A stretch of 64,000 nucleotides of DNA from a virus, in IMG/VR virus record IMGVR_UViG_3300049215_000496, positions 25,082-89,081 of that record; one strand, written 5' to 3'. The stretch's first letter is position 1. Each line of letters opens with the position of its first letter. Below the pieces are notes generated by a model. The model saw only the letters and a program-made list of their open reading frames with translations, was not told the DNA's origin and ran no database searches. The translations under genes were made by a program, and so were the position numbers. Of this stretch, positions 1-64,000 are shown one piece after another.

Positions 1-47
1 TCACGGTCGACATCGCGCTCCTCGGGTACATGCTCCTGCCGCGTTGA
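1..47 (+). CDS. C-terminal end of an upstream gene (partial)
   Basis: An open frame entering from the left edge ends at TGA 45-47, giving a short hydrophobic tail ending LLGYMLLPR. The next gene starts at or within 6 nt of this stop, so the two are probably cotranscribed. Nothing can be said about function. Confidence 0.4.
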   Translation, partial: TVDIALLGYMLLPR

Positions 48-49
48 AA

Positions 50-469
50 ATGGCCTTCGACAATCCAGCAATCGTTGGAGTTCGCGCTACGCCGGGATTT
101 GTACCCGCGCCGAACTCCAAGCCGCTCGGTTCAAAGACCGGCGCCCCCCCGCGCACGCAGTTTTACAGCCGCCCGGTAATCCCCGCGACGATGCTCGGGC
201 AGGGCGGAGGCTCACCGACGCAAATCGTGGCGGGCACCGCGGAGAACCGCGTGGCAATCCTGACAGCACCGTTGATCGGCTTTACCGTGTACATCGGGGG
301 CTCGGGCGTGACGCCACAGAATGGCCTTGCACTGACGCCAGGGCTCAACTACGAAGCGATCCTGCCAGGATTGCAGGAGCTGTTCGCGGTGACTGACGCA
401 CCGGTGTTCGTTCCGCTACAAGTCCAGGTCGCGCCGGTACTGATGGCGGAGCGCGAACGGGAGACTTGA
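50..469 (+). CDS. small virion-type protein, unknown family
   Basis: Encodes 139 aa from ATG 50; a TTG at 44 overlapping the previous stop is an alternative start. The N-terminal ~45 residues are Pro/Gly-rich and probably disordered. The rest alternates short hydrophobic stretches with Gly and Pro, the pattern of a beta-rich structural domain. It lies directly before a membrane-anchored lytic transglycosylase and small membrane proteins, so a virion role is inferred from context only. Confidence 0.6.
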   Translation: MAFDNPAIVGVRATPGFVPAPNSKPLGSKTGAPPRTQFYSRPVIPATMLGQGGGSPTQIVAGTAENRVAILTAPLIGFTVYIGGSGVTPQNGLALTPGLNYEAILPGLQELFAVTDAPVFVPLQVQVAPVLMAERERET

Positions 470-473
470 TCTC

Positions 474-1052
474 GTGCTCCCCCTGGCGCTGCTCGCCATC
501 GCCGGAATGGTCACGGCGGCCATCAAGCTCACCGGTGGTCCGAATCTTACGCGCGTCGCCGCTGGACTGAGTCTGCCGCTTCAGTACGTGCAGCTCGCGT
601 CGACGTGGGCGCGTAAGCGCAGCCTCCCCATCGAATGGGTGCTCGCGACCATTTTGGTTGAATCCGGGGGCAACGCACGTGCTGCTGGCGATGCTGACGG
701 GCGGTCCGCCGGGCTCATGCAAGTAAACACCGTGGCGCACGCACAAGAAATGGCAGCAGCGGGCGTGACGCGTGCTCAGATGTTCGATCCCGCGACCAAC
801 ATCGAATGGGGCACGAAGTACATGGCTGCGTTCCGAGCGCAGATTCAAGCGGCTTTGGGTGGCCGCCGCTCGCCCGCGCCGCTCGACGAGATTCTGCGCT
901 TGTCCTACAAAGGCCCCGCGGCGGTGCTGTCCGCGCTGAAGCGTGGCGAAGATCCAACCAGCACGATTTCATGGGCGCCTGCGGCGCTGTCAAACTGGCG
1001 ACAGGCGATGGCGCGCGTTACAGCTTTGACGCGCAGCAGATCAACGGCTTAG
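474..1052 (+). CDS. membrane-anchored lytic transglycosylase (SLT domain)
   Basis: Encodes 192 aa from GTG 474, 4 nt after the previous gene. Residues 2-20 form a hydrophobic N-terminal anchor or signal. The rest matches the soluble lytic transglycosylase fold: the catalytic Glu is E63 in ILVESGG, followed by the GLMQVN motif at about 80-85 and a C-terminal Tyr-containing helix. Such enzymes cleave the MurNAc-GlcNAc bond of peptidoglycan. In phages a virion-carried copy usually opens the wall during DNA entry, and the neighbouring structural-type genes support that over a lysis role. Confidence 0.88.
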   Translation: MLPLALLAIAGMVTAAIKLTGGPNLTRVAAGLSLPLQYVQLASTWARKRSLPIEWVLATILVESGGNARAAGDADGRSAGLMQVNTVAHAQEMAAAGVTRAQMFDPATNIEWGTKYMAAFRAQIQAALGGRRSPAPLDEILRLSYKGPAAVLSALKRGEDPTSTISWAPAALSNWRQAMARVTALTRSRSTA

Positions 1053-1303
1053 TCAGACTGCGCAGACCGGCGTGCACACGCTTTGGCTTCCCAGAACTTC
1101 CTGAAAGCGCGATTGCCTGCTTCACAGCGCTGCTTGGATGGCTGCTGTGATTCCATCACGCGTTGTTCTTTGGTTCCTGCTTTCAGCAATTCAGAACAAC
1201 TGGTGAGACGATCGGCACCGTACTCCGTCGCGCGATGCCGCGCGGTGTACATTTCTTCTGCGATACTGCGCAAGCACGCTTCCTGGTCAGGAAGGGCTTT
1301 CAC
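1049..1303 (-). CDS. small protein, paralogue of the frameshifted gene at 3062-3338
   Basis: Encodes 84 aa from GTG 1303, convergent with the transglycosylase and overlapping its stop by 4 nt. It shares ACLRS-x-AE-xx-YTA near the N-terminus and an RA-x-RKFWEA motif at the C-terminus with the locus at 3062-3338. That conservation is the main reason to accept it over the opposite-strand open frame. Charged, Cys-containing, no membrane segment. Function unknown. Confidence 0.55.
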   Translation of the reverse strand: MKALPDQEACLRSIAEEMYTARHRATEYGADRLTSCSELLKAGTKEQRVMESQQPSKQRCEAGNRAFRKFWEAKACARRSAQSD

Positions 1304-1414
1304 CTATGCAGGTAGCACCGGCCGACTATGATCGTGTAAAACTAGCACAGCGGCCGGGGGTTGCGTCATGCCCCGTCACAGGCGTAGAGTAATAGCCATG
1401 CGGGGGAGCCTCCA

Positions 1415-1894
1415 ATGATCTGCCGGACCTACGTCGTCAAGATGCCCACCAGTTCCTCGTCTACGCCGTTGGACATCTTGGTGCAGGATTCTCCCGGAAC
1501 GCAGGACGCGCCCATTGTCGTTGGCGATGCTGCGTACTACGAGTGGCGCGGGCGCCCGGTGCGCATCCCGGTCGAATCGGGAGGTGCACCCCCATCCGCC
1601 GCCGCCATCACAGCAGGGTTCGTGCCGCGCTTTCGCCTGGGGTGCCTGGTGAGCCTCACACCGATTCGCACGGGCATCGCATCTGATCTACCTGGCATGC
1701 AGCTTTCGTCGTCGCTGGCGTCGTTGGCCAGCACGGACGGCGGTCCGGTGATCAACATCCCGGCGTTTGCCGATCCTGCGGGTGGCCCTGCGATCCGCTT
1801 GACCGGTGGTGTCGGCACGGCGGGCGGGTACTACCTCGTGGCGTTGAGGATTCCCGAGGCGAAGGACGAGGACCGCGAAGGCACGGGCGTGTGA
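1415..1894 (+). CDS. small virion-type protein, unknown family
   Basis: Encodes 159 aa from ATG 1415, preceded by GGGGGAG at good spacing; ATG 1442 is an alternative start. The sequence is rich in beta-prone and Gly/Pro stretches, without membrane segments or enzyme motifs, like small head- or spike-associated proteins. It overlaps the next gene (GTGATG around 1891), so the two are translationally coupled. Confidence 0.65.
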   Translation: MICRTYVVKMPTSSSSTPLDILVQDSPGTQDAPIVVGDAAYYEWRGRPVRIPVESGGAPPSAAAITAGFVPRFRLGCLVSLTPIRTGIASDLPGMQLSSSLASLASTDGGPVINIPAFADPAGGPAIRLTGGVGTAGGYYLVALRIPEAKDEDREGTGV

Positions 1895-2319
1895 TGATCA
1901 TCTCCCTCGGTGCAGGCTACCCGCTCGTCCCCGTGCCCTATCCGGATGACAATCCGGATCACGGGGGCGGCCCGATCCGCAAGAGCCCCAACAACGCGCT
2001 GCCCGCGCACGCCGGCAACATGGTGTATCGCACGCTGTTGCTCGTCACGCGTGAAGCCGAGGCAGGCTCGCGCTGGCCTGGTGATCTGTCCAAGATGATG
2101 TTTCTGCCCGACGGCCGCCTCGTGCCGGCCAAGCCGTACGCGTTCGATATGTTCAACGGTGCTGGTGAATCTTCGAGCGGCTTTCTTCACACGCTCGTGC
2201 CCGCGCTGTCGATGTTCGCGGGCGCAGGTGCCGGGTACAAGCTGTCGAGCAAGCATCGTGCGTTGAGCACGTTTGGTGGTGCTGTGGTCGGGGGAATTCT
2301 TGGTCTGATTTTTCGGTGA
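1894..2319 (+). CDS. small membrane protein, probably virion-associated
   Basis: Encodes 141 aa from ATG 1894 (GTG 1891 also possible), overlapping the stop of the preceding gene. The N-terminal half is polar and Pro-rich. The C-terminal ~55 residues hold two Gly/Ala-rich hydrophobic segments (around HTLVPALSMFAGAGAG and GGAVVGGILGLIF) that look membrane-spanning. It belongs to a run of small C-terminally anchored proteins. No known family recognised. Confidence 0.65.
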   Translation: MIISLGAGYPLVPVPYPDDNPDHGGGPIRKSPNNALPAHAGNMVYRTLLLVTREAEAGSRWPGDLSKMMFLPDGRLVPAKPYAFDMFNGAGESSSGFLHTLVPALSMFAGAGAGYKLSSKHRALSTFGGAVVGGILGLIFR

Positions 2320-2323
2320 TCCT

Positions 2324-3034
2324 GTGATCGATCAGATTGGTCGACAACTGATTATGCAGCGCAACGGCGTGTCGTTGGGCGCTGCTAAGGTGCTCCCGCC
2401 CGCCGATCCAAAGATCGTGCAGGTATCGAACATGATACAGACCAATCGCCAAGCACGCCAGTTGTTGGGTATCGCCGCGACACACATCCAACAGGCGTAT
2501 CAGGTCGTTGAAACAATTCCGTCAAATATGTGGTACGGTCTGCTGCGCTGGATGCGCTATTTCGATGGTACGAGTGACTTAGCTAAGCAGGCACGTTTGC
2601 TGTTGGATCGAACCAACGCATACGCACAGAGAGTGTACGCCACGCTGCCTGACAATGACGCGCCAGTGTCTTCGATAGGCAAGAAACAAGTCAACACAGC
2701 GCTAGCGCAAGCTTCATCCAACCTGCAACTTGTGTCGTCATCGGCCAATGAGATTCACAAGAGCTTGATCGATGACTTGATCGATGCGGTGAACGCATGG
2801 ATCGCTGGAAACGTGCCAAGCGGATTCCCTAAGCTGCCGAAAGCGACAGGCAAGATCATTGTCTACGTTGCAATTGGAGCTGCAGGACTTGTTGGACTGT
2901 TCGTGTTGGGCAAGCTGCTGCACACAATCGCGCTAGGGTCTGCGGAGCTGATTGAGGCAGAGAATGCTGCGATGGCTATCGCCGATGCGCAGCGCCGAAA
3001 GCGCAGCTCGCGCTCCGTGCTGTCGATTGCATAG
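2324..3034 (+). CDS. helical protein with C-terminal transmembrane segment
   Basis: Encodes 236 aa from GTG 2324, 4 nt after the previous gene. The body is mostly helical, Gln/Ala-rich and possibly coiled-coil. A single strong membrane segment lies near residues 180-205 (IIVYVAIGAAGLVGLFVLG) and is followed by a basic tail (RRKRSSR), typical of a membrane protein with an inside C-terminus. Likely a virion or host-envelope protein; no family recognised. Confidence 0.7.
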   Translation: MIDQIGRQLIMQRNGVSLGAAKVLPPADPKIVQVSNMIQTNRQARQLLGIAATHIQQAYQVVETIPSNMWYGLLRWMRYFDGTSDLAKQARLLLDRTNAYAQRVYATLPDNDAPVSSIGKKQVNTALAQASSNLQLVSSSANEIHKSLIDDLIDAVNAWIAGNVPSGFPKLPKATGKIIVYVAIGAAGLVGLFVLGKLLHTIALGSAELIEAENAAMAIADAQRRKRSSRSVLSIA

Positions 3035-3061
3035 CGGTCTTTTTTGGCCTATAGTATTTCT

Positions 3062-3338
3062 GTGGCCGGAAAACACAAAAAGATTGCAGTCGCTATCCCC
3101 TCGTGGGTAAACGCGCTCACACCGAATGACGCGTGCCTGCGCAGCGTGGCTGAAGACGTGTACACCGCGAAAGCGTTTGCTGAAAGTTACGGGGCAACTG
3201 AAAAGTCCAAAGTGTGTGGGCTTGCTCAGCGCCGCGAACAAATCGCTGCGTATGTTGGAGAACTCGAAAGCGGGGGACAAGCTGCGCTGCCGAGAAGGTG
3301 ATCGGGCAGCGCGCAAGTTCTGGGAGGCAACACAATGA
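3062..3338 (+). CDS. frame-split paralogue of the 1049-1303 gene
   Basis: From GTG 3062, frame 2 encodes ACLRSVAEDVYTA, matching the N-terminal half of the gene at 1049-1303. The matching C-terminal part (EGDRAARKFWEA) is in frame 3 and stops at 3336-3338. Alignment puts the change near 3205-3220, around GAAAAGTCCAAAGTG, where skipping one base restores the reading. It could be an assembly indel, recent decay or +1 recoding. The final stop overlaps the ATG of the next gene, which argues that the frame-3 end is the genuine one. Confidence 0.5.
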
Positions 3339-3499
3339 ACCCTCAAAAATCCAACGCAGGAACAGTGGCACTCGTGCTCGGTGGCCTCGCGGCTGTCGGA
3401 ACGGCAGCAGCCGTAGCGTTCAGCGGAAGCAAGAAACCTGCCCCGCGTCTAGGATCTGTGCGCCGCCCCGTGCGCAAGCCCTGTGGTTGCGGCCGATAA
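3335..3499 (+). CDS. 54-aa single-pass membrane protein
   Basis: A short gene with SD GGGAGG at 3322 and ATG 3335. An N-terminal polar stretch is followed by a Gly/Ala-rich transmembrane segment (VALVLGGLAAVGTAAAVAF), then a strongly basic Cys-containing tail ending CGCGR. This layout is typical of tiny virion membrane or scaffold-like proteins. It overlaps the preceding stop (ATGA). No family recognised. Confidence 0.6.
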   Translation: MNPQKSNAGTVALVLGGLAAVGTAAAVAFSGSKKPAPRLGSVRRPVRKPCGCGR

Positions 3500-3677
3500 G
3501 CTTGCGCTCGCGGCCCGCGGCGTGATTCAATCGTCTGTGAACATAAGCAGGTTTCTCCTGCATCACCGACGATCAGAATAACTGGCGTCCAGTGGAGTGG
3601 ATGGTTTCAAACCACCCTTCCGCCTGGCGCCTTTTGGCGTATCGCCGAAATGCACCACAAACACGGGGCAAAATTGC
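3500..3677 (+). promoter_or_regulatory. intergenic leader before the giant fibre gene
   Basis: A 178-nt gap without a credible ORF. It holds short hairpins: GCAGG/CCTGC with a 5-nt loop (3547-3561), the self-complementary GGTTTCAAACC near 3603, and CGCC-TTTT-GGCG near 3628. One of these may act as a terminator or attenuator for the upstream small-gene operon. No clear promoter boxes. Confidence 0.35.
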
Positions 3678-6600
3678 ATGTTAGACGGCAGTTACGTCAC
3701 AGGTTACAACGCTGAATCAAACAATCTGATCCAGGGCGAGCTTGTACGAGTCTACGCCGTCGGGGGCCAAAAACGCGTTGTTCGCGCGCAAGCGGATGCC
3801 CCAATCCACCTCCAGGGGCTGATCGGTGTCGTCTTTTCTGGTGTGGTTCGTCCGGGGGGGCCTGTCGCGGTGGCCGCTGTTGCCAGCGCCGCTGTACGCA
3901 TTCTTCTCGATGGAGGACTCGCGCCGCAGCCGAGCAACACACTGTATGTATCGGTGGTGAATCCCGGGCGTGCGACCACGATCCCGTCGGTTGGCACTCC
4001 CGCGATCGCTGTTGTATTCGATGCAACACAGTATTCCCGCGACAACTCGGTCGTCGGTATCCTGACTCAAACCGCGACGGGTTTGGTTGGAGGTCCCGGA
4101 GCGACCGGAGCTACCGGCGCGACAGGCGCGACCGGAGCTACCGGTGCGACAGGTGCAGGTGCAACAGGTGCAACAGGCATAGGCGCGACGGGCGCGACAG
4201 GTGTGACAGGCGCTACCGGATCTCCAGGTGGCGCGACGGGCGCGACAGGAACGCAAGGCGCGACAGGTATTCCGGGCAGCCCCGGCGGAGCTACTGGCGT
4301 GCAAGGCGCGACCGGAGCTACCGGAGCTACCGGAGCTACCGGAGCTACCGGCGCGACGGGCGCAGGCGCAACAGGTGCCACCGGTGTGCAGGGTGCAACA
4401 GGCACTACAGGGTCCGCTGGCGGGGCCACTGGTGCCACTGGTGCAACCGGCGCCACCGGCGTGGGTGCCACTGGTGCAACTGGCGTGGGGGCCACGGGCG
4501 CCACCGGGTTGACAGGCGCAACAGGATCAAACGGAACAGTAGGGCCGCCCGGTGCGGATGGATCTGACGGCACTGACGGGCTCGATGGCATCGACGGCGC
4601 TACCGGCGCGACGGGAGCCACGGGTGTAGGCGCGACGGGTGCCACTGGTGTCCCCGGTAGCCCTGGTGGCGCGACGGGCGCGACAGGAACGCAAGGCGCG
4701 ACAGGTATTCCGGGCAGCCCCGGCGGAGCTACTGGCGTGCAAGGCGCGACCGGAGCTACCGGAGCTACCGGAGCTACCGGAGCTACCGGAGCTACCGGAG
4801 CTACCGGAGCTACGGGACCGATGGGGCCTCCGGGCGCGGATGGATCTGACGGCACTGACGGGCTCGATGGCCCTCCAGGTGCCACGGGCGCTGGCGCAAC
4901 GGGTGCGACAGGCGCAACCGGGGCACTGGGTGCTACCGGCGCGACAGGTGTCGGACCTGGGTTTGGATTTGCGCAACAGAATTGGGTGTCTCTTGTTGAT
5001 GGTGTATCGCCGCTCGTTCCGCACGCGGATCATCAACACACAGCATTTCCATCCCCCGACATGTTTGTCGTTTATGCTGTCGATCAAGACGGAGTAGTTC
5101 TGCCGGGAAACGACACGACAGGACAGCCTGGCACGTCCATTTATCAGGCCACGCCAGCATTGGATATGAGCAACGCATTGGCGTTTGCCGTTGCCACACC
5201 ATACAAGACATTGGAGCAGGTTGGACGCCAACTTCCGCGTGAGGGCAACAACGCAACGCTGGTCGTACTGATTCGTCCGCGTATTGGCGGCGCTACGTAT
5301 AAAAAGATCGATGGTGTGTCCGATCAAGACATGGGGTGGATGAGTCAGCTAACGGGTTGGAAGCGCGTACTGATTCGCGCAACCAACACCTTTCTGAACG
5401 ACACTGCTGACAAGGTAGCGTGCGGATTCCAAACGGTAGCTTCTACATTCGCGGGCGGCTACAACGCACTGGCTGGCAGCACTCCAAGCACACTGAATTG
5501 TCAGAAACAGGGGGGAGCGGCTGCGGGTTTTCCTGCTGAAGCGGGCGGATCGAGCGCGATATCCGGCAAGCGAATTCGATTCACATCAGGCGCACTGATC
5601 AATCAAACAGCTATGATTTGGAAGAATACAACCACACAGTTGGTTCTTTCGAATGCTTTGACTGGAGTTCCGAATCCAGCAGACAACTTTTTAATTGAAG
5701 AGCCCGGACTGCACGTTGGAAACTTTACACACAGTGTGAATCATAACGGAAGTGCCGTCGCACTTGCAGGTTTCGGATCTACGATCGGGTCGGCTACAGT
5801 ATATGGCCCTGGCGGCATCAACTACGCCGGCAGCGAATCCTCTGGTGACATATCTTTCACAGGGCTGTCAACAGCCACACTGACACGATCGTATACAGAC
5901 GAACTTGGAAATGATGTTGTTGTAGGCGTATCGCTGCGCGCAGCAAGCAACGTGAGCGCGTCTCACATCGGTGATTTGACACACGCCTCAGGGTACACGC
6001 ACGTTCGAACCGCAATATCAAACAGCGTGTCACTGAACGTTGGTGCTGGGTGTGTGTACAGGAAAGGTGGATCAATCCAGGCAGGTGCCGGGTCCAGCAA
6101 ATACGGTGGAGCGGGCAATGCCGCGTACATCGCCGGAAGTCAAAATGTCGCCGGAACACAAAAGCTGCGTGTGACACAGGCGCTTATTGCCGATGGATTC
6201 ACCGGGGCTTTCGAGCTTCAGGGCATTTCTGGTTCACTTGTGTACGGCATTGATTTCGCGAATTGCACCGTTCCATTGATCGACTTTAAGTCATCCGGCG
6301 CTGTGTTTGACGTTGACGGCATAACGTCATTAGACGGGGGCAACACTAACACTGTATTGAATCTGACGTCAGGATCTAATCAGACCATAGCTGTTGGCCT
6401 CATAGCGGCGGAAATGACGGCGGCGGCAGCGCTTGGCGATATACGTATGGCTGGGTTGGAGATCGCCCCATTCACGCTATTGATCGATGCTAACTATGTT
6501 GACACAGTTGGCAACAACGTGTACGGCCAAGGTGGCATAGTTATATGTAACGATGTTGTTCAATCCAATGTTAGTGCAGGAACTATAGCAGCATACAGTG

Positions 6601-9479
6601 TATTGCGTGTAACCGGCAACAATCAAGTGGCTCTTGCGCAAGCTCCTGCAAATATAGATGCCTTTGGGGTCGCCCAAATGGCTTCCTCTTCTGGAAATAC
6701 GGTTCTGACTGCCGTGGCTGGTCCTGTGCCGATGTTGTTCAACGCGCCAAACCCCACGCCGGGTAACATCGCGTATCTGTCTACAACTGCTGGGCAAGCA
6801 CAAGACACATTTGTCAATAATTCTGTGCGCCTCGGACGCATTATCGGGCAGCTCAATGGCAGCGTAGGCTTGGTGGCGCTCGACATCGATCTGCAAACAG
6901 TATTTACCCCCGCTCCGGCCTCCGCCATGGTTGCGCTGGTTGACTACGATGCGGTGATCGCCAATGGAACAGGTGGATTCGGTGTCGCCAGTGACGTAAC
7001 CGGGCGCTTCGGATATGCACCTTCCACAGGCGTGCTTACCACAGACATTCAAACAGCGTTGAATTCCGCCATGCTCACGCCATTCAAAACGCTTGAGCAG
7101 GTTGGAAAATCGTTTCCGCGTGGAGCCGGAAACGGATCGAATTTGAGGATTTTCATCCGACCACGGATAGGATCCGCTCCATACCGAAATATAGCTAACA
7201 CCGCAGACCAAAACGGTGTTGACTGGTTGTCCGGCATCAGCGGATGGAATTCCGTGGTTATTCGCGGTTCGCTGAATCTGACCAACACACAAGAAGATGT
7301 TACAACAGCCGGGTACTACCCTACAGCAGGAACGAATCCTGGTGGGTACAATGTAACGGCAAGCACCGTTGGCGGTACAAGTTACACAACATGCCAATTG
7401 AATGGAGGTGGTGCTCCCGGCTTCACAGCTGAATCTGGTGGATGGTCCGTGCTACTAGGTAAACGTATTCGTTGGTCTGCCACTACTACCACGCCTGCGT
7501 TGAGAAACACCACGTCCGTGATCAATGAAGTTCTAACTAATGTAGGACTCGTTCCATCCAACCAAATATTTGTTACGCCGGTTGCATCGGATGTATTCTT
7601 TATTGAATCTCCCGGAGTGGTAGTTGGCAACTTAACACATTTTGCTGGTGTTAACGGTTCAATGTCTTTGACAGGTTTCGGCACAACCACGGCACTGCAA
7701 ACACTGTCAAATGAAGGACCGGCCACATACAACGGAATAACTGTGAGCGGCGTCGGGTTTATGGCCATCACCGGAGCAAATTCAGGATCTATATCCTTGA
7801 ATGCTTTGGACTACAACGGAACGGCTGGAAACGATATAACAATCGGACAAGCTACAAACGTCATTATTCAAAACAGCGCATACAGAAATGTTCGTATGCG
7901 CATAACGAGTCCGGCTACTAGGGTGACGTTTGGATCTGGTTGTGTGATCAGCGGGCCGTTCGAGAATCTTGCCACAATTGACAACCGGATGTTCACGGTC
8001 GGTGGCCAATTTATTCCAACAGCCGCGCCGCTGCGGTACACACAGTTCGTGTACGTGACAGGACAGGCTGCAATGAATTTGTGCGGTGGTGGTGGAAACA
8101 TCGGGGGCGTACGAATTGACAACTGTACGGCAGGCGTATCTTGGGGATTGATAAATTTCCAAGGAATTCCGTTTGCAAATGCGCCTACGGGCGAGCCCTC
8201 AGGTGTGTGGGCCATCGATGGCCTAACAGGCAGCGGAAATACAGGATTTATTTTAAATAGCGGGCACACCGGAACGGCGCGCAATGCGGGATCTGATTTT
8301 ACGGTAGCGTGGGCCGGTCTACAGCCCAACACGATTACAGCGAACCCACCGGTAGGAACGTTGCCTGCTAACAGCGTGTCGTGGGGAAATTGTCAAACAT
8401 CGCTTGCACCCTTGCAACACACTAATGTGTATTTAAGTGGATGCAATTTGACAACCAGTGGCATAGGCACTGTGTTCAAAGATGTAATCAGAACAACAAT
8501 ACATTCCACCGCCGTTGACACCGACATCGCACTGTTCCGCGTTGTAAGAAACGCTCCCGTAAATTCACTGACGTATTACAACGCCAATGCTGTTCCTGCT
8601 TCCGCGGATTTGTTGGTGAATTGCACAGGAATAACTGGTGTTTCAATAAGTGATGGCGGGTATGTTGGACAGGACGTAATAGTAGCCACGGATGGTGTTG
8701 TTCCGATAGAATTCACAGCAATCCCTGCTTACACGGACGTTGGGCAACCAGTATGGTTATCTGCTTTGACTGGAGCTAATGCCGGAAAGGTACAAACAAC
8801 ACCCGGAACAGTACCGGTGATGATCGGGACGTTATACGAGTGCTACGGAACAACGATAGGGCGCGTAAAGTTGAATGCGCTGCAGCCTCAATCGACATTG
8901 ATAGGCGCAACTGGTGTAGCTGGCGCCGCTGGCGCCCCGGGTGCCGCAGGTGCCACGGGTGCAACGGGCGCGGGTGGTGTCGGATCACAAGGCGCCACCG
9001 GCGCAACGGGCACTGCAGGCGCCGCGGGAACGCAGGGCGCAACGGGCGCGACCGGTGTCATGGGTGCAACCGGGGCCAATGGCCCAATCACGCTCGCCAC
9101 GTTCGCGATCGGGTATGAGAGCACTGTTGGTGTGCAGATACTCACAGGAATCACATACGGCCTTCCACCGTACACGATCACCACACCGTTCGGCTTTGCC
9201 ATCCAATGGCGTGTTCCGCAAAACCTGAGCAACATCGAAGTTTGGGTTGAAACAGACAGCATCATCGATTTGGGTGCTGCTGGTTCGTTCACGATTGAGC
9301 TGCTCAAGAACGGTGTCCCTTCCGGAGCCGGGAATGTGATCAACAGCATCGGAGCAACCACGCTGGTTGGTGGACCGATCGCTTACGTCGCAGGCGATCG
9401 GTATGGATTCAATGTCACAGGTGGTGGCACCGTCGGCGTAAGCGTCAGCTTCACACTGTTCGCACGAGGTATTCCGTAA
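3678..9479 (+). CDS. giant collagen-like fibre / adhesin protein (1933 aa)
   Basis: ATG 3678 is chosen because the first ~135 residues ([20 protein letters not shown]) match the start of the fibre at 11129. That domain probably anchors both to the same virion site. Residues ~139-426 are Gly-Ala-Thr collagen-like triplets with interrupting [10 protein letters not shown] blocks. Next come two large homologous domains sharing [18 protein letters not shown] and RPRIG motifs, probably beta-helical receptor-binding or depolymerase units. A short second collagen stretch (nt ~8902-9090) and a ~130-aa beta-rich tip end the protein. No catalytic residues were identified. Role: host or matrix recognition at the virion surface. 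Confidence 0.85.
4092..4955 (+). repeat. collagen-like triplet repeat tract with internal long duplications
   Basis: Tandem 9-bp units of the GGAGCTACC type encode Gly-Ala-Thr triplets. A block of about 125 bp starting at 4227 is repeated at 4665, after which the copies differ in the number of 9-bp units (about four versus seven). This shows recent slippage or unequal recombination that changes fibre stalk length in multiples of three residues. Confidence 0.8.
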
Positions 9480-10424
9480 GTGCGCATAGTCCAGGTGTTG
9501 CCCCCTGCTGGCGCAGGAGGCTTCGAGGAACTTGGGGCGAGCTTCAGCTCGATGCTTGCAGCATGCACCAGCAACCTTTCCGTGCACGTCAGCAGCATCG
9601 CCGCTGTGCTGCAAACAAAACCCGCGTGCGATGTCGTGGCACATTCGTTCTGTGTGGCCAACCCTGAGATACTGAAAGCGTATCCACACGCGCGGCATGT
9701 AGAGATAATTGTCGGCAGCGATCTGGCCCCCACGCCCGGTGTTGATCGCGTCTATCCGTCCTGGGCGTGGCTGAATTTTTTGTGGGGTAAGTACGAGGCA
9801 AGGCACCTCGGGCGCGTAGGCGATGTCATGATCCCGCATTGGGTCAATCCAAGCGACTGGCCTCTAGGAGCGAAAACCGAGGACTTTTTGCTGTTCGTCG
9901 GGCGCCTCGTACCGCAAAAATTCGGGCTGCTCCGTGCAATCGCAAGAGCGCTTCCGCGGCAAAAAATCGTAGTCGCAAGTGCGGGTGACCCGCGCGAGGT
10001 TGCAGGTATTCCCAACATCGATGTGATTGGATTCGCCGCGCCGAACAAGCTCGCGGGGCTCATGGGCAAAGCCAAAGCGGTGCTTTGTCCATCTCTTTAC
10101 TGCGAGCCGTTTGGGCTTGCCGCAGTCGAGGCAGGGCTCACCGGTGCCCACGTGATCGCATCGAGGGTAGGCGGTTTCGTAGAAACACTGCCACCCAATT
10201 CAACACTGTGTAATCCAAACAAACTAGAAGACTGGCTGGCAGCAATAGCTTCCACAGCGTGTAGCAATGATGAACGCGTTAAGCGTCGCGTTTGGCATAT
10301 GTCGCACCACTCCCCGGAAGTGATTGCGCCTCAATACATCAAGTTTCTTTGTGCTGAAAAACGATCACCAGTACCGGTGTACGGACCACGTGGTACCGTT
10401 GCTGCAACATTAGAAAGGGTATGA
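9480..10424 (+). CDS. GT4-like glycosyltransferase
   Basis: Encodes 314 aa from GTG 9480, immediately after the fibre stop. The C-terminal half is a GT-B family 4 domain: LFVGRLVPQKFG at ~138-149 and the E-x7-E signature EPFGLAAVE at 209-217, which binds the nucleotide-sugar donor. The N-terminal acceptor domain is short. Sitting between two fibre genes, it most likely glycosylates the fibres or modifies host surface sugars; the substrate cannot be read from sequence. Confidence 0.82.
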   Translation: MRIVQVLPPAGAGGFEELGASFSSMLAACTSNLSVHVSSIAAVLQTKPACDVVAHSFCVANPEILKAYPHARHVEIIVGSDLAPTPGVDRVYPSWAWLNFLWGKYEARHLGRVGDVMIPHWVNPSDWPLGAKTEDFLLFVGRLVPQKFGLLRAIARALPRQKIVVASAGDPREVAGIPNIDVIGFAAPNKLAGLMGKAKAVLCPSLYCEPFGLAAVEAGLTGAHVIASRVGGFVETLPPNSTLCNPNKLEDWLAAIASTACSNDERVKRRVWHMSHHSPEVIAPQYIKFLCAEKRSPVPVYGPRGTVAATLERV

Positions 10425-10427
10425 AAA

Positions 10428-11081
10428 ATGTCAACGACGAATGCCAAGAACCCAAAAATATTTTTTTCAGGTCCATTCACCGCTGCTGGTGCTACGTTGT
10501 ACACGGTTCCGGCAGGAACCAACGCAAACATCAAGCAAATACGAATTGCCAGCAACGTCAACAATGACACAACTGTCAACATAATAATGCAGTCTTATGC
10601 CGCTGCTCAAAACGTGGTGGTTCCAGCCAGGGGTGTGTTGAATTTGCTGTTTTCTGACGCGAATTTTACCCCTGGGCAGCAAATTCTCGCGTCATCTTCC
10701 GGAATATCCGGTGACTTAACAGTGCTTATAGACGGAGAAGAATACTATCTGCTCAACACACGTTTTTCCGCTGTTGGGGTCGATGCTGCTCAACACACGC
10801 TGTTCACGGTTCCGGCCAACGAACAGTATCTGATCAAGCACATACGCATAGCCAACAGCGACGGCTCGCCACACGGGATGCAACTGTCTATTGGACCATT
10901 GGCGGCCCCTCTGGCGTATCTCAGATCGAATGGCAACGGTGATACTGTGCCTGCAGGCGGCGGTGTGGACATGTGGATGCAAACTCCTGTGAACACAGGG
11001 GAAATATTCCAATATCAAGCAGGTGCTGTTGGCGTCATGAACATCACCGTCGATATTGAGCGAAAGATTCTGACAGCCTAG
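10428..11081 (+). CDS. structural protein with duplicated beta domain
   Basis: Encodes 217 aa; SD GAAAGGG lies before ATG 10428. Two related halves carry the same pattern: TLYTVPAG..NIKQIRIAS near residue 23 and TLFTVPAN..LIKHIRIANS near residue 125. This domain type (T-V-P-A-G turn followed by K-x-I-x-I) recurs in small phage virion proteins near fibres. Probably a fibre-associated or decoration protein. Confidence 0.7.
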   Translation: MSTTNAKNPKIFFSGPFTAAGATLYTVPAGTNANIKQIRIASNVNNDTTVNIIMQSYAAAQNVVVPARGVLNLLFSDANFTPGQQILASSSGISGDLTVLIDGEEYYLLNTRFSAVGVDAAQHTLFTVPANEQYLIKHIRIANSDGSPHGMQLSIGPLAAPLAYLRSNGNGDTVPAGGGVDMWMQTPVNTGEIFQYQAGAVGVMNITVDIERKILTA

Positions 11082-11128
11082 AAATCGAATTCGTAAAAAC
11101 CTGCACGCCGTTTTGGAGGGCACCCGAA

Positions 11129-12109
11129 ATGTTAGATGGCAGCTACGTCACAGGGTACAACGCTGAGAGCAACAACCTCATCCAAGGAGAGGTTGTGCGC
11201 GTGTTTTCGTCCGGTGGGCAGAAGCGCGTCGTGCGCGCGCAGGCTCCGAGCGCGCTGCAAGGGCTCCTAGGCGTGGTCCACTCGGGCGTGGTTGGCCCGG
11301 GTGGACCTGTGGTCGTTGCAGCTATCGCATCCGCGGCCGTCAAGATCCTGCTCGATACAGGGCTCACGCCGATTGACGGAGGAACGTTATACGTGTCGGC
11401 TGTGACCGCCGGACGGGCGACGACCACCATGTCCGGCGCAGCGCTCGCCATCGCATACGACATCTCGAAGTACGCAACGACCACATCCGTGATCGGCATA
11501 CTGGCGCAAAATACCGGACTGGGCGCAACGGGTGTTGGTGGAGCCACTGGTGCGACCGGAGCAGCAGGCGCAACGGGCACAGCCGGAACGGCTGGAACAG
11601 CAGGCGCAACGGGAGCTACCGGTGTGGGCGCGACCGGCGCTACCGGTGCCGCGGGCACTCCTGGAGGAGCAACAGGGGCTACCGGTGTGGGCGCGACCGG
11701 CGCTACCGGCGCGGTGTTCTTTTCGCCGTTTCTGTTTGGGCGCCAAGCCAGTCAGATCCCCAGTGATTCGAATTGGTCCTTGTCGCCGAGTGGCTTCGAC
11801 ATCGTCAGCGACGGTCCGGGTTGGATGACATTCCAGCAGACCAATTTCGTTGATCTGGAAATGTTAATAACGTTCTTGACGTGGGTCGGCGGCGGTAACG
11901 CGAGCTTTCAGGTGCAGCACAGAGCTACCCCGGGCGTCGGCGCTTGGACCACCGACTGCACCATATCGATTCCAAGCGGCACAACAGGTCGACAGCACAC
12001 CACGGTGCCTGCCACGATCCCAGCAGCGGCCGAAGTGCGGCTGCTCGCGTCCGTGCCTGCGTCCACGGACCTGACCGTGATCGATTGGTCGATCTTCCTG
12101 TTCAACTAG
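11129..12109 (+). CDS. short collagen-like fibre sharing its N-terminus with the giant fibre
   Basis: Encodes 326 aa with a strong SD (TTGGAGGG) before ATG 11129. Residues 1-~130 are near-identical in pattern to the start of the 3678-9479 product. A short Gly-Ala-Thr collagen tract (~132-200) follows, then a ~125-aa beta-rich tip. The two proteins probably compete for or share one attachment site and offer alternative receptor-binding tips. Confidence 0.82.
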   Translation: MLDGSYVTGYNAESNNLIQGEVVRVFSSGGQKRVVRAQAPSALQGLLGVVHSGVVGPGGPVVVAAIASAAVKILLDTGLTPIDGGTLYVSAVTAGRATTTMSGAALAIAYDISKYATTTSVIGILAQNTGLGATGVGGATGATGAAGATGTAGTAGTAGATGATGVGATGATGAAGTPGGATGATGVGATGATGAVFFSPFLFGRQASQIPSDSNWSLSPSGFDIVSDGPGWMTFQQTNFVDLEMLITFLTWVGGGNASFQVQHRATPGVGAWTTDCTISIPSGTTGRQHTTVPATIPAAAEVRLLASVPASTDLTVIDWSIFLFN

Positions 12110-12143
12110 ACATTCGTGCTGTGTGTCTGGCATTCTCTTCCGG
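12107..12143 (+). promoter_or_regulatory. leaderless-type promoter for the 12144 glycosyltransferase
   Basis: TAGACA (12107-12112), 18 nt, CATTCT (12131-12136), then 7 nt to ATG 12144. There is no Shine-Dalgarno. The spacing matches the other leaderless-type starts in this window. Confidence 0.5.
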
Positions 12144-13295
12144 ATGCCACCCACCATACATCTGATCGCCCCCTTTCACACGATCACGAACACCGCGCAT
12201 TCGCACTGTGCCTTTACACAAAAGGCTCTGCGCTTTTCAAAGATGATGCACTTGGCGGCTGCCCCGTACCATGTGATCGAGTATTCGAACGAGGGCTCTG
12301 AATCTGAAGCCGATGAGCACGTGGTGATGCTCACCGCAGACGAATACCGCACGTTCTACAAGCCCGAAACCAGCTCACCGGGTGCCCAAGCCAACATCAA
12401 TACTCCCGGCTGCACCTTGTTCAAATCGCGGCTCGTATCTGCCATCGAGCAGCGCGCCCGCATGGGAGATCTCGTTGCCCACGTTTTCGGGCCGTCGCTG
12501 CACACAGCTGTCGTCCAACGTTTTCCGGGGCTCATCCACGTTGAGACAGGCATCGGGTATCCATGGAGTCCAATGGGGGCTTATCCGATCTTCGAGTCCG
12601 AAGCCTGGCGGCACTACCAGTGGGGACGCCACGGCAATCCGGGCGGCGTGCTGCCGACAGGAAACATTGCGTTGACACCGTCACGCACGTGGGTGATTCC
12701 GAACTACTTCGACGAGGAGGACTGGCCGTTGAACGTCGATCCTGAAAACAGCGTGGTGTTCATGTCGAGATTCGTTGTCGACAAGGGCATCGACATGCTT
12801 GCGCGCGTGATCCAGGCATGGGATCGCAAACACCCGGGGGACGGCCTGAAATTCGTGTTGGCGGGTATGGGGGATTTTCTTGGCTGGGCAAGCAGCAGCG
12901 GGTTCTCATCAACAGAGCTGGATCGCATCGCGTACCGCGGTGTTGTGACAGGAAAAGATCGTGCCTCCTTGCTGGGCAGTGGGAAAGCATTCATCTTGCC
13001 GACGATATTCGTCGAGCCATTTGGGGGTGCAGCTGTGGAATCGATGCTGTGCGGGACACCTGTGCTCGTGCCCAGTTTTGGAGCTTTCACCGAAACCGTG
13101 CGACACCGCGAAACCGGATTTCACTGCCGAACCGTCGAGGATTACGTTCTGGGAATCGAAACGGCGTGCAATTTCTCGCGCGACGATCGCACGGCTATCG
13201 CCACAGAAACCAGGCGACGCTACACCCTCGAAGCGTGCGCCGCGCTGTACGATACGGTGTTCACGCAACTTTCGCAGCGCCCTGGTATCGAATAA
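12144..13295 (+). CDS. GT4 glycosyltransferase
   Basis: Encodes 383 aa; ATG 12144 is chosen because it directly precedes the first beta-strand (IHLIAPFHT) and a matching promoter. GT-B fold: VVFMSRFVVDKGIDML around residues 204-219 is the donor-domain start and EPFGGAAVE at 291-299 is the E-x7-E nucleotide-sugar motif. Together with the GT at 9480 and the sugar dehydrogenase at 14148 it forms a small glycan-modification set beside the fibres. Acceptor unknown. Confidence 0.85.
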   Translation: MPPTIHLIAPFHTITNTAHSHCAFTQKALRFSKMMHLAAAPYHVIEYSNEGSESEADEHVVMLTADEYRTFYKPETSSPGAQANINTPGCTLFKSRLVSAIEQRARMGDLVAHVFGPSLHTAVVQRFPGLIHVETGIGYPWSPMGAYPIFESEAWRHYQWGRHGNPGGVLPTGNIALTPSRTWVIPNYFDEEDWPLNVDPENSVVFMSRFVVDKGIDMLARVIQAWDRKHPGDGLKFVLAGMGDFLGWASSSGFSSTELDRIAYRGVVTGKDRASLLGSGKAFILPTIFVEPFGGAAVESMLCGTPVLVPSFGAFTETVRHRETGFHCRTVEDYVLGIETACNFSRDDRTAIATETRRRYTLEACAALYDTVFTQLSQRPGIE

Positions 13296-13305
13296 ACTTG
13301 GAGGC

Positions 13306-13962
13306 ATGGGGACTCGCGCAACCGGCATCGATGTGTCGTCGTACCAAGCTCACGTCAATTGGCCGACTGTGTACGCTTCCGGTGTCCGCTTCGTGGGCAT
13401 CAAAGCTTCCGAAGGTCGCACCCACATAGATACACAATTCGAAACACACCGAGCAGGCTTCCGCGGGTGCCCCTTCACGCTAGGTGTGTTTTACCACTTC
13501 GCGCGCCCGGGCGATCCTAAAGAGCAGGCTGCGTTGTTTCTCAAAACGGTTGGGCCGCTCCTCGACAACGAGCGCCTGGCGTTGGACTTCGAACTAGCAC
13601 TCACGCTCGTGCCTGCAGATAGCTTGGCATGGATCGACACGTTTTTCGGCGAGCTGCGCAAGGCATACAGTGATCGGCGCCATCTCATTTACACTTCCAA
13701 GCGGATCTGGAAGAGCATTGGGGATCCTGACTGGTCCGGGGCGCGGAACGTAGATCTGTGGGCACCGCGGTACAACAGCATCGGGCACGAGCCCGAGGTG
13801 CCCAGACCATGGTCCGAGTGGCACATCTGGCAATGGACCGATGGGGGCCTGCAAGAGACTCCCGGTGTCGGCCGTTGTGATGCAAACGTATTTTGCGGGG
13901 ACAATGAAGCGCTGACGGCGTACGCGAAGCTGGACGAGGATCTCACGCCTGTTGTGGCGTGA
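13306..13962 (+). CDS. GH25 muramidase (endolysin)
   Basis: Encodes 218 aa; SD TTGGAGG before ATG 13306. Glycoside hydrolase family 25 hallmarks are present: GIDVSSYQ at residues 7-14 with D9, and LALDFEL with D94/E96 as the catalytic acidic pair. Others are consistent, such as FYHFARPG and the C-terminal WQWTDGG. It hydrolyses the beta-1,4 bond between MurNAc and GlcNAc. No signal peptide is visible, so release needs a holin-type partner; the two-TM protein encoded convergently at 13963 is a candidate. Confidence 0.9.
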   Translation: MGTRATGIDVSSYQAHVNWPTVYASGVRFVGIKASEGRTHIDTQFETHRAGFRGCPFTLGVFYHFARPGDPKEQAALFLKTVGPLLDNERLALDFELALTLVPADSLAWIDTFFGELRKAYSDRRHLIYTSKRIWKSIGDPDWSGARNVDLWAPRYNSIGHEPEVPRPWSEWHIWQWTDGGLQETPGVGRCDANVFCGDNEALTAYAKLDEDLTPVVA

Positions 13963-14124
13963 TCATCTCAACCGCAAGACACCGCTGCCAGACGCGACGA
14001 GCCCCGCTGCAAGCCCTGCCGTGAAGCACGCCAGGCCGATCGCCTGCACCTTCCCGTTGTTGGACACCAAATACGCGAGCAGCCCGAGGACCGCCACCAG
14101 AACGGCAAACAGTTGGATTGTCAT
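13963..14124 (-). CDS. small two-TM protein, holin candidate
   Basis: Encodes 53 aa from ATG 14124. Two hydrophobic helices (IQLFAVLVAVLGLLAYLVS and VQAIGLACFTAGLAAGLVA) are separated by the polar turn NNGK. This resembles short phage membrane proteins with two TM helices. It is adjacent to, and convergent with, the endolysin, which makes a lysis role plausible but unproven. Confidence 0.6.
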   Translation of the reverse strand: MTIQLFAVLVAVLGLLAYLVSNNGKVQAIGLACFTAGLAAGLVASGSGVLRLR

Positions 14125-14147
14125 GCGGGGCAGGATAGCACGGGGGG

Positions 14148-15473
14148 TTACACCCGCACGATTTTGTCCGAGACGATGCCCTTCGTTGCGTTTCGGCAAT
14201 CCACGACACGTTGCGATTCAGCCACAAGTTTCGTGTAGTCGACGTTTACATGATCTGTGACGATCACGGCACAATCGTAGTATCCATACTGCGGCACGAA
14301 GCTGAGCCCGCTGACCATTAGATCGCCAACCTTCAAATTCAAAGCGGGCACATGCTTGTCGTAGAACTCGACCGCAGCGCCGCGTGCCAGCAGGCCCTCA
14401 ATGACGTCGAACGCAGGGGACTCTCGCACGTCGTCCACGTCGCGCTTGTACGTCACACCGACAATGAGAATCTTAGAGCCTCTCACAGCTTTGAATCGAT
14501 CGTTCAGGGCGTCCGCTACACGCTGCACCACGAACGCAGGCATCGCACTGTTCACCGCGTCAGCCAGATCGATGAACCTCGGAGCGTACTTCAACGTGCG
14601 CAACCGCCAGGCAAGATACCGCGGGTCCACCGGGATGCAGTGGCCGCCTAGCCCTGGGCCTGGGTAGAATGGCATAAACCCGAAGGGCTTGGTCGCTGCC
14701 GCGTCGATCAGCTCCCATACGTCGAGCTTGAGGTGCTGACACATGATAGCGATTTCGTTAACGAGCCCGATGTTGACAGCTCGAAACGTGTTCTCTAGCA
14801 GCTTGGTCATCTCGGCCGCGTCGGTAGAAGACACCGGAACCACCGTGTCCACAAACGTGCTGTAGAACGCCATGGCGAGTTCGCGGCTGATCGTGGACGC
14901 TCCTCCGACGATCTTTGGTGTGTTTTGGATCCCGTAGGTCTTGTTGCCGGGATCAACCCGTTCGGGGGAGAATGCCAGGAAAAAGTGCTGATTGAGGTGC
15001 TTCGGTATCGAGCCGATCGTACACGACTCCAGCAGCGGACGCGCGACTTCCCGAGTGAAACCTGGAAACGTCGTGCTCTCGATGATCACCAACTGCGGGC
15101 GAACAGCCCCAATGGCACGCACATCGTTCAGCGCCGTCACCACGAACGAGTTGTCTGGATCTTTGGTCTTGTTCAACGGTGTCGGTACGCACACGACGAT
15201 GATGTCCGCGTGTTTGAGCCCTTGCGGCGATTCTGCCGCACGAAAGGCGCTGTTCATCTCGTTAAGCTGCGCGACCTTCTTCGGATCCGTGTCAAAGATG
15301 CTTGTGTGAAATCCCACTTTTGAAATTTCAATCGCCAGGGGCAGCCCGACGTACCCGCCGCCGATGACAACGACTTTGGCTGTGCGTGATTCGATCAGAT
15401 CCAGTAGCTCCGCATCAGGCGTAGGCGTTGGCGATCCGTTATTCCATTCGTCGTATTCTTCTTCAGTTGTCAT
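14148..15473 (-). CDS. UDP-sugar 6-dehydrogenase (WecC/WbpO-like)
   Basis: Encodes 441 aa with SD AAAGGG before ATG 15473. An N-terminal Rossmann NAD-binding motif, VIGGGYVGLP, lies at ~37-45; the central domain has a conserved Lys and KLLENTFR near 224; the catalytic Cys is C279 in GPGLGGHCIPVDP; the C-terminal UDP-binding domain starts near residue 330. The family oxidises the C6 hydroxyl of a UDP-hexose or UDP-HexNAc to a uronic acid, with NAD+. The Asn-rich ERVDPG region looks more like the HexNAc group, but specificity is inference. Presence in a phage suggests capsule or fibre sugar modification. Confidence 0.9.
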   Translation of the reverse strand: MTTEEEYDEWNNGSPTPTPDAELLDLIESRTAKVVVIGGGYVGLPLAIEISKVGFHTSIFDTDPKKVAQLNEMNSAFRAAESPQGLKHADIIVVCVPTPLNKTKDPDNSFVVTALNDVRAIGAVRPQLVIIESTTFPGFTREVARPLLESCTIGSIPKHLNQHFFLAFSPERVDPGNKTYGIQNTPKIVGGASTISRELAMAFYSTFVDTVVPVSSTDAAEMTKLLENTFRAVNIGLVNEIAIMCQHLKLDVWELIDAAATKPFGFMPFYPGPGLGGHCIPVDPRYLAWRLRTLKYAPRFIDLADAVNSAMPAFVVQRVADALNDRFKAVRGSKILIVGVTYKRDVDDVRESPAFDVIEGLLARGAAVEFYDKHVPALNLKVGDLMVSGLSFVPQYGYYDCAVIVTDHVNVDYTKLVAESQRVVDCRNATKGIVSDKIVRV

Positions 15474-15570
15474 CGACTACCCTTTCATGCGCAAGCTCCC
15501 ACCGATCGTTTTTGAATTTCCACGAAAGTTCACTGAACAGCAACCACGCTTCATATTCATCGTGTGTCAT
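15463..15570 (-). CDS. possible 35-aa coupled peptide
   Basis: A tiny frame from ATG 15570 to TGA 15463. It overlaps the stop of the basic protein upstream (ATGA) and the start of the dehydrogenase downstream, a layout seen across this genome's operons. The peptide is acidic and aromatic (EYEAWLLFSELSWKF). It may be real or only a translation relay. Confidence 0.35.
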   Translation of the reverse strand: MTHDEYEAWLLFSELSWKFKNDRWELAHERVVDDN

Positions 15571-15721
15571 TGAACACCCGAAACCTGAAGCACGTAAGGC
15601 ATTTCGGTTCTCCGATCAACCTTCGAATCGTGTTATCAATAGTTTTGAGTGTGCTCCTAGCGAGTTCACGTTGACGTTTTTTAACGCGTCGGCGTTTGAT
15701 ACGTCGTTTACGTTTTGTCAT
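15557..15721 (-). CDS. 54-aa very basic protein
   Basis: Starts at ATG 15721, overlapping the integrase stop (ATGA). The first 25 residues are dominated by Arg/Lys (KRKRRIKRRRVKKRQR), followed by a short Cys-x-x-Cys motif (CLTC). Nucleic-acid binding is likely from charge alone. Cotranscription with the integrase suggests an accessory recombination or regulatory factor. Confidence 0.5.
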   Translation of the reverse strand: MTKRKRRIKRRRVKKRQRELARSTLKTIDNTIRRLIGEPKCLTCFRFRVFNDTR

Positions 15722-16563
15722 CTGGGCACCACATCCGGTTTCACTCCGCGCAACCCCAACAAAGCCCCGTCCAGTCGGGCCGCGGCTGCCTTGGTTCCTC
15801 GTGCGTATCCCAACGTGACGGCGAGATTCCGGTGCCCGACGTGTTCCTGGACAACCACCGGCACCACCCCCGCCTCCAGCAAGTGCGTGACGATCGAGTG
15901 CCTGAATACGTGCGGATGCCGGCGCTCGACCTCAACACCGATCTCCTTGAGCACACTGTCCGCCAGCGCCGCGACCTCGTGCCGAGACACTCCCCAACGC
16001 TTGCCTGTCGTCCCGCAGTGATAGCAGTCGATCTTCTGGACCTGCTTGCTTTTGCTCGTCGTGAGCTGCCCCGAGCCCTGACACGGGTAGCAGTCCCCTG
16101 GTTGCGCGCTCGGGAACAGAAACGGCTTTTGTTCAACTGCGACGATGCTGTCAGGCTGCACCTTGAGCCACGGAGGGAGCGCGGCCCGGCACTCGTGCAG
16201 GAGAGCATCCCATTCGCGCTCGGCGCCGTGCTTCAGGTGCACCACACGGGCGCGGCTGTTGTGTGTGTCGACGTCCTTCAAGAGCTGCAAGCCGGGCTCG
16301 GACGCGCGGGCGCCCCACTCGTAGAGCCAGGCAAGAAGCGCGTACTCGAATGGGCCTCGGGCTTTGGCGACGGCGAGGGCACGATTGACCTCGTCGACTT
16401 CGAGCACGGCTTTCTCGTTACGGGTTGTGGGCATCGTCTTTGACAGTCTTAGGTGTTGAGCTTTTTCCACCAGCGAGCGCTGCACCGCCAGAAACTCACC
16501 TTGGAATTCTCCTTCTTGACCACTGTCTGTTTCCGCTGCATCATCACCGCACACTACCTGCAA
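15718..16563 (-). CDS. int: tyrosine recombinase, catalytic domain only, with zinc-ribbon insertion
   Basis: Up to 281 aa (TTG 16563; ATG 16434 gives a 238-aa form). Catalytic set, numbered from the long form: R86 in EWGARASE, K111 in HLKHG, H218-x-x-R221 in HPHVFRHS, H241/H244, and the nucleophile Y253 in GYAR. The usual N-terminal SAM-like core-binding domain is missing. Between the K and HxxR motifs sits an insert with two Cys-x-x-Cys pairs (C158/C161 and C180/C183) that looks like a zinc ribbon. Likely role: site-specific integration or excision, or genome or plasmid resolution. Confidence 0.85.
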   Translation of the reverse strand: MQVVCGDDAAETDSGQEGEFQGEFLAVQRSLVEKAQHLRLSKTMPTTRNEKAVLEVDEVNRALAVAKARGPFEYALLAWLYEWGARASEPGLQLLKDVDTHNSRARVVHLKHGAEREWDALLHECRAALPPWLKVQPDSIVAVEQKPFLFPSAQPGDCYPCQGSGQLTTSKSKQVQKIDCYHCGTTGKRWGVSRHEVAALADSVLKEIGVEVERRHPHVFRHSIVTHLLEAGVVPVVVQEHVGHRNLAVTLGYARGTKAAAARLDGALLGLRGVKPDVVPR

Positions 16564-16615
16564 GAGTGGAGTCTTGCAAGAATTAAGTTACGCTACGTAA
16601 CACTACGCACTGCGT
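16559..16615. promoter_or_regulatory. cluster of inverted repeats beside the integrase (att or operator candidate)
   Basis: Three inverted repeats lie between the divergent integrase and the 16655 operon. TGCAAGA-6 nt-TCTTGCA (16559-16578) has the geometry of a tyrosine-recombinase core site. GTTACG-CTA-CGTAAC (16587-16601) and ACGCA-C-TGCGT (16605-16615) look like operators. The first overlaps the longest possible integrase start. Confidence 0.5.
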
Positions 16616-16617
16616 TA

Positions 16618-16654
16618 TTGACGGTTGCGGTGCGGTGGAGCTATGATTCAAAGC
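16618..16654 (+). promoter_or_regulatory. leaderless-type promoter for the 16655 operon
   Basis: TTGACG (16618-16623), 18 nt, TATGAT (16642-16647), then 7 nt to ATG 16655. This is the best match to sigma70 consensus in the window, and the placement predicts transcription starting at or next to the start codon. Confidence 0.65.
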
Positions 16655-16948
16655 ATGGCTCGCCAAGTCCAAAAAGAAATCGCGCAGCTCATCGCACGCG
16701 GCCCGCAATCGCGCGGGCGAGGCAGCGCTCCGAGCGTCTGCGAAGTGCGATCGATGACACACGGCGAAGCTTGTCGAATACGCGCGTGCATCGACTGCGG
16801 CGCTCCGGGCGGCCAGTTGCTCAAAACGACCAAGGGGGAAAATCCCGGGCGGCTCTTGCGCCTCTGCGCAGCGTGTTTGCGTGGCGGCGTTTGGTGGTGC
16901 TTCGGGCTTGTCGATCGGGATCCGTTGCCTCTCGAAGAAGTTGCCTGA
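16655..16948 (+). CDS. zinc-ribbon protein, unknown
   Basis: Encodes 97 aa from ATG 16655, set by the promoter geometry; an upstream ATG 16643 with a GGTGGAG sequence is an alternative. The N-terminus is basic. The C-terminal half has CIDCGAPGG and CAAC, a Cys-x2-Cys pair set expected to bind zinc. Its TGA overlaps the next ATG. Probably a small DNA- or RNA-binding accessory protein. Confidence 0.6.
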   Translation: MARQVQKEIAQLIARGPQSRGRGSAPSVCEVRSMTHGEACRIRACIDCGAPGGQLLKTTKGENPGRLLRLCAACLRGGVWWCFGLVDRDPLPLEEVA

Positions 16949-17202
16949 TGCCCAGACCTCGCGGAAAACACGGGCGAGATGCCAGCACGGCCATCGCCAT
17001 ACGTGTACCGGATGACCTCCTAGAACTACTGCGCCAGGCGGCCGGTGCCGACGGTGGATCAGCGTTCGCCGAATGGTTTCGCAACGTGCTTCGACGGCAG
17101 GTCAACATACCGATTGACTACGAAGCTGGCTACGAAGAGGGCAAAGCCGCAGGGTGGGCTGACGCACAAGAGCGTTTCCGTGCGGCTATGAAGGGGGTGT
17201 AA
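16948..17202 (+). CDS. small DNA-binding protein, ribbon-helix-helix-like
   Basis: Encodes 84 aa, ATG overlapping the preceding stop (ATGA). A basic N-terminus is followed by AIAIRVPDDLLELLRQAA, which fits the beta-strand plus helix of RHH regulators, then an acidic helical tail. Coupled to a zinc-ribbon protein and opposite the integrase, it could repress the promoters between 16559 and 16655. Confidence 0.55.
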   Translation: MPRPRGKHGRDASTAIAIRVPDDLLELLRQAAGADGGSAFAEWFRNVLRRQVNIPIDYEAGYEEGKAAGWADAQERFRAAMKGV

Positions 17203-17298
17203 TTTGGTGACGCCATTAAGTGTTCCAAGACCTGCAATGGTAACTGCACAAATGCGACTTCGAGCTGCTGCTCGTAGCCACCGGTTGGCTAGCTGAGT

Positions 17299-17643
17299 AT
17301 GAAGTGCGCGGTTTTCAATGGATCGCCGACGTACTGTGCCACCAATGGCGATGCACTAGTGGCACTTGAAGATCAGCTAGTCGACAACGGCACTCTTGTC
17401 AGTCGCACGGAAAACTACCGTCAATCGGGCGTTCCGCTATCTCGCCACATACACGGTGCTTCGTGCTGTGAACTGTGCCATTGCCCAATCAGCACCATAG
17501 GATCATATTGGTGTTGGAACTGCTGGCTTCGCTTCACTGAGCCAAAAGGGACGTGTCTGGTGCGTCCATACATACATTTGACCTCTTGGAATCGCGCGCG
17601 TGAGTGCAAAGAAGAGCAAGAAGAATCAGCCCGACGGGCGTGA
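17299..17643 (+). CDS. Cys-rich hypothetical protein
   Basis: Encodes 114 aa from ATG 17299. The centre carries CCELCHCP and WCWNCW, several Cys-x-x-Cys pairs suggesting one or two zinc sites; the tail is charged (RECKEEQEESARRA). The preceding 96 nt (17203-17298) hold no convincing gene. No family recognised. Confidence 0.55.
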   Translation: MKCAVFNGSPTYCATNGDALVALEDQLVDNGTLVSRTENYRQSGVPLSRHIHGASCCELCHCPISTIGSYWCWNCWLRFTEPKGTCLVRPYIHLTSWNRARECKEEQEESARRA

Positions 17644-17664
17644 CCGTCGCGCTAAACTCAATTG

Positions 17665-17913
17665 GTGGTAGATGGCGACACCCCCACCCCGACCATCGTA
17701 GACCCCTGCGTGTGGTGTGGCGGTAAGCTGGTCCGCGTCACCGACCGCTTACCTGCTCCGAGCGACCTGTCCGAAGCGTGGCGCGACTGGCGTCAGAACT
17801 GCGTAGCAGCACAATCCAATATGTGGGCCTACTGCCCGCGGGCCAACAAAGGACAGGTCATGCACGAGTCCATGAAGATGTTGTCGCTGGAGCGCCGCGC
17901 GGGCTTGCGATAG
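17665..17913 (+). CDS. small zinc-finger-like protein
   Basis: Encodes 82 aa from GTG 17665, 6 nt after a possible -10 box (TAAACT, 17653-17658). It contains PCVWCGGKL and later CPRANKG, a treble-clef-like Cys pattern. No family recognised. Confidence 0.5.
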   Translation: MVDGDTPTPTIVDPCVWCGGKLVRVTDRLPAPSDLSEAWRDWRQNCVAAQSNMWAYCPRANKGQVMHESMKMLSLERRAGLR

Positions 17914-17914
17914 G

Positions 17915-18160
17915 ATGTTTGGAATGAAACGCACCCTGCGCTGCGCTCCGGGTGAACAACGATTTACGGTCCTGCGTGTGAACGGCGATCCGAAAGACAC
18001 ACACGCAGCGCGCAGCTACGCCAAAGCCCGCGAGCTGGCAATGCCCGATCGGGGCTCACGTGTCGAAGTCTTCGCCGTGTGCGCCCGTGAGCCTGGACAG
18101 GCGCGCTTGCTCAATACTGTACGGGGACAGCTCCTGCGCACGATGCGCGTGAAGCGGTGA
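17915..18160 (+). CDS. hypothetical protein
   Basis: Encodes 81 aa from ATG 17915; ATG 17924 is an alternative. Basic protein with mixed alpha/beta composition, no membrane segment and no recognisable motif. It starts 1 nt after the preceding gene's stop, so it belongs to the same operon. Confidence 0.5.
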   Translation: MFGMKRTLRCAPGEQRFTVLRVNGDPKDTHAARSYAKARELAMPDRGSRVEVFAVCAREPGQARLLNTVRGQLLRTMRVKR

Positions 18161-18182
18161 TCCCTACCGACCAACCGTGAAA

Positions 18183-18219
18183 TTGACCCTCTCACCGCCC
18201 TGAGAGTAGAATCTCTAGA
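18183..18219 (+). promoter_or_regulatory. leaderless-type promoter for the 18220 operon
   Basis: TTGACC (18183-18188), 18 nt, TAGAAT (18207-18212), 7 nt, ATG 18220. No Shine-Dalgarno is present. Confidence 0.65.
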
Positions 18220-18507
18220 ATGAACGAGATTTTCACCCTCAGCGGAGCTGACGCGCCGTTCTACCTTGCAGCTCCGCCGGCAATCGACGTGGAGTGCGCC
18301 CAGAAGGTCAAGACGGTGCTGGTGGTCGGCAGCTTGACCACGATCAGCGCGGTCCCCGTCGGGCTCTTCGGCACGTACAAGCTCATCAAGGGGAAGGGAG
18401 CCGCCGGGATCACGGCGCTTCTGGCGATGGGCGCGCTGTTCTTTGTCGGTCGCACGTTGGTCGCTTCGAGCGCGAAGGCGTTCGACACGTGCCGAAAGGG
18501 CGCGTGA
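18220..18507 (+). CDS. two-TM small membrane protein
   Basis: Encodes 95 aa. Two hydrophobic segments (VKTVLVVGSLTTISAVPVGLFG and GITALLAMGALFFVGRTLV) flank a short basic loop (YKLIKGKG), with one Cys before and one after. It heads an operon with a GNC-family protein, a thioredoxin-like protein and a TM/coiled-coil protein. A virion or envelope role is inferred. Confidence 0.65.
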   Translation: MNEIFTLSGADAPFYLAAPPAIDVECAQKVKTVLVVGSLTTISAVPVGLFGTYKLIKGKGAAGITALLAMGALFFVGRTLVASSAKAFDTCRKGA

Positions 18508-18782
18508 TGGCGCGTCGCCGGAAGGGATTGGGATCGAGCCCCGAGGTTCACGAAAGTAAAATGCAACCGCTTCTCGATGTGGCACGCGCGGAAGCTGAAA
18601 ACGCTGTTGATCATCTCAGCAAAGGAAACTGTGCCGCAGCAATTCGTGCGGTAGCGCGAGGATACTTCGCCGCCGGACGAGCTGATGCCCACGGGCAGAG
18701 CGCCGGGCGCGTACAAACAGCTTACTCCCCCCGCTTGGATACGGTGATCAGCCAAGTCGCTCTACGCTGTTCTCGCAAGTGA
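18507..18782 (+). CDS. small GNC-motif protein, paralogue of the 28979-29389 product
   Basis: Encodes 91 aa, ATG overlapping the previous stop. The helix AENAVDHLSKGNCAAAIRAVAR aligns with EALREGNCVFARDAVAR at 28979-29389, including the GNC tripeptide, and both proteins have a second Cys further on. The conserved Cys pair and the nearby CPAC thioredoxin-like gene make disulphide formation in a virion protein plausible. Confidence 0.55.
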   Translation: MARRRKGLGSSPEVHESKMQPLLDVARAEAENAVDHLSKGNCAAAIRAVARGYFAAGRADAHGQSAGRVQTAYSPRLDTVISQVALRCSRK

Positions 18783-18786
18783 TCTC

Positions 18787-19068
18787 GTGCCCTCCCCCGC
18801 GGTATTCGTCTTCGGCATGCAAGGCTGTCCGGCCTGCGAAGAGTACATGCCGCGGTTCAAGAACGCTTGCTCACGCAACCCCCCGAGCTGCCCGGTAGGC
18901 GTCTACGACCTGGCGAGTGATCCCCGCGCCAACGAATTTGCCACGCGCCTCGGGATCCGTGCGACACCCACCACGGTGGTCATGGACCGGCGAGGAAAGC
19001 TCCACAAGTTCGTCGGGGCGCTCGCCGATTCGAAGATCCTGCAAATACTGAAACAAGTCGTCACGTAA
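18787..19068 (+). CDS. thioredoxin-like protein (CPAC active site)
   Basis: Encodes 93 aa from GTG 18787. Thioredoxin-fold features: strand AVFVFGMQGCPACEEYM with the redox pair CPAC at ~14-17, cis-Pro region IRATPTTVVMD near residue 60, and a C-terminal helix. No signal peptide. It could supply electrons or form disulphides in Cys-containing neighbours; direction cannot be told from sequence. Confidence 0.8.
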   Translation: MPSPAVFVFGMQGCPACEEYMPRFKNACSRNPPSCPVGVYDLASDPRANEFATRLGIRATPTTVVMDRRGKLHKFVGALADSKILQILKQVVT

Positions 19069-19083
19069 GGTAGAATACCGAGC

Positions 19084-19428
19084 GTGGAAACGCCGGCTAA
19101 GATGCCCACTGTGGACATCACGAAAACCCACATGCCCGTCACGTACGTGGTGGTGATTGTGGGTGCAATCGTCGGGGGTGCGCTCGGAGTCGCGCGAAGC
19201 TACAACGCGCAAGCCTGGGAAGTGCGTACACTCCGTGAAAAGATCGAATCGCTCGCGACAAAGGAAGATCTGCACAAAGCCGAAATTGCTTCACAAGCCG
19301 ACATGCGCGAGTTCGCGCGCGAACGTGTGAAGTTCTATCTCGAACACGCAGCGTTGCGCGTGGCAAAGCCCACAAACGGGAAAACGTACATGACAGGCAA
19401 AGTCGAGTTCCCGATCGTCGACGAGTAG
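19084..19428 (+). CDS. TM plus coiled-coil protein
   Basis: Encodes 114 aa from GTG 19084; a TAGAAT box ends 7 nt upstream, although its -35 is weak. A membrane segment (VVVIVGAIVGGALGV) lies at ~22-38, followed by a charged helical region (WEVRTLREKIESLATKEDL) suited to a coiled coil. Probable membrane-tethered structural protein. Confidence 0.6.
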   Translation: METPAKMPTVDITKTHMPVTYVVVIVGAIVGGALGVARSYNAQAWEVRTLREKIESLATKEDLHKAEIASQADMREFARERVKFYLEHAALRVAKPTNGKTYMTGKVEFPIVDE

Positions 19429-19431
19429 CGC

Positions 19432-19890
19432 TTACGCCGCGTTTATCGACGACTTCACCAGTTCATCGAACACGTCTCGAACACCAGGATCCTTCACGCG
19501 TTCATCGATCCAAGCTGCCACGGCGGCTGCTCGCGCGCCTTGGAGAGGCTCCCACAGCATGCAGTTCGACAGGCGGCACGCCCGCCCCTTCGTGCTGTTG
19601 TACTCGGCTACTTTGCGCCCTGTGTCCATCTGTAGCTGCTTCACTTCGGGCAACTGTTTGGTGCTACAGAGCACACCGAATGGTGTGCGCAGCAATCCGA
19701 GCTGCCGAAGGCGCCGCATATAGTCCGTCGTGATCACGTTCGCGGCCCGCCGATCCTTCGAGATCTCGCGCTGCATGATCACCGTCAGGGTACCTGCATG
19801 CTCCGAGGAGGTCTTCTGGACGGTGTTGGTCTCGCCGCCCTCGACACGGACAGTTCCTGTGATGACAATCAGCGGACGCAACTCGACCAT
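19432..19890 (-). CDS. hypothetical protein
   Basis: Encodes 152 aa from ATG 19890, convergent with the preceding gene. It begins with a beta-rich segment (LIVITGTVRVEGGET) and continues as a charged helical domain with two Cys near the C-terminus. No family is recognised with confidence. The start is supported by a well-placed leaderless-type promoter. Confidence 0.6.
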   Translation of the reverse strand: MVELRPLIVITGTVRVEGGETNTVQKTSSEHAGTLTVIMQREISKDRRAANVITTDYMRRLRQLGLLRTPFGVLCSTKQLPEVKQLQMDTGRKVAEYNSTKGRACRLSNCMLWEPLQGARAAAVAAWIDERVKDPGVRDVFDELVKSSINAA

Positions 19891-20122
19891 GCCCGGAGGA
19901 TACGATATTGCTGGACGGCTAGCAAACCTGTGCTGTATTGTTGGCACGTCGAAAGGGTTACATGATGCACACACGCCGCGCGTTTCTATTCGCCCCGGCA
20001 ACCCTGCAAGGCACGGCGGTTGGGTTTGCACGTGCGGGGAAGTTTTGAGCTTGTACACAGAACAACGGTGTGTCTGTGGTACCAGATGGAAGCGTACACA
20101 TGCTGGCGTGGAACCTGTATGA
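19889..20122 (+). CDS. small zinc-ribbon protein
   Basis: Encodes 77 aa. Two CxCG knuckles (VCTCGE and CVCGTRW) form a typical zinc ribbon in the C-terminal half. The TGA overlaps ATG 20119 of the next gene (ATGA), which supports a real coding unit. The start at ATG 19889 is uncertain because it shares CATG with the divergent minus-strand gene. Confidence 0.55.
   Translation: MPGGYDIAGRLANLCCIVGTSKGLHDAHTPRVSIRPGNPARHGGWVCTCGEVLSLYTEQRCVCGTRWKRTHAGVEPV
19891..19925 (-). promoter_or_regulatory. leaderless-type promoter for the 19890 gene
   Basis: Read on the minus strand: TTGCTA (19925-19920), 17 nt, TATCCT (19902-19897), 6 nt, ATG 19890. Confidence 0.5.
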
Positions 20123-20649
20123 TCCTGTACAGCACACAAAAGCATAAGCGCGCGTTTACGGCCCACCTCGCGGCGTCGGCGCTCGCTCCAGGATATGGAC
20201 CGGGACCGGCGTGCACGCTACCGGAACAGTTAACGAGGCTGATCGACAAACTTGAATGCACGCTCGAATTCTTTGAAGCGGTTCCAATCGGCGCGGATCT
20301 GACAGACGTTCTTCCCCGGTGGTTTTTGTGGTTGCTGACGGAAGAACTCGGACAGTATCCCACAAGCAAGCCAGTTGCGGAGCTTTACCACCGTCAACTC
20401 GCGGGGGATCCACCAACGAAAAAAGAGTGGGGGGCCGCCTACGCCGCCTACGCCGCCGCCGCCACCGCCGCCGCCGCCTACGCCGCCTACGCCGCCGCCT
20501 ACGCCGCCTACGCCGCCACCGACGCCACCGCCTACGCCGCCTACGCCGCCATCGCCGCCACCGACGCCGCCGCCACCGACACCGCCGCTTGTTACAAACG
20601 GATGCGCGAAGCCCTGCTACGGATCACACATGAATGTTCTCCAACCTGA
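20119..20649 (+). CDS. Ala/Tyr-repeat protein, copy 1
   Basis: Encodes 176 aa starting MILYSTQ. A conserved ~105-residue N-terminal domain (LECTLEFFEAVPIGADLTD, PRWFxWLLTEELGxYPTSK) is very similar to the product at 57107-57664. It is followed by ~50 residues of Ala-Ala-Tyr type repeats and a conserved tail (RMREALL). The repeats are GCC/TAC-rich, and their shifted frame reads as Pro-Thr repeats. Family unknown; the repeat region is hypervariable between copies. Confidence 0.7.
   Translation: MILYSTQKHKRAFTAHLAASALAPGYGPGPACTLPEQLTRLIDKLECTLEFFEAVPIGADLTDVLPRWFLWLLTEELGQYPTSKPVAELYHRQLAGDPPTKKEWGAAYAAYAAAATAAAAYAAYAAAYAAYAATDATAYAAYAAIAATDAAATDTAACYKRMREALLRITHECSPT
20440..20590 (+). repeat. 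GCC/TAC low-complexity tract in the Ala/Tyr-repeat gene
   Basis: Tandem triplets, mainly GCC with TAC every third to sixth codon, encode the Ala/Tyr repeats. Length and order differ completely from the homologous tract at 57170-57340, indicating replication slippage. Confidence 0.75.
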
Positions 20650-21466
20650 TCGCGCGACCCCATTCCTAAAGTGGGCGGGCGGTAAGAATAAACTTGTGCC
20701 TGAGCTGCTCAAGTTGATTCCGGAGCGCTTCAACACGTACCACGAACCGTTCCTCGGGGGAGGAGCACTGTTCTTCGCACTTCAACCGAAGCACGCGGTA
20801 CTGTCTGACGCCAACGAACTGCTCGTTAAGACATACACAGGCGTGCGAGATTACGTCGAAGACGTGATTGGCTACCTGAAGGAGCACTACATCCCGCTGC
20901 ACGCAGCTCACGGCATAGATTTCTACAATCACACACGTGCCACCAGGCTGCAGCACCTAAGCGAGGGCGGAATAGCCGCCTGGATGATCTACTTGAATCA
21001 CACATGCTTCAACGGATTGTGGCGCGTTAACAAGTCCGGGACATTCAATGTGTCTGCGGGTAAGTACAGCAACCCGAACATTTGCGCCGATGACAACCTG
21101 CGGGCATGCTCCAAAGCACTGCAGCATACAGAGATCCTGTGTCGGGACTTCGAAAAATTGCCGCACGCAAAAGACCGCACTGGCGAGCTGTACTACTTCG
21201 ATCCTCCATACGTCCCGGTGTCCGACACAGCCAACTTCACTGGGTACACCACCACAGGCTTCGACTTGCACGATCAAATCAGACTGCGGGATCTGGCGGT
21301 GCGGCTGAAGGGCGCACGCGCCCACGTGATCCTGTCGAATGCCGGATCGGATCACGTCCGATCGTTGTACAATACCGGCTTCGAAATCCGTGAGGTTGCA
21401 ATGCGTCGAAACATCAACTCGGCTGTGCACAAACGAGGGACTGTTACGGAGTTCATCATTCGGTGA
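20630..21466 (+). CDS. dam: Dam-like adenine-N6 DNA methyltransferase
   Basis: Encodes 278 aa. ATG 20630 lies inside the end of the preceding gene (20-nt overlap) and directly precedes the family's opening motif FLKWAGGKNKL. The D12/Dam class motifs follow: FLGGGALFF (41-49, AdoMet binding), the catalytic DPPY at 191-194 and a late FTGYTTTGF segment. It methylates adenine in a short palindrome, GATC being usual for the family. Likely role: protection from host restriction or timing of replication. Confidence 0.9.
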   Translation: MNVLQPDRATPFLKWAGGKNKLVPELLKLIPERFNTYHEPFLGGGALFFALQPKHAVLSDANELLVKTYTGVRDYVEDVIGYLKEHYIPLHAAHGIDFYNHTRATRLQHLSEGGIAAWMIYLNHTCFNGLWRVNKSGTFNVSAGKYSNPNICADDNLRACSKALQHTEILCRDFEKLPHAKDRTGELYYFDPPYVPVSDTANFTGYTTTGFDLHDQIRLRDLAVRLKGARAHVILSNAGSDHVRSLYNTGFEIREVAMRRNINSAVHKRGTVTEFIIR

Positions 21467-21729
21467 TCGCGACCAAGCACGAACCTGTGGTGTACAACGG
21501 TGACGACGAACACGCCGTGATATGTCGCGTGTGTTACAGATTGGGAAAGACTGCAACGATTAGACTACCGACTTTTACAGCAACCGTCACACTGTGGTTT
21601 GCAGGAGATGCCTCAACGCTAGTCGACATTTATGCCGCCAGTAAAGAGTGTGATGGCAACGACGCCTGGATGAATGCTCCAGCACTCGAACCGTCAAAGG
21701 CGCGCGAGCAGAAATCTGTCGTTGGCTAG
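21463..21729 (+). CDS. hypothetical protein
   Basis: Encodes 88 aa, GTG overlapping the dam stop (GTGA). It contains VICRVCYRLGKT, a Cys-x-x-Cys pair, then a beta-rich segment. No family recognised. It runs tail to tail into the minus-strand gene at 21694 with a 36-nt overlap. Confidence 0.55.
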   Translation: MIATKHEPVVYNGDDEHAVICRVCYRLGKTATIRLPTFTATVTLWFAGDASTLVDIYAASKECDGNDAWMNAPALEPSKAREQKSVVG

Positions 21730-21987
21730 GGCTTCGAGAGACTGCCGAGTTTCGTGAGCGATATCCCCAAGCGCCCCCATCTTGTCTGCGAGGGCCCGGA
21801 CTGCAAAGACGCGTTCATCAACTTGAAGTCGCGGGATAATTCGCGCACTTTCAGCAAGATCGCGGACAATTTCGTTGAGCGAAAATCCAACGTCGCGGAG
21901 AGCCTCGCTGAGGACTGATCCGCTGTCCGGAGAGGTTGGGCGCTCTCCATCGAAATCGTCGTCGCTAGGCTCATGTGAATCCCCCAT
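21694..21987 (-). CDS. acidic helical hypothetical protein
   Basis: Encodes 97 aa from ATG 21987. The N-terminus is acidic and disordered (DSHEPSDDDFDGERPTS), followed by a long amphipathic helical region. No catalytic or metal motifs. Confidence 0.55.
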   Translation of the reverse strand: MGDSHEPSDDDFDGERPTSPDSGSVLSEALRDVGFSLNEIVRDLAESARIIPRLQVDERVFAVRALADKMGALGDIAHETRQSLEALANDRFLLARL

Positions 21988-22027
21988 GTCGTGCAATCCC
22001 CGTAATCAGCATACCATCTGCCCCCCT

Positions 22028-22423
22028 CTACACCGCAATCGTTCCGAAAGGCGCGGTCACCGACACCGTTGCCGGACCCCCTGATGCCAAGCGCATCTGA
22101 ATACGAACCATCGGCCTACGCCGCTTGAACTCTGCATCGAGAAAATGCGCTCCAACGGCAAGTGTTGATCCGCCGTTGTCCGTGAACGTTCGCAGGATCT
22201 CGGGCATCTTGATGGCACCCAATCCCGTATCCTCCTCGGCGATCTCGCGGAACCACGGGCCGCTAGGAGCTTCCCCCGTTTCGAGATACCATTCGATCAC
22301 CGCAGGAGCTGTGACTACTGTGATCTCGAAGCCAAAGGTGGCGTCAACGCCCGCGATCAACAGGGCCTTCGTCGCTTTGAAGGATGCCGAAAGTGCGCCA
22401 TTGAACAAGCTGACAACGCTCAT
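22028..22423 (-). CDS. probable small virion protein
   Basis: Encodes 131 aa, ATG overlapping the stop of the upstream membrane protein (ATGA). The N-terminal helix is hydrophobic (LFNGALSASFKATKALLIAG); the rest is beta-rich. No motif is recognised; cotranscription with the peptidoglycan-binding protein suggests a virion component. Confidence 0.6.
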   Translation of the reverse strand: MSVVSLFNGALSASFKATKALLIAGVDATFGFEITVVTAPAVIEWYLETGEAPSGPWFREIAEEDTGLGAIKMPEILRTFTDNGGSTLAVGAHFLDAEFKRRRPMVRIQMRLASGGPATVSVTAPFGTIAV

Positions 22424-22926
22424 TTTCGTTTCTTCTTGAGTGCCGCAGCAACCAGCGACAACGCGATCAAAACCGACACACCACCGACCACGTACCACAC
22501 CCACTGCTGATTCGATGCCATTCCGGTATTCTGCTGCGTGATCGGTATCGGAACGAGCGCGCCACTCGACGAGGATCTGCGAACGGCACGCTGAACAACT
22601 GGATCCGGAACGCTCCCGCCACTCTTTTGCACGCGTTGCGCGACGAGCGCCGCGAGTGCCCCTGCGTACTGCCGCACGCGCGTGACGTCCAGGTCAGCGC
22701 GAGGGAACGCCGAGGTGCCACCGACGTACGTCGCCAGCGCGTAGTTGACAGCTTTCACCGTCGCTGGCCCGATCACGCCATCGACCGCGACCTTTGACAG
22801 ATTCGGATCGCCTGTCGTATTCCCGAGAGCCTTCAGCGCGTTCTGAAGCTGCGCCGCAGGGGATACAGGTGCGGGAGACGCGGCGGGCGCTGCGTGAGCA
22901 CCTGAAATGGTGTAGATTTCCGCCAT
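22420..22926 (-). CDS. peptidoglycan-binding domain protein with C-terminal TM anchor
   Basis: Encodes 168 aa from ATG 22926. Residues ~27-70 match a PG_binding_1 repeat, including the hallmark VDGVIGPATVKAV. A linker follows, then one strong transmembrane helix (~143-163, WYVVGGVSVLIALSLVAAAL) and a KKKRK tail. A membrane-held wall-binding protein fits either a virion with an internal membrane or a host-envelope factor. Confidence 0.8.
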   Translation of the reverse strand: MAEIYTISGAHAAPAASPAPVSPAAQLQNALKALGNTTGDPNLSKVAVDGVIGPATVKAVNYALATYVGGTSAFPRADLDVTRVRQYAGALAALVAQRVQKSGGSVPDPVVQRAVRRSSSSGALVPIPITQQNTGMASNQQWVWYVVGGVSVLIALSLVAAALKKKRK

Positions 22927-22958
22927 AGGCGATCCGGGTCCAAAGACTGTACCACGGG

Positions 22959-22995
22959 TTGCAAGTGCAGCGAAAGTGGCTGTAGTATTGAAGCC
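22959..22995 (+). promoter_or_regulatory. leaderless-type promoter for the 22996 operon
   Basis: TTGCAA (22959-22964), 18 nt, TAGTAT (22983-22988), 7 nt, GTG 22996. Confidence 0.6.
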
Positions 22996-23508
22996 GTGGA
23001 AATGAAACGCCCATTCCTCACCGGTGCCGCTGTGGGCGCACTGGGATTGTTCATGTGGCTCAGACGCGGCTGGTTCCTCGGACTCTTCCAGCACGCCAAA
23101 TCGGTGTTCCACGGATTCGGTGAAGCGGGTGTCCCGGGCGCGCTGACCGCGGCACTGACCGCCATGGGACCGCCCGACGCCGGCCCGATAGCAATTCGCC
23201 AGATCCGCCGATACGCGTTCGCGGCGTCGCAGGACCAGTCCCCGGTGGTCGGGCTCACGCACGCGTCCTACGCCCTGGTGCTGCTCGACACGGTGGAAGA
23301 GATGCTCGGGCGCGAAGCGTTGAAAGGTGTCACCGGTGTGGACCCCACACGGATGCGCACGTTCATCACGGCGCAGCAGGACCGGCACGCGAAGGTGCTG
23401 GAGCGCTGCGATCCATACTTGCTGTCGGTTTTGAAGATGGAACGGGACAGCGGGAAGTTGCCGGGGTTCATCTTGCAGGGCGCGGGCAGCGCACCTCGGG
23501 GGGCTTGA
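22996..23508 (+). CDS. hypothetical protein with N-terminal membrane segment
   Basis: Encodes 170 aa from GTG 22996, supported by the promoter; ATG 23002 is possible. A short hydrophobic segment (FLTGAAVGALGLFMWL) lies at ~8-23, then a soluble helical domain. No family recognised. First gene of a tightly overlapping operon running to 26499. Confidence 0.65.
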   Translation: MEMKRPFLTGAAVGALGLFMWLRRGWFLGLFQHAKSVFHGFGEAGVPGALTAALTAMGPPDAGPIAIRQIRRYAFAASQDQSPVVGLTHASYALVLLDTVEEMLGREALKGVTGVDPTRMRTFITAQQDRHAKVLERCDPYLLSVLKMERDSGKLPGFILQGAGSAPRGA

Positions 23509-23792
23509 TGCGAATCGGTCCAAAGCATTGCAACACGCTACCGGACATGGATCCGGGCATGATTGAGAAAACCGGTTACGCTGCTACGAAGCTGCGCTCG
23601 CTCGTCACGGGCAAGAAGCCGAATCGCGTGCTCGGCTACGAAGGCGAATGGACGGCAAAGGTCGTTGGCAATGACGTAGAAACAGGCAACCAAGTGACGG
23701 TGGCCTACTACGATCACGCCTATACACACGCAGCGGATGCACGATGCCGGGCCTCACAGTTGCTGCGCCATCTGAAAACGCGGGGGGCTTGA
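23508..23792 (+). CDS. hypothetical protein
   Basis: Encodes 94 aa, ATG overlapping the preceding stop. Basic N-terminal half, then a domain with EWTAKVVGNDVETGNQV followed by a YDHAYTHAADARCRA helix. No known family recognised. Confidence 0.6.
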   Translation: MRIGPKHCNTLPDMDPGMIEKTGYAATKLRSLVTGKKPNRVLGYEGEWTAKVVGNDVETGNQVTVAYYDHAYTHAADARCRASQLLRHLKTRGA

Positions 23793-24031
23793 TGCCAAAA
23801 ACTCTAAAGACGGTGTGCGCCCTGACAGGCGGTGGGTTCGTCCTGTATACGTCAGCGAACGGCAGACTTCGCCCAATTGCTGCGCCTGCCGGATACACGC
23901 CTAACGTGATGTCGTACGCGACGGAAGGGGAAGCGCATCGGGCCGGACGCCGACTCTTGCTACGCTACCCGAGCAAAAAATTCGTCGTTCACGATTGTCG
24001 CAAGAAAGCAACCGATCCGGTGTATCCGTGA
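23792..24031 (+). CDS. hypothetical protein
   Basis: Encodes 79 aa from ATG 23792, which overlaps the preceding stop. Begins with a short beta region (CALTGGGFVLYTSANG); the helical end is basic. Similar in size and layout to the preceding product, possibly a distant paralogue. Confidence 0.55.
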   Translation: MPKTLKTVCALTGGGFVLYTSANGRLRPIAAPAGYTPNVMSYATEGEAHRAGRRLLLRYPSKKFVVHDCRKKATDPVYP

Positions 24032-24567
24032 CGGCAGGCAAGAAAAAGAAAGGCATCCCACCGACCGTCTGCAATTTCATGGCGGTACTGTCCTCGAAGC
24101 TCACGCAACACGACGTGAAGGAGAGCGCCCGCGAGATGAAACGTGGCAACGCCAACATCTATCGCCTCGGGCACTTGTTGGAAGCAAAGCAGAAGGTCGA
24201 AGCCGACGTGGCACGCGTGGTGCCCAACTGCGACGTGACCGTGACCCCCGAGATCGCCGCTACGATCAAGCGTAGCCTCAACACGCGTTTCAATCCCGGC
24301 TTTCCTCCCATTCGGAACGTCGAGAAGCAGCTCGATGCGTTTCTCGCGAGTGGCAAGCAGCCGTCGCTTCTCGGGGCGCGCCGCTTAGGATCGAGCAAGA
24401 CCAAGCTAGATTTGATCTTGGACAAAGTGCAGCGCGGTGTGCGAGAAGTTACGTTCGATGCAGAAGGCTACACTAAACAACAATTGCAACGTCTCGTGTC
24501 GACAGCAAAGAATCGTGGGTTGCACGTCTCAGGTACCAAGCGCTGGATTCTAGTCCGATCTTTGTGA
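24028..24567 (+). CDS. basic hypothetical protein
   Basis: Encodes 179 aa, GTG overlapping the preceding stop (GTGA). Lys-rich start (GKKKKGIPPTVC), central helical region, and a C-terminal part (YTKQQLQRLVSTAKNRGLH) that resembles small DNA-interacting domains. No family assigned. Confidence 0.6.
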   Translation: MTAGKKKKGIPPTVCNFMAVLSSKLTQHDVKESAREMKRGNANIYRLGHLLEAKQKVEADVARVVPNCDVTVTPEIAATIKRSLNTRFNPGFPPIRNVEKQLDAFLASGKQPSLLGARRLGSSKTKLDLILDKVQRGVREVTFDAEGYTKQQLQRLVSTAKNRGLHVSGTKRWILVRSL

Positions 24568-24734
24568 TGCTGCGTGCAGCACAAATCGGTTCGTTCTCCA
24601 CCGACGCACGCACGGCAATCACCGTCGCGCCCGACTACTTCGTGCGCTGGTACACCATCAAGAGCATCGGGCTCGGTGTGGTCGCCGCAGCGCTGGCGTT
24701 CATGATCGGGCGTGCGACAGCGCAACACCGCTGA
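24567..24734 (+). CDS. 55-aa single-pass membrane protein
   Basis: ATG 24567 overlaps the previous stop. The C-terminal half is one hydrophobic helix (IKSIGLGVVAAALAFMIGRA) with a short basic end. It fits the recurring class of tiny membrane proteins in this window. Confidence 0.55.
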   Translation: MLRAAQIGSFSTDARTAITVAPDYFVRWYTIKSIGLGVVAAALAFMIGRATAQHR

Positions 24735-24735
24735 C

Positions 24736-24771
24736 TTGCACCTACCCCCCACAGCAAGCTACTCTTGCAGC
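24736..24771 (+). promoter_or_regulatory. leaderless-type promoter for the 24772 gene
   Basis: TTGCAC (24736-24741), 18 nt, TACTCT (24760-24765), 6 nt, ATG 24772. Confidence 0.5.
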
Positions 24772-25203
24772 ATGAAACGCATTGCACTGCTTCTCGTCCT
24801 GCTCTCCGCTTCGCTGACCCCCAGTTGTGCGACAGTCCAGAAAAACCTGCCGACGGTTCTGGCGTATGTGCAAGACGGAATGTTGGTCCTCGACGAGATC
24901 GCACGCTTTGCGCCAATCGTCTTCGCAGCGCACCCTGATCCAGCACTCGAAGCCAAAGTGGATGCCGGTTTGAGCAAAGCTCGGGCAGCTCTCGATACGG
25001 CTTTGCGAATCGCTCAAGGCACCACGGACATCAACCAAGCACAGCTCGACGCCGCATTCGCGGAATTCAAGCAAGCCTACTTGGACGTGACAGGGCTCCT
25101 CGGCCCATACGGAGTGAGTCGTCAAGGTACGGCGATGGTCGCGCGGGGTGGACCGAAGCCAACGCTGGTGGTCCCCGAACCGCTGGCGGTAATCGGACGG
25201 TGA
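24772..25203 (+). CDS. putative lipoprotein
   Basis: Encodes 143 aa. A typical signal peptide (MKRIALLLVLLSASLTPSC) ends in a Cys at 19 that may be lipidated, although the box is imperfect. The mature part is helical. It directly precedes the papain-like peptidase gene, whose GTG overlaps this stop. Possible outer-membrane spanin or envelope factor; unproven. Confidence 0.65.
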   Translation: MKRIALLLVLLSASLTPSCATVQKNLPTVLAYVQDGMLVLDEIARFAPIVFAAHPDPALEAKVDAGLSKARAALDTALRIAQGTTDINQAQLDAAFAEFKQAYLDVTGLLGPYGVSRQGTAMVARGGPKPTLVVPEPLAVIGR

Positions 25204-26063
25204 GCACAACTTTCCAGAAGCGTGGGCGCGGTTGGCTGAAAGACAAGCCGGACGCCCGAGACCATTCCTACAGCGCGAAGCGCACAGCAGGTGCAGTAGC
25301 GTCCCCGGATGCGCACCTCCGCAAGTACATCCTGGACATCCTAGATCAAGGATCCGAGGGTTCGTGCGTCGCCAATTCGCTAGCCCAAAACGTTCGGATG
25401 TCCCACGTTCGCCAGGGAGCAGTCAATCCCCCCCTGCTGTCGCGTAATGGCCTTTACTACCTCGCGCGAGCCGTGACGGGTGACCAACACCAGGACACCG
25501 GTACGTACACTCGCAACGCTTGCGCGGCTCTGGTCAAATTCGGCTTCGCTCCTGAGTCCGTGTGGCCCTACGACGACAACACCAAGCCTGGCCCAAACGG
25601 AGAGCTTCCGAAGTTCGCCCAGATGCCACCCGCGGAGTTCTTTCGACAAGGCTTCGATCAAAAGGCGAAGCAAACAGCGGCGGGGGTGCTGCCGGCCTAC
25701 TTACGAATCACAGAAACCGGAACGGATCGCATCGCCGTCATTCGACACGCTCTTGCGTCGGGCTTCGGCGTGTCGTTCGGAACGTTGGTGTCGGAAGCCT
25801 TTTGCGCAGGAGAAACCGATTCGACCAAAGCATTAGGCCCCCCGATCAACGAACAGATTGCTGGCGGTCACGAGCTGCTGATCACAGACAGTTGGACGAT
25901 GCCCGACGGATCGTTCGAGTTCAGCATTTGCAATTCGTGGAGCAAAGATTGGGGCGACGGCGGGTTCTTTCGCATGCGCACGGACTATGTAAAGTGGTCT
26001 GAAACGGATGATCTGTGGATCGTCGAAGCGCCGCCTCTCTACTCCACGGAGCTGTCGTCATGA
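25200..26063 (+). CDS. papain-like (C1A) cysteine peptidase
   Basis: Encodes 287 aa from GTG 25200. Papain-fold signature: Cys in DQGSEGSCVANSLA (C56) preceded by the oxyanion Gln, His in GGHELLITDSW (H224) and Asn in ICNSWSKDWGDGGFFRM (N245). No signal peptide or long pro-region is visible, so it may act in the virion or cytoplasm: in maturation of structural proteins, or against host proteins on entry. Such C1 peptidases are occasional in large phages. Confidence 0.88.
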   Translation: MSTTFQKRGRGWLKDKPDARDHSYSAKRTAGAVASPDAHLRKYILDILDQGSEGSCVANSLAQNVRMSHVRQGAVNPPLLSRNGLYYLARAVTGDQHQDTGTYTRNACAALVKFGFAPESVWPYDDNTKPGPNGELPKFAQMPPAEFFRQGFDQKAKQTAAGVLPAYLRITETGTDRIAVIRHALASGFGVSFGTLVSEAFCAGETDSTKALGPPINEQIAGGHELLITDSWTMPDGSFEFSICNSWSKDWGDGGFFRMRTDYVKWSETDDLWIVEAPPLYSTELSS

Positions 26064-26338
26064 TGCGCGCGTTGCTGATCGCTGGAATGTTCTTTCTTGG
26101 TGAAGGCTGCCCGCACCCGGCGCCTCCACCTGTTCCGCCAACACCCGTGATCGCCTCATGCGCCACGGTTTGCGCACACGAAACGGATCTCGGCTGCCCC
26201 GCGGCCCGCTCGACGCCGAACGGCGCGACCTGCGAAGATGTGTGCCGAAACGTTCAGACGTCTGGAATCATCACGTGGGATCTCGCGTGCCGCAGCACCG
26301 CGCCCACCTGTTCGGCTATCGACGCGTGCGAGCGCTGA
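26060..26338 (+). CDS. secreted Cys-rich small protein or lipoprotein
   Basis: Encodes 92 aa, ATG overlapping the peptidase stop. An N-terminal hydrophobic signal (RALLIAGMFFLGEGC) is followed by a Pro-rich linker and about nine Cys spaced as in disulphide-bonded domains (CATVCAHETDLGC, CEDVC). Possible lipoprotein Cys at 17. No family assigned. Confidence 0.6.
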   Translation: MMRALLIAGMFFLGEGCPHPAPPPVPPTPVIASCATVCAHETDLGCPAARSTPNGATCEDVCRNVQTSGIITWDLACRSTAPTCSAIDACER

Positions 26339-26499
26339 AGCTAGATCTCCTCGCACTGGCACGCCTCTCACTCCACGCGTGCTGGCTGCTACCGACGGCG
26401 TTGATCGCTCGATGGACGCTGGACGAGAAGTTGATGTGCTACGTGCACAAGCGCACGGCCGAGGAGTGGTTCAGGTTCGACCGGACGCTGCGGGGGTGA
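26326..26499 (+). CDS. possible 57-aa membrane protein
   Basis: GTG 26326 overlaps the end of the previous gene by 13 nt. One hydrophobic stretch (LLALARLSLHACWLLPTALI) is followed by a charged tail. It runs 29 nt into the convergent sigma factor gene. Marginal, but the layout fits the operon. Confidence 0.4.
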   Translation: MRALKLDLLALARLSLHACWLLPTALIARWTLDEKLMCYVHKRTAEEWFRFDRTLRG

Positions 26500-27226
26500 G
26501 CGCCGGATCTTCACGAAGCATCGCACACGCTTGCGCCAGAATTTGACACGCACGTGATTCCGTTCGCTCGATAACGATGCCGATCTCGCCAAGGGACAAA
26601 TCTTGGCAGAAGTACAGCGTCAGCACGCGCTGCATCTGAAGTGGAAGCCTTTCGATCGCCGCTTGCAAGCAATCAAGCATCTGTCCGTGTGCGGCTGCTT
26701 GTAGCGCGTCGACGGCTTTAGGATCCGCGGTGAGTTCGAAGAAGTCGCGGCCGGGCGGCACGGCTTCGTCGTACCCAACCACACGGTCCCCCGCGAGGCG
26801 GCTGCGCATCTTTGCCAGTTCAGCATCGGTAAGGCCCATGTGCGCGGCGATCTCACTTTGGTCCGGCGTGCGCATGAGTGCCCTTTCAAGCTCGTTCACA
26901 ACGTCTCGGAGGTGCATGGACACACGGCGCATGTCTCGCGACAGCGTATCGTTGGCTCGAATCGAATCCAGCATGGCGCCCCGAATCCGTGTCTCAGCAA
27001 ATCCCTCGAACGACACGCCGTGCTTAGCATCGTACCGCGTCGCCGCGTCGATGAGCCCGAGGTTACCGGCTGCGATCAAGTCATCGAGATCGATGTGGTC
27101 TGGCAGCTTGCGAGCCAAACGGCGTGCGACGTTGGCTACAAACGGGAGGGGGTCAGCGATCAGTGCGTCGCGTTTGTGGCGTGCTGCTTGCGAGATAGCC
27201 TGCGGAGGTTTTCGTCGTCGGTCCAC
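26471..27226 (-). CDS. phage-encoded sigma factor, FliA/sigma28-like
   Basis: Encodes 251 aa from GTG 27226. Region 2 is clear: DLDDLIAAGNLGLIDAATRYD and GVSFEGFAETRIRGAMLDSIR. Region 3 holds a short helical domain (RTPDQSEIAAHMGLTDAEL). Region 4 has LPLQMQRVLTLYFCQDLSLGEIG with a helix-turn-helix end. Group 3 sigmas of this type recruit host RNA polymerase to a dedicated promoter set. As the last gene of a structural-type operon it could switch on late genes; which window promoters it reads is unknown. Confidence 0.9.
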   Translation of the reverse strand: MDRRRKPPQAISQAARHKRDALIADPLPFVANVARRLARKLPDHIDLDDLIAAGNLGLIDAATRYDAKHGVSFEGFAETRIRGAMLDSIRANDTLSRDMRRVSMHLRDVVNELERALMRTPDQSEIAAHMGLTDAELAKMRSRLAGDRVVGYDEAVPPGRDFFELTADPKAVDALQAAAHGQMLDCLQAAIERLPLQMQRVLTLYFCQDLSLGEIGIVIERTESRACQILAQACAMLREDPALTPAASGRT

Positions 27227-27235
27227 ATTTTCGCG

Positions 27236-27415
27236 TCAGCACTTTTTGAGCAGTGCATCGCGCTTGCGCATGAGACGCTTCACGACGGGATCGTCAAACA
27301 GTCCGCCGCGACCGCTCACGAATCCCGTATAGCCGTGCTTGTCAGCTTTGGCCATTGCACGCAAGAGATTCTCCTCGATGATCCGACGCTTGATTTTGCA
27401 CGCGTGTGAAGTCAT
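27236..27415 (-). CDS. 59-aa basic protein
   Basis: ATG 27415 overlaps the stop of the upstream gene (ATGA), 9 nt before the sigma factor. Lys/Arg-rich helix with a Gly-rich turn (HGYTGFVSGRGG). Function unknown; its position suggests a regulator or virion protein. Confidence 0.5.
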   Translation of the reverse strand: MTSHACKIKRRIIEENLLRAMAKADKHGYTGFVSGRGGLFDDPVVKRLMRKRDALLKKC

Positions 27416-27974
27416 CGATGCTTCCTCGCCCCGGCCAGTGTTTCTACGATTCGGCACTCAGCGGCGTCGAGCAGATCGGCGAATCTATCGGGACGAAACA
27501 CTGTGAAAGGCTCGGAGCGTTCGCCAATAGATGCGATGGGCGGGTTACCACCAATCGCGTTCTGGCGCATCCAGCGAAACCCGCTCGCGGTTTTGCACTC
27601 GATGTGCACACGCATCGGCTTCTTCAGCTTCATCGACTTCTCGTCCGCCAGGTTCGTTGAGAAGCCTTCGGATATTATTTCAGCAATCGTAGCCCGATCC
27701 TCACCACGTCCTTGCACTTTGATCAAGTCCACACGCCGCCCTGCCATATTGGCCAATAACTGTGCGCCCCGTTTGGCAACAGCAGCGTTGGCACGCACAC
27801 AAGTGCCGCGAACTCGCCGGAACTCGACCAACAATAACCGCGATCTGGTATTCCACGATGTGAACTGTGCTTGGCCCAAAATGTCTCGTACTTCTGGTGG
27901 GAGGAGCGCGAACCCCCGAACTTGACGAACGGAAACTTGCTCGTGAGCCGAAGTGTTTTGCGCCGTCGAGCCAT
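27412..27974 (-). CDS. frame-split gene in the structural operon
   Basis: ATG 27974 lies 1 nt after the upstream stop and begins MARRRKTLRLTSKFPFVKFG. That frame loses coding character after a run of five G (on the minus strand, near 27915), whereas the other frame continues well (FALLPPEVRDILGQAQF) to TGA 27412. One extra G, or a -1 slip on the G run, joins them into a protein of about 187 aa. It may be an assembly error or programmed frameshifting. The downstream part contains a KVQGRGEDRATIAEII segment. No family recognised. Confidence 0.5.
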
Positions 27975-27975
27975 C

Positions 27976-28179
27976 TTACTCGTGCCCTCGTTTCCTGCGG
28001 GAGAGTTCCGCGCAGCCCTTCATGAGCTTCGCTTTCACTGCGCGGGCCTGCGACACACTCACCGGACGCGGCAGCACGATGTAGTTCAGCAAGCGCCCGT
28101 CACGCGCGTAGAGAACCGCGACAGCGGTGCGCTTGGCGCCGCGTTGAGATTGGAAGCGAACGGTGCACTGGGCGGCCAT
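27976..28179 (-). CDS. small basic protein
   Basis: Encodes 67 aa, start overlapping the previous stop by 1 nt. A short beta region (CTVRFQSQRGAKRTAVAVLY) precedes a basic helix. No membrane segment. Unknown function. Confidence 0.55.
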   Translation of the reverse strand: MAAQCTVRFQSQRGAKRTAVAVLYARDGRLLNYIVLPRPVSVSQARAVKAKLMKGCAELSRRKRGHE

Positions 28180-28595
28180 CAGCGTCTCCCTGCGTATCTC
28201 TTGAATGCTTCACTCTCAGGGTACTTCTCACGCAACCGCTGTTTCCAACCGACTTCACGCTTGGCAGGCTTCAATTTCTTTTGCTTTGGCGCTTTCCATA
28301 CAGCGCCTGGGCCGCGCAGCGACTCAGACGACGTCTCGCCGGTCAGCTTGCACGCGATCTCAGCGCCGCTTTTCTTGCACGTCGCGTGTGCTGGAGAGAG
28401 CACGAAATCGACGCGGGCCTTACCCGTGACGTACGCGCCGCGAAACCGGAGCGTGCTTGCTTTGACGTTCACGGAGTGGTTTACGTTTTCACCGTAAGGC
28501 GAACCGGACGTTGGGATGCAACTAACACGCACTTCAGCCTTGCCTGCACCGTCCAGTGCGACGTAGCGAACGTGACAGCCTTTGGGGGTGAGCAT
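28179..28595 (-). CDS. structural-type protein
   Basis: Encodes 138 aa from ATG 28595. Beta-rich N-terminal two-thirds with four Cys (including SCIPTSG and ATCKKSGAEIACKL), and a very basic helical C-terminus. Probably a virion component; no family assigned. Confidence 0.6.
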   Translation of the reverse strand: MLTPKGCHVRYVALDGAGKAEVRVSCIPTSGSPYGENVNHSVNVKASTLRFRGAYVTGKARVDFVLSPAHATCKKSGAEIACKLTGETSSESLRGPGAVWKAPKQKKLKPAKREVGWKQRLREKYPESEAFKRYAGRR

Positions 28596-28898
28596 CTACC
28601 GACGCTTCCGTTTCTTCGCCCCGTGCAGCTCACGAATCGAAGCCATCGCTTCGGACGAGTAGTCCTTCTCGTACGTGATCAACGGCCAGGTAAGTCGACA
28701 TGCTTTGCGCACATCGCCAACAATCAGGGGCTTTGATCCATCCCCGCCGCCGGGCGTGAGCACCTGGAGCTGCGCCCCGTGACCGGCTCCACCAACCGGG
28801 CACAAGCGAAACTCTCGCGCTTTCGTGCCCTTGCGCTGTACGATCATGCGCACGCACTCAGTGAGCTTGATCTTTTGTGCTTTGTTCCACTGAATCAT
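28596..28898 (-). CDS. basic hypothetical protein
   Basis: Encodes 100 aa; ATG 28898 is chosen because GGGGAGG precedes it. An in-frame ATG 28979 would add 27 Arg-rich residues. Basic at both ends (KKRKRR tail), with a central Gly-rich segment. Abuts the next gene. Unknown function. Confidence 0.6.
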   Translation of the reverse strand: MIQWNKAQKIKLTECVRMIVQRKGTKAREFRLCPVGGAGHGAQLQVLTPGGGDGSKPLIVGDVRKACRLTWPLITYEKDYSSEAMASIRELHGAKKRKRR

Positions 28899-28978
28899 CG
28901 GCGCCTCCCCGAATGACGGCGCGACACGCGACCGTGGTCGCCCACACCCACCAGCTCTTCGTCTTGGTTCTCTGTGCA

Positions 28979-29389
28979 TTACGAATCCTTGTAAATTGCC
29001 CAGAACCCGTAGAACAACCCGAACGCGGCACCGGCGATCCCCAGCGTCGCAAGTGTCGTGGTGATGTTGCCGACGATCCCCGCGCCATGAAACGACGGGG
29101 GCAGCAAGCCCTCAGGGGTGTACGGATTCGCCACGTACGACGGAGGCATCAATCCCTCGGGGGTCTGTTGCTGCGACGTGTACGTTGGCGCCATGAGCCC
29201 GCACTTGCGTCCGATCACAGTGTGGGCCTTCATCACAGTTCTCTGCGTGGACGCACTCTGACGGACCGGTGCGTTCTGTAGCAGCCCGATGGCCCGCGCG
29301 ACAGCATCCCGGGCGAACACACAATTGCCCTCACGCAGAGCTTCGTTGGCCTGACGCACGTACGACAGGATCAGCGCTTTGTGAGTCAC
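28979..29389 (-). CDS. GNC-motif membrane protein, paralogue of the 18507 product
   Basis: Encodes 136 aa, GTG overlapping the preceding stop (GTGA). The N-terminal helix EALREGNCVFARDAVAR matches the 18507-18782 protein. Then come two PEGL(M/L)PPS repeats and a C-terminal transmembrane segment (ITTTLATLGIAGAAFGLFYGFW). Likely a virion membrane protein with a Cys-containing head domain. Confidence 0.65.
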   Translation of the reverse strand: MTHKALILSYVRQANEALREGNCVFARDAVARAIGLLQNAPVRQSASTQRTVMKAHTVIGRKCGLMAPTYTSQQQTPEGLMPPSYVANPYTPEGLLPPSFHGAGIVGNITTTLATLGIAGAAFGLFYGFWAIYKDS

Positions 29390-29850
29390 TCTGCCAGCTC
29401 CTGATATCGATGGTACAGCATGACGCCGCCCACGACGAGTCCCGTTGCCAGCGCCAGCGCGCCAACGATCTTCCACGGAGTCCAGAACGGCTTGTCACTT
29501 CCCGCGCCCTGCACCTGAACGACGTATGTACCGTCCGGAAGGTCAACTGCCACGCCGACAGGAACAAGCTCTTGGCCGGTCGTCCGGGGCGCACCGGCGC
29601 CGCACGGGAGCATCGTCAGCGCGTGTGTGTGGCCGTCCGACGGATCCGGTTGGACCTTGAAGTCCCGCACGCGGTGGTAGTGCCCCGAATCAACGTCAGT
29701 GTTTCCGGTGCCCTCAGCGTTCAGCCACGCCCCGTGCTTGTGCATCGGAACGTTCTTGCCTGTGTTCGTGGTCGTCTGCTGGCACGGAAAACCGGGAGGC
29801 AGCGGCCTCGCGTAGACCACATCCGCCGGATTTGGATACTCGTTGCGCAC
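29386..29850 (-). CDS. C-terminally anchored His-rich membrane protein
   Basis: Encodes 154 aa from GTG 29850. The soluble part has several His clusters (MHKHGAW, DSGHYHRV, SDGHTHAL) that could bind metal, then a single TM helix (WKIVGALALATGLVVGGVML). Its layout fits a virion surface or penton-type membrane protein. Confidence 0.65.
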   Translation of the reverse strand: MRNEYPNPADVVYARPLPPGFPCQQTTTNTGKNVPMHKHGAWLNAEGTGNTDVDSGHYHRVRDFKVQPDPSDGHTHALTMLPCGAGAPRTTGQELVPVGVAVDLPDGTYVVQVQGAGSDKPFWTPWKIVGALALATGLVVGGVMLYHRYQELAE

Positions 29851-29872
29851 GGTGGGAGCGGGGGGCCACCCC

Positions 29873-30616
29873 TTACGCGTAGTCGTGTGGCGTGACCTGA
29901 CGGACGTTGCCGGCAGCGTCGCGATACTCGGTCACGCGCCCGTTGCACACAGTGACGGTGAGCCCGTCGGACGGACGCGGCCCGTAGGTCTCACACGCGC
30001 GAACTTCCGCGACGGTCGGGGGTGAGAACATGCGAGAGAACCATCCGCGGCCCCTACGATGCCGGGGAGCCCCGAAGCCTTTCATGGTCGGTGCGGGCGC
30101 GACTGGAGCGGGCGGGGGTGGCGGAGGGGGCGGGGAGAGCATGATCGAGCGATTGTTGCCCGACTGAAACGGCAACGATCGCTGCACACGATCATCGACG
30201 TGCGTGACACCGTATCGGATGTTGGATCCGCTCGGCATCACACCGGGAACCACACCCTGGCGCATGATCATGTACGGATCGATGTGCGCGTGCCCGCCGC
30301 GCGTGCCACCGGTGCTGCCAAAACCGATCCCGGAGAATCCTGCCATGCCTCCCGCTTTCGGTTGAACAGCAGGAGCGCTCGGGGCTGGCGCGGTGACAGC
30401 CGGGGCCGGCGCGGGAACATTTGGCATGACCCCCGGACCTGCATTCGGATTCAGCTGCGGCATGTAGAATCCATTTGCGGCAGGCATCCGTCGCATCACT
30501 TGATTGAATGGTTGGAAGTGCGAATAGAACCCGACACCCGGAATGCCGGGGCGAAAACTCGGGCTCGCGGCTTCGGGACGAGTGAAATCTGCGTGACGGG
30601 TTTGGCCAAGAATCAT
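29873..30616 (-). CDS. Pro-rich structural protein
   Basis: Encodes 247 aa; SD GAGGA before ATG 30616. Long Pro/Ala/Gly-rich disordered regions, including an eight-proline run, surround a Gly-rich centre. The C-terminal ~45 residues form a small domain with two Cys (VRACETYG..VCNGRVTEYRD). Heads the minus-strand structural operon. Probably a virion or minor structural protein. Confidence 0.65.
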   Translation of the reverse strand: MILGQTRHADFTRPEAASPSFRPGIPGVGFYSHFQPFNQVMRRMPAANGFYMPQLNPNAGPGVMPNVPAPAPAVTAPAPSAPAVQPKAGGMAGFSGIGFGSTGGTRGGHAHIDPYMIMRQGVVPGVMPSGSNIRYGVTHVDDRVQRSLPFQSGNNRSIMLSPPPPPPPPAPVAPAPTMKGFGAPRHRRGRGWFSRMFSPPTVAEVRACETYGPRPSDGLTVTVCNGRVTEYRDAAGNVRQVTPHDYA

Positions 30617-30665
30617 CGGTATGTCCTCGCTTTACGGAAATACTACGCCTACAACTCGGGTGTGG

Positions 30666-30776
30666 TCAACTGGGGGGTGCAGGCAAACGCAAACCACATC
30701 GAACAAACCCGAGCACGTAGCCGACAACGAAGGCTGTCAAAGCCACCGCAGTGGGATGGTCATGCAACAGGTGCAT
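30666..30776 (-). CDS. 36-aa membrane peptide
   Basis: ATG 30776 to TGA 30666. One hydrophobic helix (TAVALTAFVVGYVLGFV) with a short basic Pro-rich tail. A TACAAT box (30788-30783) ends 6 nt before the ATG, matching the leaderless pattern, although its -35 is weak. Small but consistent with the many tiny membrane proteins here. Confidence 0.45.
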   Translation of the reverse strand: MHLLHDHPTAVALTAFVVGYVLGFVRCGLRLPAPPS

Positions 30777-30788
30777 GCCACGATTGTA

Positions 30789-31010
30789 TCACGTTCTTGG
30801 GGGTCCCTTAAGTGCTGCAAGCAGCTGCGTGACAGTCTGTTTGATTGCCATCGCACCCATAGCTCCGCGCTGCGTACCGTAGGAGTACGCGAAACGCACC
30901 ACACATATCAAAGAGCAAACCGACACAGTCCCGTCGACGGCCCCGGTCGTATTGATGTGGTTGAGCTGGTAGTGCGAACTCATAGCGTTGCTACATTGTT
31001 GGCAGGTCAT
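30789..31010 (-). CDS. small zinc-ribbon-like protein
   Basis: Encodes 73 aa, ATG overlapping the thyX stop (ATGA). Starts MTCQQCSNAM with a second Cys pair at CSLIC, then a basic amphipathic helix. No family recognised; last gene of the long replication operon. Confidence 0.55.
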   Translation of the reverse strand: MTCQQCSNAMSSHYQLNHINTTGAVDGTVSVCSLICVVRFAYSYGTQRGAMGAMAIKQTVTQLLAALKGPPRT

Positions 31011-31819
31011 CCCAGCACGCTTTCGTTCGGCAACGTCATTCGATAGGACTTCCACCCAACAAGATTTCCGTGTCGTGACGGAACATCGAGCGCCACCGCC
31101 ACGTGCTCGAACGGCGCTGCGTGGGGAGGATTTTGATCCCGCAAACGATCGTGGAGTTTCACATCCTCTGCAATATCCCGGCGACCGTCGTGCGTGAGGT
31201 ACGAAACGCGCGCGCAGCGCCCGACTGCCACTTTGATCAGTGTCGCGATGTCCTCTTGATGCAGCTCTTGCGGCGTAATGAACGGGAAATGCCATTCTCC
31301 TGCTTCCAGCTGCTTAGGTGTGTGAGCTTCCTTCAACATTCTCATCCTTCGTGCAAGCTCTTGAAAATGGGGCTCCGCGGCTGGATGATCTCGCAACGCA
31401 AAGAAGTTGTTCCATTCTGTACCAGTGATGACAACAGTGATCCACATCCACGGTTCTAGTATTCGATTCACCACCTGTTTGTGGATCCCGAGGGTGACCA
31501 GCTCCATCGCGTGTCTGACAGCTTCGTCGCGAGCGTGCATCCATACACGAATGGCCTTTTTGCGCGTGTCCTCGTCGACCATCTCTGTAGCCTGCATGCC
31601 CTTTTGATTCTTACCGATGTGCTCCGGAATCCACGGGTCTTCCATTACACGATCGATGAGCTTCTGAACGGGAATCGCACGGGAGCTGGCGGAACTCTTT
31701 GTCAACATTCTGTGCGTCATTATTTCTGAATGGATAGCACGAGGATACGTACATTCGTATGTGATCAAGCGCTTACCGCACGGCGCAAGAGAATCTGCCA
31801 GAATTTTTGCTGAAATCAC
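31007..31819 (-). CDS. thyX: flavin-dependent thymidylate synthase
   Basis: Encodes 270 aa from GTG 31819. The family's substrate-binding signature appears as THRMLTKSSASSR at ~35-47, keeping the HR pair, the Ser and the final Arg but varying other positions. Later TEWNNFFALRDHPAAEPHFQ and the C-terminal RNLVGW-type GNLVGWKSYR support ThyX. It makes dTMP from dUMP using FADH2 and methylene-tetrahydrofolate. With the dTMP kinase at 32163 it raises dTTP supply for phage DNA synthesis. Confidence 0.88.
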   Translation of the reverse strand: MISAKILADSLAPCGKRLITYECTYPRAIHSEIMTHRMLTKSSASSRAIPVQKLIDRVMEDPWIPEHIGKNQKGMQATEMVDEDTRKKAIRVWMHARDEAVRHAMELVTLGIHKQVVNRILEPWMWITVVITGTEWNNFFALRDHPAAEPHFQELARRMRMLKEAHTPKQLEAGEWHFPFITPQELHQEDIATLIKVAVGRCARVSYLTHDGRRDIAEDVKLHDRLRDQNPPHAAPFEHVAVALDVPSRHGNLVGWKSYRMTLPNESVLG

Positions 31820-32163
31820 GCGGCCACCGCCAACCGCACCGCAACCTCTTCCTGGCTCAAACCAGTGAGATTCAAGACAGGCTTTCCAAGTGCTGCAGCG
31901 CAATCGCCCTCAAGTTGCATTCCCGGCGAGAGGACAGGCCCCACCTGCCAAACTTCATCAGCACGGGAGACCATCTCCATATCAGTAGCCAGACCCAGTT
32001 CGCGCATCGACTCATCCCAGACGCCCGTCAGCACGATCCAATCGGCGCTGATGGCAACGCCGTAAGTTTTCGCGATCCAGCCACACCATTCGGCGGCAGC
32101 CAACCGGTTAGCTTCGCGATCGGCACCGCACCCTAAACGATGCGCTACGTATACAACTTTCAT
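31816..32163 (-). CDS. DUF4406 / nucleoside deoxyribosyltransferase-like protein
   Basis: Encodes 115 aa, overlapping thyX by GTGA. The fold is recognisable from the opening strand VVYVAHRL, the helix with NRLAAAEWCGW, and the later SRADEVWQVGP..SPGMQLE that carries the acidic residues of this superfamily. Members cleave or sense nucleosides. Position between ThyX and dTMP kinase supports a nucleotide-related role. Confidence 0.7.
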   Translation of the reverse strand: MKVVYVAHRLGCGADREANRLAAAEWCGWIAKTYGVAISADWIVLTGVWDESMRELGLATDMEMVSRADEVWQVGPVLSPGMQLEGDCAAALGKPVLNLTGLSQEEVAVRLAVAA

Positions 32164-32762
32164 TATTCACCCGCCTCCAGCCAATCACCAACATGTTGCC
32201 ATATTTGATCAGCGACACTGTCCCGTGAACATTCACCGTTCACGATTCGCCATTCCGTTAGCGTGCTCTCCGCCATGTGAACGTACTTCAGCCGTACGGC
32301 AGCCTGCTTGGCACGGTCCTTCTCGTAACGATCGCGGGCATCGGGACGTCGTCGGAGAGCCTCTTCCGGTGAGACGTCGAGAAAAATGTTTAACGTTGCT
32401 TTAGGCAAACCGCGATGCAGATTCTCTAGTAACGCAGCATCGACACCATCCGCGGCTCCGTAGCATATGCCAGATGCAATCCAGCGATCACAAACAACAT
32501 GGTGGTCACGCGCCAGAACGCGCCGTATTTCAGGGGCCGCGTCATACTTGTCACCCAGCATAAGGCATTGCAACGTAAGTGCATCTTCAGTGTTCCATAT
32601 TCCTACAGAACGCAAACGTCTTTTGATCACCTCCCCTATCGGTGTGGAGTAACGCGGAAACGAAAACAGTTTTGTGTGTTTAATTTGACTCAATCGATTG
32701 GTAAGCATTCCTGCCTGTGTAGCTTTCCCAGCCGCATCCAATCCTTCGATTGCGACAAGCAT
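32163..32762 (-). CDS. tmk: thymidylate kinase
   Basis: Encodes 199 aa from ATG 32762. P-loop EGLDAAGKAT at residues ~6-15, dTMP-binding region FSFPRYSTPIG, and CDRWIASGICYGAADG as the DR-Y motif; the lid is LRRRPDARDRYE. It phosphorylates dTMP to dTDP with ATP. Normal length for the family (about 200-215 aa). Confidence 0.92.
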   Translation of the reverse strand: MLVAIEGLDAAGKATQAGMLTNRLSQIKHTKLFSFPRYSTPIGEVIKRRLRSVGIWNTEDALTLQCLMLGDKYDAAPEIRRVLARDHHVVCDRWIASGICYGAADGVDAALLENLHRGLPKATLNIFLDVSPEEALRRRPDARDRYEKDRAKQAAVRLKYVHMAESTLTEWRIVNGECSRDSVADQIWQHVGDWLEAGE

Positions 32763-32763
32763 T

Positions 32764-33570
32764 TTAATCCCTCGACAGCTTTCTCGTGAATGTGGCAACG
32801 CGCACGTTCACACATGTGCGGGATTTGCCTCCAGCATCAAAAGCCGCGATGCTTTCTTCGACCGTGTTTCCTGAGGCTATCGCGTCTTCGCCGTCGTCAA
32901 CGAACAGCACCGGCGCAAGTGGCCCGTCAACTATTGCTTGCGCTATGCAATACCGGCACTTCCAGTCGGTGTTGGTGTGTTCCTGGCATTTCCATACTGC
33001 CGTGTGCTTTGGCGCCGCAATCGGCTCCGCAATCGGTGCCGCATCTTCCAATACGCTTTCATCGCGTCCGGCCAGTATGTCTGACGCTGCGATCGGATCC
33101 TTACGGCCTTTCTTGCGTGCCAGTTCAATCACGGCGATCTTGCCTTTCTCCTCGGGGGTCAGTTCCCGAGAAATGGCATTCACTTGATCTGCATGGCGTT
33201 GCGCTTGCCCTGGCTCCAACCCACCAATTGTGTTGTGTGCAAGGCAGAAGCGATCGATCGGAACGAAACACGGCAGTCCGACACCGCCGCCTGCGAGCCC
33301 GAGACGCAAGCGCTTGATCGCGCCTAGCGTTGTCAATACCGGATCACCTGTCAGCGCCCCTTCGGGCATGTCGTGCTGTAGTACCGCGTACGCGCCCGTG
33401 CATCCCAACAGCTCGATGTCCTCGGCAACGTGAACGTCACACGTAGCGAGCGTCGCGCGAACCCACTGCGCTTCAGCTTCACGATCCGGTGCACCAGCGC
33501 CGAACGGCATGTCGTTGATCGATCGTGTGTCACGGAATAGGTTATCGAGGGGATTTACATAAACGGACAT
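32764..33570 (-). CDS. hypothetical protein with Cys-rich patch
   Basis: Encodes 268 aa from ATG 33570, SD AAGGAGAA. A Gly-rich beta segment lies near residues 85-105. Beyond it are KCQEH and KCRYC, a possible zinc site at ~195-210. No enzyme motif recognised. Between primase and dTMP kinase, so probably involved in replication or nucleotide metabolism. Confidence 0.6.
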   Translation of the reverse strand: MSVYVNPLDNLFRDTRSINDMPFGAGAPDREAEAQWVRATLATCDVHVAEDIELLGCTGAYAVLQHDMPEGALTGDPVLTTLGAIKRLRLGLAGGGVGLPCFVPIDRFCLAHNTIGGLEPGQAQRHADQVNAISRELTPEEKGKIAVIELARKKGRKDPIAASDILAGRDESVLEDAAPIAEPIAAPKHTAVWKCQEHTNTDWKCRYCIAQAIVDGPLAPVLFVDDGEDAIASGNTVEESIAAFDAGGKSRTCVNVRVATFTRKLSRD

Positions 33571-33579
33571 GGATTCTCC

Positions 33580-34599
33580 TTATCGATAGAAGTTGTTGGC
33601 AGCACGCGCGCGAAATGAATCACCCCCGCCACCGGTGAAGCGCGATTGAGGCAAGTACCGGGACGCCACGGGGCGGTTGGAAATCTGCACGGCTGTGGCT
33701 CGCCGCGCCGATTCGATTGTCTGATTCAAGTATCGAGCGCCCGCCTCGCGATATTTAAGTAGCCCTACAGGGCAACGTTCAAACACCCAGTGAATCACTT
33801 CGTCCGACGCTCCCGCGCTGATCAGCGCGCACACCACAACCCAATCGGCTTCGGACCGGGTGATCTGCTTTTCGCTGTACGCGTTCTTCTCTCCGGTGTC
33901 GATGATATCGAGCACACCGGCGTGCAGGATTCGGCGCAGCTCCATCCAATCTGTGGGAGGATCGATCGCGACAGGGATACCTTCCTTTGGTGGTCGCGCG
34001 GGCGCGGCCCCAAGACGATCGAGAGCGGCTTCGACGTGCGCCAGTGTGTACCGTCGATCGGGGTACACCCCCGTCAAGTGGCACCAGCGGGGCGTGCTCT
34101 TCCAGTTCACCGTGCCGGCAAGACGAAAGATCCTGTTGACGTTGAACACGGCATCGCTGCCGGTGTACTTGCACAGACGCTCCCACACGATCTTCGCCTT
34201 GTGTGCCTCCGCAGGCTCGGACAGCCCGATATAAAAGTGCGCGCCGTGCCCGGAGTTCGCTGTCACGGTTGGCGAAATTCCCCCGAAGGTCAAGCGCTTG
34301 TCCACTTCCTCGATCCCGGTCCGCTCGGGTTGCAGGTCTAGCCCTAACGCTGTCACGAAAGGCACATCGCGCTCGAACCCTGACATCGCGGAGCGTGGGT
34401 TGATCGCAACGAACACGGAATATTGCATGGCATTCGTCTCGATCCCGAAGACCGTCGCTAACGCAGCATCCGTGAAGTAGCGCTTGATTGGAGCGCGTTT
34501 TGGCGCCAGGCCCGTGATCTCGATCAGCGCTTGCGCATCCGGGCGCGGGTGAAGCGTCGAGATCAGCGTATGCGCGTGAAGCAGTTGCGTATCGATCAC
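33580..34599 (-). CDS. AEP-superfamily DNA primase
   Basis: Encodes 339 aa from GTG 34599, which overlaps the upstream stop (GTGA). The archaeo-eukaryotic primase core is suggested by VFVAINP, the acidic VTALGLDLQPE, the His motif SGHGAHFYIGL and NVNRIFRLAGTVNWKS, arranged as in RepB-like or prim-pol phage primases. The C-terminal ~150 residues form a helical accessory domain. It would make RNA or DNA primers for the polymerase at 37092. Confidence 0.78.
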   Translation of the reverse strand: MIDTQLLHAHTLISTLHPRPDAQALIEITGLAPKRAPIKRYFTDAALATVFGIETNAMQYSVFVAINPRSAMSGFERDVPFVTALGLDLQPERTGIEEVDKRLTFGGISPTVTANSGHGAHFYIGLSEPAEAHKAKIVWERLCKYTGSDAVFNVNRIFRLAGTVNWKSTPRWCHLTGVYPDRRYTLAHVEAALDRLGAAPARPPKEGIPVAIDPPTDWMELRRILHAGVLDIIDTGEKNAYSEKQITRSEADWVVVCALISAGASDEVIHWVFERCPVGLLKYREAGARYLNQTIESARRATAVQISNRPVASRYLPQSRFTGGGGDSFRARAANNFYR

Positions 34600-34736
34600 G
34601 ATATTCGATCTCCGAGCCCAAGAGCAATCGCTTGTGTTCGCCAGCGCTCGAACTCCAACGCGTAGTACCGCGGACAAAACAGCATGCGCGGTTGAACCGT
34701 GCGGCTACAAGCGTGCGCGTGACACGTGTGTTCCAT
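34596..34736 (-). CDS. 46-aa Cys/His microprotein
   Basis: ATG 34736 overlaps the helicase stop (TAATG) and its TGA overlaps the primase GTG, so it sits as a coupled link between the two genes. The sequence opens EHTCHAHACSR with a further Cys downstream, a likely zinc knuckle, followed by an aromatic helix. It may assist primase-helicase assembly. Confidence 0.5.
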   Translation of the reverse strand: MEHTCHAHACSRTVQPRMLFCPRYYALEFERWRTQAIALGLGDRIS

Positions 34737-36343
34737 TAAATCTTTCCGATGTACACAGCCGCCATTGTCTGAGCGCGTGTCAAACTAGTGTACATCCAAC
34801 GCCGGCCATCTTCTTCGTTCAATCGTACTGACGGTTCAACTATTACAAGCACGAAAGGCCATTGACTTCCTTGCGATTTATGGCTTGTCCACGCATATCC
34901 AAAGTTGACATGAACGTGTGGCGCAACGCTGTCACCCAAATACACGCCTTGCATTCGCGCCCAATTGCTTGCAGCAATTTCTATCGCTTTGGGACCGGCC
35001 GTCAATCGTCCGTGCAACTCTTCCAAAGCGATAGTGACTGTAGCCTTTCCGATCTTGGTCGCACCGAAGCGCGCGTCTTCCTCCACAGGCTTATACTTGT
35101 CAAACACGCGCTCGTAGCTCTCTGGAGCGCTCGACCAGCCTTCGAACGCGAAAGATTCCCCGTTCATCACGCCAGCTTCGTAGGCGTTTTTGAGAACCAT
35201 CAACGGCTCGCCTTTTTGCGGCATCTCGTCGTAGATCCCGAGCATCGCGCGAGCACCTGCGTTGAGCTGGAACCGTGTCACGTTGCGATGGCAGATTGTC
35301 ACACCCCCATTGCGGTATGTCTCCACCAGGCAACCCCACAACTGCGACGTATCGAGGCGGGGAAGCTCAGCAAGAGCACGAATGCCCAAGCCGTTGCGGA
35401 GTCCCATCGACGCACGAATCACAGGCGATCCTTGCGCCTGTCGCAAGACCTCCGTCATTTCTATCCGCTCGGCTTTCCACGCTGCCGCGAATTCCGGAAG
35501 CAGTACCGAGAACGGAGGAGAATTCGGAGGCAACACAGGAGGCAACTGAAATCCGTCTCCGATGAGCACGAGGCACAGCCCTAACTGCGTGCAGATCGTG
35601 TTCACGTCTTTCCACAGCTCGGGGCTGACCATCGAGGCTTCGTCAAGAATGACGAGACGTGAACGCGGCACAGCTATGTCATCGGGCAGACGCCGCACGA
35701 ACCGCACAGTGCCTGTTTTTTCGTCTTCTTTTGGTTTGTAGATCCACCGGTGGATCGTTTCAGCGTGCAGGCTCGTTGCCTCTCGAACACGCAACGCAGC
35801 TTTCCCTGTTGGTGTGATAACAATTGGTGTTCCGTGCTCAGCCGCAAGTGCACGTATCAGCGTCGTTTTCCCGACGCCGGCAAATCCGGCGATCACGCAC
35901 AGTCCGTAACCGGATTTGCTCTTGATTCGTCGCACGGCCGCTGCGGCATTCTCCTGTCCTTCGGTGAGCGCGAACGGTAGCGGTTCGATCTTTTGCTCTT
36001 CAACGATTGGCGGCGCTGCGCGCGGGGCGTCCTCGTATGCTGTCGCGATCCAGCGCCCAACACGACGCTCTATCCGTTTTGCCAGATCGATGAACCCTAG
36101 CTCGTGCACACGGAAGATGGCTGCGCGTAGGTGGTCCGGTGCTAGCGTGTTGCTGGCAATGGCGTGCATGATATAATTGACGAGAATTCGATCAGCTTCG
36201 GCAAGCGCTCGCGTGTCGTAGCTGTTTTGCACGACGCAGTCAGGACCAAGAGCAATCTCAGCAGAGATTGCATCAGTCAGTGGGCGGCCACAAGCCGCAC
36301 AGTTAGACGAAACGTACGGCTGAATAGCTACTGCGACTGTCAC
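34736..36343 (-). CDS. RecD/Dda-like DNA helicase
   Basis: Encodes 535 aa from GTG 36343 with SD GGAGG. An N-terminal zinc knuckle (CAACGRPL, plus C36) precedes the SF1 core. Walker A is GFAGVGKTT at ~153-161, Walker B is LVILDEAS at ~230-237, and a GDGFQLPPV motif III follows. The UvrD_C_2-type ending has YAWTSHKSQGSQW and MYTSLTRAQ. It unwinds DNA 5'-3' by family analogy and pairs with the adjacent primase and polymerase. Confidence 0.88.
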   Translation of the reverse strand: MTVAVAIQPYVSSNCAACGRPLTDAISAEIALGPDCVVQNSYDTRALAEADRILVNYIMHAIASNTLAPDHLRAAIFRVHELGFIDLAKRIERRVGRWIATAYEDAPRAAPPIVEEQKIEPLPFALTEGQENAAAAVRRIKSKSGYGLCVIAGFAGVGKTTLIRALAAEHGTPIVITPTGKAALRVREATSLHAETIHRWIYKPKEDEKTGTVRFVRRLPDDIAVPRSRLVILDEASMVSPELWKDVNTICTQLGLCLVLIGDGFQLPPVLPPNSPPFSVLLPEFAAAWKAERIEMTEVLRQAQGSPVIRASMGLRNGLGIRALAELPRLDTSQLWGCLVETYRNGGVTICHRNVTRFQLNAGARAMLGIYDEMPQKGEPLMVLKNAYEAGVMNGESFAFEGWSSAPESYERVFDKYKPVEEDARFGATKIGKATVTIALEELHGRLTAGPKAIEIAASNWARMQGVYLGDSVAPHVHVNFGYAWTSHKSQGSQWPFVLVIVEPSVRLNEEDGRRWMYTSLTRAQTMAAVYIGKI

Positions 36344-36498
36344 CTATACGCCTCCAACAAGATCACCCGGGCTTCCAACTCGAACACGCGCCTCTTCAGA
36401 TGCACAACACCGACCGTCAAGGCCGAAACGACATTCACCAACACGAACAGCCCCGACACGAGTAGCAGTTTCCTCGCATCGGGGCTTCGAAAACTCAC
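36340..36498 (-). CDS. 52-aa TM plus coiled-coil microprotein
   Basis: GTG 36498 overlaps the upstream stop and the TGA overlaps the helicase GTG. One TM segment (LLLVSGLFVLVNVVSALTVG) is followed by a charged heptad-like helix (LKRRVFELEARVILLEAY). Membrane tethering of the replication machinery is a speculative possibility. Confidence 0.55.
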   Translation of the reverse strand: MSFRSPDARKLLLVSGLFVLVNVVSALTVGVVHLKRRVFELEARVILLEAYR

Positions 36499-37058
36499 GC
36501 CGTCAGATCTCGACTCGACAACATGTTGCGCGGGACGAACCCGACAAATGTGTGGGCATTGCCCGCTCCACCAATACGCACCGGCGGAGTCTTCGTGGAT
36601 GGGTCGCACGAATCGGAAACGAAAAATTCCTCAGTTCCTTTGAGCTTCAACTGCTTCCCGATCACCTCCAATCCCTCCGGCTTGAGGAACACACGCATCC
36701 CTGGCTGAATCGTGAATCCACGCCCCTTGGTCCGCACGGGCTTGTAGCCTGTCGCGGCAAGGTCCGCCAGGGCTGCGGACATTTCGGTCAGATCACGAAC
36801 CAGATCCGGACCGAACTCTTCAGGTATCGGCAGCTCCTTCGTGCCGAACGGGAACGTCTTCATCTTGTTGTGCAGCTTCTGCACGAAGCGCGCATAGTTC
36901 GCGAACTTGACCGCGGCGTTGCCCGCCGGGTTGTCTCGCCAAGCCGGAGGCTTCGGCTGTGCCGCGCGAGCTGCGCGAGCTTTCACCAAGCCAGCTGTGC
37001 TCCTCTTCTTACTGCTAGATGAAACGCCATTCCTGCTAGCACCATTCGTCTTCGACAT
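36495..37058 (-). CDS. basic hypothetical protein
   Basis: Encodes 187 aa; strong SD AGGAGG before ATG 37058. Ser/Lys/Arg-rich N-terminal ~40 residues, then a folded domain with GMRVFLKPEGLEVIG and a Gly-rich GGAGNAHTFVGFVPR. Nucleic-acid binding is likely from composition; between polymerase and helicase genes. Confidence 0.65.
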   Translation of the reverse strand: MSKTNGASRNGVSSSSKKRSTAGLVKARAARAAQPKPPAWRDNPAGNAAVKFANYARFVQKLHNKMKTFPFGTKELPIPEEFGPDLVRDLTEMSAALADLAATGYKPVRTKGRGFTIQPGMRVFLKPEGLEVIGKQLKLKGTEEFFVSDSCDPSTKTPPVRIGGAGNAHTFVGFVPRNMLSSRDLTA

Positions 37059-37091
37059 AACGATTTCCTCCTGGTTTACTGTTGAACATTG

Positions 37092-39551
37092 TCAGCTCGC
37101 GGCCTTCCAGTCATCTGCCGCTTTAGCTACGGCAGGGAAGTACATCGGGCCAATGCGTTTTTGCATAACACGTTCTACGATTTTTTTCACATGTTCTGTT
37201 TCGTGAGCACCACATTCTACGACGAGCTGATCGTGTCCTTGAATAACTAAGCCCCGGTGCTGTACAAAATCGAACGGGTATGACGCCACAAGAGCCATCA
37301 CGGCATCGTTTTGCATATCAGCTGACGCTCCTTGGATGGGGTGATTTCCCATCTCTTCGCGCTTTTCTCCTCCGATGAAAAACCGCTTTCGCTGGTGATA
37401 GGCTGTGGCGATGAACCCGTGACTACGCCAACCCAAGATCAGCTTTCGCTTCCACTCGACTATTGCCGGGTGAACCTTCCACCACAGGTTGTACACCCGC
37501 TCGACCTCGGCTAACGTGATATGAGGGAACAGCGGTTCAAGATTGTCGTTTCGAAGCAGCGACAGTGTTCGATAGATTGTTGGCGTACCAGCATCGTACG
37601 ACAGTGCATACACGAAGCGCTTGACGAAGTTCCGCACTTCATCGTTCACGTCCTCAGGCTTGCACCTGAACAAACTGCACGCATTGAATATGTGCACGTC
37701 CGGGCCACGCTTTTCATCGAACGCCTTGAACGCTTCGATCAGCGGCTCGTCGCCGGCAAGCAGCGCGATCTGGCGAAGCTCGACGGCGCTCATGTCAGCC
37801 GCGACGAACTTGTTTCCGGGCGCGGGCTTGAACATCGCACGCAATTTCTTCGGGATGTTCTGACAATTCGGGTCGCTTGAGCCCCATCGTCCAGATCGCT
37901 TGCCGGGGCGCCACGATGAGCGAACGCGACCGTCCGCGTGCACAATCGGGCCGCCTTCGATATGCCCGTCTACGATGTGCCCTGTGTTCACACCAAGCAG
38001 CTTCTCGGCTTCCCGATACCCGAGCAGCCCATGGATGACCTTGCGCGCACGATCGTCGAGTCCTACCGCCAGCAAATCCAGCAGCGTCGGTTCGTCCGTC
38101 GACGGATCTCCGGAATCCGTCATGTGCTCATCGAGCATGGGCAGCCCTAGATCGTGATAGAGCAGCTTGCGCACCTGAACAGGAGATCCTGGATTGATAT
38201 CTCGGCCCGCGATCTCAACAAACTCTCGTTTCAAGCGATCAGATTTCTCTTGATACTCAGCCGCGAACTTCCAGCGCATTGCCGGATCAATCCAGATCCC
38301 GAGCGCCGCCATCGATCGCGCGATTCGGAACAGCTCGGCGTCCAGGTTGTAGATGTGCTCTTGCTTCGCCCACGACACATTTTGTATCACGTACGGCTCG
38401 GACAGATACGTGACGGCGATGTCGTACGACAGATACTTGTCTAGCGTTGCGTCGTCTTTGATCTCAGAATGCTTGGCATCGTCCTTCCAAAATCTGGCGT
38501 CTGTGTACATCGATCCAAGAAAATCCAATCTGTGAGGCAATTCGGACGTAGGCCCTATCTGATGTGCGATCATGGTGTCGAACGATGTGTCGTCACGCAG
38601 AGGCACCCCATGCCGATGCAACACGATCGAATCGAAGCCGATTCCGTTGTGGAGCACCACGTGCTGGTCTGTCTGGAAGTACCCCGCGATCACACGCTGG
38701 CACGTTTCGATTTCGTGCTCCGGCATCAACAGGTGGCCCCGCACGCTCAACGGTGCGTAGATCATGACTTCGCGATCGGTTCCTATGCCGATCCGACGCA
38801 ACCGGCACGACCAAGCGTCTTTCCCGTCGGTCTCGACGTCAACGGCAACGCGTGGGCGCGGCACCGCCAAGAAGTTGTAGATCTCCGTGGCGGTCTTTGG
38901 AACGAAATACAGCGGGTCCTGCCACGTGTTTCCCCCACGCGACAGGCGCACGGCTTTGGCGACGTCTGCATGGAACAGCGGGCGCTGCACCCGCCCCTCT
39001 TCACGCATCACAAACGCAGCGTGCAGGATCGGCAACGCTGGAGGGCCGTTCGGGATCTGAACAGGCGTGCCACGCAGCTTGGTGATGCTCCCTCCAATGC
39101 CCACGGCTGTGAGACTCGCGGAGCCCATCAAGATCACGAAGCGGGTGCGAGCAAGTTCAGCCTGGAGCCGAGGGCGGCAGCATTCGATGGGAGAGGGCAC
39201 CCCCTGCTTCTTGCACTGCTGAAGATAGCGCTTCAGATCCGTGCCTGGCGGACGGCACAAAATACTGTTCGTGAAACCTGTGTGCTGTGGATCGGCCCCC
39301 GCAGTCCGTAGCGCCGTACGAATCTCACGCCCAGCGGCACCGACTTGTGTTTTCCCTTCTGAGATTTCTGTAGATCCCGGCGCTTCCGCGACCACAAGCA
39401 ACGCGATTTCGCCGTCAGGCAGAGACGGCGGAACTGGGCCTTGACCACTGTTCCGCAAACTACATTCGCTACATTTCGCACCCGCAGCGACGGCAAAATC
39501 ATGCTGTGGACCTAGCGCACCAGCAACAAAATCAAATGCACTACTGGACAC
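37092..39551 (-). CDS. polA: family A DNA polymerase with N-terminal uracil-DNA-glycosylase-like domain
   Basis: Encodes 819 aa; GTG 39551 has a good SD (GGAGGAG), and GTG 39572 overlapping the upstream stop is the alternative. Residues ~25-200 resemble family 4/5 uracil-DNA glycosylases (CSECSLR, VVAEAPG, FTNSILCRPPG, RFVILMGSASL). Next is a DEDD 3'-5' exonuclease (VAVDVETDG, LHNGIGFDS). The polymerase domain has motif A AADMSAVELR with D586, motif B around K644, and motif C IQGHDQLVVE with H773-D774. The usual HDE reads HDQ, and motif B is atypical. A UDG-polymerase fusion is known from SPO1-like phages. Confidence 0.93.
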   Translation of the reverse strand: MSSSAFDFVAGALGPQHDFAVAAGAKCSECSLRNSGQGPVPPSLPDGEIALLVVAEAPGSTEISEGKTQVGAAGREIRTALRTAGADPQHTGFTNSILCRPPGTDLKRYLQQCKKQGVPSPIECCRPRLQAELARTRFVILMGSASLTAVGIGGSITKLRGTPVQIPNGPPALPILHAAFVMREEGRVQRPLFHADVAKAVRLSRGGNTWQDPLYFVPKTATEIYNFLAVPRPRVAVDVETDGKDAWSCRLRRIGIGTDREVMIYAPLSVRGHLLMPEHEIETCQRVIAGYFQTDQHVVLHNGIGFDSIVLHRHGVPLRDDTSFDTMIAHQIGPTSELPHRLDFLGSMYTDARFWKDDAKHSEIKDDATLDKYLSYDIAVTYLSEPYVIQNVSWAKQEHIYNLDAELFRIARSMAALGIWIDPAMRWKFAAEYQEKSDRLKREFVEIAGRDINPGSPVQVRKLLYHDLGLPMLDEHMTDSGDPSTDEPTLLDLLAVGLDDRARKVIHGLLGYREAEKLLGVNTGHIVDGHIEGGPIVHADGRVRSSWRPGKRSGRWGSSDPNCQNIPKKLRAMFKPAPGNKFVAADMSAVELRQIALLAGDEPLIEAFKAFDEKRGPDVHIFNACSLFRCKPEDVNDEVRNFVKRFVYALSYDAGTPTIYRTLSLLRNDNLEPLFPHITLAEVERVYNLWWKVHPAIVEWKRKLILGWRSHGFIATAYHQRKRFFIGGEKREEMGNHPIQGASADMQNDAVMALVASYPFDFVQHRGLVIQGHDQLVVECGAHETEHVKKIVERVMQKRIGPMYFPAVAKAADDWKAAS

Positions 39552-39568
39552 GCAACGGCTCCTCCACC

Positions 39569-39748
39569 TCACTCTTCGACGGTCATGTGCTCTACTGATT
39601 CGAACGGCCAGTAGTGCGTCTTGCCGTCTTGTTCGATCTCAAACAACCCGTCCTCCGATCCGATCGACGTCACGTTCTCGTACACGATTGGTGACGATGC
39701 GCTAGGCGCTTTGGTCACAACAGTAACTTTCGCTAGATCCTTGCCCAT
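39569..39748 (-). CDS. 59-aa hypothetical protein
   Basis: ATG 39748 with SD GGAGGAAT; its stop overlaps the alternative polymerase GTG 39572. Beta-rich, acidic at the C-terminus (THYWPFESVEHMTVEE). Unknown, but in the core of the replication operon. Confidence 0.6.
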   Translation of the reverse strand: MGKDLAKVTVVTKAPSASSPIVYENVTSIGSEDGLFEIEQDGKTHYWPFESVEHMTVEE

Positions 39749-39751
39749 GGC

Positions 39752-40504
39752 TCATTCCTCCAAGAAAAGACGTTTGGTGTCACTTCCGAACGATATCCCC
39801 CCATCCAACCCTGCTGTACTGCACGCGTGCATGAACCGTGTCGCCACGGTCCGATAGTGATCGAGTGTGATTCGACCACGCATGAGTTGATACCGAAAAA
39901 ACAGGAACGTCGTGCGCGCAACATCGACTAGGCAGTACGATTCGATTTTCTGTGCCTGCCCAGCCGCGAACATCCCCGCGACCTTTGATCCATCCATCCC
40001 ACCCTTCCCCGGCAATCCGATGATCTGTGAGAACTGATCGAGAGAAAACCCTGCGCGCCCGACGAGCCCGTACTCCGTGAGCTGATCGAACAGATCAAGA
40101 TGGTCGTCCTTGTACCGGTTCCGAAACCCCCCTCCGTACCATCCCTGCGCAACGCCGTGCCTCAACGCGCGCAGAGACAGCACGGGCATGTCGAACGATC
40201 GCCCGTTGAATGATACGAGCGTGGCCCGGTTCTGATCGGCGAACGCGTTCCAAGCGACGAGTAGAGCGCGTTCATCCTCCCCGAACGTGGTGGTCCCTGC
40301 CACGCCCATGTTGACCACATCCAGCTCTTCGTTGAGCAGCACGTAGCCGATCGCGACAGGTCTGTGGGCGAAATGAGGAGGGAACTCGTCTTTCTTTGCC
40401 CGCGGTTTTCGTTTCGGCGCAATATCCGTTGGCGGCGAAGTCGCGGGGGCTGTCCACAGCGCTGGATCCGGCACCGTCTCAATGTCGAACACGAGAAACG
40501 ACAT
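39752..40504 (-). CDS. DnaQ-like 3'-5' exonuclease
   Basis: Encodes 250 aa from ATG 40504. DEDDy motifs: FDIETVPD at the N-terminus, FNGRSFDMPVL in the middle, and CLVDVARTTFLFFRY at the end. This matches the group of stand-alone exonucleases related to the proofreading domain of family B polymerases. It could supply extra proofreading or degrade host DNA. Confidence 0.85.
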   Translation of the reverse strand: MSFLVFDIETVPDPALWTAPATSPPTDIAPKRKPRAKKDEFPPHFAHRPVAIGYVLLNEELDVVNMGVAGTTTFGEDERALLVAWNAFADQNRATLVSFNGRSFDMPVLSLRALRHGVAQGWYGGGFRNRYKDDHLDLFDQLTEYGLVGRAGFSLDQFSQIIGLPGKGGMDGSKVAGMFAAGQAQKIESYCLVDVARTTFLFFRYQLMRGRITLDHYRTVATRFMHACSTAGLDGGISFGSDTKRLFLEE

Positions 40505-40791
40505 CACAGCCCTCGTGTGATACCGGGTTGCTTCATCGTATCGGGATTGCTGTGCGCAAATGCTTCAAAGCGTGCGATTAGTTCATCGACTTGCTTGAGC
40601 TGAAAATCGTTGCATCCGTCACCGATACACAGTGCGCGATAGTTTCGCAGCATCGGCAGCGCGAGACGATCACGTGCGCGGAACAAGATCAACGGCTCTT
40701 CGTCTGGAATGACGACGCCATTTCCTGTCTTGACGATCTGTCCTTGATCGTCGACATGGTGCTTAAGGTCTATCTTACGAAGAATGGCCAT
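40504..40791 (-). CDS. hypothetical phage protein
   Basis: Encodes 95 aa; SD AGGAG before ATG 40791. Opens with a basic strand (LRKIDLKHHVDDQGQIV) and an acidic-aliphatic segment (PDEEPLILFRARDRLALP). Its stop overlaps the exonuclease start. No family name assigned. Confidence 0.6.
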   Translation of the reverse strand: MAILRKIDLKHHVDDQGQIVKTGNGVVIPDEEPLILFRARDRLALPMLRNYRALCIGDGCNDFQLKQVDELIARFEAFAHSNPDTMKQPGITRGL

Positions 40792-40811
40792 TGAGATCTC
40801 CTTTCAAGTGC

Positions 40812-40876
40812 TCCGGAGCGGTCAGGGAGACTTCCTCTCGGACGTCGCTGTACGCTCTTTCCCTGCCCGCTCCGGA
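40812..40876 (-). promoter_or_regulatory. long intergenic hairpin in the replication operon
   Basis: TCCGGAGCGG (40812-40821) pairs perfectly with CCGCTCCGGA (40867-40876). After one mismatch, six more pairs and a G-T pair extend the stem, leaving a ~27-nt loop. No U-run follows on the transcribed strand, so a plain terminator is unlikely; RNA processing, stability or attenuation between the ssDNA-binding gene and the 95-aa gene is more likely. Confidence 0.65.
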
Positions 40877-40888
40877 AGCTCGAAAAAC

Positions 40889-41821
40889 CTACGACCCTGC
40901 TCCCGGAGCAGGCGGAAACGGGAACGCCGGTGCGCCTCCCGGTTGCGGTGCAACTGCCGCGGGAGGCGGCGGGAACGTAAACGCTTGTGCCGGTGCAGCA
41001 GCTTGCGGAACTGGCGGAAACTGGAACGACGCCGCCGGAACGGGAAGGCCCCCGTTGGGTGCTGCGGGAGCAAACGCGAATCCTTGCTGTGGTGCCATCG
41101 TCGGCGGTAGCGTTGATGGCACGGACGGCGCGGCTTGCTGCATCGGAGCTGCCGAAGCGGGTGCCGGAACTGCGCCAGCGAACGGCGATGCGGGCGCACC
41201 GGGCAAGCCCATTCCGCTCATTCCAGGAAACGACGACGGCAGACCTGCGGGGAGCGCACCGACAGCGCCAGCACCCGCACCGCCTTTGACCTTGGCCGGC
41301 CAACGGTGCTTCTTCGCAACAACTGCCTGATCATACTCCGTCTTGGTCACGAACGCATCGACGCCAGTGCGTTGCGCCCCGCTGCTATCGAGGTACGCGC
41401 CCGTGCGTCCGTAGCAGATCTGATTCGTGAACATCCCTGTCGTGTAACGCAAACCCGCACGCGCTACGTCGAGCCCTCCGGTGATCGAGCGGATCAGCCC
41501 ACGCCACGTGAACCAGATATCTTTGGTGGTTGTTCGCGGGTCGGACAGGAACTTCGAGAGCATCTTGCCCCGCGCGTCCTCGTCCACGATCTCCAAATTC
41601 AGGAATACGCCAGCAGCCTTTCCTGAATCGTGCCGAGAGGACTCCTTGGTGATCCGCATCGCATAGTATCCGTCGGTGTCGAGCGTGTCTGTTGTGTCGA
41701 ACGGCTCCCAGCTTGCGTCAGGCGGGATATCGAGCACAAATCCTGTCCCGGAAGGCTGTGCTGCTTGTGGTTGCTGCGCGCCCGGTACCGCGCCCATTCC
41801 GGGAAATGCTCCAAATGACAT
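40889..41821 (-). CDS. ssDNA-binding (DUF669-like) protein with Pro/Ala tail
   Basis: Encodes 310 aa from ATG 41821, SD CAGGAG. Residues ~30-170 form a beta-rich domain with YYAMRITKESSRHDSGKA and FLNLEIVDEDARGKML, as in phage DUF669 / OB-fold ssDNA-binding proteins. The remaining ~140 residues are Pro/Ala/Gly/Phe-rich and probably disordered, perhaps a partner-docking tail. Linked to the Sak4-like ATPase downstream of its promoter region. Confidence 0.72.
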   Translation of the reverse strand: MSFGAFPGMGAVPGAQQPQAAQPSGTGFVLDIPPDASWEPFDTTDTLDTDGYYAMRITKESSRHDSGKAAGVFLNLEIVDEDARGKMLSKFLSDPRTTTKDIWFTWRGLIRSITGGLDVARAGLRYTTGMFTNQICYGRTGAYLDSSGAQRTGVDAFVTKTEYDQAVVAKKHRWPAKVKGGAGAGAVGALPAGLPSSFPGMSGMGLPGAPASPFAGAVPAPASAAPMQQAAPSVPSTLPPTMAPQQGFAFAPAAPNGGLPVPAASFQFPPVPQAAAPAQAFTFPPPPAAVAPQPGGAPAFPFPPAPGAGS

Positions 41822-41861
41822 AACTAGCTCCTGTTGTTTGTTGGTTTACGGAAGACGAAAT

Positions 41862-42644
41862 TCAAAGCCCCGGATACGGCGGGGTCCGCGATCTAAGAAA
41901 CGCCCCGAGATCCGCAGGCACAACCATCTGATTGCATCCCTCGCGGTTCTTCACCCGCCACGAGCGAACATCCTGCGGCATCCCGAACGTACCGAGAGAC
42001 TCCGGCCAGATCTCCCCGCCGGTGTAGTACACCCGCATCGGCGCGCGCCCTGGAATTGTCAGCCAATCGACACGTAAGACCGAATCCAGCAACCCGAAAT
42101 AGTTGTCCGTCATGGTCTTCGGGACCATCGCCGGACCGCCCGCGTAGAACACGCCGTCGAGCACCGCGGGGGGCGCCGAATGCGCGATGAACACACTGTG
42201 CAAGCCGATCTGGCGGATCCACTCGCGCAAGTTGTACAGCACCGCACGCATCTCCGTCGGGATCGCGAACTTGTTCCGGTTGCCCGCGAAGCGCGCTTCA
42301 AGTTCCTTGTACACGTAGTTGCAGAACGTGCTGAAGCCGTCGATCACACCCGCAACGTACTTGTCGCGGTTCTGCGCGAGCCATGCGATTGTCTCTGTCA
42401 TTTGAGTCCACGTTTTCACTGTGTCGCGTGGATGATCCGGAATTGGATAGCCCCGTGCTGCAATCGATTTGAGAGCACCGTCTTCGCACGGAATGAAAAA
42501 CGCACGACAGCGACCGTCCTTGAAGAAAGCCTCGTATGAGTCTGTCGTCTTTTTCATGCCGGGACCGCCATACAGTAAGACGTTGGCCGGCGTAGAGACG
42601 ACGTTTGCTTGGGCTTGTGCACCTGTGACGATCTCGATGCTCAC
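41862..42644 (-). CDS. Sak4-like RecA-fold ATPase (AAA_24)
   Basis: Encodes 260 aa from ATG 42644. Walker A YGGPGMKKTT at ~25-34 and Walker B VAGVIDGFSTF near 95-105 match phage nucleotide-binding proteins of the Sak4 group, which anneal or pair single strands. Neighbouring ssDNA-binding protein and PD-(D/E)XK nuclease complete a recombination cassette. Confidence 0.82.
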   Translation of the reverse strand: MSIEIVTGAQAQANVVSTPANVLLYGGPGMKKTTDSYEAFFKDGRCRAFFIPCEDGALKSIAARGYPIPDHPRDTVKTWTQMTETIAWLAQNRDKYVAGVIDGFSTFCNYVYKELEARFAGNRNKFAIPTEMRAVLYNLREWIRQIGLHSVFIAHSAPPAVLDGVFYAGGPAMVPKTMTDNYFGLLDSVLRVDWLTIPGRAPMRVYYTGGEIWPESLGTFGMPQDVRSWRVKNREGCNQMVVPADLGAFLRSRTPPYPGL

Positions 42645-42871
42645 GATTTCATATTCCGTGTTGCAAGCAAATCTGTGAGCAGCTCTTCAAGCCAAGGCAT
42701 CACAACCTGAAGTTTTTCGTCTCGTGAAGATTTCCAGGTGATCGAAGATAGCGCTTGCAGTTGTTCTTCCAGGCACCATCTTTTATCATCAAAGAACTTT
42801 TTAAGCTGGGCCGCACGGTTCTCACGTGCGACGAAAGCCATAGAACCCAGCTTCAATTGTTTGACAGGCAT
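42641..42871 (-). CDS. helical hypothetical protein
   Basis: Encodes 76 aa, stop overlapping the Sak4 start. Charged, Trp-containing helices (WCLEEQLQALSSITW). No family recognised. Confidence 0.5.
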   Translation of the reverse strand: MPVKQLKLGSMAFVARENRAAQLKKFFDDKRWCLEEQLQALSSITWKSSRDEKLQVVMPWLEELLTDLLATRNMKS

Positions 42872-43065
42872 TGAAGTGTCGTGCCGTCACTTGTGCTTTG
42901 AAGAATTTCAGCCAACACCCGCCGTGCTTGAGCGCTCTGCCCTTGCACGAGATCGTGTAGCATCTCTGGCGAGACACCAACGGACAGGGCCATCTCGACC
43001 GCCATCCGGAACAACACCACGACTTCGTCTTCGTGGGGCGCCTTCGGTTTTCCTGTTTCGGCCAT
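42853..43065 (-). CDS. helical hypothetical protein
   Basis: Encodes 70 aa from ATG 43065 with SD GGGAG. Acidic start, hydrophobic helix (VVVLFRMAVEMALSVGV) that looks amphipathic rather than membrane-spanning. Overlaps the next gene by 19 nt. Confidence 0.5.
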   Translation of the reverse strand: MAETGKPKAPHEDEVVVLFRMAVEMALSVGVSPEMLHDLVQGQSAQARRVLAEILQSTSDGTTLQCLSNN

Positions 43066-43067
43066 AA

Positions 43068-43922
43068 TCAATACTCCCTTCGTCTGTATTCGACCAACCG
43101 AGACGTTCCGTCCTCGCACAGCGGCTTGAACTCGCACGCTCCGTACGGTGTGTAACAAGCATTCGTGTTGCGCGGCCGGATCATCGGGTCCGGAAACGCC
43201 TTTTTCACAGCCGCCCGCTGCGCTAGATAATACGCTGTGTCCTTCGCGAAGTGGTTGTACGCCTCAACAGATACAGGCACCGCGAAGCGCCCGAACGTCG
43301 GAGGTGACAACGGTGTTGGCTTGCCCCCACGGGTGATGCCGTTGATGTACACGCGCTTGATGTCGTAACCGTTCGCTCGCGCCAGAATGAGATTCGTGAG
43401 CATTTGGCGATCCATTGACAGAGAACTCCCCGTCGAACGCGGGAGCGTCCCTTTGATCTTGTGATCGGCCAGAATCAGATCGCCGTACTCCATCGCGATC
43501 AAATCTGTGCGGCACGTGAAAAAATCTTCCCCGAGCTGCCACTGGAACTGATGCTCGACGAGAACAGGAACCCACGAATCGTTCTGATACTGATGTGCGT
43601 ACCACGCGAAGATTCCTTTACAGAGATCTGTCAGGTCTTGCCGAGAGATCGCCGTCGAAAGCTTGTCGATAGCGTCGTACGGATCGGCGTAGACCACCCA
43701 CGCTGGTCGGGTTGGAAGCTTCGCGGCGTAGTGGTACGCGAGCGCCGCGTGCACGAGAGACCCGATCGGCAACGCGTCTTTCTCGACGAGCGGGGTGAGC
43801 TTGGCTTCGTAGTTGAAACCTTCTAGCTGCGGACACGAACTGAACGCATTGAGCCGGTAAGGCCCCGCACCACGGACATTCTTGTCTCCGGGCCAGATCG
43901 GAACGTGCGGAAGACTGCTCAT
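43068..43922 (-). CDS. PD-(D/E)XK nuclease, RecB/Cas4-like
   Basis: Encodes 284 aa. Motifs include IGSLVHAALAYHY, VEHQFQW, the core TDLIAMEYGDLILADHKIKG carrying D and D-x-K, and the helix MDRQMLTNLILARA with the QxxxY-like region. A C-terminal cluster (ACYTPYGACEFKPLC) resembles the Cys set of 4Fe-4S RecB-family nucleases. Likely a 5' end-processing exonuclease acting with Sak4. Confidence 0.85.
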   Translation of the reverse strand: MSSLPHVPIWPGDKNVRGAGPYRLNAFSSCPQLEGFNYEAKLTPLVEKDALPIGSLVHAALAYHYAAKLPTRPAWVVYADPYDAIDKLSTAISRQDLTDLCKGIFAWYAHQYQNDSWVPVLVEHQFQWQLGEDFFTCRTDLIAMEYGDLILADHKIKGTLPRSTGSSLSMDRQMLTNLILARANGYDIKRVYINGITRGGKPTPLSPPTFGRFAVPVSVEAYNHFAKDTAYYLAQRAAVKKAFPDPMIRPRNTNACYTPYGACEFKPLCEDGTSRLVEYRRREY

Positions 43923-44503
43923 GGATCGTGGCCTTCCGCTGCGCGAACAGCCTGATCCGCATACTCTTCTTTTTCTTGCTCAATCCATACCGCGCACGTC
44001 TTCAAGTGCTCTACGCTCTCGTCGATGTCGTCCTTCGCGCGATGCGCTTCTGCTTTCGGGATCTTTTCCATTCCCAAGGTCTGGCAGAACAGCTTCACGG
44101 CGCTCACGTCAAGATAGCGGTGTGAAAATAAATTCGCCAAATCTGGCATGTGCACCTTCAAGAAAGCGTGATCGAAGTGCACGCTTGAACCCGCCAGTAT
44201 TGGCCGAGACTCATAATCATCCCCTGGCAGAATCAACTTGAGCAGTTCTTGTTCGACACCAGCAACTGAATTCCGACTTTCAAGGCACTCTGAAAGCAAG
44301 CCGCTTTTGGTGTGCATATCTCGGATGAACGGTGCCCATTCATTGATGTCGAAGCACGGCAGAACAGCATGATACACATGCTCTATGTCAAACAAGCTGA
44401 TCTGTTTTGCTACGGCGATTTCAAGAATCTGATCGCGTGCTGGCAGCAGGCCAGTGGTCTCGATATCCAACCAGTAGATTACAGGCTCATGCATCGCCGC
44501 CAC
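43919..44503 (-). CDS. oligoribonuclease-like DEDD exonuclease
   Basis: Encodes 194 aa from ATG 44503. DEDDh motifs: WLDIETTGLLPARDQILEIA (D13/E15), AGSSVHFDHAFL, and AHRAKDDIDES. The DMHTKSGL segment and length (~180-195 aa) fit Orn-type 3'-5' exonucleases, which digest short RNAs to nucleotides. In a phage it may recycle oligonucleotides for DNA synthesis. Confidence 0.85.
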   Translation of the reverse strand: MAAMHEPVIYWLDIETTGLLPARDQILEIAVAKQISLFDIEHVYHAVLPCFDINEWAPFIRDMHTKSGLLSECLESRNSVAGVEQELLKLILPGDDYESRPILAGSSVHFDHAFLKVHMPDLANLFSHRYLDVSAVKLFCQTLGMEKIPKAEAHRAKDDIDESVEHLKTCAVWIEQEKEEYADQAVRAAEGHDP

Positions 44504-46169
44504 CTTTCATCGACTTCAATTTCGCGAACAGATCGTCGACGATCGACTCATCTGTCCGGCCACCCAATAACACCTTCATATCGTTGTTGTCGCTTTCCAT
44601 TCCCATCGCTTGTTCGATCGTCGACAACTTCGAGATCACACTCTCTGCGACGTGCTCATCCAGCGTACCTGTACCGATCAAATACCGGACCAGCAACCGC
44701 GTGGTCCCTCCGATTCGGTGTGCACGCTTCTCGAACTGCACGAGCTTCCACGGCTCTGGTACGAGATCACCGAACAGCATCAGATCTGCCCCGACCAATG
44801 AAATCGCCAGACCGACCGAATCGATCGTCGCCACGAAACACGCCGGGGCTTGAACCTCACGAAAGACTTTCGCCTGCGCGTCCCGCCCATCAGGGGACAG
44901 ATCACCGTGCACGCACGCCACAGGGCAATCGACCGCGGCTTTGATCGCTTTGGCAACAGCTTCACACTGTTCCCGCATGTAGAGCCCGACGATCACCTTT
45001 TGCTTGGATTGAAGTGCTTCAACCGCCTGCTGGACCACGGCCGAACGTTTGGCTTTGGCCGTGATCCGTAGTGCCTTCCCTACAAAACCGGACTTCGACA
45101 GCGCCTCGTGCCCTTCGTGCACCGTCGGAGCCGACACAGTCACATCGATTCGATAAATTTCCCGGCGCTTCTCGGGCAGCTCCAGCTTGACAGATTCGGC
45201 AGTGCGCCCGAGGCAGAAGAATGTGAGCCGTCGTCCCAACTCATCCAACCGCGTGCCCCCGGTGTCCTTCCAACCGTATTGCGCCTGCTGCCCGTCGCAG
45301 TAGGCCCGCGCCCACGTGTAGTAGTCCCCGAACAGACCACCAGAAACCAGATCGATCAGCGCCCACAGATCGCGGATGTAGTTCGGAATCGGTGTGCCCG
45401 TGAGCCCCCACACGACCGGAACACGCCGGCAGACCTGCTTCGCCGCTTTCGTGCGCTGCGACTTTCGCCCGCGCAGCAGATGCGCTTCGTCGGCAATCAC
45501 AATCAAAAACTGATCGGTAAGCGTTGAACACCAACCAGGCAGCGTGTCAACCGCGTGCACGACGCCCGCTGCATCCCGTTTGTGTGCTCCGTGCAGAATG
45601 TCATAATTCGCGATCACGTAGCGCGTTTGCGGAATCGGACCGGGGGTCAGCGTCGCGAGAACCTCCGCGTCGTGCCCCGTCCACTTTTTGACTTCGCGCT
45701 GCCAGTGGCGTTTCGCCAGCGCAGGAGAAAGAACTAACACGACAGGTGTGGTGTGCGATGGAATCGAAGCAAGGGACAGACGCGCTTCAGCGGCGATCAG
45801 TGATTGAGCGGTCTTGCCCACGCCGGGCTGATCTGTGAGCAACGCGTAGTCACGCTCCGCCAAGAACGCCGCTCCATCGTGCTGGTAGTGCCACAACCCG
45901 ACGTGTTTTGCGTACTCGATCGCGTGCTCACGGGCCCCCGGTACGCCTGGCCACATCGGAGGCGCGCTCACAGGTGCCCCCAATACCGCTTGCACCAGCC
46001 ATGCAGCGTCTACAGCACACTGTGTTTCTCCTCTGCGGATGTCCGATCCAGGTGCATGGAAATCGTCCATCGCACCGTTGAACACATAGTTTCGTGTTCC
46101 GCGCGCATGGATGCTCGGCTGGAGCATCGCACGCGAGGGCAAACGGAATGGCACGGCCGAGGTCGTCAT
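44487..46169 (-). CDS. SNF2-family helicase/ATPase
   Basis: Encodes 560 aa from ATG 46169. Walker A DQPGVGKTAQ at ~113-122, DEAH box VIADEAHLLRG, motif III GLTGTPIPNYIRDL, and C-terminal VQFEKRAHRIGGTTRL as motif VI. SNF2-type phage proteins translocate on dsDNA to assist replication or recombination. First gene of the long minus-strand operon, divergent from 46298. Confidence 0.9.
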   Translation of the reverse strand: MTTSAVPFRLPSRAMLQPSIHARGTRNYVFNGAMDDFHAPGSDIRRGETQCAVDAAWLVQAVLGAPVSAPPMWPGVPGAREHAIEYAKHVGLWHYQHDGAAFLAERDYALLTDQPGVGKTAQSLIAAEARLSLASIPSHTTPVVLVLSPALAKRHWQREVKKWTGHDAEVLATLTPGPIPQTRYVIANYDILHGAHKRDAAGVVHAVDTLPGWCSTLTDQFLIVIADEAHLLRGRKSQRTKAAKQVCRRVPVVWGLTGTPIPNYIRDLWALIDLVSGGLFGDYYTWARAYCDGQQAQYGWKDTGGTRLDELGRRLTFFCLGRTAESVKLELPEKRREIYRIDVTVSAPTVHEGHEALSKSGFVGKALRITAKAKRSAVVQQAVEALQSKQKVIVGLYMREQCEAVAKAIKAAVDCPVACVHGDLSPDGRDAQAKVFREVQAPACFVATIDSVGLAISLVGADLMLFGDLVPEPWKLVQFEKRAHRIGGTTRLLVRYLIGTGTLDEHVAESVISKLSTIEQAMGMESDNNDMKVLLGGRTDESIVDDLFAKLKSMKGGGDA

Positions 46170-46209
46170 GGAGCGTACGCCGCCCTTTTTACGCGTGTCT
46201 CAAAACGCC

Positions 46210-46262
46210 GTCAACAAATTTTTTCTTGTTTGACGAGTATTCTGTCTCATCAAAATGTTGAC
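46210..46262. promoter_or_regulatory. repeated GTCAACA-type boxes between divergent operons
   Basis: GTCAACA (46210-46216), TGTTTGAC (46227-46234) and TGTTGAC (46256-46262) lie in the 128-nt gap between the SNF2 operon and the DUF3987-like gene. The first and third form a perfect inverted pair. AT-rich spacing and TTGAC sequences suggest overlapping divergent promoters with operators. Confidence 0.45.
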
Positions 46263-46297
46263 GCGCATGTGTAGAATCTGTTACACCCGATCGCCCC

Positions 46298-47554
46298 GTG
46301 TTACCCGATCGGATCAGCCAAGCACTTCCCCAAGGCTACGGCTTCTTGAGGAGCTATGTGGAGTATGCCGCTCAATGCTCCGACGCGCCGGAGATCTACC
46401 ACGTCGGTGTGGCTCTCACGATCTTCTCTGGCGCTGTCGCAAAAAAGCTCACATGTCCTTGGATGGCTGGCCGCACGCTGGTGCCCAATCTGTACACACT
46501 GCTCGTCGGACCTTCGCGTTCTGCCCGCAAAACTGGGTCGATGGACACAGGAATCGATATCATCCGGATGGCGAACAACGATCTAGTCATTCCAATCCCT
46601 GGATCGTACGAAGAGATGATCTCGCAGATCCGCGCTACACCGCACGGATTGTTGACATACCGAGAGTTCGGGCACTTCTTGAAAACCACACAACGTGGAT
46701 ACGGGGAGCCGATTCGCACGGTGTTGATGGACCTGTACGACTGGCCTCCAGACCGCGCCTATACTCGTAACCTGAAGAAAGTTAAGACTGTGGTCGAAGC
46801 ACCAATATGCCTGTCGATGCTGAGCAGCATAGCGACCGATCTGCTTTACGCATTCACCGATACGGAAGAGTGGACCGGCGGGTTCTTCGGTCGAATGCTG
46901 CTGCTCTATGGCGAGCGTGAGAGTTTTCGAATGCCAACGACGTGGATCTCGGCGCGAGATTACCTTGTTGGAATGCTCCATCAGCACTACCATTACCCGT
47001 TTCCACAGTGCGGCGGGTTCTCCCCCGCGGCATGGCAACAATTCGAGAGTTGGTCGCAGTGGCGTGACTCAAAAGCCAACGAAGCTCCAGCACGAATGCA
47101 AACGCACATCGCGGGCGCGACAACACTTGCCGCTAAGGTTGCGTTGCTCTACGCCGCGGACGCTGCCGAAGTCATGGCGGGAAACGGATGGCTGATCACG
47201 CTTGAATCCATGACACGCGCGATCTTGTTCATCGAGAACCTGTACCTGCCGAGCGTGATGCATCTTGGGGAGCGCCTGGCGCTTGGGATTTGGGAGCGGG
47301 ACCGCCAACGCGTGCTCGACGCCGTGGAGTCCGGCGGGCACCTAGGAATATCCCGAAAGGCACTGCTCCTACGCGTGAAAATGGAGTCGACGTTCTTAGA
47401 GTCGATCATCAACACGCTTCGCGAAGAGGGATCGATTTCGCAGATCAACGACTCGCGCGGGTTGGCCTATCGACGATCACGCCCGAGCGAAGGTAGTGGT
47501 TTGGTGGGCAGCGGACCGATAGCGAACGTCATTCCGATTCGCGGGACGCCGTAA
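46298..47554 (+). CDS. DUF3987-like replication-associated protein
   Basis: Encodes 418 aa from GTG 46298. The core has VGPSRSARKTGS, an Ala-Arg-Lys variant of the P-loop seen in DUF3987 proteins, followed by YREFGHFLK and FGRMLLLYGER. The C-terminal ~70 residues look like a winged-helix (ISRKALLLRVKMESTFLESII). The family is usually linked to plasmid or phage replication, often with primases. Divergent from the replication operon. Confidence 0.72.
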   Translation: MLPDRISQALPQGYGFLRSYVEYAAQCSDAPEIYHVGVALTIFSGAVAKKLTCPWMAGRTLVPNLYTLLVGPSRSARKTGSMDTGIDIIRMANNDLVIPIPGSYEEMISQIRATPHGLLTYREFGHFLKTTQRGYGEPIRTVLMDLYDWPPDRAYTRNLKKVKTVVEAPICLSMLSSIATDLLYAFTDTEEWTGGFFGRMLLLYGERESFRMPTTWISARDYLVGMLHQHYHYPFPQCGGFSPAAWQQFESWSQWRDSKANEAPARMQTHIAGATTLAAKVALLYAADAAEVMAGNGWLITLESMTRAILFIENLYLPSVMHLGERLALGIWERDRQRVLDAVESGGHLGISRKALLLRVKMESTFLESIINTLREEGSISQINDSRGLAYRRSRPSEGSGLVGSGPIANVIPIRGTP

Positions 47555-47818
47555 TCACGTCTCCCATCCGGTGTCCGCTTCAGATGATGCCGACAACTGT
47601 GCTTGCAAGATTGCATTCTCTTTTTGCAGCTGTTCAACGTTGTCCGGCAGCCCGTACCATTCAAACACTTTTGCTTTAAGTGCGTCTTTAGCGCCGGGAG
47701 ACGCCACGAGCTTCGGCGAATGTGTGCTCGGATCGTGCAGTACGATGACAAGATTTCGAATGCCTAATCGCGTAGCCAATTGGGAGCATTGCAATACGAA
47801 CTGTTCGACAGCAGTCAT
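47555..47818 (-). CDS. hypothetical protein with coiled-coil end
   Basis: Encodes 87 aa, convergent with and abutting the previous gene. N-terminal mixed fold (NLVIVLHDPSTHSPKLVAS), C-terminal heptad-like helix (NVEQLQKENAILQAQL). Unknown. Confidence 0.55.
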   Translation of the reverse strand: MTAVEQFVLQCSQLATRLGIRNLVIVLHDPSTHSPKLVASPGAKDALKAKVFEWYGLPDNVEQLQKENAILQAQLSASSEADTGWET

Positions 47819-47823
47819 GTGGT

Positions 47824-48027
47824 TTAGTTCACCTGATTCGCTTTAAACACCCACGACAGAGCCGCCCGAGTTGCGGCTTCACCTTCGGTTGAAGACATCT
47901 TCATAACGTTGCGTCCGCCCTCGTTGAACCCGTAGATAGCCACAAGGGCTATGCCGCGGTCCTTAGCGGCTTTCAAAAGTGAGCGCATGAAAATGTCAAC
48001 AGGCACGTCGTCGTTTTTAGGCGGCAT
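47824..48027 (-). CDS. small hypothetical protein
   Basis: Encodes 67 aa from ATG 48027; GTG 48045 is an alternative. Helix-strand pattern with LLKAAKDRGIALVAIYGFNE and an ALSWVFKANQ end. Similar in style to the preceding product. Unknown function. Confidence 0.5.
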   Translation of the reverse strand: MPPKNDDVPVDIFMRSLLKAAKDRGIALVAIYGFNEGGRNVMKMSSTEGEAATRAALSWVFKANQVN

Positions 48028-48073
48028 TTGCTGGGAGCATATCACAAGAGGGTTCTGGTTGGGGAAGGACCAC

Positions 48074-48174
48074 GTTGGAGAATCTTGCCCTCTCCACAGG
48101 GGTTGGCGCCATGATCACAGTGCCGGCTGATTTCATCGGCTACAAATGGTTGGAGAATCTTGCCCTCTCCACAG
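48074..48174. repeat. two 26-bp hairpin-forming direct repeats, 75 bp apart
   Basis: Identical 26-bp copies at 48074-48099 and 48149-48174 are separated by 49 bp. Each contains TGGAGA and TCTCCA, able to form a 6-bp stem with a 9-nt loop. They fill the gap (48028-48191) between minus-strand genes. Possible protein-binding sites or RNA elements; too few copies and too long a spacer for a confident CRISPR call. Confidence 0.7.
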
Positions 48175-48191
48175 AGTTTGCGACGCGCCAC

Positions 48192-48527
48192 CTACGTTTC
48201 ATTGATTGCATTTATTTGTCCTTTTCCACATACAAGCGTTATCTCATCACCGTCGTGAATGTTTAAACTTTTTTCGTTGGCATAACCACGCCATTTCTCT
48301 TGCCCACGTCGCAGTTCCCACTCTTTTAACCGCAACGAACGTGCAAGATCTGTTTGAGCGATGTCATCAAAAAGTGCCTCACATGTCCATGGCGTTCCGC
48401 TAGCAGTTTTCAGTTCGGCATCGAAACGCTTTGTTTCTGTGTCGTCGTTTAGACGAATATTGTGGTTGCCTATTTTGAACCTGAGCTGTTGCGCATCGCT
48501 ACGTTTGAGTGTGATTCTGAGTTTCAT
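48192..48527 (-). CDS. hypothetical protein
   Basis: Encodes 111 aa, ATG overlapping the upstream stop (ATGA). Beta-rich N-terminus (KLRITLKRSDAQQLRFKIG), acidic middle, and DGDEITLVCGKG at the end. No family recognised. Confidence 0.6.
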   Translation of the reverse strand: MKLRITLKRSDAQQLRFKIGNHNIRLNDDTETKRFDAELKTASGTPWTCEALFDDIAQTDLARSLRLKEWELRRGQEKWRGYANEKSLNIHDGDEITLVCGKGQINAINET

Positions 48528-49528
48528 GTGCTCACCGTTTGTTCTGTCGGCGCATCTTCTGCAGGCAATTCTGTCGGTTCTGTCGATGCACGCTCTGTCA
48601 CTTCGAGATGCGACGCCGCCCACAACAACTCTGTGACAACAGACTGCACGCTCAATGCAATGTCGTCAAAATGCGCGCTGCCCAACACACTTCGTTCGAT
48701 CACGAGCACGTCTGCACCTTCTTTCAATCGCGCATCGAACGCTGCGAGATCATCCGTCACGCTTCCCCGCAACGAAGACAGCGCACTTGCCAAGGCGCCC
48801 CGCGGCACGAGCGCGACGATCCGGCCCGTTTCAACCGGTGGCGGGGCGCTGTCAGCCTTCCAATCGCGCGGGGGCTCGCCGAATAACGGGGTCTCGGACG
48901 GCACAAGATGCAGGTTGCGGTGCCCCCACGCTGCCTCAAATGCGCTGGCCAAGGCCTCTAGCAGCTCGCTGGTAAGCTCGATCGGCGTGCAGTCGACACA
49001 TGGGTCCTTGTGGGCAGGACACGCAGCACGCGGCACGTGGAGTGTCCAGGACGCGCACGGGAACCACCCGAACGTTGCAGGTGTGGCGCTGATCACGGTT
49101 TTGGTCTCGGTGTCTAGCCGCAGCTCGGGCATGCTCGTGATCCGCGGGATGGTCTTGCCCTCGTACGGGGGCACCACGGAGCCGACACGTAACCACGCGA
49201 TGCCGTCCCGCACATCGGCGTGCTTAAAAGCCCGGATCACCGGCTGAACGCGGGCGTAGTACGATTCGGTTTGCCAGCGCAGGTACGCGTTCGCGGCCGT
49301 ACGCTCCGTGTTGTGCACGAGCAGCTCCGGCTTGAACAGGCGCCCTTGACGTTTCAGCCGGGCCGCGAGTTTCACGTACACGCTGGTCACGGCCGGCGAG
49401 ATGTTGCCTCTGCCCAAAAGGTCCTGAGCGAACGCGCGGGCCTCTGGGAAGGTGTCCAGCAAGCTCGCGTGGAAGGTGAACGTCAACCCGTTCACGGTGA
49501 TACTCGTAGGATTTTTATATCTCGGCAT
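48524..49528 (-). CDS. hypothetical protein with Cys cluster
   Basis: Encodes 334 aa from ATG 49528. A basic N-terminal helical region, a central CPAHKDPCVDC motif (residues ~165-185) suited to zinc, and an acidic disordered C-terminus rich in Thr/Glu. Divergent from the 49733 operon, starting 55 nt from the large palindrome. Confidence 0.65.
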   Translation of the reverse strand: MPRYKNPTSITVNGLTFTFHASLLDTFPEARAFAQDLLGRGNISPAVTSVYVKLAARLKRQGRLFKPELLVHNTERTAANAYLRWQTESYYARVQPVIRAFKHADVRDGIAWLRVGSVVPPYEGKTIPRITSMPELRLDTETKTVISATPATFGWFPCASWTLHVPRAACPAHKDPCVDCTPIELTSELLEALASAFEAAWGHRNLHLVPSETPLFGEPPRDWKADSAPPPVETGRIVALVPRGALASALSSLRGSVTDDLAAFDARLKEGADVLVIERSVLGSAHFDDIALSVQSVVTELLWAASHLEVTERASTEPTELPAEDAPTEQTVST

Positions 49529-49582
49529 GATGGACGGGCAGTGTACGCGAAATTGAATTTAGTGTCCATACTATTAATTTTA

Positions 49583-49676
49583 TCGCGCGCGCACAATAAG
49601 CGATTATCAACGTATGTATATAAAGAAGGGCTTCTTCGTATACACGCGTTAATAACCGCTTATTGTGCGCGCGCGA
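49583..49676. repeat. 94-bp near-perfect palindrome between divergent operons
   Basis: Pairing is centred between 49629 and 49630. Of 47 opposed positions, 40 are Watson-Crick and two are G-T. The outer 20 bp are perfect, from TCGCGCGCGC outward to CACAATAAGCG, and the centre is AAGAAG-GG-CTTCTT. AT-rich DNA flanks its left side. It could be a replication origin element, a cruciform site, a bidirectional terminator-like hairpin or a recombinase target. No T-run follows either arm. Confidence 0.8.
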
Positions 49677-49732
49677 GGAGGGGGCTCCGTTGAACGTGCA
49701 GCGCACGCCAAAAACGTGTTATAGGAGTAATC

Positions 49733-49996
49733 GTGGCAGCGATCATTCCCGGCATGCGAATCACCGTGATGTCTCGTATGGAACTGGAAAGTGGCCCCGT
49801 GCCAGAACCGCTGCGGGGCACTGTGCTGCATGTGCACGAATCACGAATCACGTGGCGGACGCCCAACGGTTCGTTCGGTTGGCCTTTGCTGCTTCACGAC
49901 GAAGGCGTGCGCTGGATCCGTGGGCACCACGCGCCGAACAGCCAAGAAGTGCTTGCTCTCCAAGCGGCGTTCGCGTTGGCAGGATCCGGCACTTGA
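49733..49996 (+). CDS. hypothetical protein
   Basis: Encodes 87 aa from GTG 49733 with SD AGGAG, 56 nt from the palindrome. Beta-rich small domain (GTVLHVHESRITWRTP) resembling an SH3- or Tudor-like barrel, then an acidic helix. Unknown function; an early or regulatory role is possible from position. Confidence 0.6.
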   Translation: MAAIIPGMRITVMSRMELESGPVPEPLRGTVLHVHESRITWRTPNGSFGWPLLLHDEGVRWIRGHHAPNSQEVLALQAAFALAGSGT

Positions 49997-50017
49997 CGCG
50001 AGCCTGCACACAGGCGC

Positions 50018-50053
50018 TTGACACGTTTCGCGAACTCGTGCAGGCTTCCCCAC
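50018..50053 (+). promoter_or_regulatory. leaderless-type promoter for the HTH regulator
   Basis: TTGACA (50018-50023), 17 nt, CAGGCT (50041-50046), 7 nt, ATG 50054. The -35 is consensus, the -10 is weak, suggesting regulated or activated transcription. Confidence 0.4.
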
Positions 50054-50314
50054 ATGGCGACTCCCGCCGAAACCAAAACCGCAATCGGCGACGAGATCCG
50101 CCGACTGCGTGACGCGCTCGGGATGACATTGCAGGATTTCGGGCGCCACGTCGGTGTGCCGTGGCAAACGATTCAGGCGTACGAGACCGGGCGCGTGATG
50201 CCCCCTGCGGATCGGCTGTTCAAAATCGTGCACGCGTGCCGGCGTGCGAAAGAGCCGTTCCGGTTCGAGCACGTTGCGCGTGCTGTCGGAACAGCGGTAT
50301 TGCGAGCTGCATGA
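50054..50314 (+). CDS. HTH_3 (XRE-type) transcriptional regulator
   Basis: Encodes 86 aa from ATG 50054, fixed by promoter geometry. The helix-turn-helix spans ~10-62: RRLRDALGMTLQDFGRHVGV and WQTIQAYETGRVMPPAD. No ligand or peptidase domain follows. Cro/CI-like size; a candidate to control the divergent promoters at the palindrome. Confidence 0.82.
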   Translation: MATPAETKTAIGDEIRRLRDALGMTLQDFGRHVGVPWQTIQAYETGRVMPPADRLFKIVHACRRAKEPFRFEHVARAVGTAVLRAA

Positions 50315-50376
50315 TGCGAGATCGTGTGCATTCAGCAAAGCAGCAGATGTTTTGCTGGCAGGGAGGGAAGAGCGCC

Positions 50377-50640
50377 ATGAAAAAGCAAACGCGCTATCAC
50401 GTGGTCGGGACAGATCGCGACACACATCTGTTCGAGGAATGCGGGGACACTTCGGGGGAGCTTTATCGGCTCGCGCCGTGCAAATCGGGGCAGCCCATCA
50501 ACGGGCAACTCGTCACCGTTACGCGGGAGGACGAGGAGCATTTTCGGTTCGATGCTGTGGAATTGTCAGGTCCTGTACAAGTCGCAACACCCGCGTATCG
50601 CAAGGGGTGGGCCGATACTTTCGGCGGCGCTCCGAACTAG
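50377..50640 (+). CDS. hypothetical protein
   Basis: Encodes 87 aa; SD GGAGGG before ATG 50377. N-terminal beta-rich region (YHVVGTDRDTHLFEECG) and an acidic middle; a tail like KGWADTFGG. No family recognised. Confidence 0.6.
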   Translation: MKKQTRYHVVGTDRDTHLFEECGDTSGELYRLAPCKSGQPINGQLVTVTREDEEHFRFDAVELSGPVQVATPAYRKGWADTFGGAPN

Positions 50641-50661
50641 CTGGTTGTACAAGCGGGTGCC

Positions 50662-50952
50662 ATGTCACGCGCAGCCACCCTAGGGCCGGCTCCAACCAGA
50701 GTCACGATACGGTGCCCTGTGTGTGGTCGAGACCACGAGCCGCAGGCGTTTGGGTTGACTCCCGACGGCTCCTACGACGCCGCCAACGCGCACCGCAACG
50801 AGATGTCGCTCAGAATCGACCGGTTTGGGGGACCGCAGCGGATCACGGTAGAGCGCCACCCGGTGCCTCTCGCAATTGCCTACGGGCTCCGGGATGCTCT
50901 GCGTGCCGCTTTAGCGCGGGTCGAGGCTGATATCGCAGCGGCGGGCGAGTGA
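50662..50952 (+). CDS. zinc-ribbon protein
   Basis: Encodes 96 aa from ATG 50662. CPVCGRDHEPQAF near residue 18 is half a zinc ribbon; a helical C-terminus follows. Convergent with and abutting the membrane protein at 50953. Confidence 0.55.
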   Translation: MSRAATLGPAPTRVTIRCPVCGRDHEPQAFGLTPDGSYDAANAHRNEMSLRIDRFGGPQRITVERHPVPLAIAYGLRDALRAALARVEADIAAAGE

Positions 50953-51309
50953 CTACGCCGCGTCCGTGTCGTCTGGCTGTGCGGCCGTTGGTTCCACAAC
51001 ATCGGCAACCGCCGACATCTCCAGGCCCCACAGCAGGACAGCCTCGAACACCGGTGTCAAAAATACAGCGAGCACGCCCGCCAACAAAACCCCGAGCGAT
51101 TGTGGAGCAACATCGACAGGCCGCACGCCGATCATCCCAAGAAACAGCCCGAGCCAGAAACCCGAGCACGCCGGGCACCGCAACAGTTCGTCGACAAAAC
51201 CCTTGGTGTGCGACCAGAACGGCTCCGCGATCTTCGAGCGCGCGACGAGCCAGTGAATCGAGCTGGCGAGAATTCCGAGGAGCAACAGGTGAGGCAGATT
51301 TACGGTCAT
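50953..51309 (-). CDS. DUF1360-like membrane protein
   Basis: Encodes 118 aa. Three hydrophobic segments (HLLLLGILASSIHWLV, FWLGLFLGMIGV, LGVLLAGVLAVFLTPVFEAVLL) surround the conserved motif LLRCPACSGFW. The CPxCxGFW signature is typical of DUF1360 membrane proteins, found in bacteria and phages with unknown function. Confidence 0.72.
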   Translation of the reverse strand: MTVNLPHLLLLGILASSIHWLVARSKIAEPFWSHTKGFVDELLRCPACSGFWLGLFLGMIGVRPVDVAPQSLGVLLAGVLAVFLTPVFEAVLLWGLEMSAVADVVEPTAAQPDDTDAA

Positions 51310-51333
51310 CCGCCGGAGGGTACGGGATCTCGG

Positions 51334-51759
51334 CTACCCGCGCAACCGCCGCTGCAAATCCGTTTTCGTGGTAGTCGCTGTCCATGCAGCACATGTGCTT
51401 TGCATGTCGGTCGGCAGCAAATCACGCCGGCAAAATCCGAAGTCGTGCGGATCTAGCACCAGCGATTTGCGCCCGGGGAAGTCCTTTACGATCGGCGTCT
51501 TGAACGTGCCGTCAGGCTGTACTTCCAGTCCGTGCGCCATGAAGTGCTGCACGACGCGTTTCGTTTCTACACGCTCCCATTTCGCGCACATCATGCACGG
51601 GCGCAGTTCAACACCCGTGGCCATTTGGATCGCACCGCGTGCGGTCTGCTCACCGTCCCCGCCTGTGATCTGGATGGATTGCCAGCACGTGCCGTCGGGG
51701 CTGCAGGATGCGCATGGATGCGTGCCGTGATCTTCGTGGTTGCAAGCAGGACAGGACAT
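51334..51759 (-). CDS. multi-zinc-finger hypothetical protein
   Basis: Encodes 141 aa from ATG 51759. Opens CPACNHEDHGTHPCASC and later CMMCAKW, at least two Cys2-pair zinc sites. Contains an acidic-basic helical end. Possible nucleic-acid-binding regulator. Confidence 0.6.
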   Translation of the reverse strand: MSCPACNHEDHGTHPCASCSPDGTCWQSIQITGGDGEQTARGAIQMATGVELRPCMMCAKWERVETKRVVQHFMAHGLEVQPDGTFKTPIVKDFPGRKSLVLDPHDFGFCRRDLLPTDMQSTCAAWTATTTKTDLQRRLRG

Positions 51760-51851
51760 TGCGATCCACGGTAACGCGTTAGAAAACTAGCGACAAGCAG
51801 TTTCTTTCGAGATACGATGCCGGGCTAGTTCCACAGCGAGGTGAATGCAAA

Positions 51852-53837
51852 ATGGCTGTAAGCACAATCGAACCGCTTCCAAAGTCGCAACCCGACATGT
51901 CGAAGCTGAACACGTTCACGGGGCACACCGTTACCGTGACCAAACACGTGGCGCCGCGGAACAGCACGGGGCAGATGGTTGTTCCCACACAGCAGATGAA
52001 ACTGACGCAGATTCTGGAGCTGATGACATCCACGCCGATGCAATACGGTCCGGGGTATTACCGCTTCACGGTGTCAGACACCGGCGGCACCGGCGACGAT
52101 GTCTGGCTCGTGAAGCTAGGTCCCGATTTTCAGGAGGCTCCCCAGATGGCGAACGTGACACCAATCGGTCCTGGACAGCAACCCCCCGCCGGAGAGGGCG
52201 TCGTCCATCTCGGACATGGGTTCTACTACAACGCAGATCTCGGGACGCTGACCACACCGTGGCGAACAGTTCACAACTGGAAGCAAGGCGATCCGATTCC
52301 CACACAGCCAACCAGTTCGAGCGTACAAACACCCGCTGCAACACCGTGGTGGCAAAATCTTCCGCAGCAGCAGCCGGGCGGTTGGGGCGGGTTTCCGGTT
52401 GGAGGCTCCGACGATCGCGTGAAGCAGCTCGAACAGCAAATTGCCGATCAGACCAGACGGCAAGAACAAGCTGATTTGCGTGCAGAGATGCGCCGCGTGG
52501 AAGAGAACGCGCAGAAGCGCGCGGACGAGCAAGCAGCACGTTTCGAAAAGCTGATCGAGAAGCTGACGTCGAAGCCTGCGGGGCCATCTGAAGCGGAACA
52601 ACGGCTTGAGCGGGAATTGGCGGAGCAACGACGTCGAATAGAAGAACGCGAGCGCGAAGACCGTTTGCGTGCGGAAATCAAAGCGCAGCAAGACAACACA
52701 GATCGATTGCTTCGTGAGATGAACACAAACAAAACAGATCCGATGATTCCACTGTTGATGCAGGTCATGACGGCTGCGTCTTCCCAAGCGCAGGAAACAG
52801 TCAAAGCGATTCAGTCCAGTACGCAAGCCACAGCGGCAGCATCCGAACGGGGCACGCAAGAACTCGTACGGCAGCTTTCAGCATCTGTGATGTCACCGTT
52901 GCAACTCGTACAACTGATACAGTCGTCAAAGGGCGAAGGCGCAGAAATGGGCCGGATGGTGATCGACGCGACCAAAGAAACAATGAGCATGCAAAAGGAG
53001 GTCTATCAGCAGTTGCTCGACGTCGCGGGATCGTCAGGACAGCCTGCGTGGGTGGGGCTCGTGCAGGAAGCGATGTCAAAGATCGGTGACGTTGGCGCGG
53101 CGCTCGCAGCTCGTGGGCAGCAACCGGCCCCAATGATGATGCCTCCACCTCCACAGCGCCAGATGGTGCAGCAAATGCCACAACAACGACAAGCGGCAGC
53201 GCCTCAAATCGCACCACAACCTGTCCAACATGGGCCTATGACTCCGGCAGCGTTGCGAGAGCAAGCGGCAGCGCAGGTTCCGCACCTTGTGCCAACACAA
53301 GCTCCAGCGATGCATGCTGCGCCCATGGCAGGTCCGATGAATGGGGCTACTGCTCCCGCGCAAGCTGCGCCACCCCCGGTAGAAGTTATTCCTCCCGCAA
53401 AGGCGGCAAGGAAGCCGACGAGACGCAAATCGCGTAAATCCCAAGAGCCTGCACCACCCGCTGATCCGAAGGGCTACACGATCGAGGAGATGCGTGTACA
53501 GGATCCCGATGAGGTACGCGCCGTGATCGCGCCGTTCAGTGATGAACAGGTGTTTGGTGGGTTGTATCAGTACGTGCTGCAATTGCGCAGTTCACAGTTG
53601 CCTCCAGACACTGTGGCGGCGTACATCCTGCAGGCACGCGAAGCGGCGGTGCAGCAGGGTATGATCACACCAGCAATCGAATTGCTGTTGTCAGAGCAAC
53701 TCGATGTGCTTGTCGAGCGGTTGTTCCCGGAAGCCCCAAAGGGGTATCACGTGGCTGTTGTGCAGGCGATGGCCACTGCGATCAGTGCGAAGGATGGTGA
53801 CGAGGATGAAGACGAGGAAGACGAAACGGAGGCATAG
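51852..53837 (+). CDS. large coiled-coil structural or regulatory protein (661 aa)
   Basis: ATG 51852 with SD GAGGTGA. Residues 1-~180 are beta-rich with a Pro/Gln linker. Residues ~185-300 form a long charged coiled coil (EQQIADQTRRQEQADLRAEM). A helical region and a Pro/Gln/Ala-rich linker follow, then a basic patch (KPTRRKSRKSQ), a helical domain (~545-645) and a very acidic tail (DEDEDEEDETEA). No enzyme motif. Size and layout suggest a scaffold, internal virion or tail-measure-like protein, but this is inference. Confidence 0.7.
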   Translation: MAVSTIEPLPKSQPDMSKLNTFTGHTVTVTKHVAPRNSTGQMVVPTQQMKLTQILELMTSTPMQYGPGYYRFTVSDTGGTGDDVWLVKLGPDFQEAPQMANVTPIGPGQQPPAGEGVVHLGHGFYYNADLGTLTTPWRTVHNWKQGDPIPTQPTSSSVQTPAATPWWQNLPQQQPGGWGGFPVGGSDDRVKQLEQQIADQTRRQEQADLRAEMRRVEENAQKRADEQAARFEKLIEKLTSKPAGPSEAEQRLERELAEQRRRIEEREREDRLRAEIKAQQDNTDRLLREMNTNKTDPMIPLLMQVMTAASSQAQETVKAIQSSTQATAAASERGTQELVRQLSASVMSPLQLVQLIQSSKGEGAEMGRMVIDATKETMSMQKEVYQQLLDVAGSSGQPAWVGLVQEAMSKIGDVGAALAARGQQPAPMMMPPPPQRQMVQQMPQQRQAAAPQIAPQPVQHGPMTPAALREQAAAQVPHLVPTQAPAMHAAPMAGPMNGATAPAQAAPPPVEVIPPAKAARKPTRRKSRKSQEPAPPADPKGYTIEEMRVQDPDEVRAVIAPFSDEQVFGGLYQYVLQLRSSQLPPDTVAAYILQAREAAVQQGMITPAIELLLSEQLDVLVERLFPEAPKGYHVAVVQAMATAISAKDGDEDEDEEDETEA

Positions 53838-53847
53838 CGGCGTTTTG

Positions 53848-53882
53848 TTGACTACGTGTGTAGCGCACCGTAAGCTTGCTTG
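53848..53882 (+). promoter_or_regulatory. leaderless-type promoter for the 53883 gene
   Basis: TTGACT (53848-53853), 17 nt, TAAGCT (53871-53876), 6 nt, ATG 53883. Confidence 0.6.
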
Positions 53883-54278
53883 ATGCTGCTGCGAGGAAAC
53901 CCAGACGCCACACTGCACGAAGCCCGCGGGATGCTGAAACGTGCACGCGAAGAAGCACGCGGACAAGGCAACACGCTTCAGGTTCGACAAGCGGCCGAGA
54001 AGGTGTGGCTCGCGGCGTCCACGGCTGCCGATGCGATGATCGGGGGCGCCGTCGAAAATTCTGGAGCGGTCGTCAAAACGTTTGAGCGCGCGTGGGGTGC
54101 GGAAGGGCGTGAGATCGCCAAGGACATTTCGATTTCGCTCCATCGCGGGTGCTTCTACGGGGGCGCCAAAGAATGTGACGGAGCGTATGTGTTGAAGTTC
54201 GCAGATCGCCTTGGGCGAGTGCTCAACAAACCTGTACGGGACGCAATGCTGCGTAGGAGGGTGTCCCGCAATGGCTAA
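53883..54278 (+). CDS. HEPN-like helical protein
   Basis: Encodes 131 aa from ATG 53883. The helix pair ARGMLKRAREEARGQGNTLQ and RQAAEKVWLAASTAADAMI resembles PaREP1/HEPN-type bundles. The catalytic R-x4-6-H motif of HEPN ribonucleases is not present. Overlaps a small RHH-like protein gene, a pairing that recalls toxin-antitoxin layouts, but activity is unproven. Confidence 0.6.
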   Translation: MLLRGNPDATLHEARGMLKRAREEARGQGNTLQVRQAAEKVWLAASTAADAMIGGAVENSGAVVKTFERAWGAEGREIAKDISISLHRGCFYGGAKECDGAYVLKFADRLGRVLNKPVRDAMLRRRVSRNG

Positions 54279-54468
54279 GAAACGACAAGAGGCGATGCCT
54301 GTCCGTGTTTCCCCGGACGCGTACGACTGCTTGAAGAGGCTCACGAGTAAAGCCGCTCGTGAGGGCTGGCGCAGCGTTGGGTTTCCGGAGCGGGACGATC
54401 CGCCAACGCTGTCTGCGGTTTTGGGGGCTGCGCTGACGGCACTTGAGCAGGCACATCCGACGAGTTGA
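54271..54468 (+). CDS. small RHH-like DNA-binding protein
   Basis: Encodes 65 aa, overlapping the HEPN-like gene by 8 nt. AMPVRVSPDAYDCLKRLTSKA fits the strand-helix start of ribbon-helix-helix proteins; a second helix ends the protein (LSAVLGAALTALEQA). Confidence 0.55.
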   Translation: MAKKRQEAMPVRVSPDAYDCLKRLTSKAAREGWRSVGFPERDDPPTLSAVLGAALTALEQAHPTS

Positions 54469-54501
54469 CACGCTACCGGGGTAGGTCGTACGCTCGTACC
54501 C
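54465..54501 (+). promoter_or_regulatory. leaderless-type promoter for the 54502 gene
   Basis: TTGACA (54465-54470), overlapping the preceding stop, 18 nt, TACGCT (54489-54494), 7 nt, ATG 54502. Confidence 0.6.
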
Positions 54502-54630
54502 ATGGCAAGACGACGTCAGAACATTCCCCAGAAGTGCAAGACCGGTCTGTCCCACTGCATGAAGGGGGGCGGCAAGCGGCGCGCTGGTCCCTGCATGCGT
54601 GCGTTTTGGGCGTGCCGGCGGGCGGCGTAG
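54502..54630 (+). CDS. 42-aa basic Cys-rich microprotein
   Basis: ATG 54502 directly after a well-formed promoter. Contains four Cys (KCKTGLSHC, GPC, WAC) among Arg/Lys residues, suggesting a small zinc- or disulphide-stabilised nucleic-acid binder. The stop abuts the ATG of the next gene. Confidence 0.55.
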   Translation: MARRRQNIPQKCKTGLSHCMKGGGKRRAGPCMRAFWACRRAA

Positions 54631-54876
54631 ATGGCTCGTCGCCGCACACGATGCGGGGCTCGGGGCTTCCGATCACGATCACGTGACGATAGCCCAACGG
54701 CACGTCAACGATACGTGGAGGGATCTCGAACGCATGAAATGAAACCCACCCGCGCCGAAGCGTGCAGCATCCTGTCCTGTCTCGGGGCGAACAAGGATTT
54801 CTTCGCGCAGAGCGCCAACGGCTCGCGGGCGCGGTATTTACGGCAGCGGGCTCCGTGGACCAATCGAGGTGCGTGA
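54631..54876 (+). CDS. basic hypothetical protein
   Basis: Encodes 81 aa, starting right after the previous stop. Arg-rich N-terminal ~30 residues, then a domain with EMKPTRAEACSILSCLGANK. An internal ATG at 54736 could be the true start. Overlaps the next gene by 8 nt. Confidence 0.45.
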   Translation: MARRRTRCGARGFRSRSRDDSPTARQRYVEGSRTHEMKPTRAEACSILSCLGANKDFFAQSANGSRARYLRQRAPWTNRGA

Positions 54877-55147
54877 GCTGCAACTGTTCTGCGAGAACGA
54901 CGGTGATCTCTATCGCCAGCAGGTAGTGCCGATCCAGAACAGCCTCAAGCGCAAGATCTCCAAGGGCATTTTCGATCGCGCGAAGGCCGAGAAGCTCTGG
55001 ATGTACCTAGCGGACAACTGCGCCAAGAAGTACGCGAAAGAGTTCGGCTCGCCGGGGCAGCCCTGGCACAAGATGTTCTCGACGTCGGACCGGCGCGCGG
55101 TGGCAAAGTCGTTCAACGACGCCTTCGTGCAAGAATACGGAGGATAG
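54869..55147 (+). CDS. small basic hypothetical protein
   Basis: Encodes 92 aa from GTG 54869. Mostly helical with conserved-looking Trp/Tyr/Lys (AEKLWMYLADNCAKKYAKEF). Resembles short phage proteins of unknown function. Ends in an SD-like GGAGG used by the next locus. Confidence 0.55.
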   Translation: MRELQLFCENDGDLYRQQVVPIQNSLKRKISKGIFDRAKAEKLWMYLADNCAKKYAKEFGSPGQPWHKMFSTSDRRAVAKSFNDAFVQEYGG

Positions 55148-55391
55148 ATGGCCAAGCCACCGGTATCACATCGCGACTCAGAACGGGTATGTTGACGGCA
55201 CGTTTTCGAAGCGCGAGGTCAACAAGGTTCTCACAGAGAACGCGCGGGTTCGTGCAGCGGATACGACACTCACGCCGTCAATCGCTGTGGGTTCACCGGA
55301 GTGCTGGGCACGGATACATCACGGCCGGGAAAGTGACGTAGCCGCTCGAACCAGCACGAACCCGTTCTCGCGCCAATCGTACAACGCGTGA
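55148..55391 (+). CDS. frame-split small gene
   Basis: ATG 55148 follows GGAGGATAG, but its own frame stops after 15 codons. The +1 frame carries a coding-like sequence (RYHIATQNGYVDGTFSKREV) through to TGA 55389-55391 and has no usable upstream start. Dropping one base near 55160 would fuse them to about 80 aa. Assembly indel, decay or recoding cannot be told apart. The end overlaps the convergent minus-strand gene. Confidence 0.4.
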
Positions 55392-55645
55392 TCTGGGAAA
55401 TCCCCACTCCCGCGGAATGCCGCTTCGAGTTTCATTACGAAGCGTTGAAGGTCTACTCGAAGCTCGTGCGTAATGTCGCGGTCTTGATCGGACCATCCGT
55501 CGCGCACTGGTAGTAAGTACGGGAAGGTCTGCATCGGGTCGGGGGACAGCGCGCGACGGATGGTTGACCAGTCGGGGGCAGGGTGGGGGAGCCGCAGGAA
55601 CATCTTGGGCTCGGGGGCGTTGACGAGATAGAGGTGGGTTCTCAT
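55319..55645 (-). CDS. hypothetical protein
   Basis: Encodes 108 aa from ATG 55645, overlapping the stop of the truncated Ala/Tyr-repeat copy. Pro-rich start (EPKMFLRLPHPAPDW), then an acidic helical domain. No family recognised. Confidence 0.5.
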   Translation of the reverse strand: MRTHLYLVNAPEPKMFLRLPHPAPDWSTIRRALSPDPMQTFPYLLPVRDGWSDQDRDITHELRVDLQRFVMKLEAAFRGSGDFPDHALYDWRENGFVLVRAATSLSRP

Positions 55646-55754
55646 TGTTGGACGATTTTGATCAGAGCTTCGCGCATTCGCGTGTAGGGGTTGGCGACGG
55701 TGGGTGTTAGTGCAGCAGCGGCATATGCGTATGCGGCGGCGTTGGCTGCGACAA
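55642..55754 (-). pseudogene. truncated third copy of the Ala/Tyr-repeat gene
   Basis: The minus strand encodes AANAAAYAYAAAA followed by YTRMREALIKIVQQ and a stop at 55642, matching the repeat and C-terminal tail of the proteins at 20119 and 57107. The conserved N-terminal domain is missing. The break coincides with the edge of the 75-bp direct repeat at 55755. Confidence 0.65.
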
Positions 55755-55829
55755 TTGACGTCAGGATGGCCAATTGTGCAAGTCATGGAGAGGTCTATCG
55801 GGCAGATGGTGCTGTTTCTTTAGCAATAT
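55755..55829. repeat. 75-bp direct repeat, copy 1
   Basis: Identical over 75 bp to 57067-57141. On the minus strand it carries the end of one gene (AKETAPSAR, stop) and the start of another (MTCTIGHPDV). Here it joins the 55795 gene to the truncated repeat-protein copy. Confidence 0.85.
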
Positions 55830-56007
55830 GCAAGTGGAATGATCTGTGCAGCAGATCGCTCCCAGCTACGTTCGATTTGCTTCTTAGCCTGTCGTGCTTC
55901 AGTAGCAGTTTCGTACCGTTTGGCGTACTCTTGATGAGTGCGTCGAATCCAGCACCTGTGTAGAAGTACGAACAGAAGCCGGTGGGCTGTTCGAGCACGT
56001 ACGCCAT
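55795..56007 (-). CDS. small protein with exchanged C-terminus
   Basis: Encodes 70 aa, ATG overlapping the upstream stop (ATGA). The last nine residues (AKETAPSAR) come from the 75-bp repeat and are identical to the end of the 57107-57664 product, although the rest is unrelated. Contains an aromatic start (CSYFYTGAGF). Looks like a recombination product. Confidence 0.5.
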   Translation of the reverse strand: MAYVLEQPTGFCSYFYTGAGFDALIKSTPNGTKLLLKHDRLRSKSNVAGSDLLHRSFHLHIAKETAPSAR

Positions 56008-56207
56008 CAAATGTGCCCTCGCACCAAGTTCACGGCCCCCCGCTCAATCTTGTGCGCGATCATGTACGCTTGTGTCGGGTACGTCCAGACGCCGACCAGC
56101 ACGAGCGCCAAGCCCACCACCAATACAATCTTCGATGCCATGGCGATCACACGCACAGAAACAGCCGCTAGCACGAGCGCGATTAACCCTACCACCAGCG
56201 TTTCCAT
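56007..56207 (-). CDS. two-TM small membrane protein
   Basis: Encodes 66 aa from ATG 56207. Two hydrophobic helices (LVVGLIALVLAAVSVRVIAM and IVLVVGLALVLVGVW), then a basic tail. Overlaps genes on both sides. Unknown. Confidence 0.6.
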   Translation of the reverse strand: METLVVGLIALVLAAVSVRVIAMASKIVLVVGLALVLVGVWTYPTQAYMIAHKIERGAVNLVRGHI

Positions 56208-56683
56208 TAGTTCTTCCTCAAGTCTTTGAGGGCGCTCTTCACCAGTATTTCTAATGGCTGTGCGAGATTCATCTTCGCCAACAGCGGCTCGTACTCTTCG
56301 CGGCGGTATCCGAAGTTCTTGAGTGCTACGTGCACGTCCGAAATCTTGAGCCTGGCGCTTGGCGTTAACTGTGCCTGTTGTGCTGCTTGGTTTAGTGCAA
56401 CGTCAAGCTCGTGCGACAATGCAGCCTTTCGCACTTCTCGCTGTTCGTGGCGCCGATTGACAGAGCGCTTGCGTATGGCGACAAGCGCACGTCCTATGGA
56501 GACATCCAGACCCGCCAGGCCCCCAGCGACAGCTCCCAAGACGAAGACAATCAGGCGCATGCCAAATGTGCCAAACAGATACAGTGTGGCACGTGTGAGC
56601 TGTTGCCCAACAAAACCACAATGTGGTGCGTTGTTGATGAAGATCGCGAGAGCAAGGAGGAGCAGGGCTTGGAGTTTTTTCAT
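56207..56683 (-). CDS. membrane protein with RuvA C-terminal-like domain
   Basis: Encodes 158 aa from ATG 56683, preceded by the conserved leader. Two hydrophobic segments fill the first ~65 residues. The middle is basic and helical. The last ~45 residues (DVHVALKNFGYRREEYEPLL) resemble the RuvA domain III / UBA-like three-helix bundle. Similar membrane-plus-RuvA_C proteins may regulate an AAA partner; the MoxR ATPase under the same promoter type is one possibility. Confidence 0.6.
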   Translation of the reverse strand: MKKLQALLLLALAIFINNAPHCGFVGQQLTRATLYLFGTFGMRLIVFVLGAVAGGLAGLDVSIGRALVAIRKRSVNRRHEQREVRKAALSHELDVALNQAAQQAQLTPSARLKISDVHVALKNFGYRREEYEPLLAKMNLAQPLEILVKSALKDLRKN

Positions 56684-56730
56684 TTTGGCGTTTTCCTTTC
56701 TGTGCTGTTTATACAGCATATCCCGTGCCA
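56684..56730 (-). promoter_or_regulatory. promoter-palindrome-leader cassette, copy A
   Basis: Read on the minus strand: TGGCACG (56730-56724), a 16-bp palindrome TGCTGTATAAACAGCA (56718-56703) containing the -10 TATAAA, then leader AAAGGAAAACGCCAAA (56699-56684) ending at ATG 56683. The palindrome is a likely operator. Confidence 0.7.
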
Positions 56731-56737
56731 GCGCACG

Positions 56738-56902
56738 CTAACTAAGCGCCTCTGCGCTTCCGCAGCTAAACACATCTGGTGGCAGCGGTCCGACAGGTGG
56801 TGCGGGATTGATCGGCACATCGAGGTTCACCTCCGGATTGGTCAATCGACATACGATCTCGAATCGGGTTGCACGCAAACCCTTTCTGTGCCGTTCAGCC
56901 AC
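56738..56902 (-). CDS. small hypothetical protein
   Basis: Encodes 54 aa from GTG 56902, overlapping the upstream stop by 8 nt. Includes RFEIVCRLTNPEVNLDVPIN and a Pro-rich stretch ending in FSCGS. Ends 8 nt before the promoter cassette. Modest support. Confidence 0.45.
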   Translation of the reverse strand: MAERHRKGLRATRFEIVCRLTNPEVNLDVPINPAPPVGPLPPDVFSCGSAEALS

Positions 56903-57098
56903 TGTGTGGCGTGATCGCCCCACTCAATTGCACTTCTGTCTCAAGTTCAATTCCTAGCGTGCTGCCACATCGTAGGCAGTTTCGTAGAACGTAGTCGCTG
57001 TCGCCCGGGGCTCCCCGCTGGACGCCAATCAACACCGTTTCGGTTCGGAGGCGCGTCAGATCGGCTTTGACGTCAGGATGGCCAATTGTGCAAGTCAT
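56895..57098 (-). CDS. zinc-knuckle small protein
   Basis: Encodes 67 aa from ATG 57098; its first ten residues lie inside the 75-bp repeat. Contains NCLRCGSTLG, a Cys-x-x-Cys site, and an amphipathic beta region. No family recognised. Confidence 0.55.
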   Translation of the reverse strand: MTCTIGHPDVKADLTRLRTETVLIGVQRGAPGDSDYVLRNCLRCGSTLGIELETEVQLSGAITPHSG

Positions 57099-57106
57099 GG
57101 AGAGGT

Positions 57107-57660
<554 letters not shown>

Positions 57661-57664
<4 letters not shown>

Positions 57665-57903
57665 CGTCCGACCAGTCTGCGCTCCGCTGCACGTGCGAGG
57701 GCGCGCTCGCGGTAGGCTTTGACCGCTTCTTCATCCGTGTGCGACGGTACTCCGATCAGCATCGTCATAGCACCAGTGCATGTCATGCATGCATCGATTT
57801 TGTACGGCTGCCCGCCGATGCTGAACGTCAGCACGTGCGTTGCGTGTTCGCCACACATGCAATCACCTTGTGTTCCTTTTGCAAGTTCGATAGCGAACCA
57901 CAT
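57661..57903 (-). CDS. zinc-binding small protein
   Basis: Encodes 80 aa, ATG overlapping the 33-aa peptide's stop, and its own stop overlapping the next ATG. Has DCMCGEHATHVLTF and ACMTC, a Cys4-like zinc site, then a basic helix (ERALARAAERR). Unknown function. Confidence 0.6.
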
Positions 57904-58004
57904 CACATCCCGAAGAACTTGAAGGCGATGTCGACAATAGAATCGACCGAACAGACGATCAGAACGACAGCGAGCACGGCAGTGAATTTCAGAATTGCAG
58001 TCAT
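57903..58004 (-). CDS. 33-aa membrane peptide
   Basis: ATG 58004 is preceded by the conserved leader AAAGGAAAACGCC. Single hydrophobic helix (FTAVLAVVLIVCSVDSIVDI). Its first codons resemble the start of the MoxR gene (M-x-TAILK), suggesting a shared or shuffled leader region. Confidence 0.55.
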   Translation of the reverse strand: MTAILKFTAVLAVVLIVCSVDSIVDIAFKFFGM

Positions 58005-58594
58005 GGCGTTTTCCTTTCCTTTTTGGCTTCATCGAATGCCCAATTAATTTCAGCTGCTACCGCGTCTGTGCCTCCGACATCCGGGTGGTGCGTGGCCAGT
58101 AGTTTCAAGCGCGCTTGTTCGATCACTTCCCACGGCGCCATTTCTCTGACGCCAAGCACTTGCCACCACGTTCGTGCTTCGGGCATCGCGGGCAGCGCCC
58201 GGTACCCGCCGAACGCTTGCTCGACCGAACCTATTCCCCACCGCAGTTGCCCGCGCATCGCCGACACGTGCTTGCGCAGCGCGACCATGTTGTGCGCGAC
58301 CGTATCCCATTTGTCGCCCGCCAGGACGCGCGGTTCGTTCTTGATTCGAAAGTACACCGCGACACCGTGGTCCGCAGGCTCGCGTGCTTTGGAGTAGGGC
58401 AACCCGTCAAGCCGAACGGGGATGTTCGTCGACAGCACGATCGACGTCGCGTGCAGTAGACGCAGCTCTTGCTCCAGGCCTGATCTCGCTTTGTACAGTG
58501 TGATGTGGCGATCGAATCGGGAGGACTGCGGAGATTTTGTTCGAGGCCACCCGGCAGGCCAAGCCAGGGGGTAGCTCTCGTGGCTTTCAGGCAT
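58001..58594 (-). CDS. J-domain protein
   Basis: Encodes 197 aa from ATG 58594, overlapping the upstream stop. The C-terminal ~60 residues are a J-domain: WWQVLGVREMAPWEVIEQAR, the diagnostic HPD in THHPDVGGTDA, then EINWAFDEAKKE. It would stimulate a host DnaK-type chaperone. The N-terminal ~130 residues are unassigned. Its last codons double as the leader of the 33-aa gene. Confidence 0.8.
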   Translation of the reverse strand: MPESHESYPLAWPAGWPRTKSPQSSRFDRHITLYKARSGLEQELRLLHATSIVLSTNIPVRLDGLPYSKAREPADHGVAVYFRIKNEPRVLAGDKWDTVAHNMVALRKHVSAMRGQLRWGIGSVEQAFGGYRALPAMPEARTWWQVLGVREMAPWEVIEQARLKLLATHHPDVGGTDAVAAEINWAFDEAKKERKTP

Positions 58595-58905
58595 CACGCC
58601 ACCACCGGAACGCGCTTGATCCGAGCCGCCCACTTGCGGGCGAATGCTGCACGGCGCGCGGGATTGATAAGAGTCCCTGGGTTTGCAGCCACTTGAAGAA
58701 GGAACGGTAGCAACAAGTCTCCGCGGCGCTTCTGTCCCTCACAGAGCGCGAGCAGGTTGTACGCCGTTGAGTCGCGTTCGCGAACACCTGCGTGGGCGTT
58801 CACACACGCGTCAATGGCAGGGCTGCGGTCCTGCATAATCGCTATCCATCGTGGTTGTTGTAGGTGGGCGTGCCAAAAGTTGACGTGCGTCTGTGTGAGC
58901 TTCAT
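58594..58905 (-). CDS. hypothetical protein
   Basis: Encodes 103 aa from ATG 58905, behind promoter cassette B. Helical, His/Trp-rich start (HVNFWHAHLQQPRW) and basic end. First gene of the minus-strand J-domain operon. Confidence 0.6.
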   Translation of the reverse strand: MKLTQTHVNFWHAHLQQPRWIAIMQDRSPAIDACVNAHAGVRERDSTAYNLLALCEGQKRRGDLLLPFLLQVAANPGTLINPARRAAFARKWAARIKRVPVVA

Positions 58906-58950
58906 TGGGCGTTTTCCTTTCTGTGCTGTTTATACAGCATCATCCGTGCC
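58906..58950 (-). promoter_or_regulatory. promoter-palindrome-leader cassette, copy B
   Basis: Minus strand: GGCACGG (58950-58944), palindrome TGCTGTATAAACAGCA (58939-58924) containing TATAAA, and leader AAAGGAAAACGCCC to ATG 58905. A TTGCCC lies 17 nt before TATAAA as a possible -35. Confidence 0.7.
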
Positions 58951-59056
58951 GGGGCAAGATCCGCCCTTTTCACCTCACGTGTGAAGCTTTTGCGTCGCCA
59001 AGCGCGCCACACTGGGCCGGTCCTGCCGGGGCGATCCCGCTCAAAAGCGCGGGAAC

Positions 59057-59123
59057 TTGACTGGCACGCCGAATGCTGTATAACCAGCATGTAACGCCAA
59101 CCTCAAAAAAGGAAAACGCCAAA
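59057..59123 (+). promoter_or_regulatory. promoter-palindrome-leader cassette, copy C
   Basis: TTGACT (59057-59062), 16 nt containing GGCACG, then TATAAC (59079-59084) inside TGCTGTATAACCAGCA (one mismatch from palindrome). The leader AAAGGAAAACGCCAAA (59108-59123) ends at ATG 59124. Divergent from copy B, 107 bp away. Confidence 0.72.
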
Positions 59124-60269
59124 ATGAACACTGCAATTCTGAAAGCCTTGATGTTCTGTCCATCCCCCGAAGGCGCTTGGGGGCTGCCCGTGCTGTTGTG
59201 GGGTGAGCCTGGTACGGGCAAGACCGCCATGCTGCGCGCCGTCGCAAAAGCGCTGGGGCTGTACTGCTACCGCGTCAGCCCCGCGGAAAAGGGCGAAGGC
59301 TTTTTCGGTGTGGTGCCCGTGCCGGGCGCTGACGGGTGCTTGCACTATCCTCCGCCGATCTGGACACAGCAGATCGCCAATGGCGGGGTGCTGTTCGTTG
59401 ACGAAATTTCGACGGCCGCGCCAGCGCTGCAGGCCCCCCTCCTCGGCCTGGTGCAGCTCCGCACGATCGGTGATCACCAGCTCGGTAATCGCGTGCGCGT
59501 GATCGGTGCTGCCAACGAGACGGCCGATGCCGCGGGCGGGTGGGATCTCGCGCCCGCGCTGTGCAACCGGTTCGGGCACTTCGACTTCGACGGTCTGGAC
59601 GTGAACGATTGGACGGTCGGGTTGCTCGGGGGTTTCTCGACACCGGAATCGCAAGCGCCGGTTGACGCTGTGGCGCTGGAGCAACACGTGATGGCCGCAT
59701 GGCCTGCGGCCGACGCCTACGCTCGCGGGATGGTTGCCGGGTTCATCACGCGCCGTCCGGAGCTGCTCCACAAGCGGCCCGCACGGGGCGGGGATCGTGC
59801 CTGGCCTTCACGTAGAAGCGTCGAATACGCCACAGTCGCGCTCGCGTCGGCCCGCGTGCACGGATTGTCCGAGATGGACACGGACGCGCTGATGTCCGCG
59901 TTCGTGGGCGTGTCGTGGGTGAGCGAGTTCCGTGCTTGGACAGCGTTGCAGGATTTGCCCGATCCTGTTGCGGTGCTGGATGGCACGGTGAAGTTCGCGC
60001 ATGACGAGCGCCGGCTGGACCGCACGATGGCCTTGCTCGGCGCGTGTGCAGCGCTGGTCATTCCGGACAAAGCTGAAAAGCGGCTGGAGCGCGGCGCGGC
60101 GCTGTGGGCGCTGATCGGCACGGTGATTCAGGACGCGGCCGACATCGCGATTCCGCCAGCGCGTGCTCTGTTGTTGTCCGGGCTGGTCGTGCCGAAGGCA
60201 TCGGGGCCGACGTTGGTGAAACTCCTTCCGATTTTGACTGCCGCGGGCATACAAGCAAAGGCCGCGTGA
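59124..60269 (+). CDS. MoxR-type AAA+ ATPase
   Basis: Encodes 381 aa from ATG 59124. Walker A GEPGTGKTAML at ~27-37, Walker B GVLFVDEIS at ~88-96, sensor region VRVIGAANE, and an Arg-finger-type LAPALCNRFGHF. MoxR-family ATPases remodel partner complexes, commonly with a VWA-domain protein; the next gene, overlapping by ATGA, encodes exactly such a partner. Related pairs in other phages are annotated as CobS/CobT-like. Confidence 0.9.
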   Translation: MNTAILKALMFCPSPEGAWGLPVLLWGEPGTGKTAMLRAVAKALGLYCYRVSPAEKGEGFFGVVPVPGADGCLHYPPPIWTQQIANGGVLFVDEISTAAPALQAPLLGLVQLRTIGDHQLGNRVRVIGAANETADAAGGWDLAPALCNRFGHFDFDGLDVNDWTVGLLGGFSTPESQAPVDAVALEQHVMAAWPAADAYARGMVAGFITRRPELLHKRPARGGDRAWPSRRSVEYATVALASARVHGLSEMDTDALMSAFVGVSWVSEFRAWTALQDLPDPVAVLDGTVKFAHDERRLDRTMALLGACAALVIPDKAEKRLERGAALWALIGTVIQDAADIAIPPARALLLSGLVVPKASGPTLVKLLPILTAAGIQAKAA

Positions 60270-61654
60270 TGCTATCCCACAAGCAAAAACTGGCTGCTGC
60301 CGTTGCCCGCGTCTCCGATGTCGACGGGTACGCTCCGTACTTCGGCGCGATCCTGCGCGGGTTGATCCGTCGCGAGATGCCCCTCGAAATGCAAGCGGCG
60401 ATGCGCGCCGTGGGTGGTGCTCCTACGATGGCGGTCACGAAGGACGGGATCTTGTTCTGGGCGCCCGAGTTCGTGGAAGAGTCCACCAACGAGGATCTGG
60501 CGATGGCGCTCATGCACCAGACGATGCACGTGATGTTGAAGCTGCGGGATCGCATGACAGCGCTCGGGATCGTGCTGGAGGCTTCGGCAGACGCGCGCTC
60601 GAAAGCGTTCCTCGCAAACATCGCACACGACGCATGCATCAACGAATCGCTTCGTAAGATCCACGCGTGCCCTGTAGAGTGGGTGTATCCCGAGACTTTG
60701 AAGCAGGCGGAGAATCTGATCTTCGAGGAGCGTTACCGCCTCCTATTGCAGCAGCAGCAGCAACAACAACAACAACAACAACAACAGCAGCAGCAGCAAG
60801 CGGGGGGCTCGAAGGGATCCGCCGATGCGGGTGCTTCTAAGGTGGAGGAGGGTTCCAAGCCGGGTGTGGGCAACGGTTGGTGTGGAGGTTGCGCGGAACA
60901 TCCGCTGCCGGGCGAGCCGACGACGGGGGATCAATCACAAGCAGGACGTTCGGACGCCGAGCTGGAACGGTTTCGGCGTGAGACCGCAGGCAGTATCAAA
61001 GAGTACGTGGCAAAGAAGCGTGGCACCGTTCCGGACAGTTTGGTGCGGTGGGCTGACGATCAACTCGCGCCGCCGAAGATCGACTGGCGCCGCAAGCTCG
61101 CGCAGAGTGTACGCGCGGCCGTTGCGTATCGAGCCGGCGCGGTGGATCTGACCTACCGCAAGATCAGCCGACGGCAGGCGGGTGTGGGGTTTGGCTTCGG
61201 GCGCCCGGTGCTGTCGGCCATGCACGCGCCAGTGCCTAACGTGTCCGTGCTTTTGGACTCTTCAGGGTCGATGGGCACGGATGATCTGACCGGGGCATTG
61301 TCAGAGGTGCAGGGCGTTTTGAATGCGGTGGGGGCCTCCGTGACGTTCGTGGTGTGCGACGCGCAGGTGCACGGTGTGGCAGAGGTTGCTACAGCGAAAG
61401 CAGCAGCGGCGATGCTAAAGGGTGGCGGGGGGACAGACATGCGACCCGGTTTCTCGGCGTTGGCCGGACGTAGAACGCGCCCCGATGTGCTTGTGGTGCT
61501 GACTGATGGGCACATCGGCAACGGGTACCCCGCAATCGAGCCCCCGTGGCGCACGGTGTGGGTGGTGCTGGGAGCGCACGGCAACTCAAAACCGTGCCCG
61601 TGGGGTGAAGTTGTGGTTGTGGACGGAGCTACCGCGCCTGTGAAAGGAGCGTAA
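60269..61654 (+). CDS. DUF2201-like VWA protein with inactive-looking metallopeptidase motif and polyQ tract
   Basis: Encodes 461 aa. The N-terminal peptidase-like domain has LMHQTMHVML at ~81-90, where the usual HExxH Glu is Gln (H83-Q-T-M-H87). A 17-Gln tract follows at 161-177 and a Gly/Ser/Cys-rich linker. The C-terminal VWA domain has the MIDAS motif DSSGS at 330-334 and later GGGTDM and VVLTDGH. Works with the MoxR ATPase by family analogy; substrate unknown. The Glu-to-Gln change suggests binding without proteolysis. Confidence 0.85.
   Translation: MLSHKQKLAAAVARVSDVDGYAPYFGAILRGLIRREMPLEMQAAMRAVGGAPTMAVTKDGILFWAPEFVEESTNEDLAMALMHQTMHVMLKLRDRMTALGIVLEASADARSKAFLANIAHDACINESLRKIHACPVEWVYPETLKQAENLIFEERYRLLLQQQQQQQQQQQQQQQQQAGGSKGSADAGASKVEEGSKPGVGNGWCGGCAEHPLPGEPTTGDQSQAGRSDAELERFRRETAGSIKEYVAKKRGTVPDSLVRWADDQLAPPKIDWRRKLAQSVRAAVAYRAGAVDLTYRKISRRQAGVGFGFGRPVLSAMHAPVPNVSVLLDSSGSMGTDDLTGALSEVQGVLNAVGASVTFVVCDAQVHGVAEVATAKAAAAMLKGGGGTDMRPGFSALAGRRTRPDVLVVLTDGHIGNGYPAIEPPWRTVWVVLGAHGNSKPCPWGEVVVVDGATAPVKGA
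60749..60799 (+). repeat. polyglutamine CAG/CAA tract
   Basis: Seventeen consecutive Gln codons, arranged CAG4-CAA8-CAG4-CAA. Slippage-prone; length may vary between related elements. Confidence 0.85.
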
Positions 61655-61657
61655 AAA

Positions 61658-62002
61658 ATGCTTGTCGTGCTTGCCTGGCAGCTGTGGACGGCGTCCGCTG
61701 CAATCAACTTCAACCCGTTTGTCAATTTTCACAAGGAGATACCTTGTCCGCCGCAGCAGGCACATTGGAAAGCGACTGAGTGTGCCGTATCGGATCAGAT
61801 GTGCCTCAATGAGCATGATATGCGTGTGACAGCGCTTGGAATCCTCCTGGGGGACGTCACGCAGTGCTGGAAAGCTGTCACGCCAGCACGGTGTGCCGAT
61901 GAGGTACGATTGATTTCAACTATGCCACCATCGGCACGTACTTTGCTGCTAGACTCTTGGGTGAACGGATACAACAAACCAACAAAGGAAAACGCCAAAT
62001 GA
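61658..62002 (+). CDS. secreted hypothetical protein
   Basis: Encodes 114 aa; SD AAAGGAG before ATG 61658. Hydrophobic start (LVVLAWQLWTASAAINF) like a signal peptide, followed by several Cys (CPPQQAHW, ECAVSDQMC, QCW, RCAD). Its last codons (KENAK) are the leader of the next gene. Confidence 0.6.
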   Translation: MLVVLAWQLWTASAAINFNPFVNFHKEIPCPPQQAHWKATECAVSDQMCLNEHDMRVTALGILLGDVTQCWKAVTPARCADEVRLISTMPPSARTLLLDSWVNGYNKPTKENAK

Positions 62003-62883
62003 ACACGAACAACGAATTGACCGTAACGCCAGAGTCTGTTGCTACTGCCGGAGCGATCAGCTACTGGAGACTGTCCGGACCTGTGTCGCTGGAGCAGCTG
62101 GCAGCAGCATGGGGGCGTATGAATCTCGACGGTACGTTACTGCCCAAGCCCCCCGCTGACGAAGTGGCATTGGGGCGTGCGGTGCGCGAGCAAGCGTGCA
62201 AACGTCGCCTGGTCCGTCCACTGGCCCGCCGGGGCGCGTGGGCGATCGTGGACGAGACTGTGTCGCAAGACGGTACACTGGACTACGCGGTGATGCTCTC
62301 CGTAACATGGCACCAACACATGGTGCAGTTCGGACGTCCAGCTGTATACACACGGCAAGCGGATGACATCGAAACCGCCATTCGCACCGATTTCGAGCGC
62401 CATCGTGGCGAGTTGGCTCCGGAAGACATCTCAGCTTGGCTGATCAAGCTCGCGGACTCGAACAACGCTGTCACGCTCCGGGACACCGGTGGGATCTACT
62501 TCGTGCCGCGGACGAGCATGCCGTTCTGGCGTTCGGTGGTCGATGCGCTCGAATCCGTGTCGGCGCATCGCGTGTTCAAGATCCCCGCCATGAAGAACTC
62601 CGAGGCGATCGACGCGATCACCGAGGCGGTCACGGCCGAGGCGACGCGCCTGTACGATACGATGATGGCCGAGTTGGAGCGTACGGGTGACGAGCGCTTG
62701 GGAACGCGGGCTCTTGCAACGCGGGCATCCGAGTGCCAGGCGATGCTCGGCAAGGTCCAGTCATATGAGCAGCTCTTGGGTGTACTGATGCCACGTATTG
62801 TCGGGCACATCGAGGAGCTGTCAGCGAGCGTCGCGGCGGCGGCACTGCTGGCGAGCGCAGACGCCACTGAGCGCGCGGCGTAG
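61999..62883 (+). CDS. MoxR-associated hypothetical protein (DUF6744-like)
   Basis: Encodes 294 aa from ATG 61999, preceded by leader AAAGGAAAACGCC. Contains SLEQLAAAWGRMNLDGTLLP and a Pro-Pro-Ala-Asp-Glu motif near residue 52, then RAVREQACKRR, a pattern I associate with phage DUF6744 proteins. That assignment is from memory and not certain. Mixed beta domain and a long helical C-terminus. Completes the MoxR module; probably its adaptor or substrate. Confidence 0.7.
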   Translation: MNTNNELTVTPESVATAGAISYWRLSGPVSLEQLAAAWGRMNLDGTLLPKPPADEVALGRAVREQACKRRLVRPLARRGAWAIVDETVSQDGTLDYAVMLSVTWHQHMVQFGRPAVYTRQADDIETAIRTDFERHRGELAPEDISAWLIKLADSNNAVTLRDTGGIYFVPRTSMPFWRSVVDALESVSAHRVFKIPAMKNSEAIDAITEAVTAEATRLYDTMMAELERTGDERLGTRALATRASECQAMLGKVQSYEQLLGVLMPRIVGHIEELSASVAAAALLASADATERAA

Positions 62884-62894
62884 AATCCTTTGGG

Positions 62895-62955
62895 GGCTCC
62901 CGGATCGAGTTTTGGGGGATTGGCGTTTTCCTTTCTCGGTCCGGGAGCCTTTTTT
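62895..62955 (+). terminator. intrinsic terminator with an orphan leader in its loop
   Basis: GGCTCCCGGA (62895-62904) pairs perfectly with TCCGGGAGCC (62940-62949), followed by six T. The ~35-nt loop contains, on the minus strand, GAGAAAGGAAAACGCC (62937-62922), the conserved gene leader without any gene behind it. Confidence 0.8.
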
Positions 62956-62975
62956 GTTGAAGGGGAGGCTTGGTT

Positions 62976-63680
62976 ATGAAGTACATGCTGCTGGTACTAC
63001 TGCTGGGATGCGGGGAGGATGTTGTGCATCCGTTCGGGTCGCGCGTGGATCTGCCGATTGCCACGGGTGGGCGGAGCGTGGGGGCGAGCACTGGCGGGTC
63101 GGGTACCGGCGGGGCGAGCACTGGCGGGGCGAGCACCGGCGGGGCGAGCACCGGCGGGGCGAGCACTGGCGGGGCGAGCACCGGCGGGGCGAGCACTGGC
63201 GGGGCGAGCGCGGAAAATTTCGTGACAAACGGCACTTGGACCGGGAGCATGTACGTGCAGCCAATTGGCAATCCGAAGGTGTCTGTGGTGCCCGCAACAA
63301 TTGTCGCTACGAACGCACCCGGTGCGATCCAGTGCGTTCAAGGCACTGTCGTGTGGTATTCGGTGGCACTCTGGGGGTGGACCATCGGTCCTGTGGCAAC
63401 GTCCGGAACAGGACTCGCGATTACTATGTCAGCCGCTGTGCCTGCAGCGGACGTACGCGTGCACATCCAGGACGCTGCGATGAACACGTGGTGCGCGATC
63501 CTGCCCGGAGCCGCAGCTATGATCCCGTGGAGCGCGTTCACCACAACGTGCGGATCGCCCGATCAGGGGGTGCCGTACACTGTCGGAGTGCTGATAACTG
63601 ACGTGCAGATAACGATACGTCCGACATATCGACAGCCGATCCATTTCGATTTCTGCATACAGGACCTTCAGCAGTATTAG
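62976..63680 (+). CDS. lipoprotein with Gly-Gly-Ala-Ser-Thr linker
   Basis: Encodes 234 aa; SD GGGGAGG before ATG 62976. Lipobox LLLGC at ~8-12. Residues ~38-75 are GGAST tandem repeats encoded by 15-bp units. The C-terminal ~150 residues form a beta-rich domain with paired Cys, like surface-binding modules of Myxococcota-type lipoproteins. Probably displayed on the host outer membrane, for example for superinfection exclusion; speculative. Confidence 0.75.
   Translation: MKYMLLVLLLGCGEDVVHPFGSRVDLPIATGGRSVGASTGGSGTGGASTGGASTGGASTGGASTGGASTGGASTGGASAENFVTNGTWTGSMYVQPIGNPKVSVVPATIVATNAPGAIQCVQGTVVWYSVALWGWTIGPVATSGTGLAITMSAAVPAADVRVHIQDAAMNTWCAILPGAAAMIPWSAFTTTCGSPDQGVPYTVGVLITDVQITIRPTYRQPIHFDFCIQDLQQY
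63085..63210 (+). repeat. 15-bp tandem repeats encoding GGAST
   Basis: About eight imperfect copies of GGCGGGGCGAGCACC/T encode the linker of the lipoprotein. Third-base differences are few, so copy number is probably unstable. Confidence 0.8.
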
Positions 63681-64000
63681 AATGGATTCTCGGCAACGCG
63701 CAGCTTGATGCTTACATCTGAATCAGTGGACAACGTCACGAGTACGGATGCCGGCGTGGTCTGATTCGAGGCTACCTGTCGTCGGACTTCGACATCAGCG
63801 TCTCCCGCAAGCGCCGTGAGAACTGCGTTTGTGGCTGCAGGGTTGGTCCGCTACGTTGCGCCTGACCTGCAAACACGGTTGATCTCGTCGACGGGTTCGA
63901 GGCAGCGGCGCGACGCACCTCGACGCGCGAATCCGCGGCCAACGTTGTGATCGTAGCTGGTGGTGTTGATGGGTTCTCGGCAACGCCTGCACGCACTGTG
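63677..64000 (-). pseudogene. leucine-rich-variant repeat gene with frame breaks (partial)
   Basis: Entering from the right edge on the minus strand: VAENPSTPPATITTLAADSR then VRRAAASNPST, classic LRV repeats. The repeat pattern continues in a second frame (QVRRNVADQ) and then a third (NPAATNAVLTALAGDADVEV), stopping at 63677. At least two indels separate the frames. LRV proteins are helical solenoids for protein binding. Decay or local sequence error are both possible. Confidence 0.6.

Follow-up and report, generated by a model that had tools for sequence, protein, structure and literature searches.

In this work, we analysed a stretch of 64,000 bp (hereafter the window, i.e. bases 25082-89081 of the 89,081-bp IMG/VR virus contig G000) and found that a near-perfect palindrome of 94 bp marks the position of the bidirectional (theta-type) replication origin in a group of circular virus-like genomes of 89-103 kb and probably takes part in its working. 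We give this reading a probability of roughly two in three (about 0.68). The evidence that the palindrome is located at the origin is strong, and the evidence that it serves there as a structural (cruciform or hairpin) element is moderate. Replication origin was among the candidate roles listed in the original prediction and is the one favoured by the GC-skew minimum, the strand-corrected replication signal and positional conservation; cruciform recognition, listed beside it, is retained as a possible sub-mechanism.

The palindrome and its flanking genes

The palindrome (window 49583-49676, assigned to neither strand), proposed here as a structural element of the origin, was confirmed as first described: 40 of the 47 opposed positions pair, the outer 20 perfectly, around a two-base GG centre (49629-49630). 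Its arms are 46 nt each and complementary at 40 of 46 positions. All six arm mismatches are of the transition type (four A.C and two T.G on the plus strand) and are held in an AT-rich inner part (49597-49662, GC about 0.38), and the outer arms, TCGCGCGCGCAC on the left (49583-49594) and GTGCGCGCGCGA on the right (49665-49676), are GC-rich runs of alternating purine and pyrimidine. Over the 89,081-bp contig this is the sole site of its kind, the runner-up centre pairing at 31 of 47 positions. Its symmetry score of 34 was not approached in 300 dinucleotide shuffles of that intergenic sequence (null mean of 6.9, maximum of 12), and its folding z-scores were -8.8 as DNA and -10.1 and -13.6 as RNA of the two strands.

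To the left, a spacer of 54 bp (49529-49582) separates the palindrome from the start of a minus-strand gene. Its GC content of about 0.42, vs 0.58 for the genome, bears out the AT-rich DNA noted on one flank and makes it a candidate region for unwinding and for the promoter of that gene. A sigma-70-like promoter match (TGGACA-17-TACACT, 49540-49568, minus strand) was identified there, outside the palindrome, as a match to the consensus only.

The boundary had been described as divergent, between a minus-strand gene starting at 49528 and a plus-strand gene at 49733. The first of these, p334 (48524-49528, minus strand, 334 aa, no recognised family), has good support, three relatives having homologues, and stands beside the palindrome in every case. 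The second is weaker: the 87-aa GTG-initiated ORF at 49733-49996 (plus strand) is supported by short matches in L010, and the conserved right partner is instead a Cro/CI-type helix-turn-helix (HTH) protein (50018-50314, plus strand, start possibly at 50045 or 50054). No match to p334 was obtained among phages, plasmids or GTDB genomes, and the protein matched no helicase family and, in two models (mean pLDDT of 52 and 69), no fold significantly. The fold-search matches, which included Cre for the first model and HU/IHF for the second, were insignificant, and we claim no fold. In two relatives, a HerA-like ATPase gene directly follows p334 (L006, i.e. G003, 4748-6505; L009, i.e. G001, 15829-17553); it was not found in the G000 window.

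An assembly fold-back is an unlikely source of the palindrome, because the exact 127-bp end overlaps of the closed contigs imply assembly with k = 127, a length exceeding that of the palindrome, and because other metagenomes independently yielded palindromes of differing sequence at the same locus. A mobile palindromic (MITE-like) insertion was ruled out by the single copy, the same position in four genomes and the differing sequences.

Replication signals in the closed genomes

Relatives of G000 were retrieved through its helicase and primase-like protein. Three contigs, G000, G001 and G003 (89,081, 102,927 and 94,503 bp), close as circles through exact 127-bp end overlaps, i.e. circular sizes of 88,954, 102,800 and 94,376 bp once the overlap is subtracted. 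The G000 window encodes a DNA polymerase (PHROG 17; 37092-39128, minus strand), a Sak4-like ssDNA-annealing ATPase (41862-42644, minus strand), an SNF2-family (SF2) helicase of the replication module (44487-46169, minus strand) and a DUF3987/phage-primase-like protein (46298-47554, plus strand), the last being 73% identical in G001 and G003. The DNA polymerase, helicases, Sak4 and exonucleases fall within about 15 kb of the palindrome. Other G000 genes encode a Dda-like helicase, exonucleases, a thymidylate synthase and an endolysin, and an RNA polymerase sigma factor (phrog_351) is encoded at window 26471-27118.

As searches for a large terminase (PF03237, phrog_2) were negative in five related virus contigs (G000, G001, G003, G002 and G007), we call these genomes virus-like on the authority of IMG/VR and do not claim a tailed phage; G000 and its relatives could represent viruses of an unusual group, or else plasmid-like elements. 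The structural proteins of G000 were unrecognised, and large presumed structural genes with collagen-like Gly-X-Y stretches occur at window 4080-4972, 8895-9076 and 11522-11703. Two further repeats were observed, an inverted repeat of 346 nt (80%) shared by two paralogous genes in which GCC/GGC codon repeats abound (window 20243-20588 and 57183-57528) and an exact 75-bp direct duplication 1.3 kb apart (window 55755-55829 and 57067-57141). Rfam and tRNA searches gave no match.

Cumulative GC skew, which had been suggested as a check on the origin role, switches at the palindrome in all three closed replicons. The minimum lies 0.5-0.9 kb from the palindrome centre (794 bp in G000, 513 bp in G001 and 861 bp in G003), at a resolution of about 1 kb, so that the true start could be inside or beside p334; in G000 the minimum itself (48836) falls within this gene. 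The skew maxima are roughly opposite, 38 (G000, window 11914), 51 (G001) and 44 kb (G003) from the palindrome.

Because genes also diverge at the palindrome, transcription was separated from replication. Gene direction was removed by using fourfold-degenerate sites and subtracting head-on from co-directional genes. With replichores defined from the skew extremes, the coding strand showed an excess of G in co-directional genes (0.10-0.23) and a value near zero in head-on genes in the three genomes. To remove the circularity of this definition, each position was tried in turn as the origin, the terminus always being placed diametrically opposite. The replication component then peaked 460 (G000), 623 (G001) and 3 bp (G003) from the palindrome, with 1.4, 1.5 and 0.5% of positions, respectively, doing as well and a gene-label permutation p of about 0.0002 in each, the three genomes sharing ancestry and so not being fully independent tests. 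With intergenic bases alone, the skew minimum was found within 3.3 (G000), 0.1 (G001) and 0.5 kb (G003). The origin signal thus persists after transcription direction is removed. In a fourth palindrome-bearing contig, the unclosed 54-kb one of L049, the palindrome coincides with neither a skew minimum nor a strand signal, and replication skew is all but absent from the whole contig.

Neither an iteron array, sought up to 0.6 kb from the palindrome, nor a cluster of DnaA boxes near it was detected, so that nothing else independently marks the origin. A pair of 32-nt direct repeats (94%) 75 bp apart (window 48074-48105 and 48149-48180) is present about 1.5 kb to the left; it was rejected as an origin mark, since it is one isolated pair and G001 and G003 lack an equivalent with this spacing. 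Near the skew maximum, G000 encodes a XerC/XerD-like tyrosine recombinase (window 15718-16554, minus strand; G000 40874-41488). In each closed genome this XerC-like protein is the only tyrosine recombinase and lies 2-6 kb from the skew maximum and 33-46 kb from the palindrome, which suggests dimer resolution at the terminus; a dif-like site, sought as a shared 13-mer near the recombinase, was not found.

Being at the origin, the palindrome might act there indirectly, either as a cruciform cut by a structure-specific nuclease, the programmed break then starting concatemer replication that depends on recombination, or by forming a hairpin in single-stranded DNA that primes the lagging strand. 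The Sak4-like annealing protein, the Dda-like helicase and the exonucleases would fit such a route, but nothing singles it out against direct initiation and a dedicated Holliday-junction or hairpin nuclease was not identified among the encoded proteins; we consider it unlikely.

Conserved position and changed sequence in relatives

The p334-HTH gene pair is present in four contigs including G000, and all four have an inverted repeat exactly between the two genes. The palindrome of G003 is 99 bp long (48-nt arms at 94%, the outer 40 positions perfect) and that of L049 is imperfect and about 95 bp long; G001 has a degenerate repeat with 33-nt arms (70%), for which equal-scoring sites exist elsewhere in the genome. 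A perfect palindrome is therefore not obligatory. In the four intergenic regions, the symmetry was matched by 0, 0, 0 and 2 of 300 dinucleotide shuffles. G002 carries the same helicase and primase-like genes and has neither p334 nor such a palindrome.

The arms of G001 are recognisably related to those of G000, CACAATAAG being common to both. The arms of G000 and G003 have nothing in common except the CG-repeat base, yet both palindromes are near-perfect; symmetry has thus been kept while the sequence changed. Comparison with relatives, also put forward as a check, found symmetry at the same position in all four p334-bearing contigs and a sequence that had turned over, which suggests that shape, not letters, is what selection sees. 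Long palindromes are nuclease targets in bacteria (SbcCD), and the palindrome had been argued to be unstable and hence necessarily selected; this is no proof alone, and better proof comes from the position and symmetry being conserved under a changed sequence.

What recurs is a plan: the arm bases are GC-rich, with purines and pyrimidines alternating for the most part, the core is AT-rich (GC 0.28-0.38), and so is the flank facing p334, in contigs with a genome GC of 0.58-0.67. Exceptions are a weaker alternating run in L049 and a left arm base of 0.44 GC in G001. In three of the four, the 50-bp segment poorest in GC within 5 kb coincides with the palindrome or adjoins it. Scanning viral contigs for the same arm pattern gave no match, nor did a distant BLAST search of the locus against phages and plasmids. 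L049 lies on a smaller contig (G007, 54 kb) that has the palindrome and the p334, HTH and helicase genes but no replication skew, a combination that suggests movement of the origin module from one genome to another.

The same comparison bears on a regulatory function, in which p334 and the HTH gene would be controlled from operators or a bidirectional promoter region here, the HTH protein or another dimer would bind the palindrome, and its place at the origin would be incidental. Divergent genes, an HTH neighbour and the promoter-like match beside the palindrome are all in keeping with such a site. However, G000 and G003 have almost no palindrome sequence in common despite 68% identity of their HTH proteins, arms of 46-48 nt far exceed a dimer operator, and it would have to be a coincidence that palindrome and replication signal fall together in three genomes, which leaves this function rather improbable.

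Proposed mechanism and comparison with known systems

For the origin reading, the following course of events can be proposed. Negative supercoiling and the AT-rich flank would open the AT-rich centre of the palindrome, and the arms would then fold back into a cruciform or hairpin locked by the GC-rich alternating bases; an AT-rich core within GC-rich arm bases is suited to the extrusion of a cruciform when DNA is negatively supercoiled. The shape or the junction would be recognised by a replication protein, for which the neighbouring p334 is the likeliest candidate, and this protein would load the helicase and primase-like proteins of the element itself, giving two outgoing forks. We infer that p334 is a candidate origin-binding protein. 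It is the natural candidate reader, since it co-occurs with the palindrome, starts 54 bp from it and has no known family or fold. The fuller version, in which p334 is the initiator of an undescribed family that recognises the extruded cruciform by its shape, leaving the arms free to change in sequence as long as the palindrome persists, in a new group of circular virus-like genomes, is advanced tentatively and is somewhat doubtful as a whole.

The closest system in plan is HSV oriL, a long perfect palindrome of 144 bp with an AT-rich centre, which is likewise a palindromic origin between divergent genes and beside replication genes. It sits between the divergent ul29 and ul30 (PMC10541914), and at oriS the origin-binding protein recognises a hairpin (PMC12543377). 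The long palindrome, AT-rich centre and divergent genes were all found here, in degenerate form in G001. HSV origins, however, hold conserved boxes for the SF2 helicase UL9/OBP, whereas here the arms are unconserved in sequence, no such boxes were found, p334 has no helicase signature, and the SNF2 helicase, which might at most be a candidate for such a role, is 3.4 kb away. The likeness is one of plan, and no homology is implied.

For theta-replicating phages such as ICP1 and many huge phages, bidirectional replication has been inferred from GC skew or read coverage, and here from skew alone; the available text of those reports describes no long palindrome at the origins (PMC7145576, PMC7162821). 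Iteron origins (lambda O and RepA-type) similarly place the origin beside a candidate initiator gene and AT-rich DNA, but differ in the iteron array and DnaA-box cluster that are lacking here. Insect mitochondrial control regions have unusually long palindromes at the replication origin region (PMC1762429), in organellar, AT-rich genomes and with no linked initiator gene.

The N15-type telRL site is another long phage-borne palindrome, with a palindromic core of 56 bp (PMC12624138). The length and imperfect centre of the present palindrome resemble such sites, and a target for a recombinase or telomere resolvase had been among the predicted roles. A hairpin-telomere target, as in linear plasmid prophages of the N15 type, is nevertheless very improbable: a ResT/TelK protelomerase (PF16684) is absent from seven related contigs, the sole tyrosine recombinase is the distant XerC-like protein near the skew maximum, and the palindrome is at an origin, whereas telomeres are replication termini. 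Furthermore, the sequence of each of the three circles continues across the palindrome, an observation that concerns their assembled form.

Equally remote is control of p334 or neighbouring genes by a hairpin in a transcript, acting as an attenuator, a terminator or a substrate of RNase III, as in the predicted hairpin affecting both transcripts: the RNA fold is very stable on both strands and the minus strand turns four of the six mismatches into G-U pairs, but this preference is inconsistent (four vs two mismatches), the promoter match for p334 lies downstream of the palindrome, i.e. between it and the gene, the genes diverge, and neither a T tract nor a terminator or Rfam match was found at the palindrome.

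Palindromes near bacterial, plasmid and viral origins have been stated to be invariably short, i.e. 10-12 bp (PMC1762429). A search of the open-access literature with a few phrases found no phage origin with a palindrome this long, which is not proof of novelty. If the proposed reading is true, p334 would stand out as the first member of a family of origin-binding proteins not recognised before, and an origin palindrome of about 95 bp whose sequence turns over would offer a natural system in which to ask whether cruciform shape alone can mark an origin.
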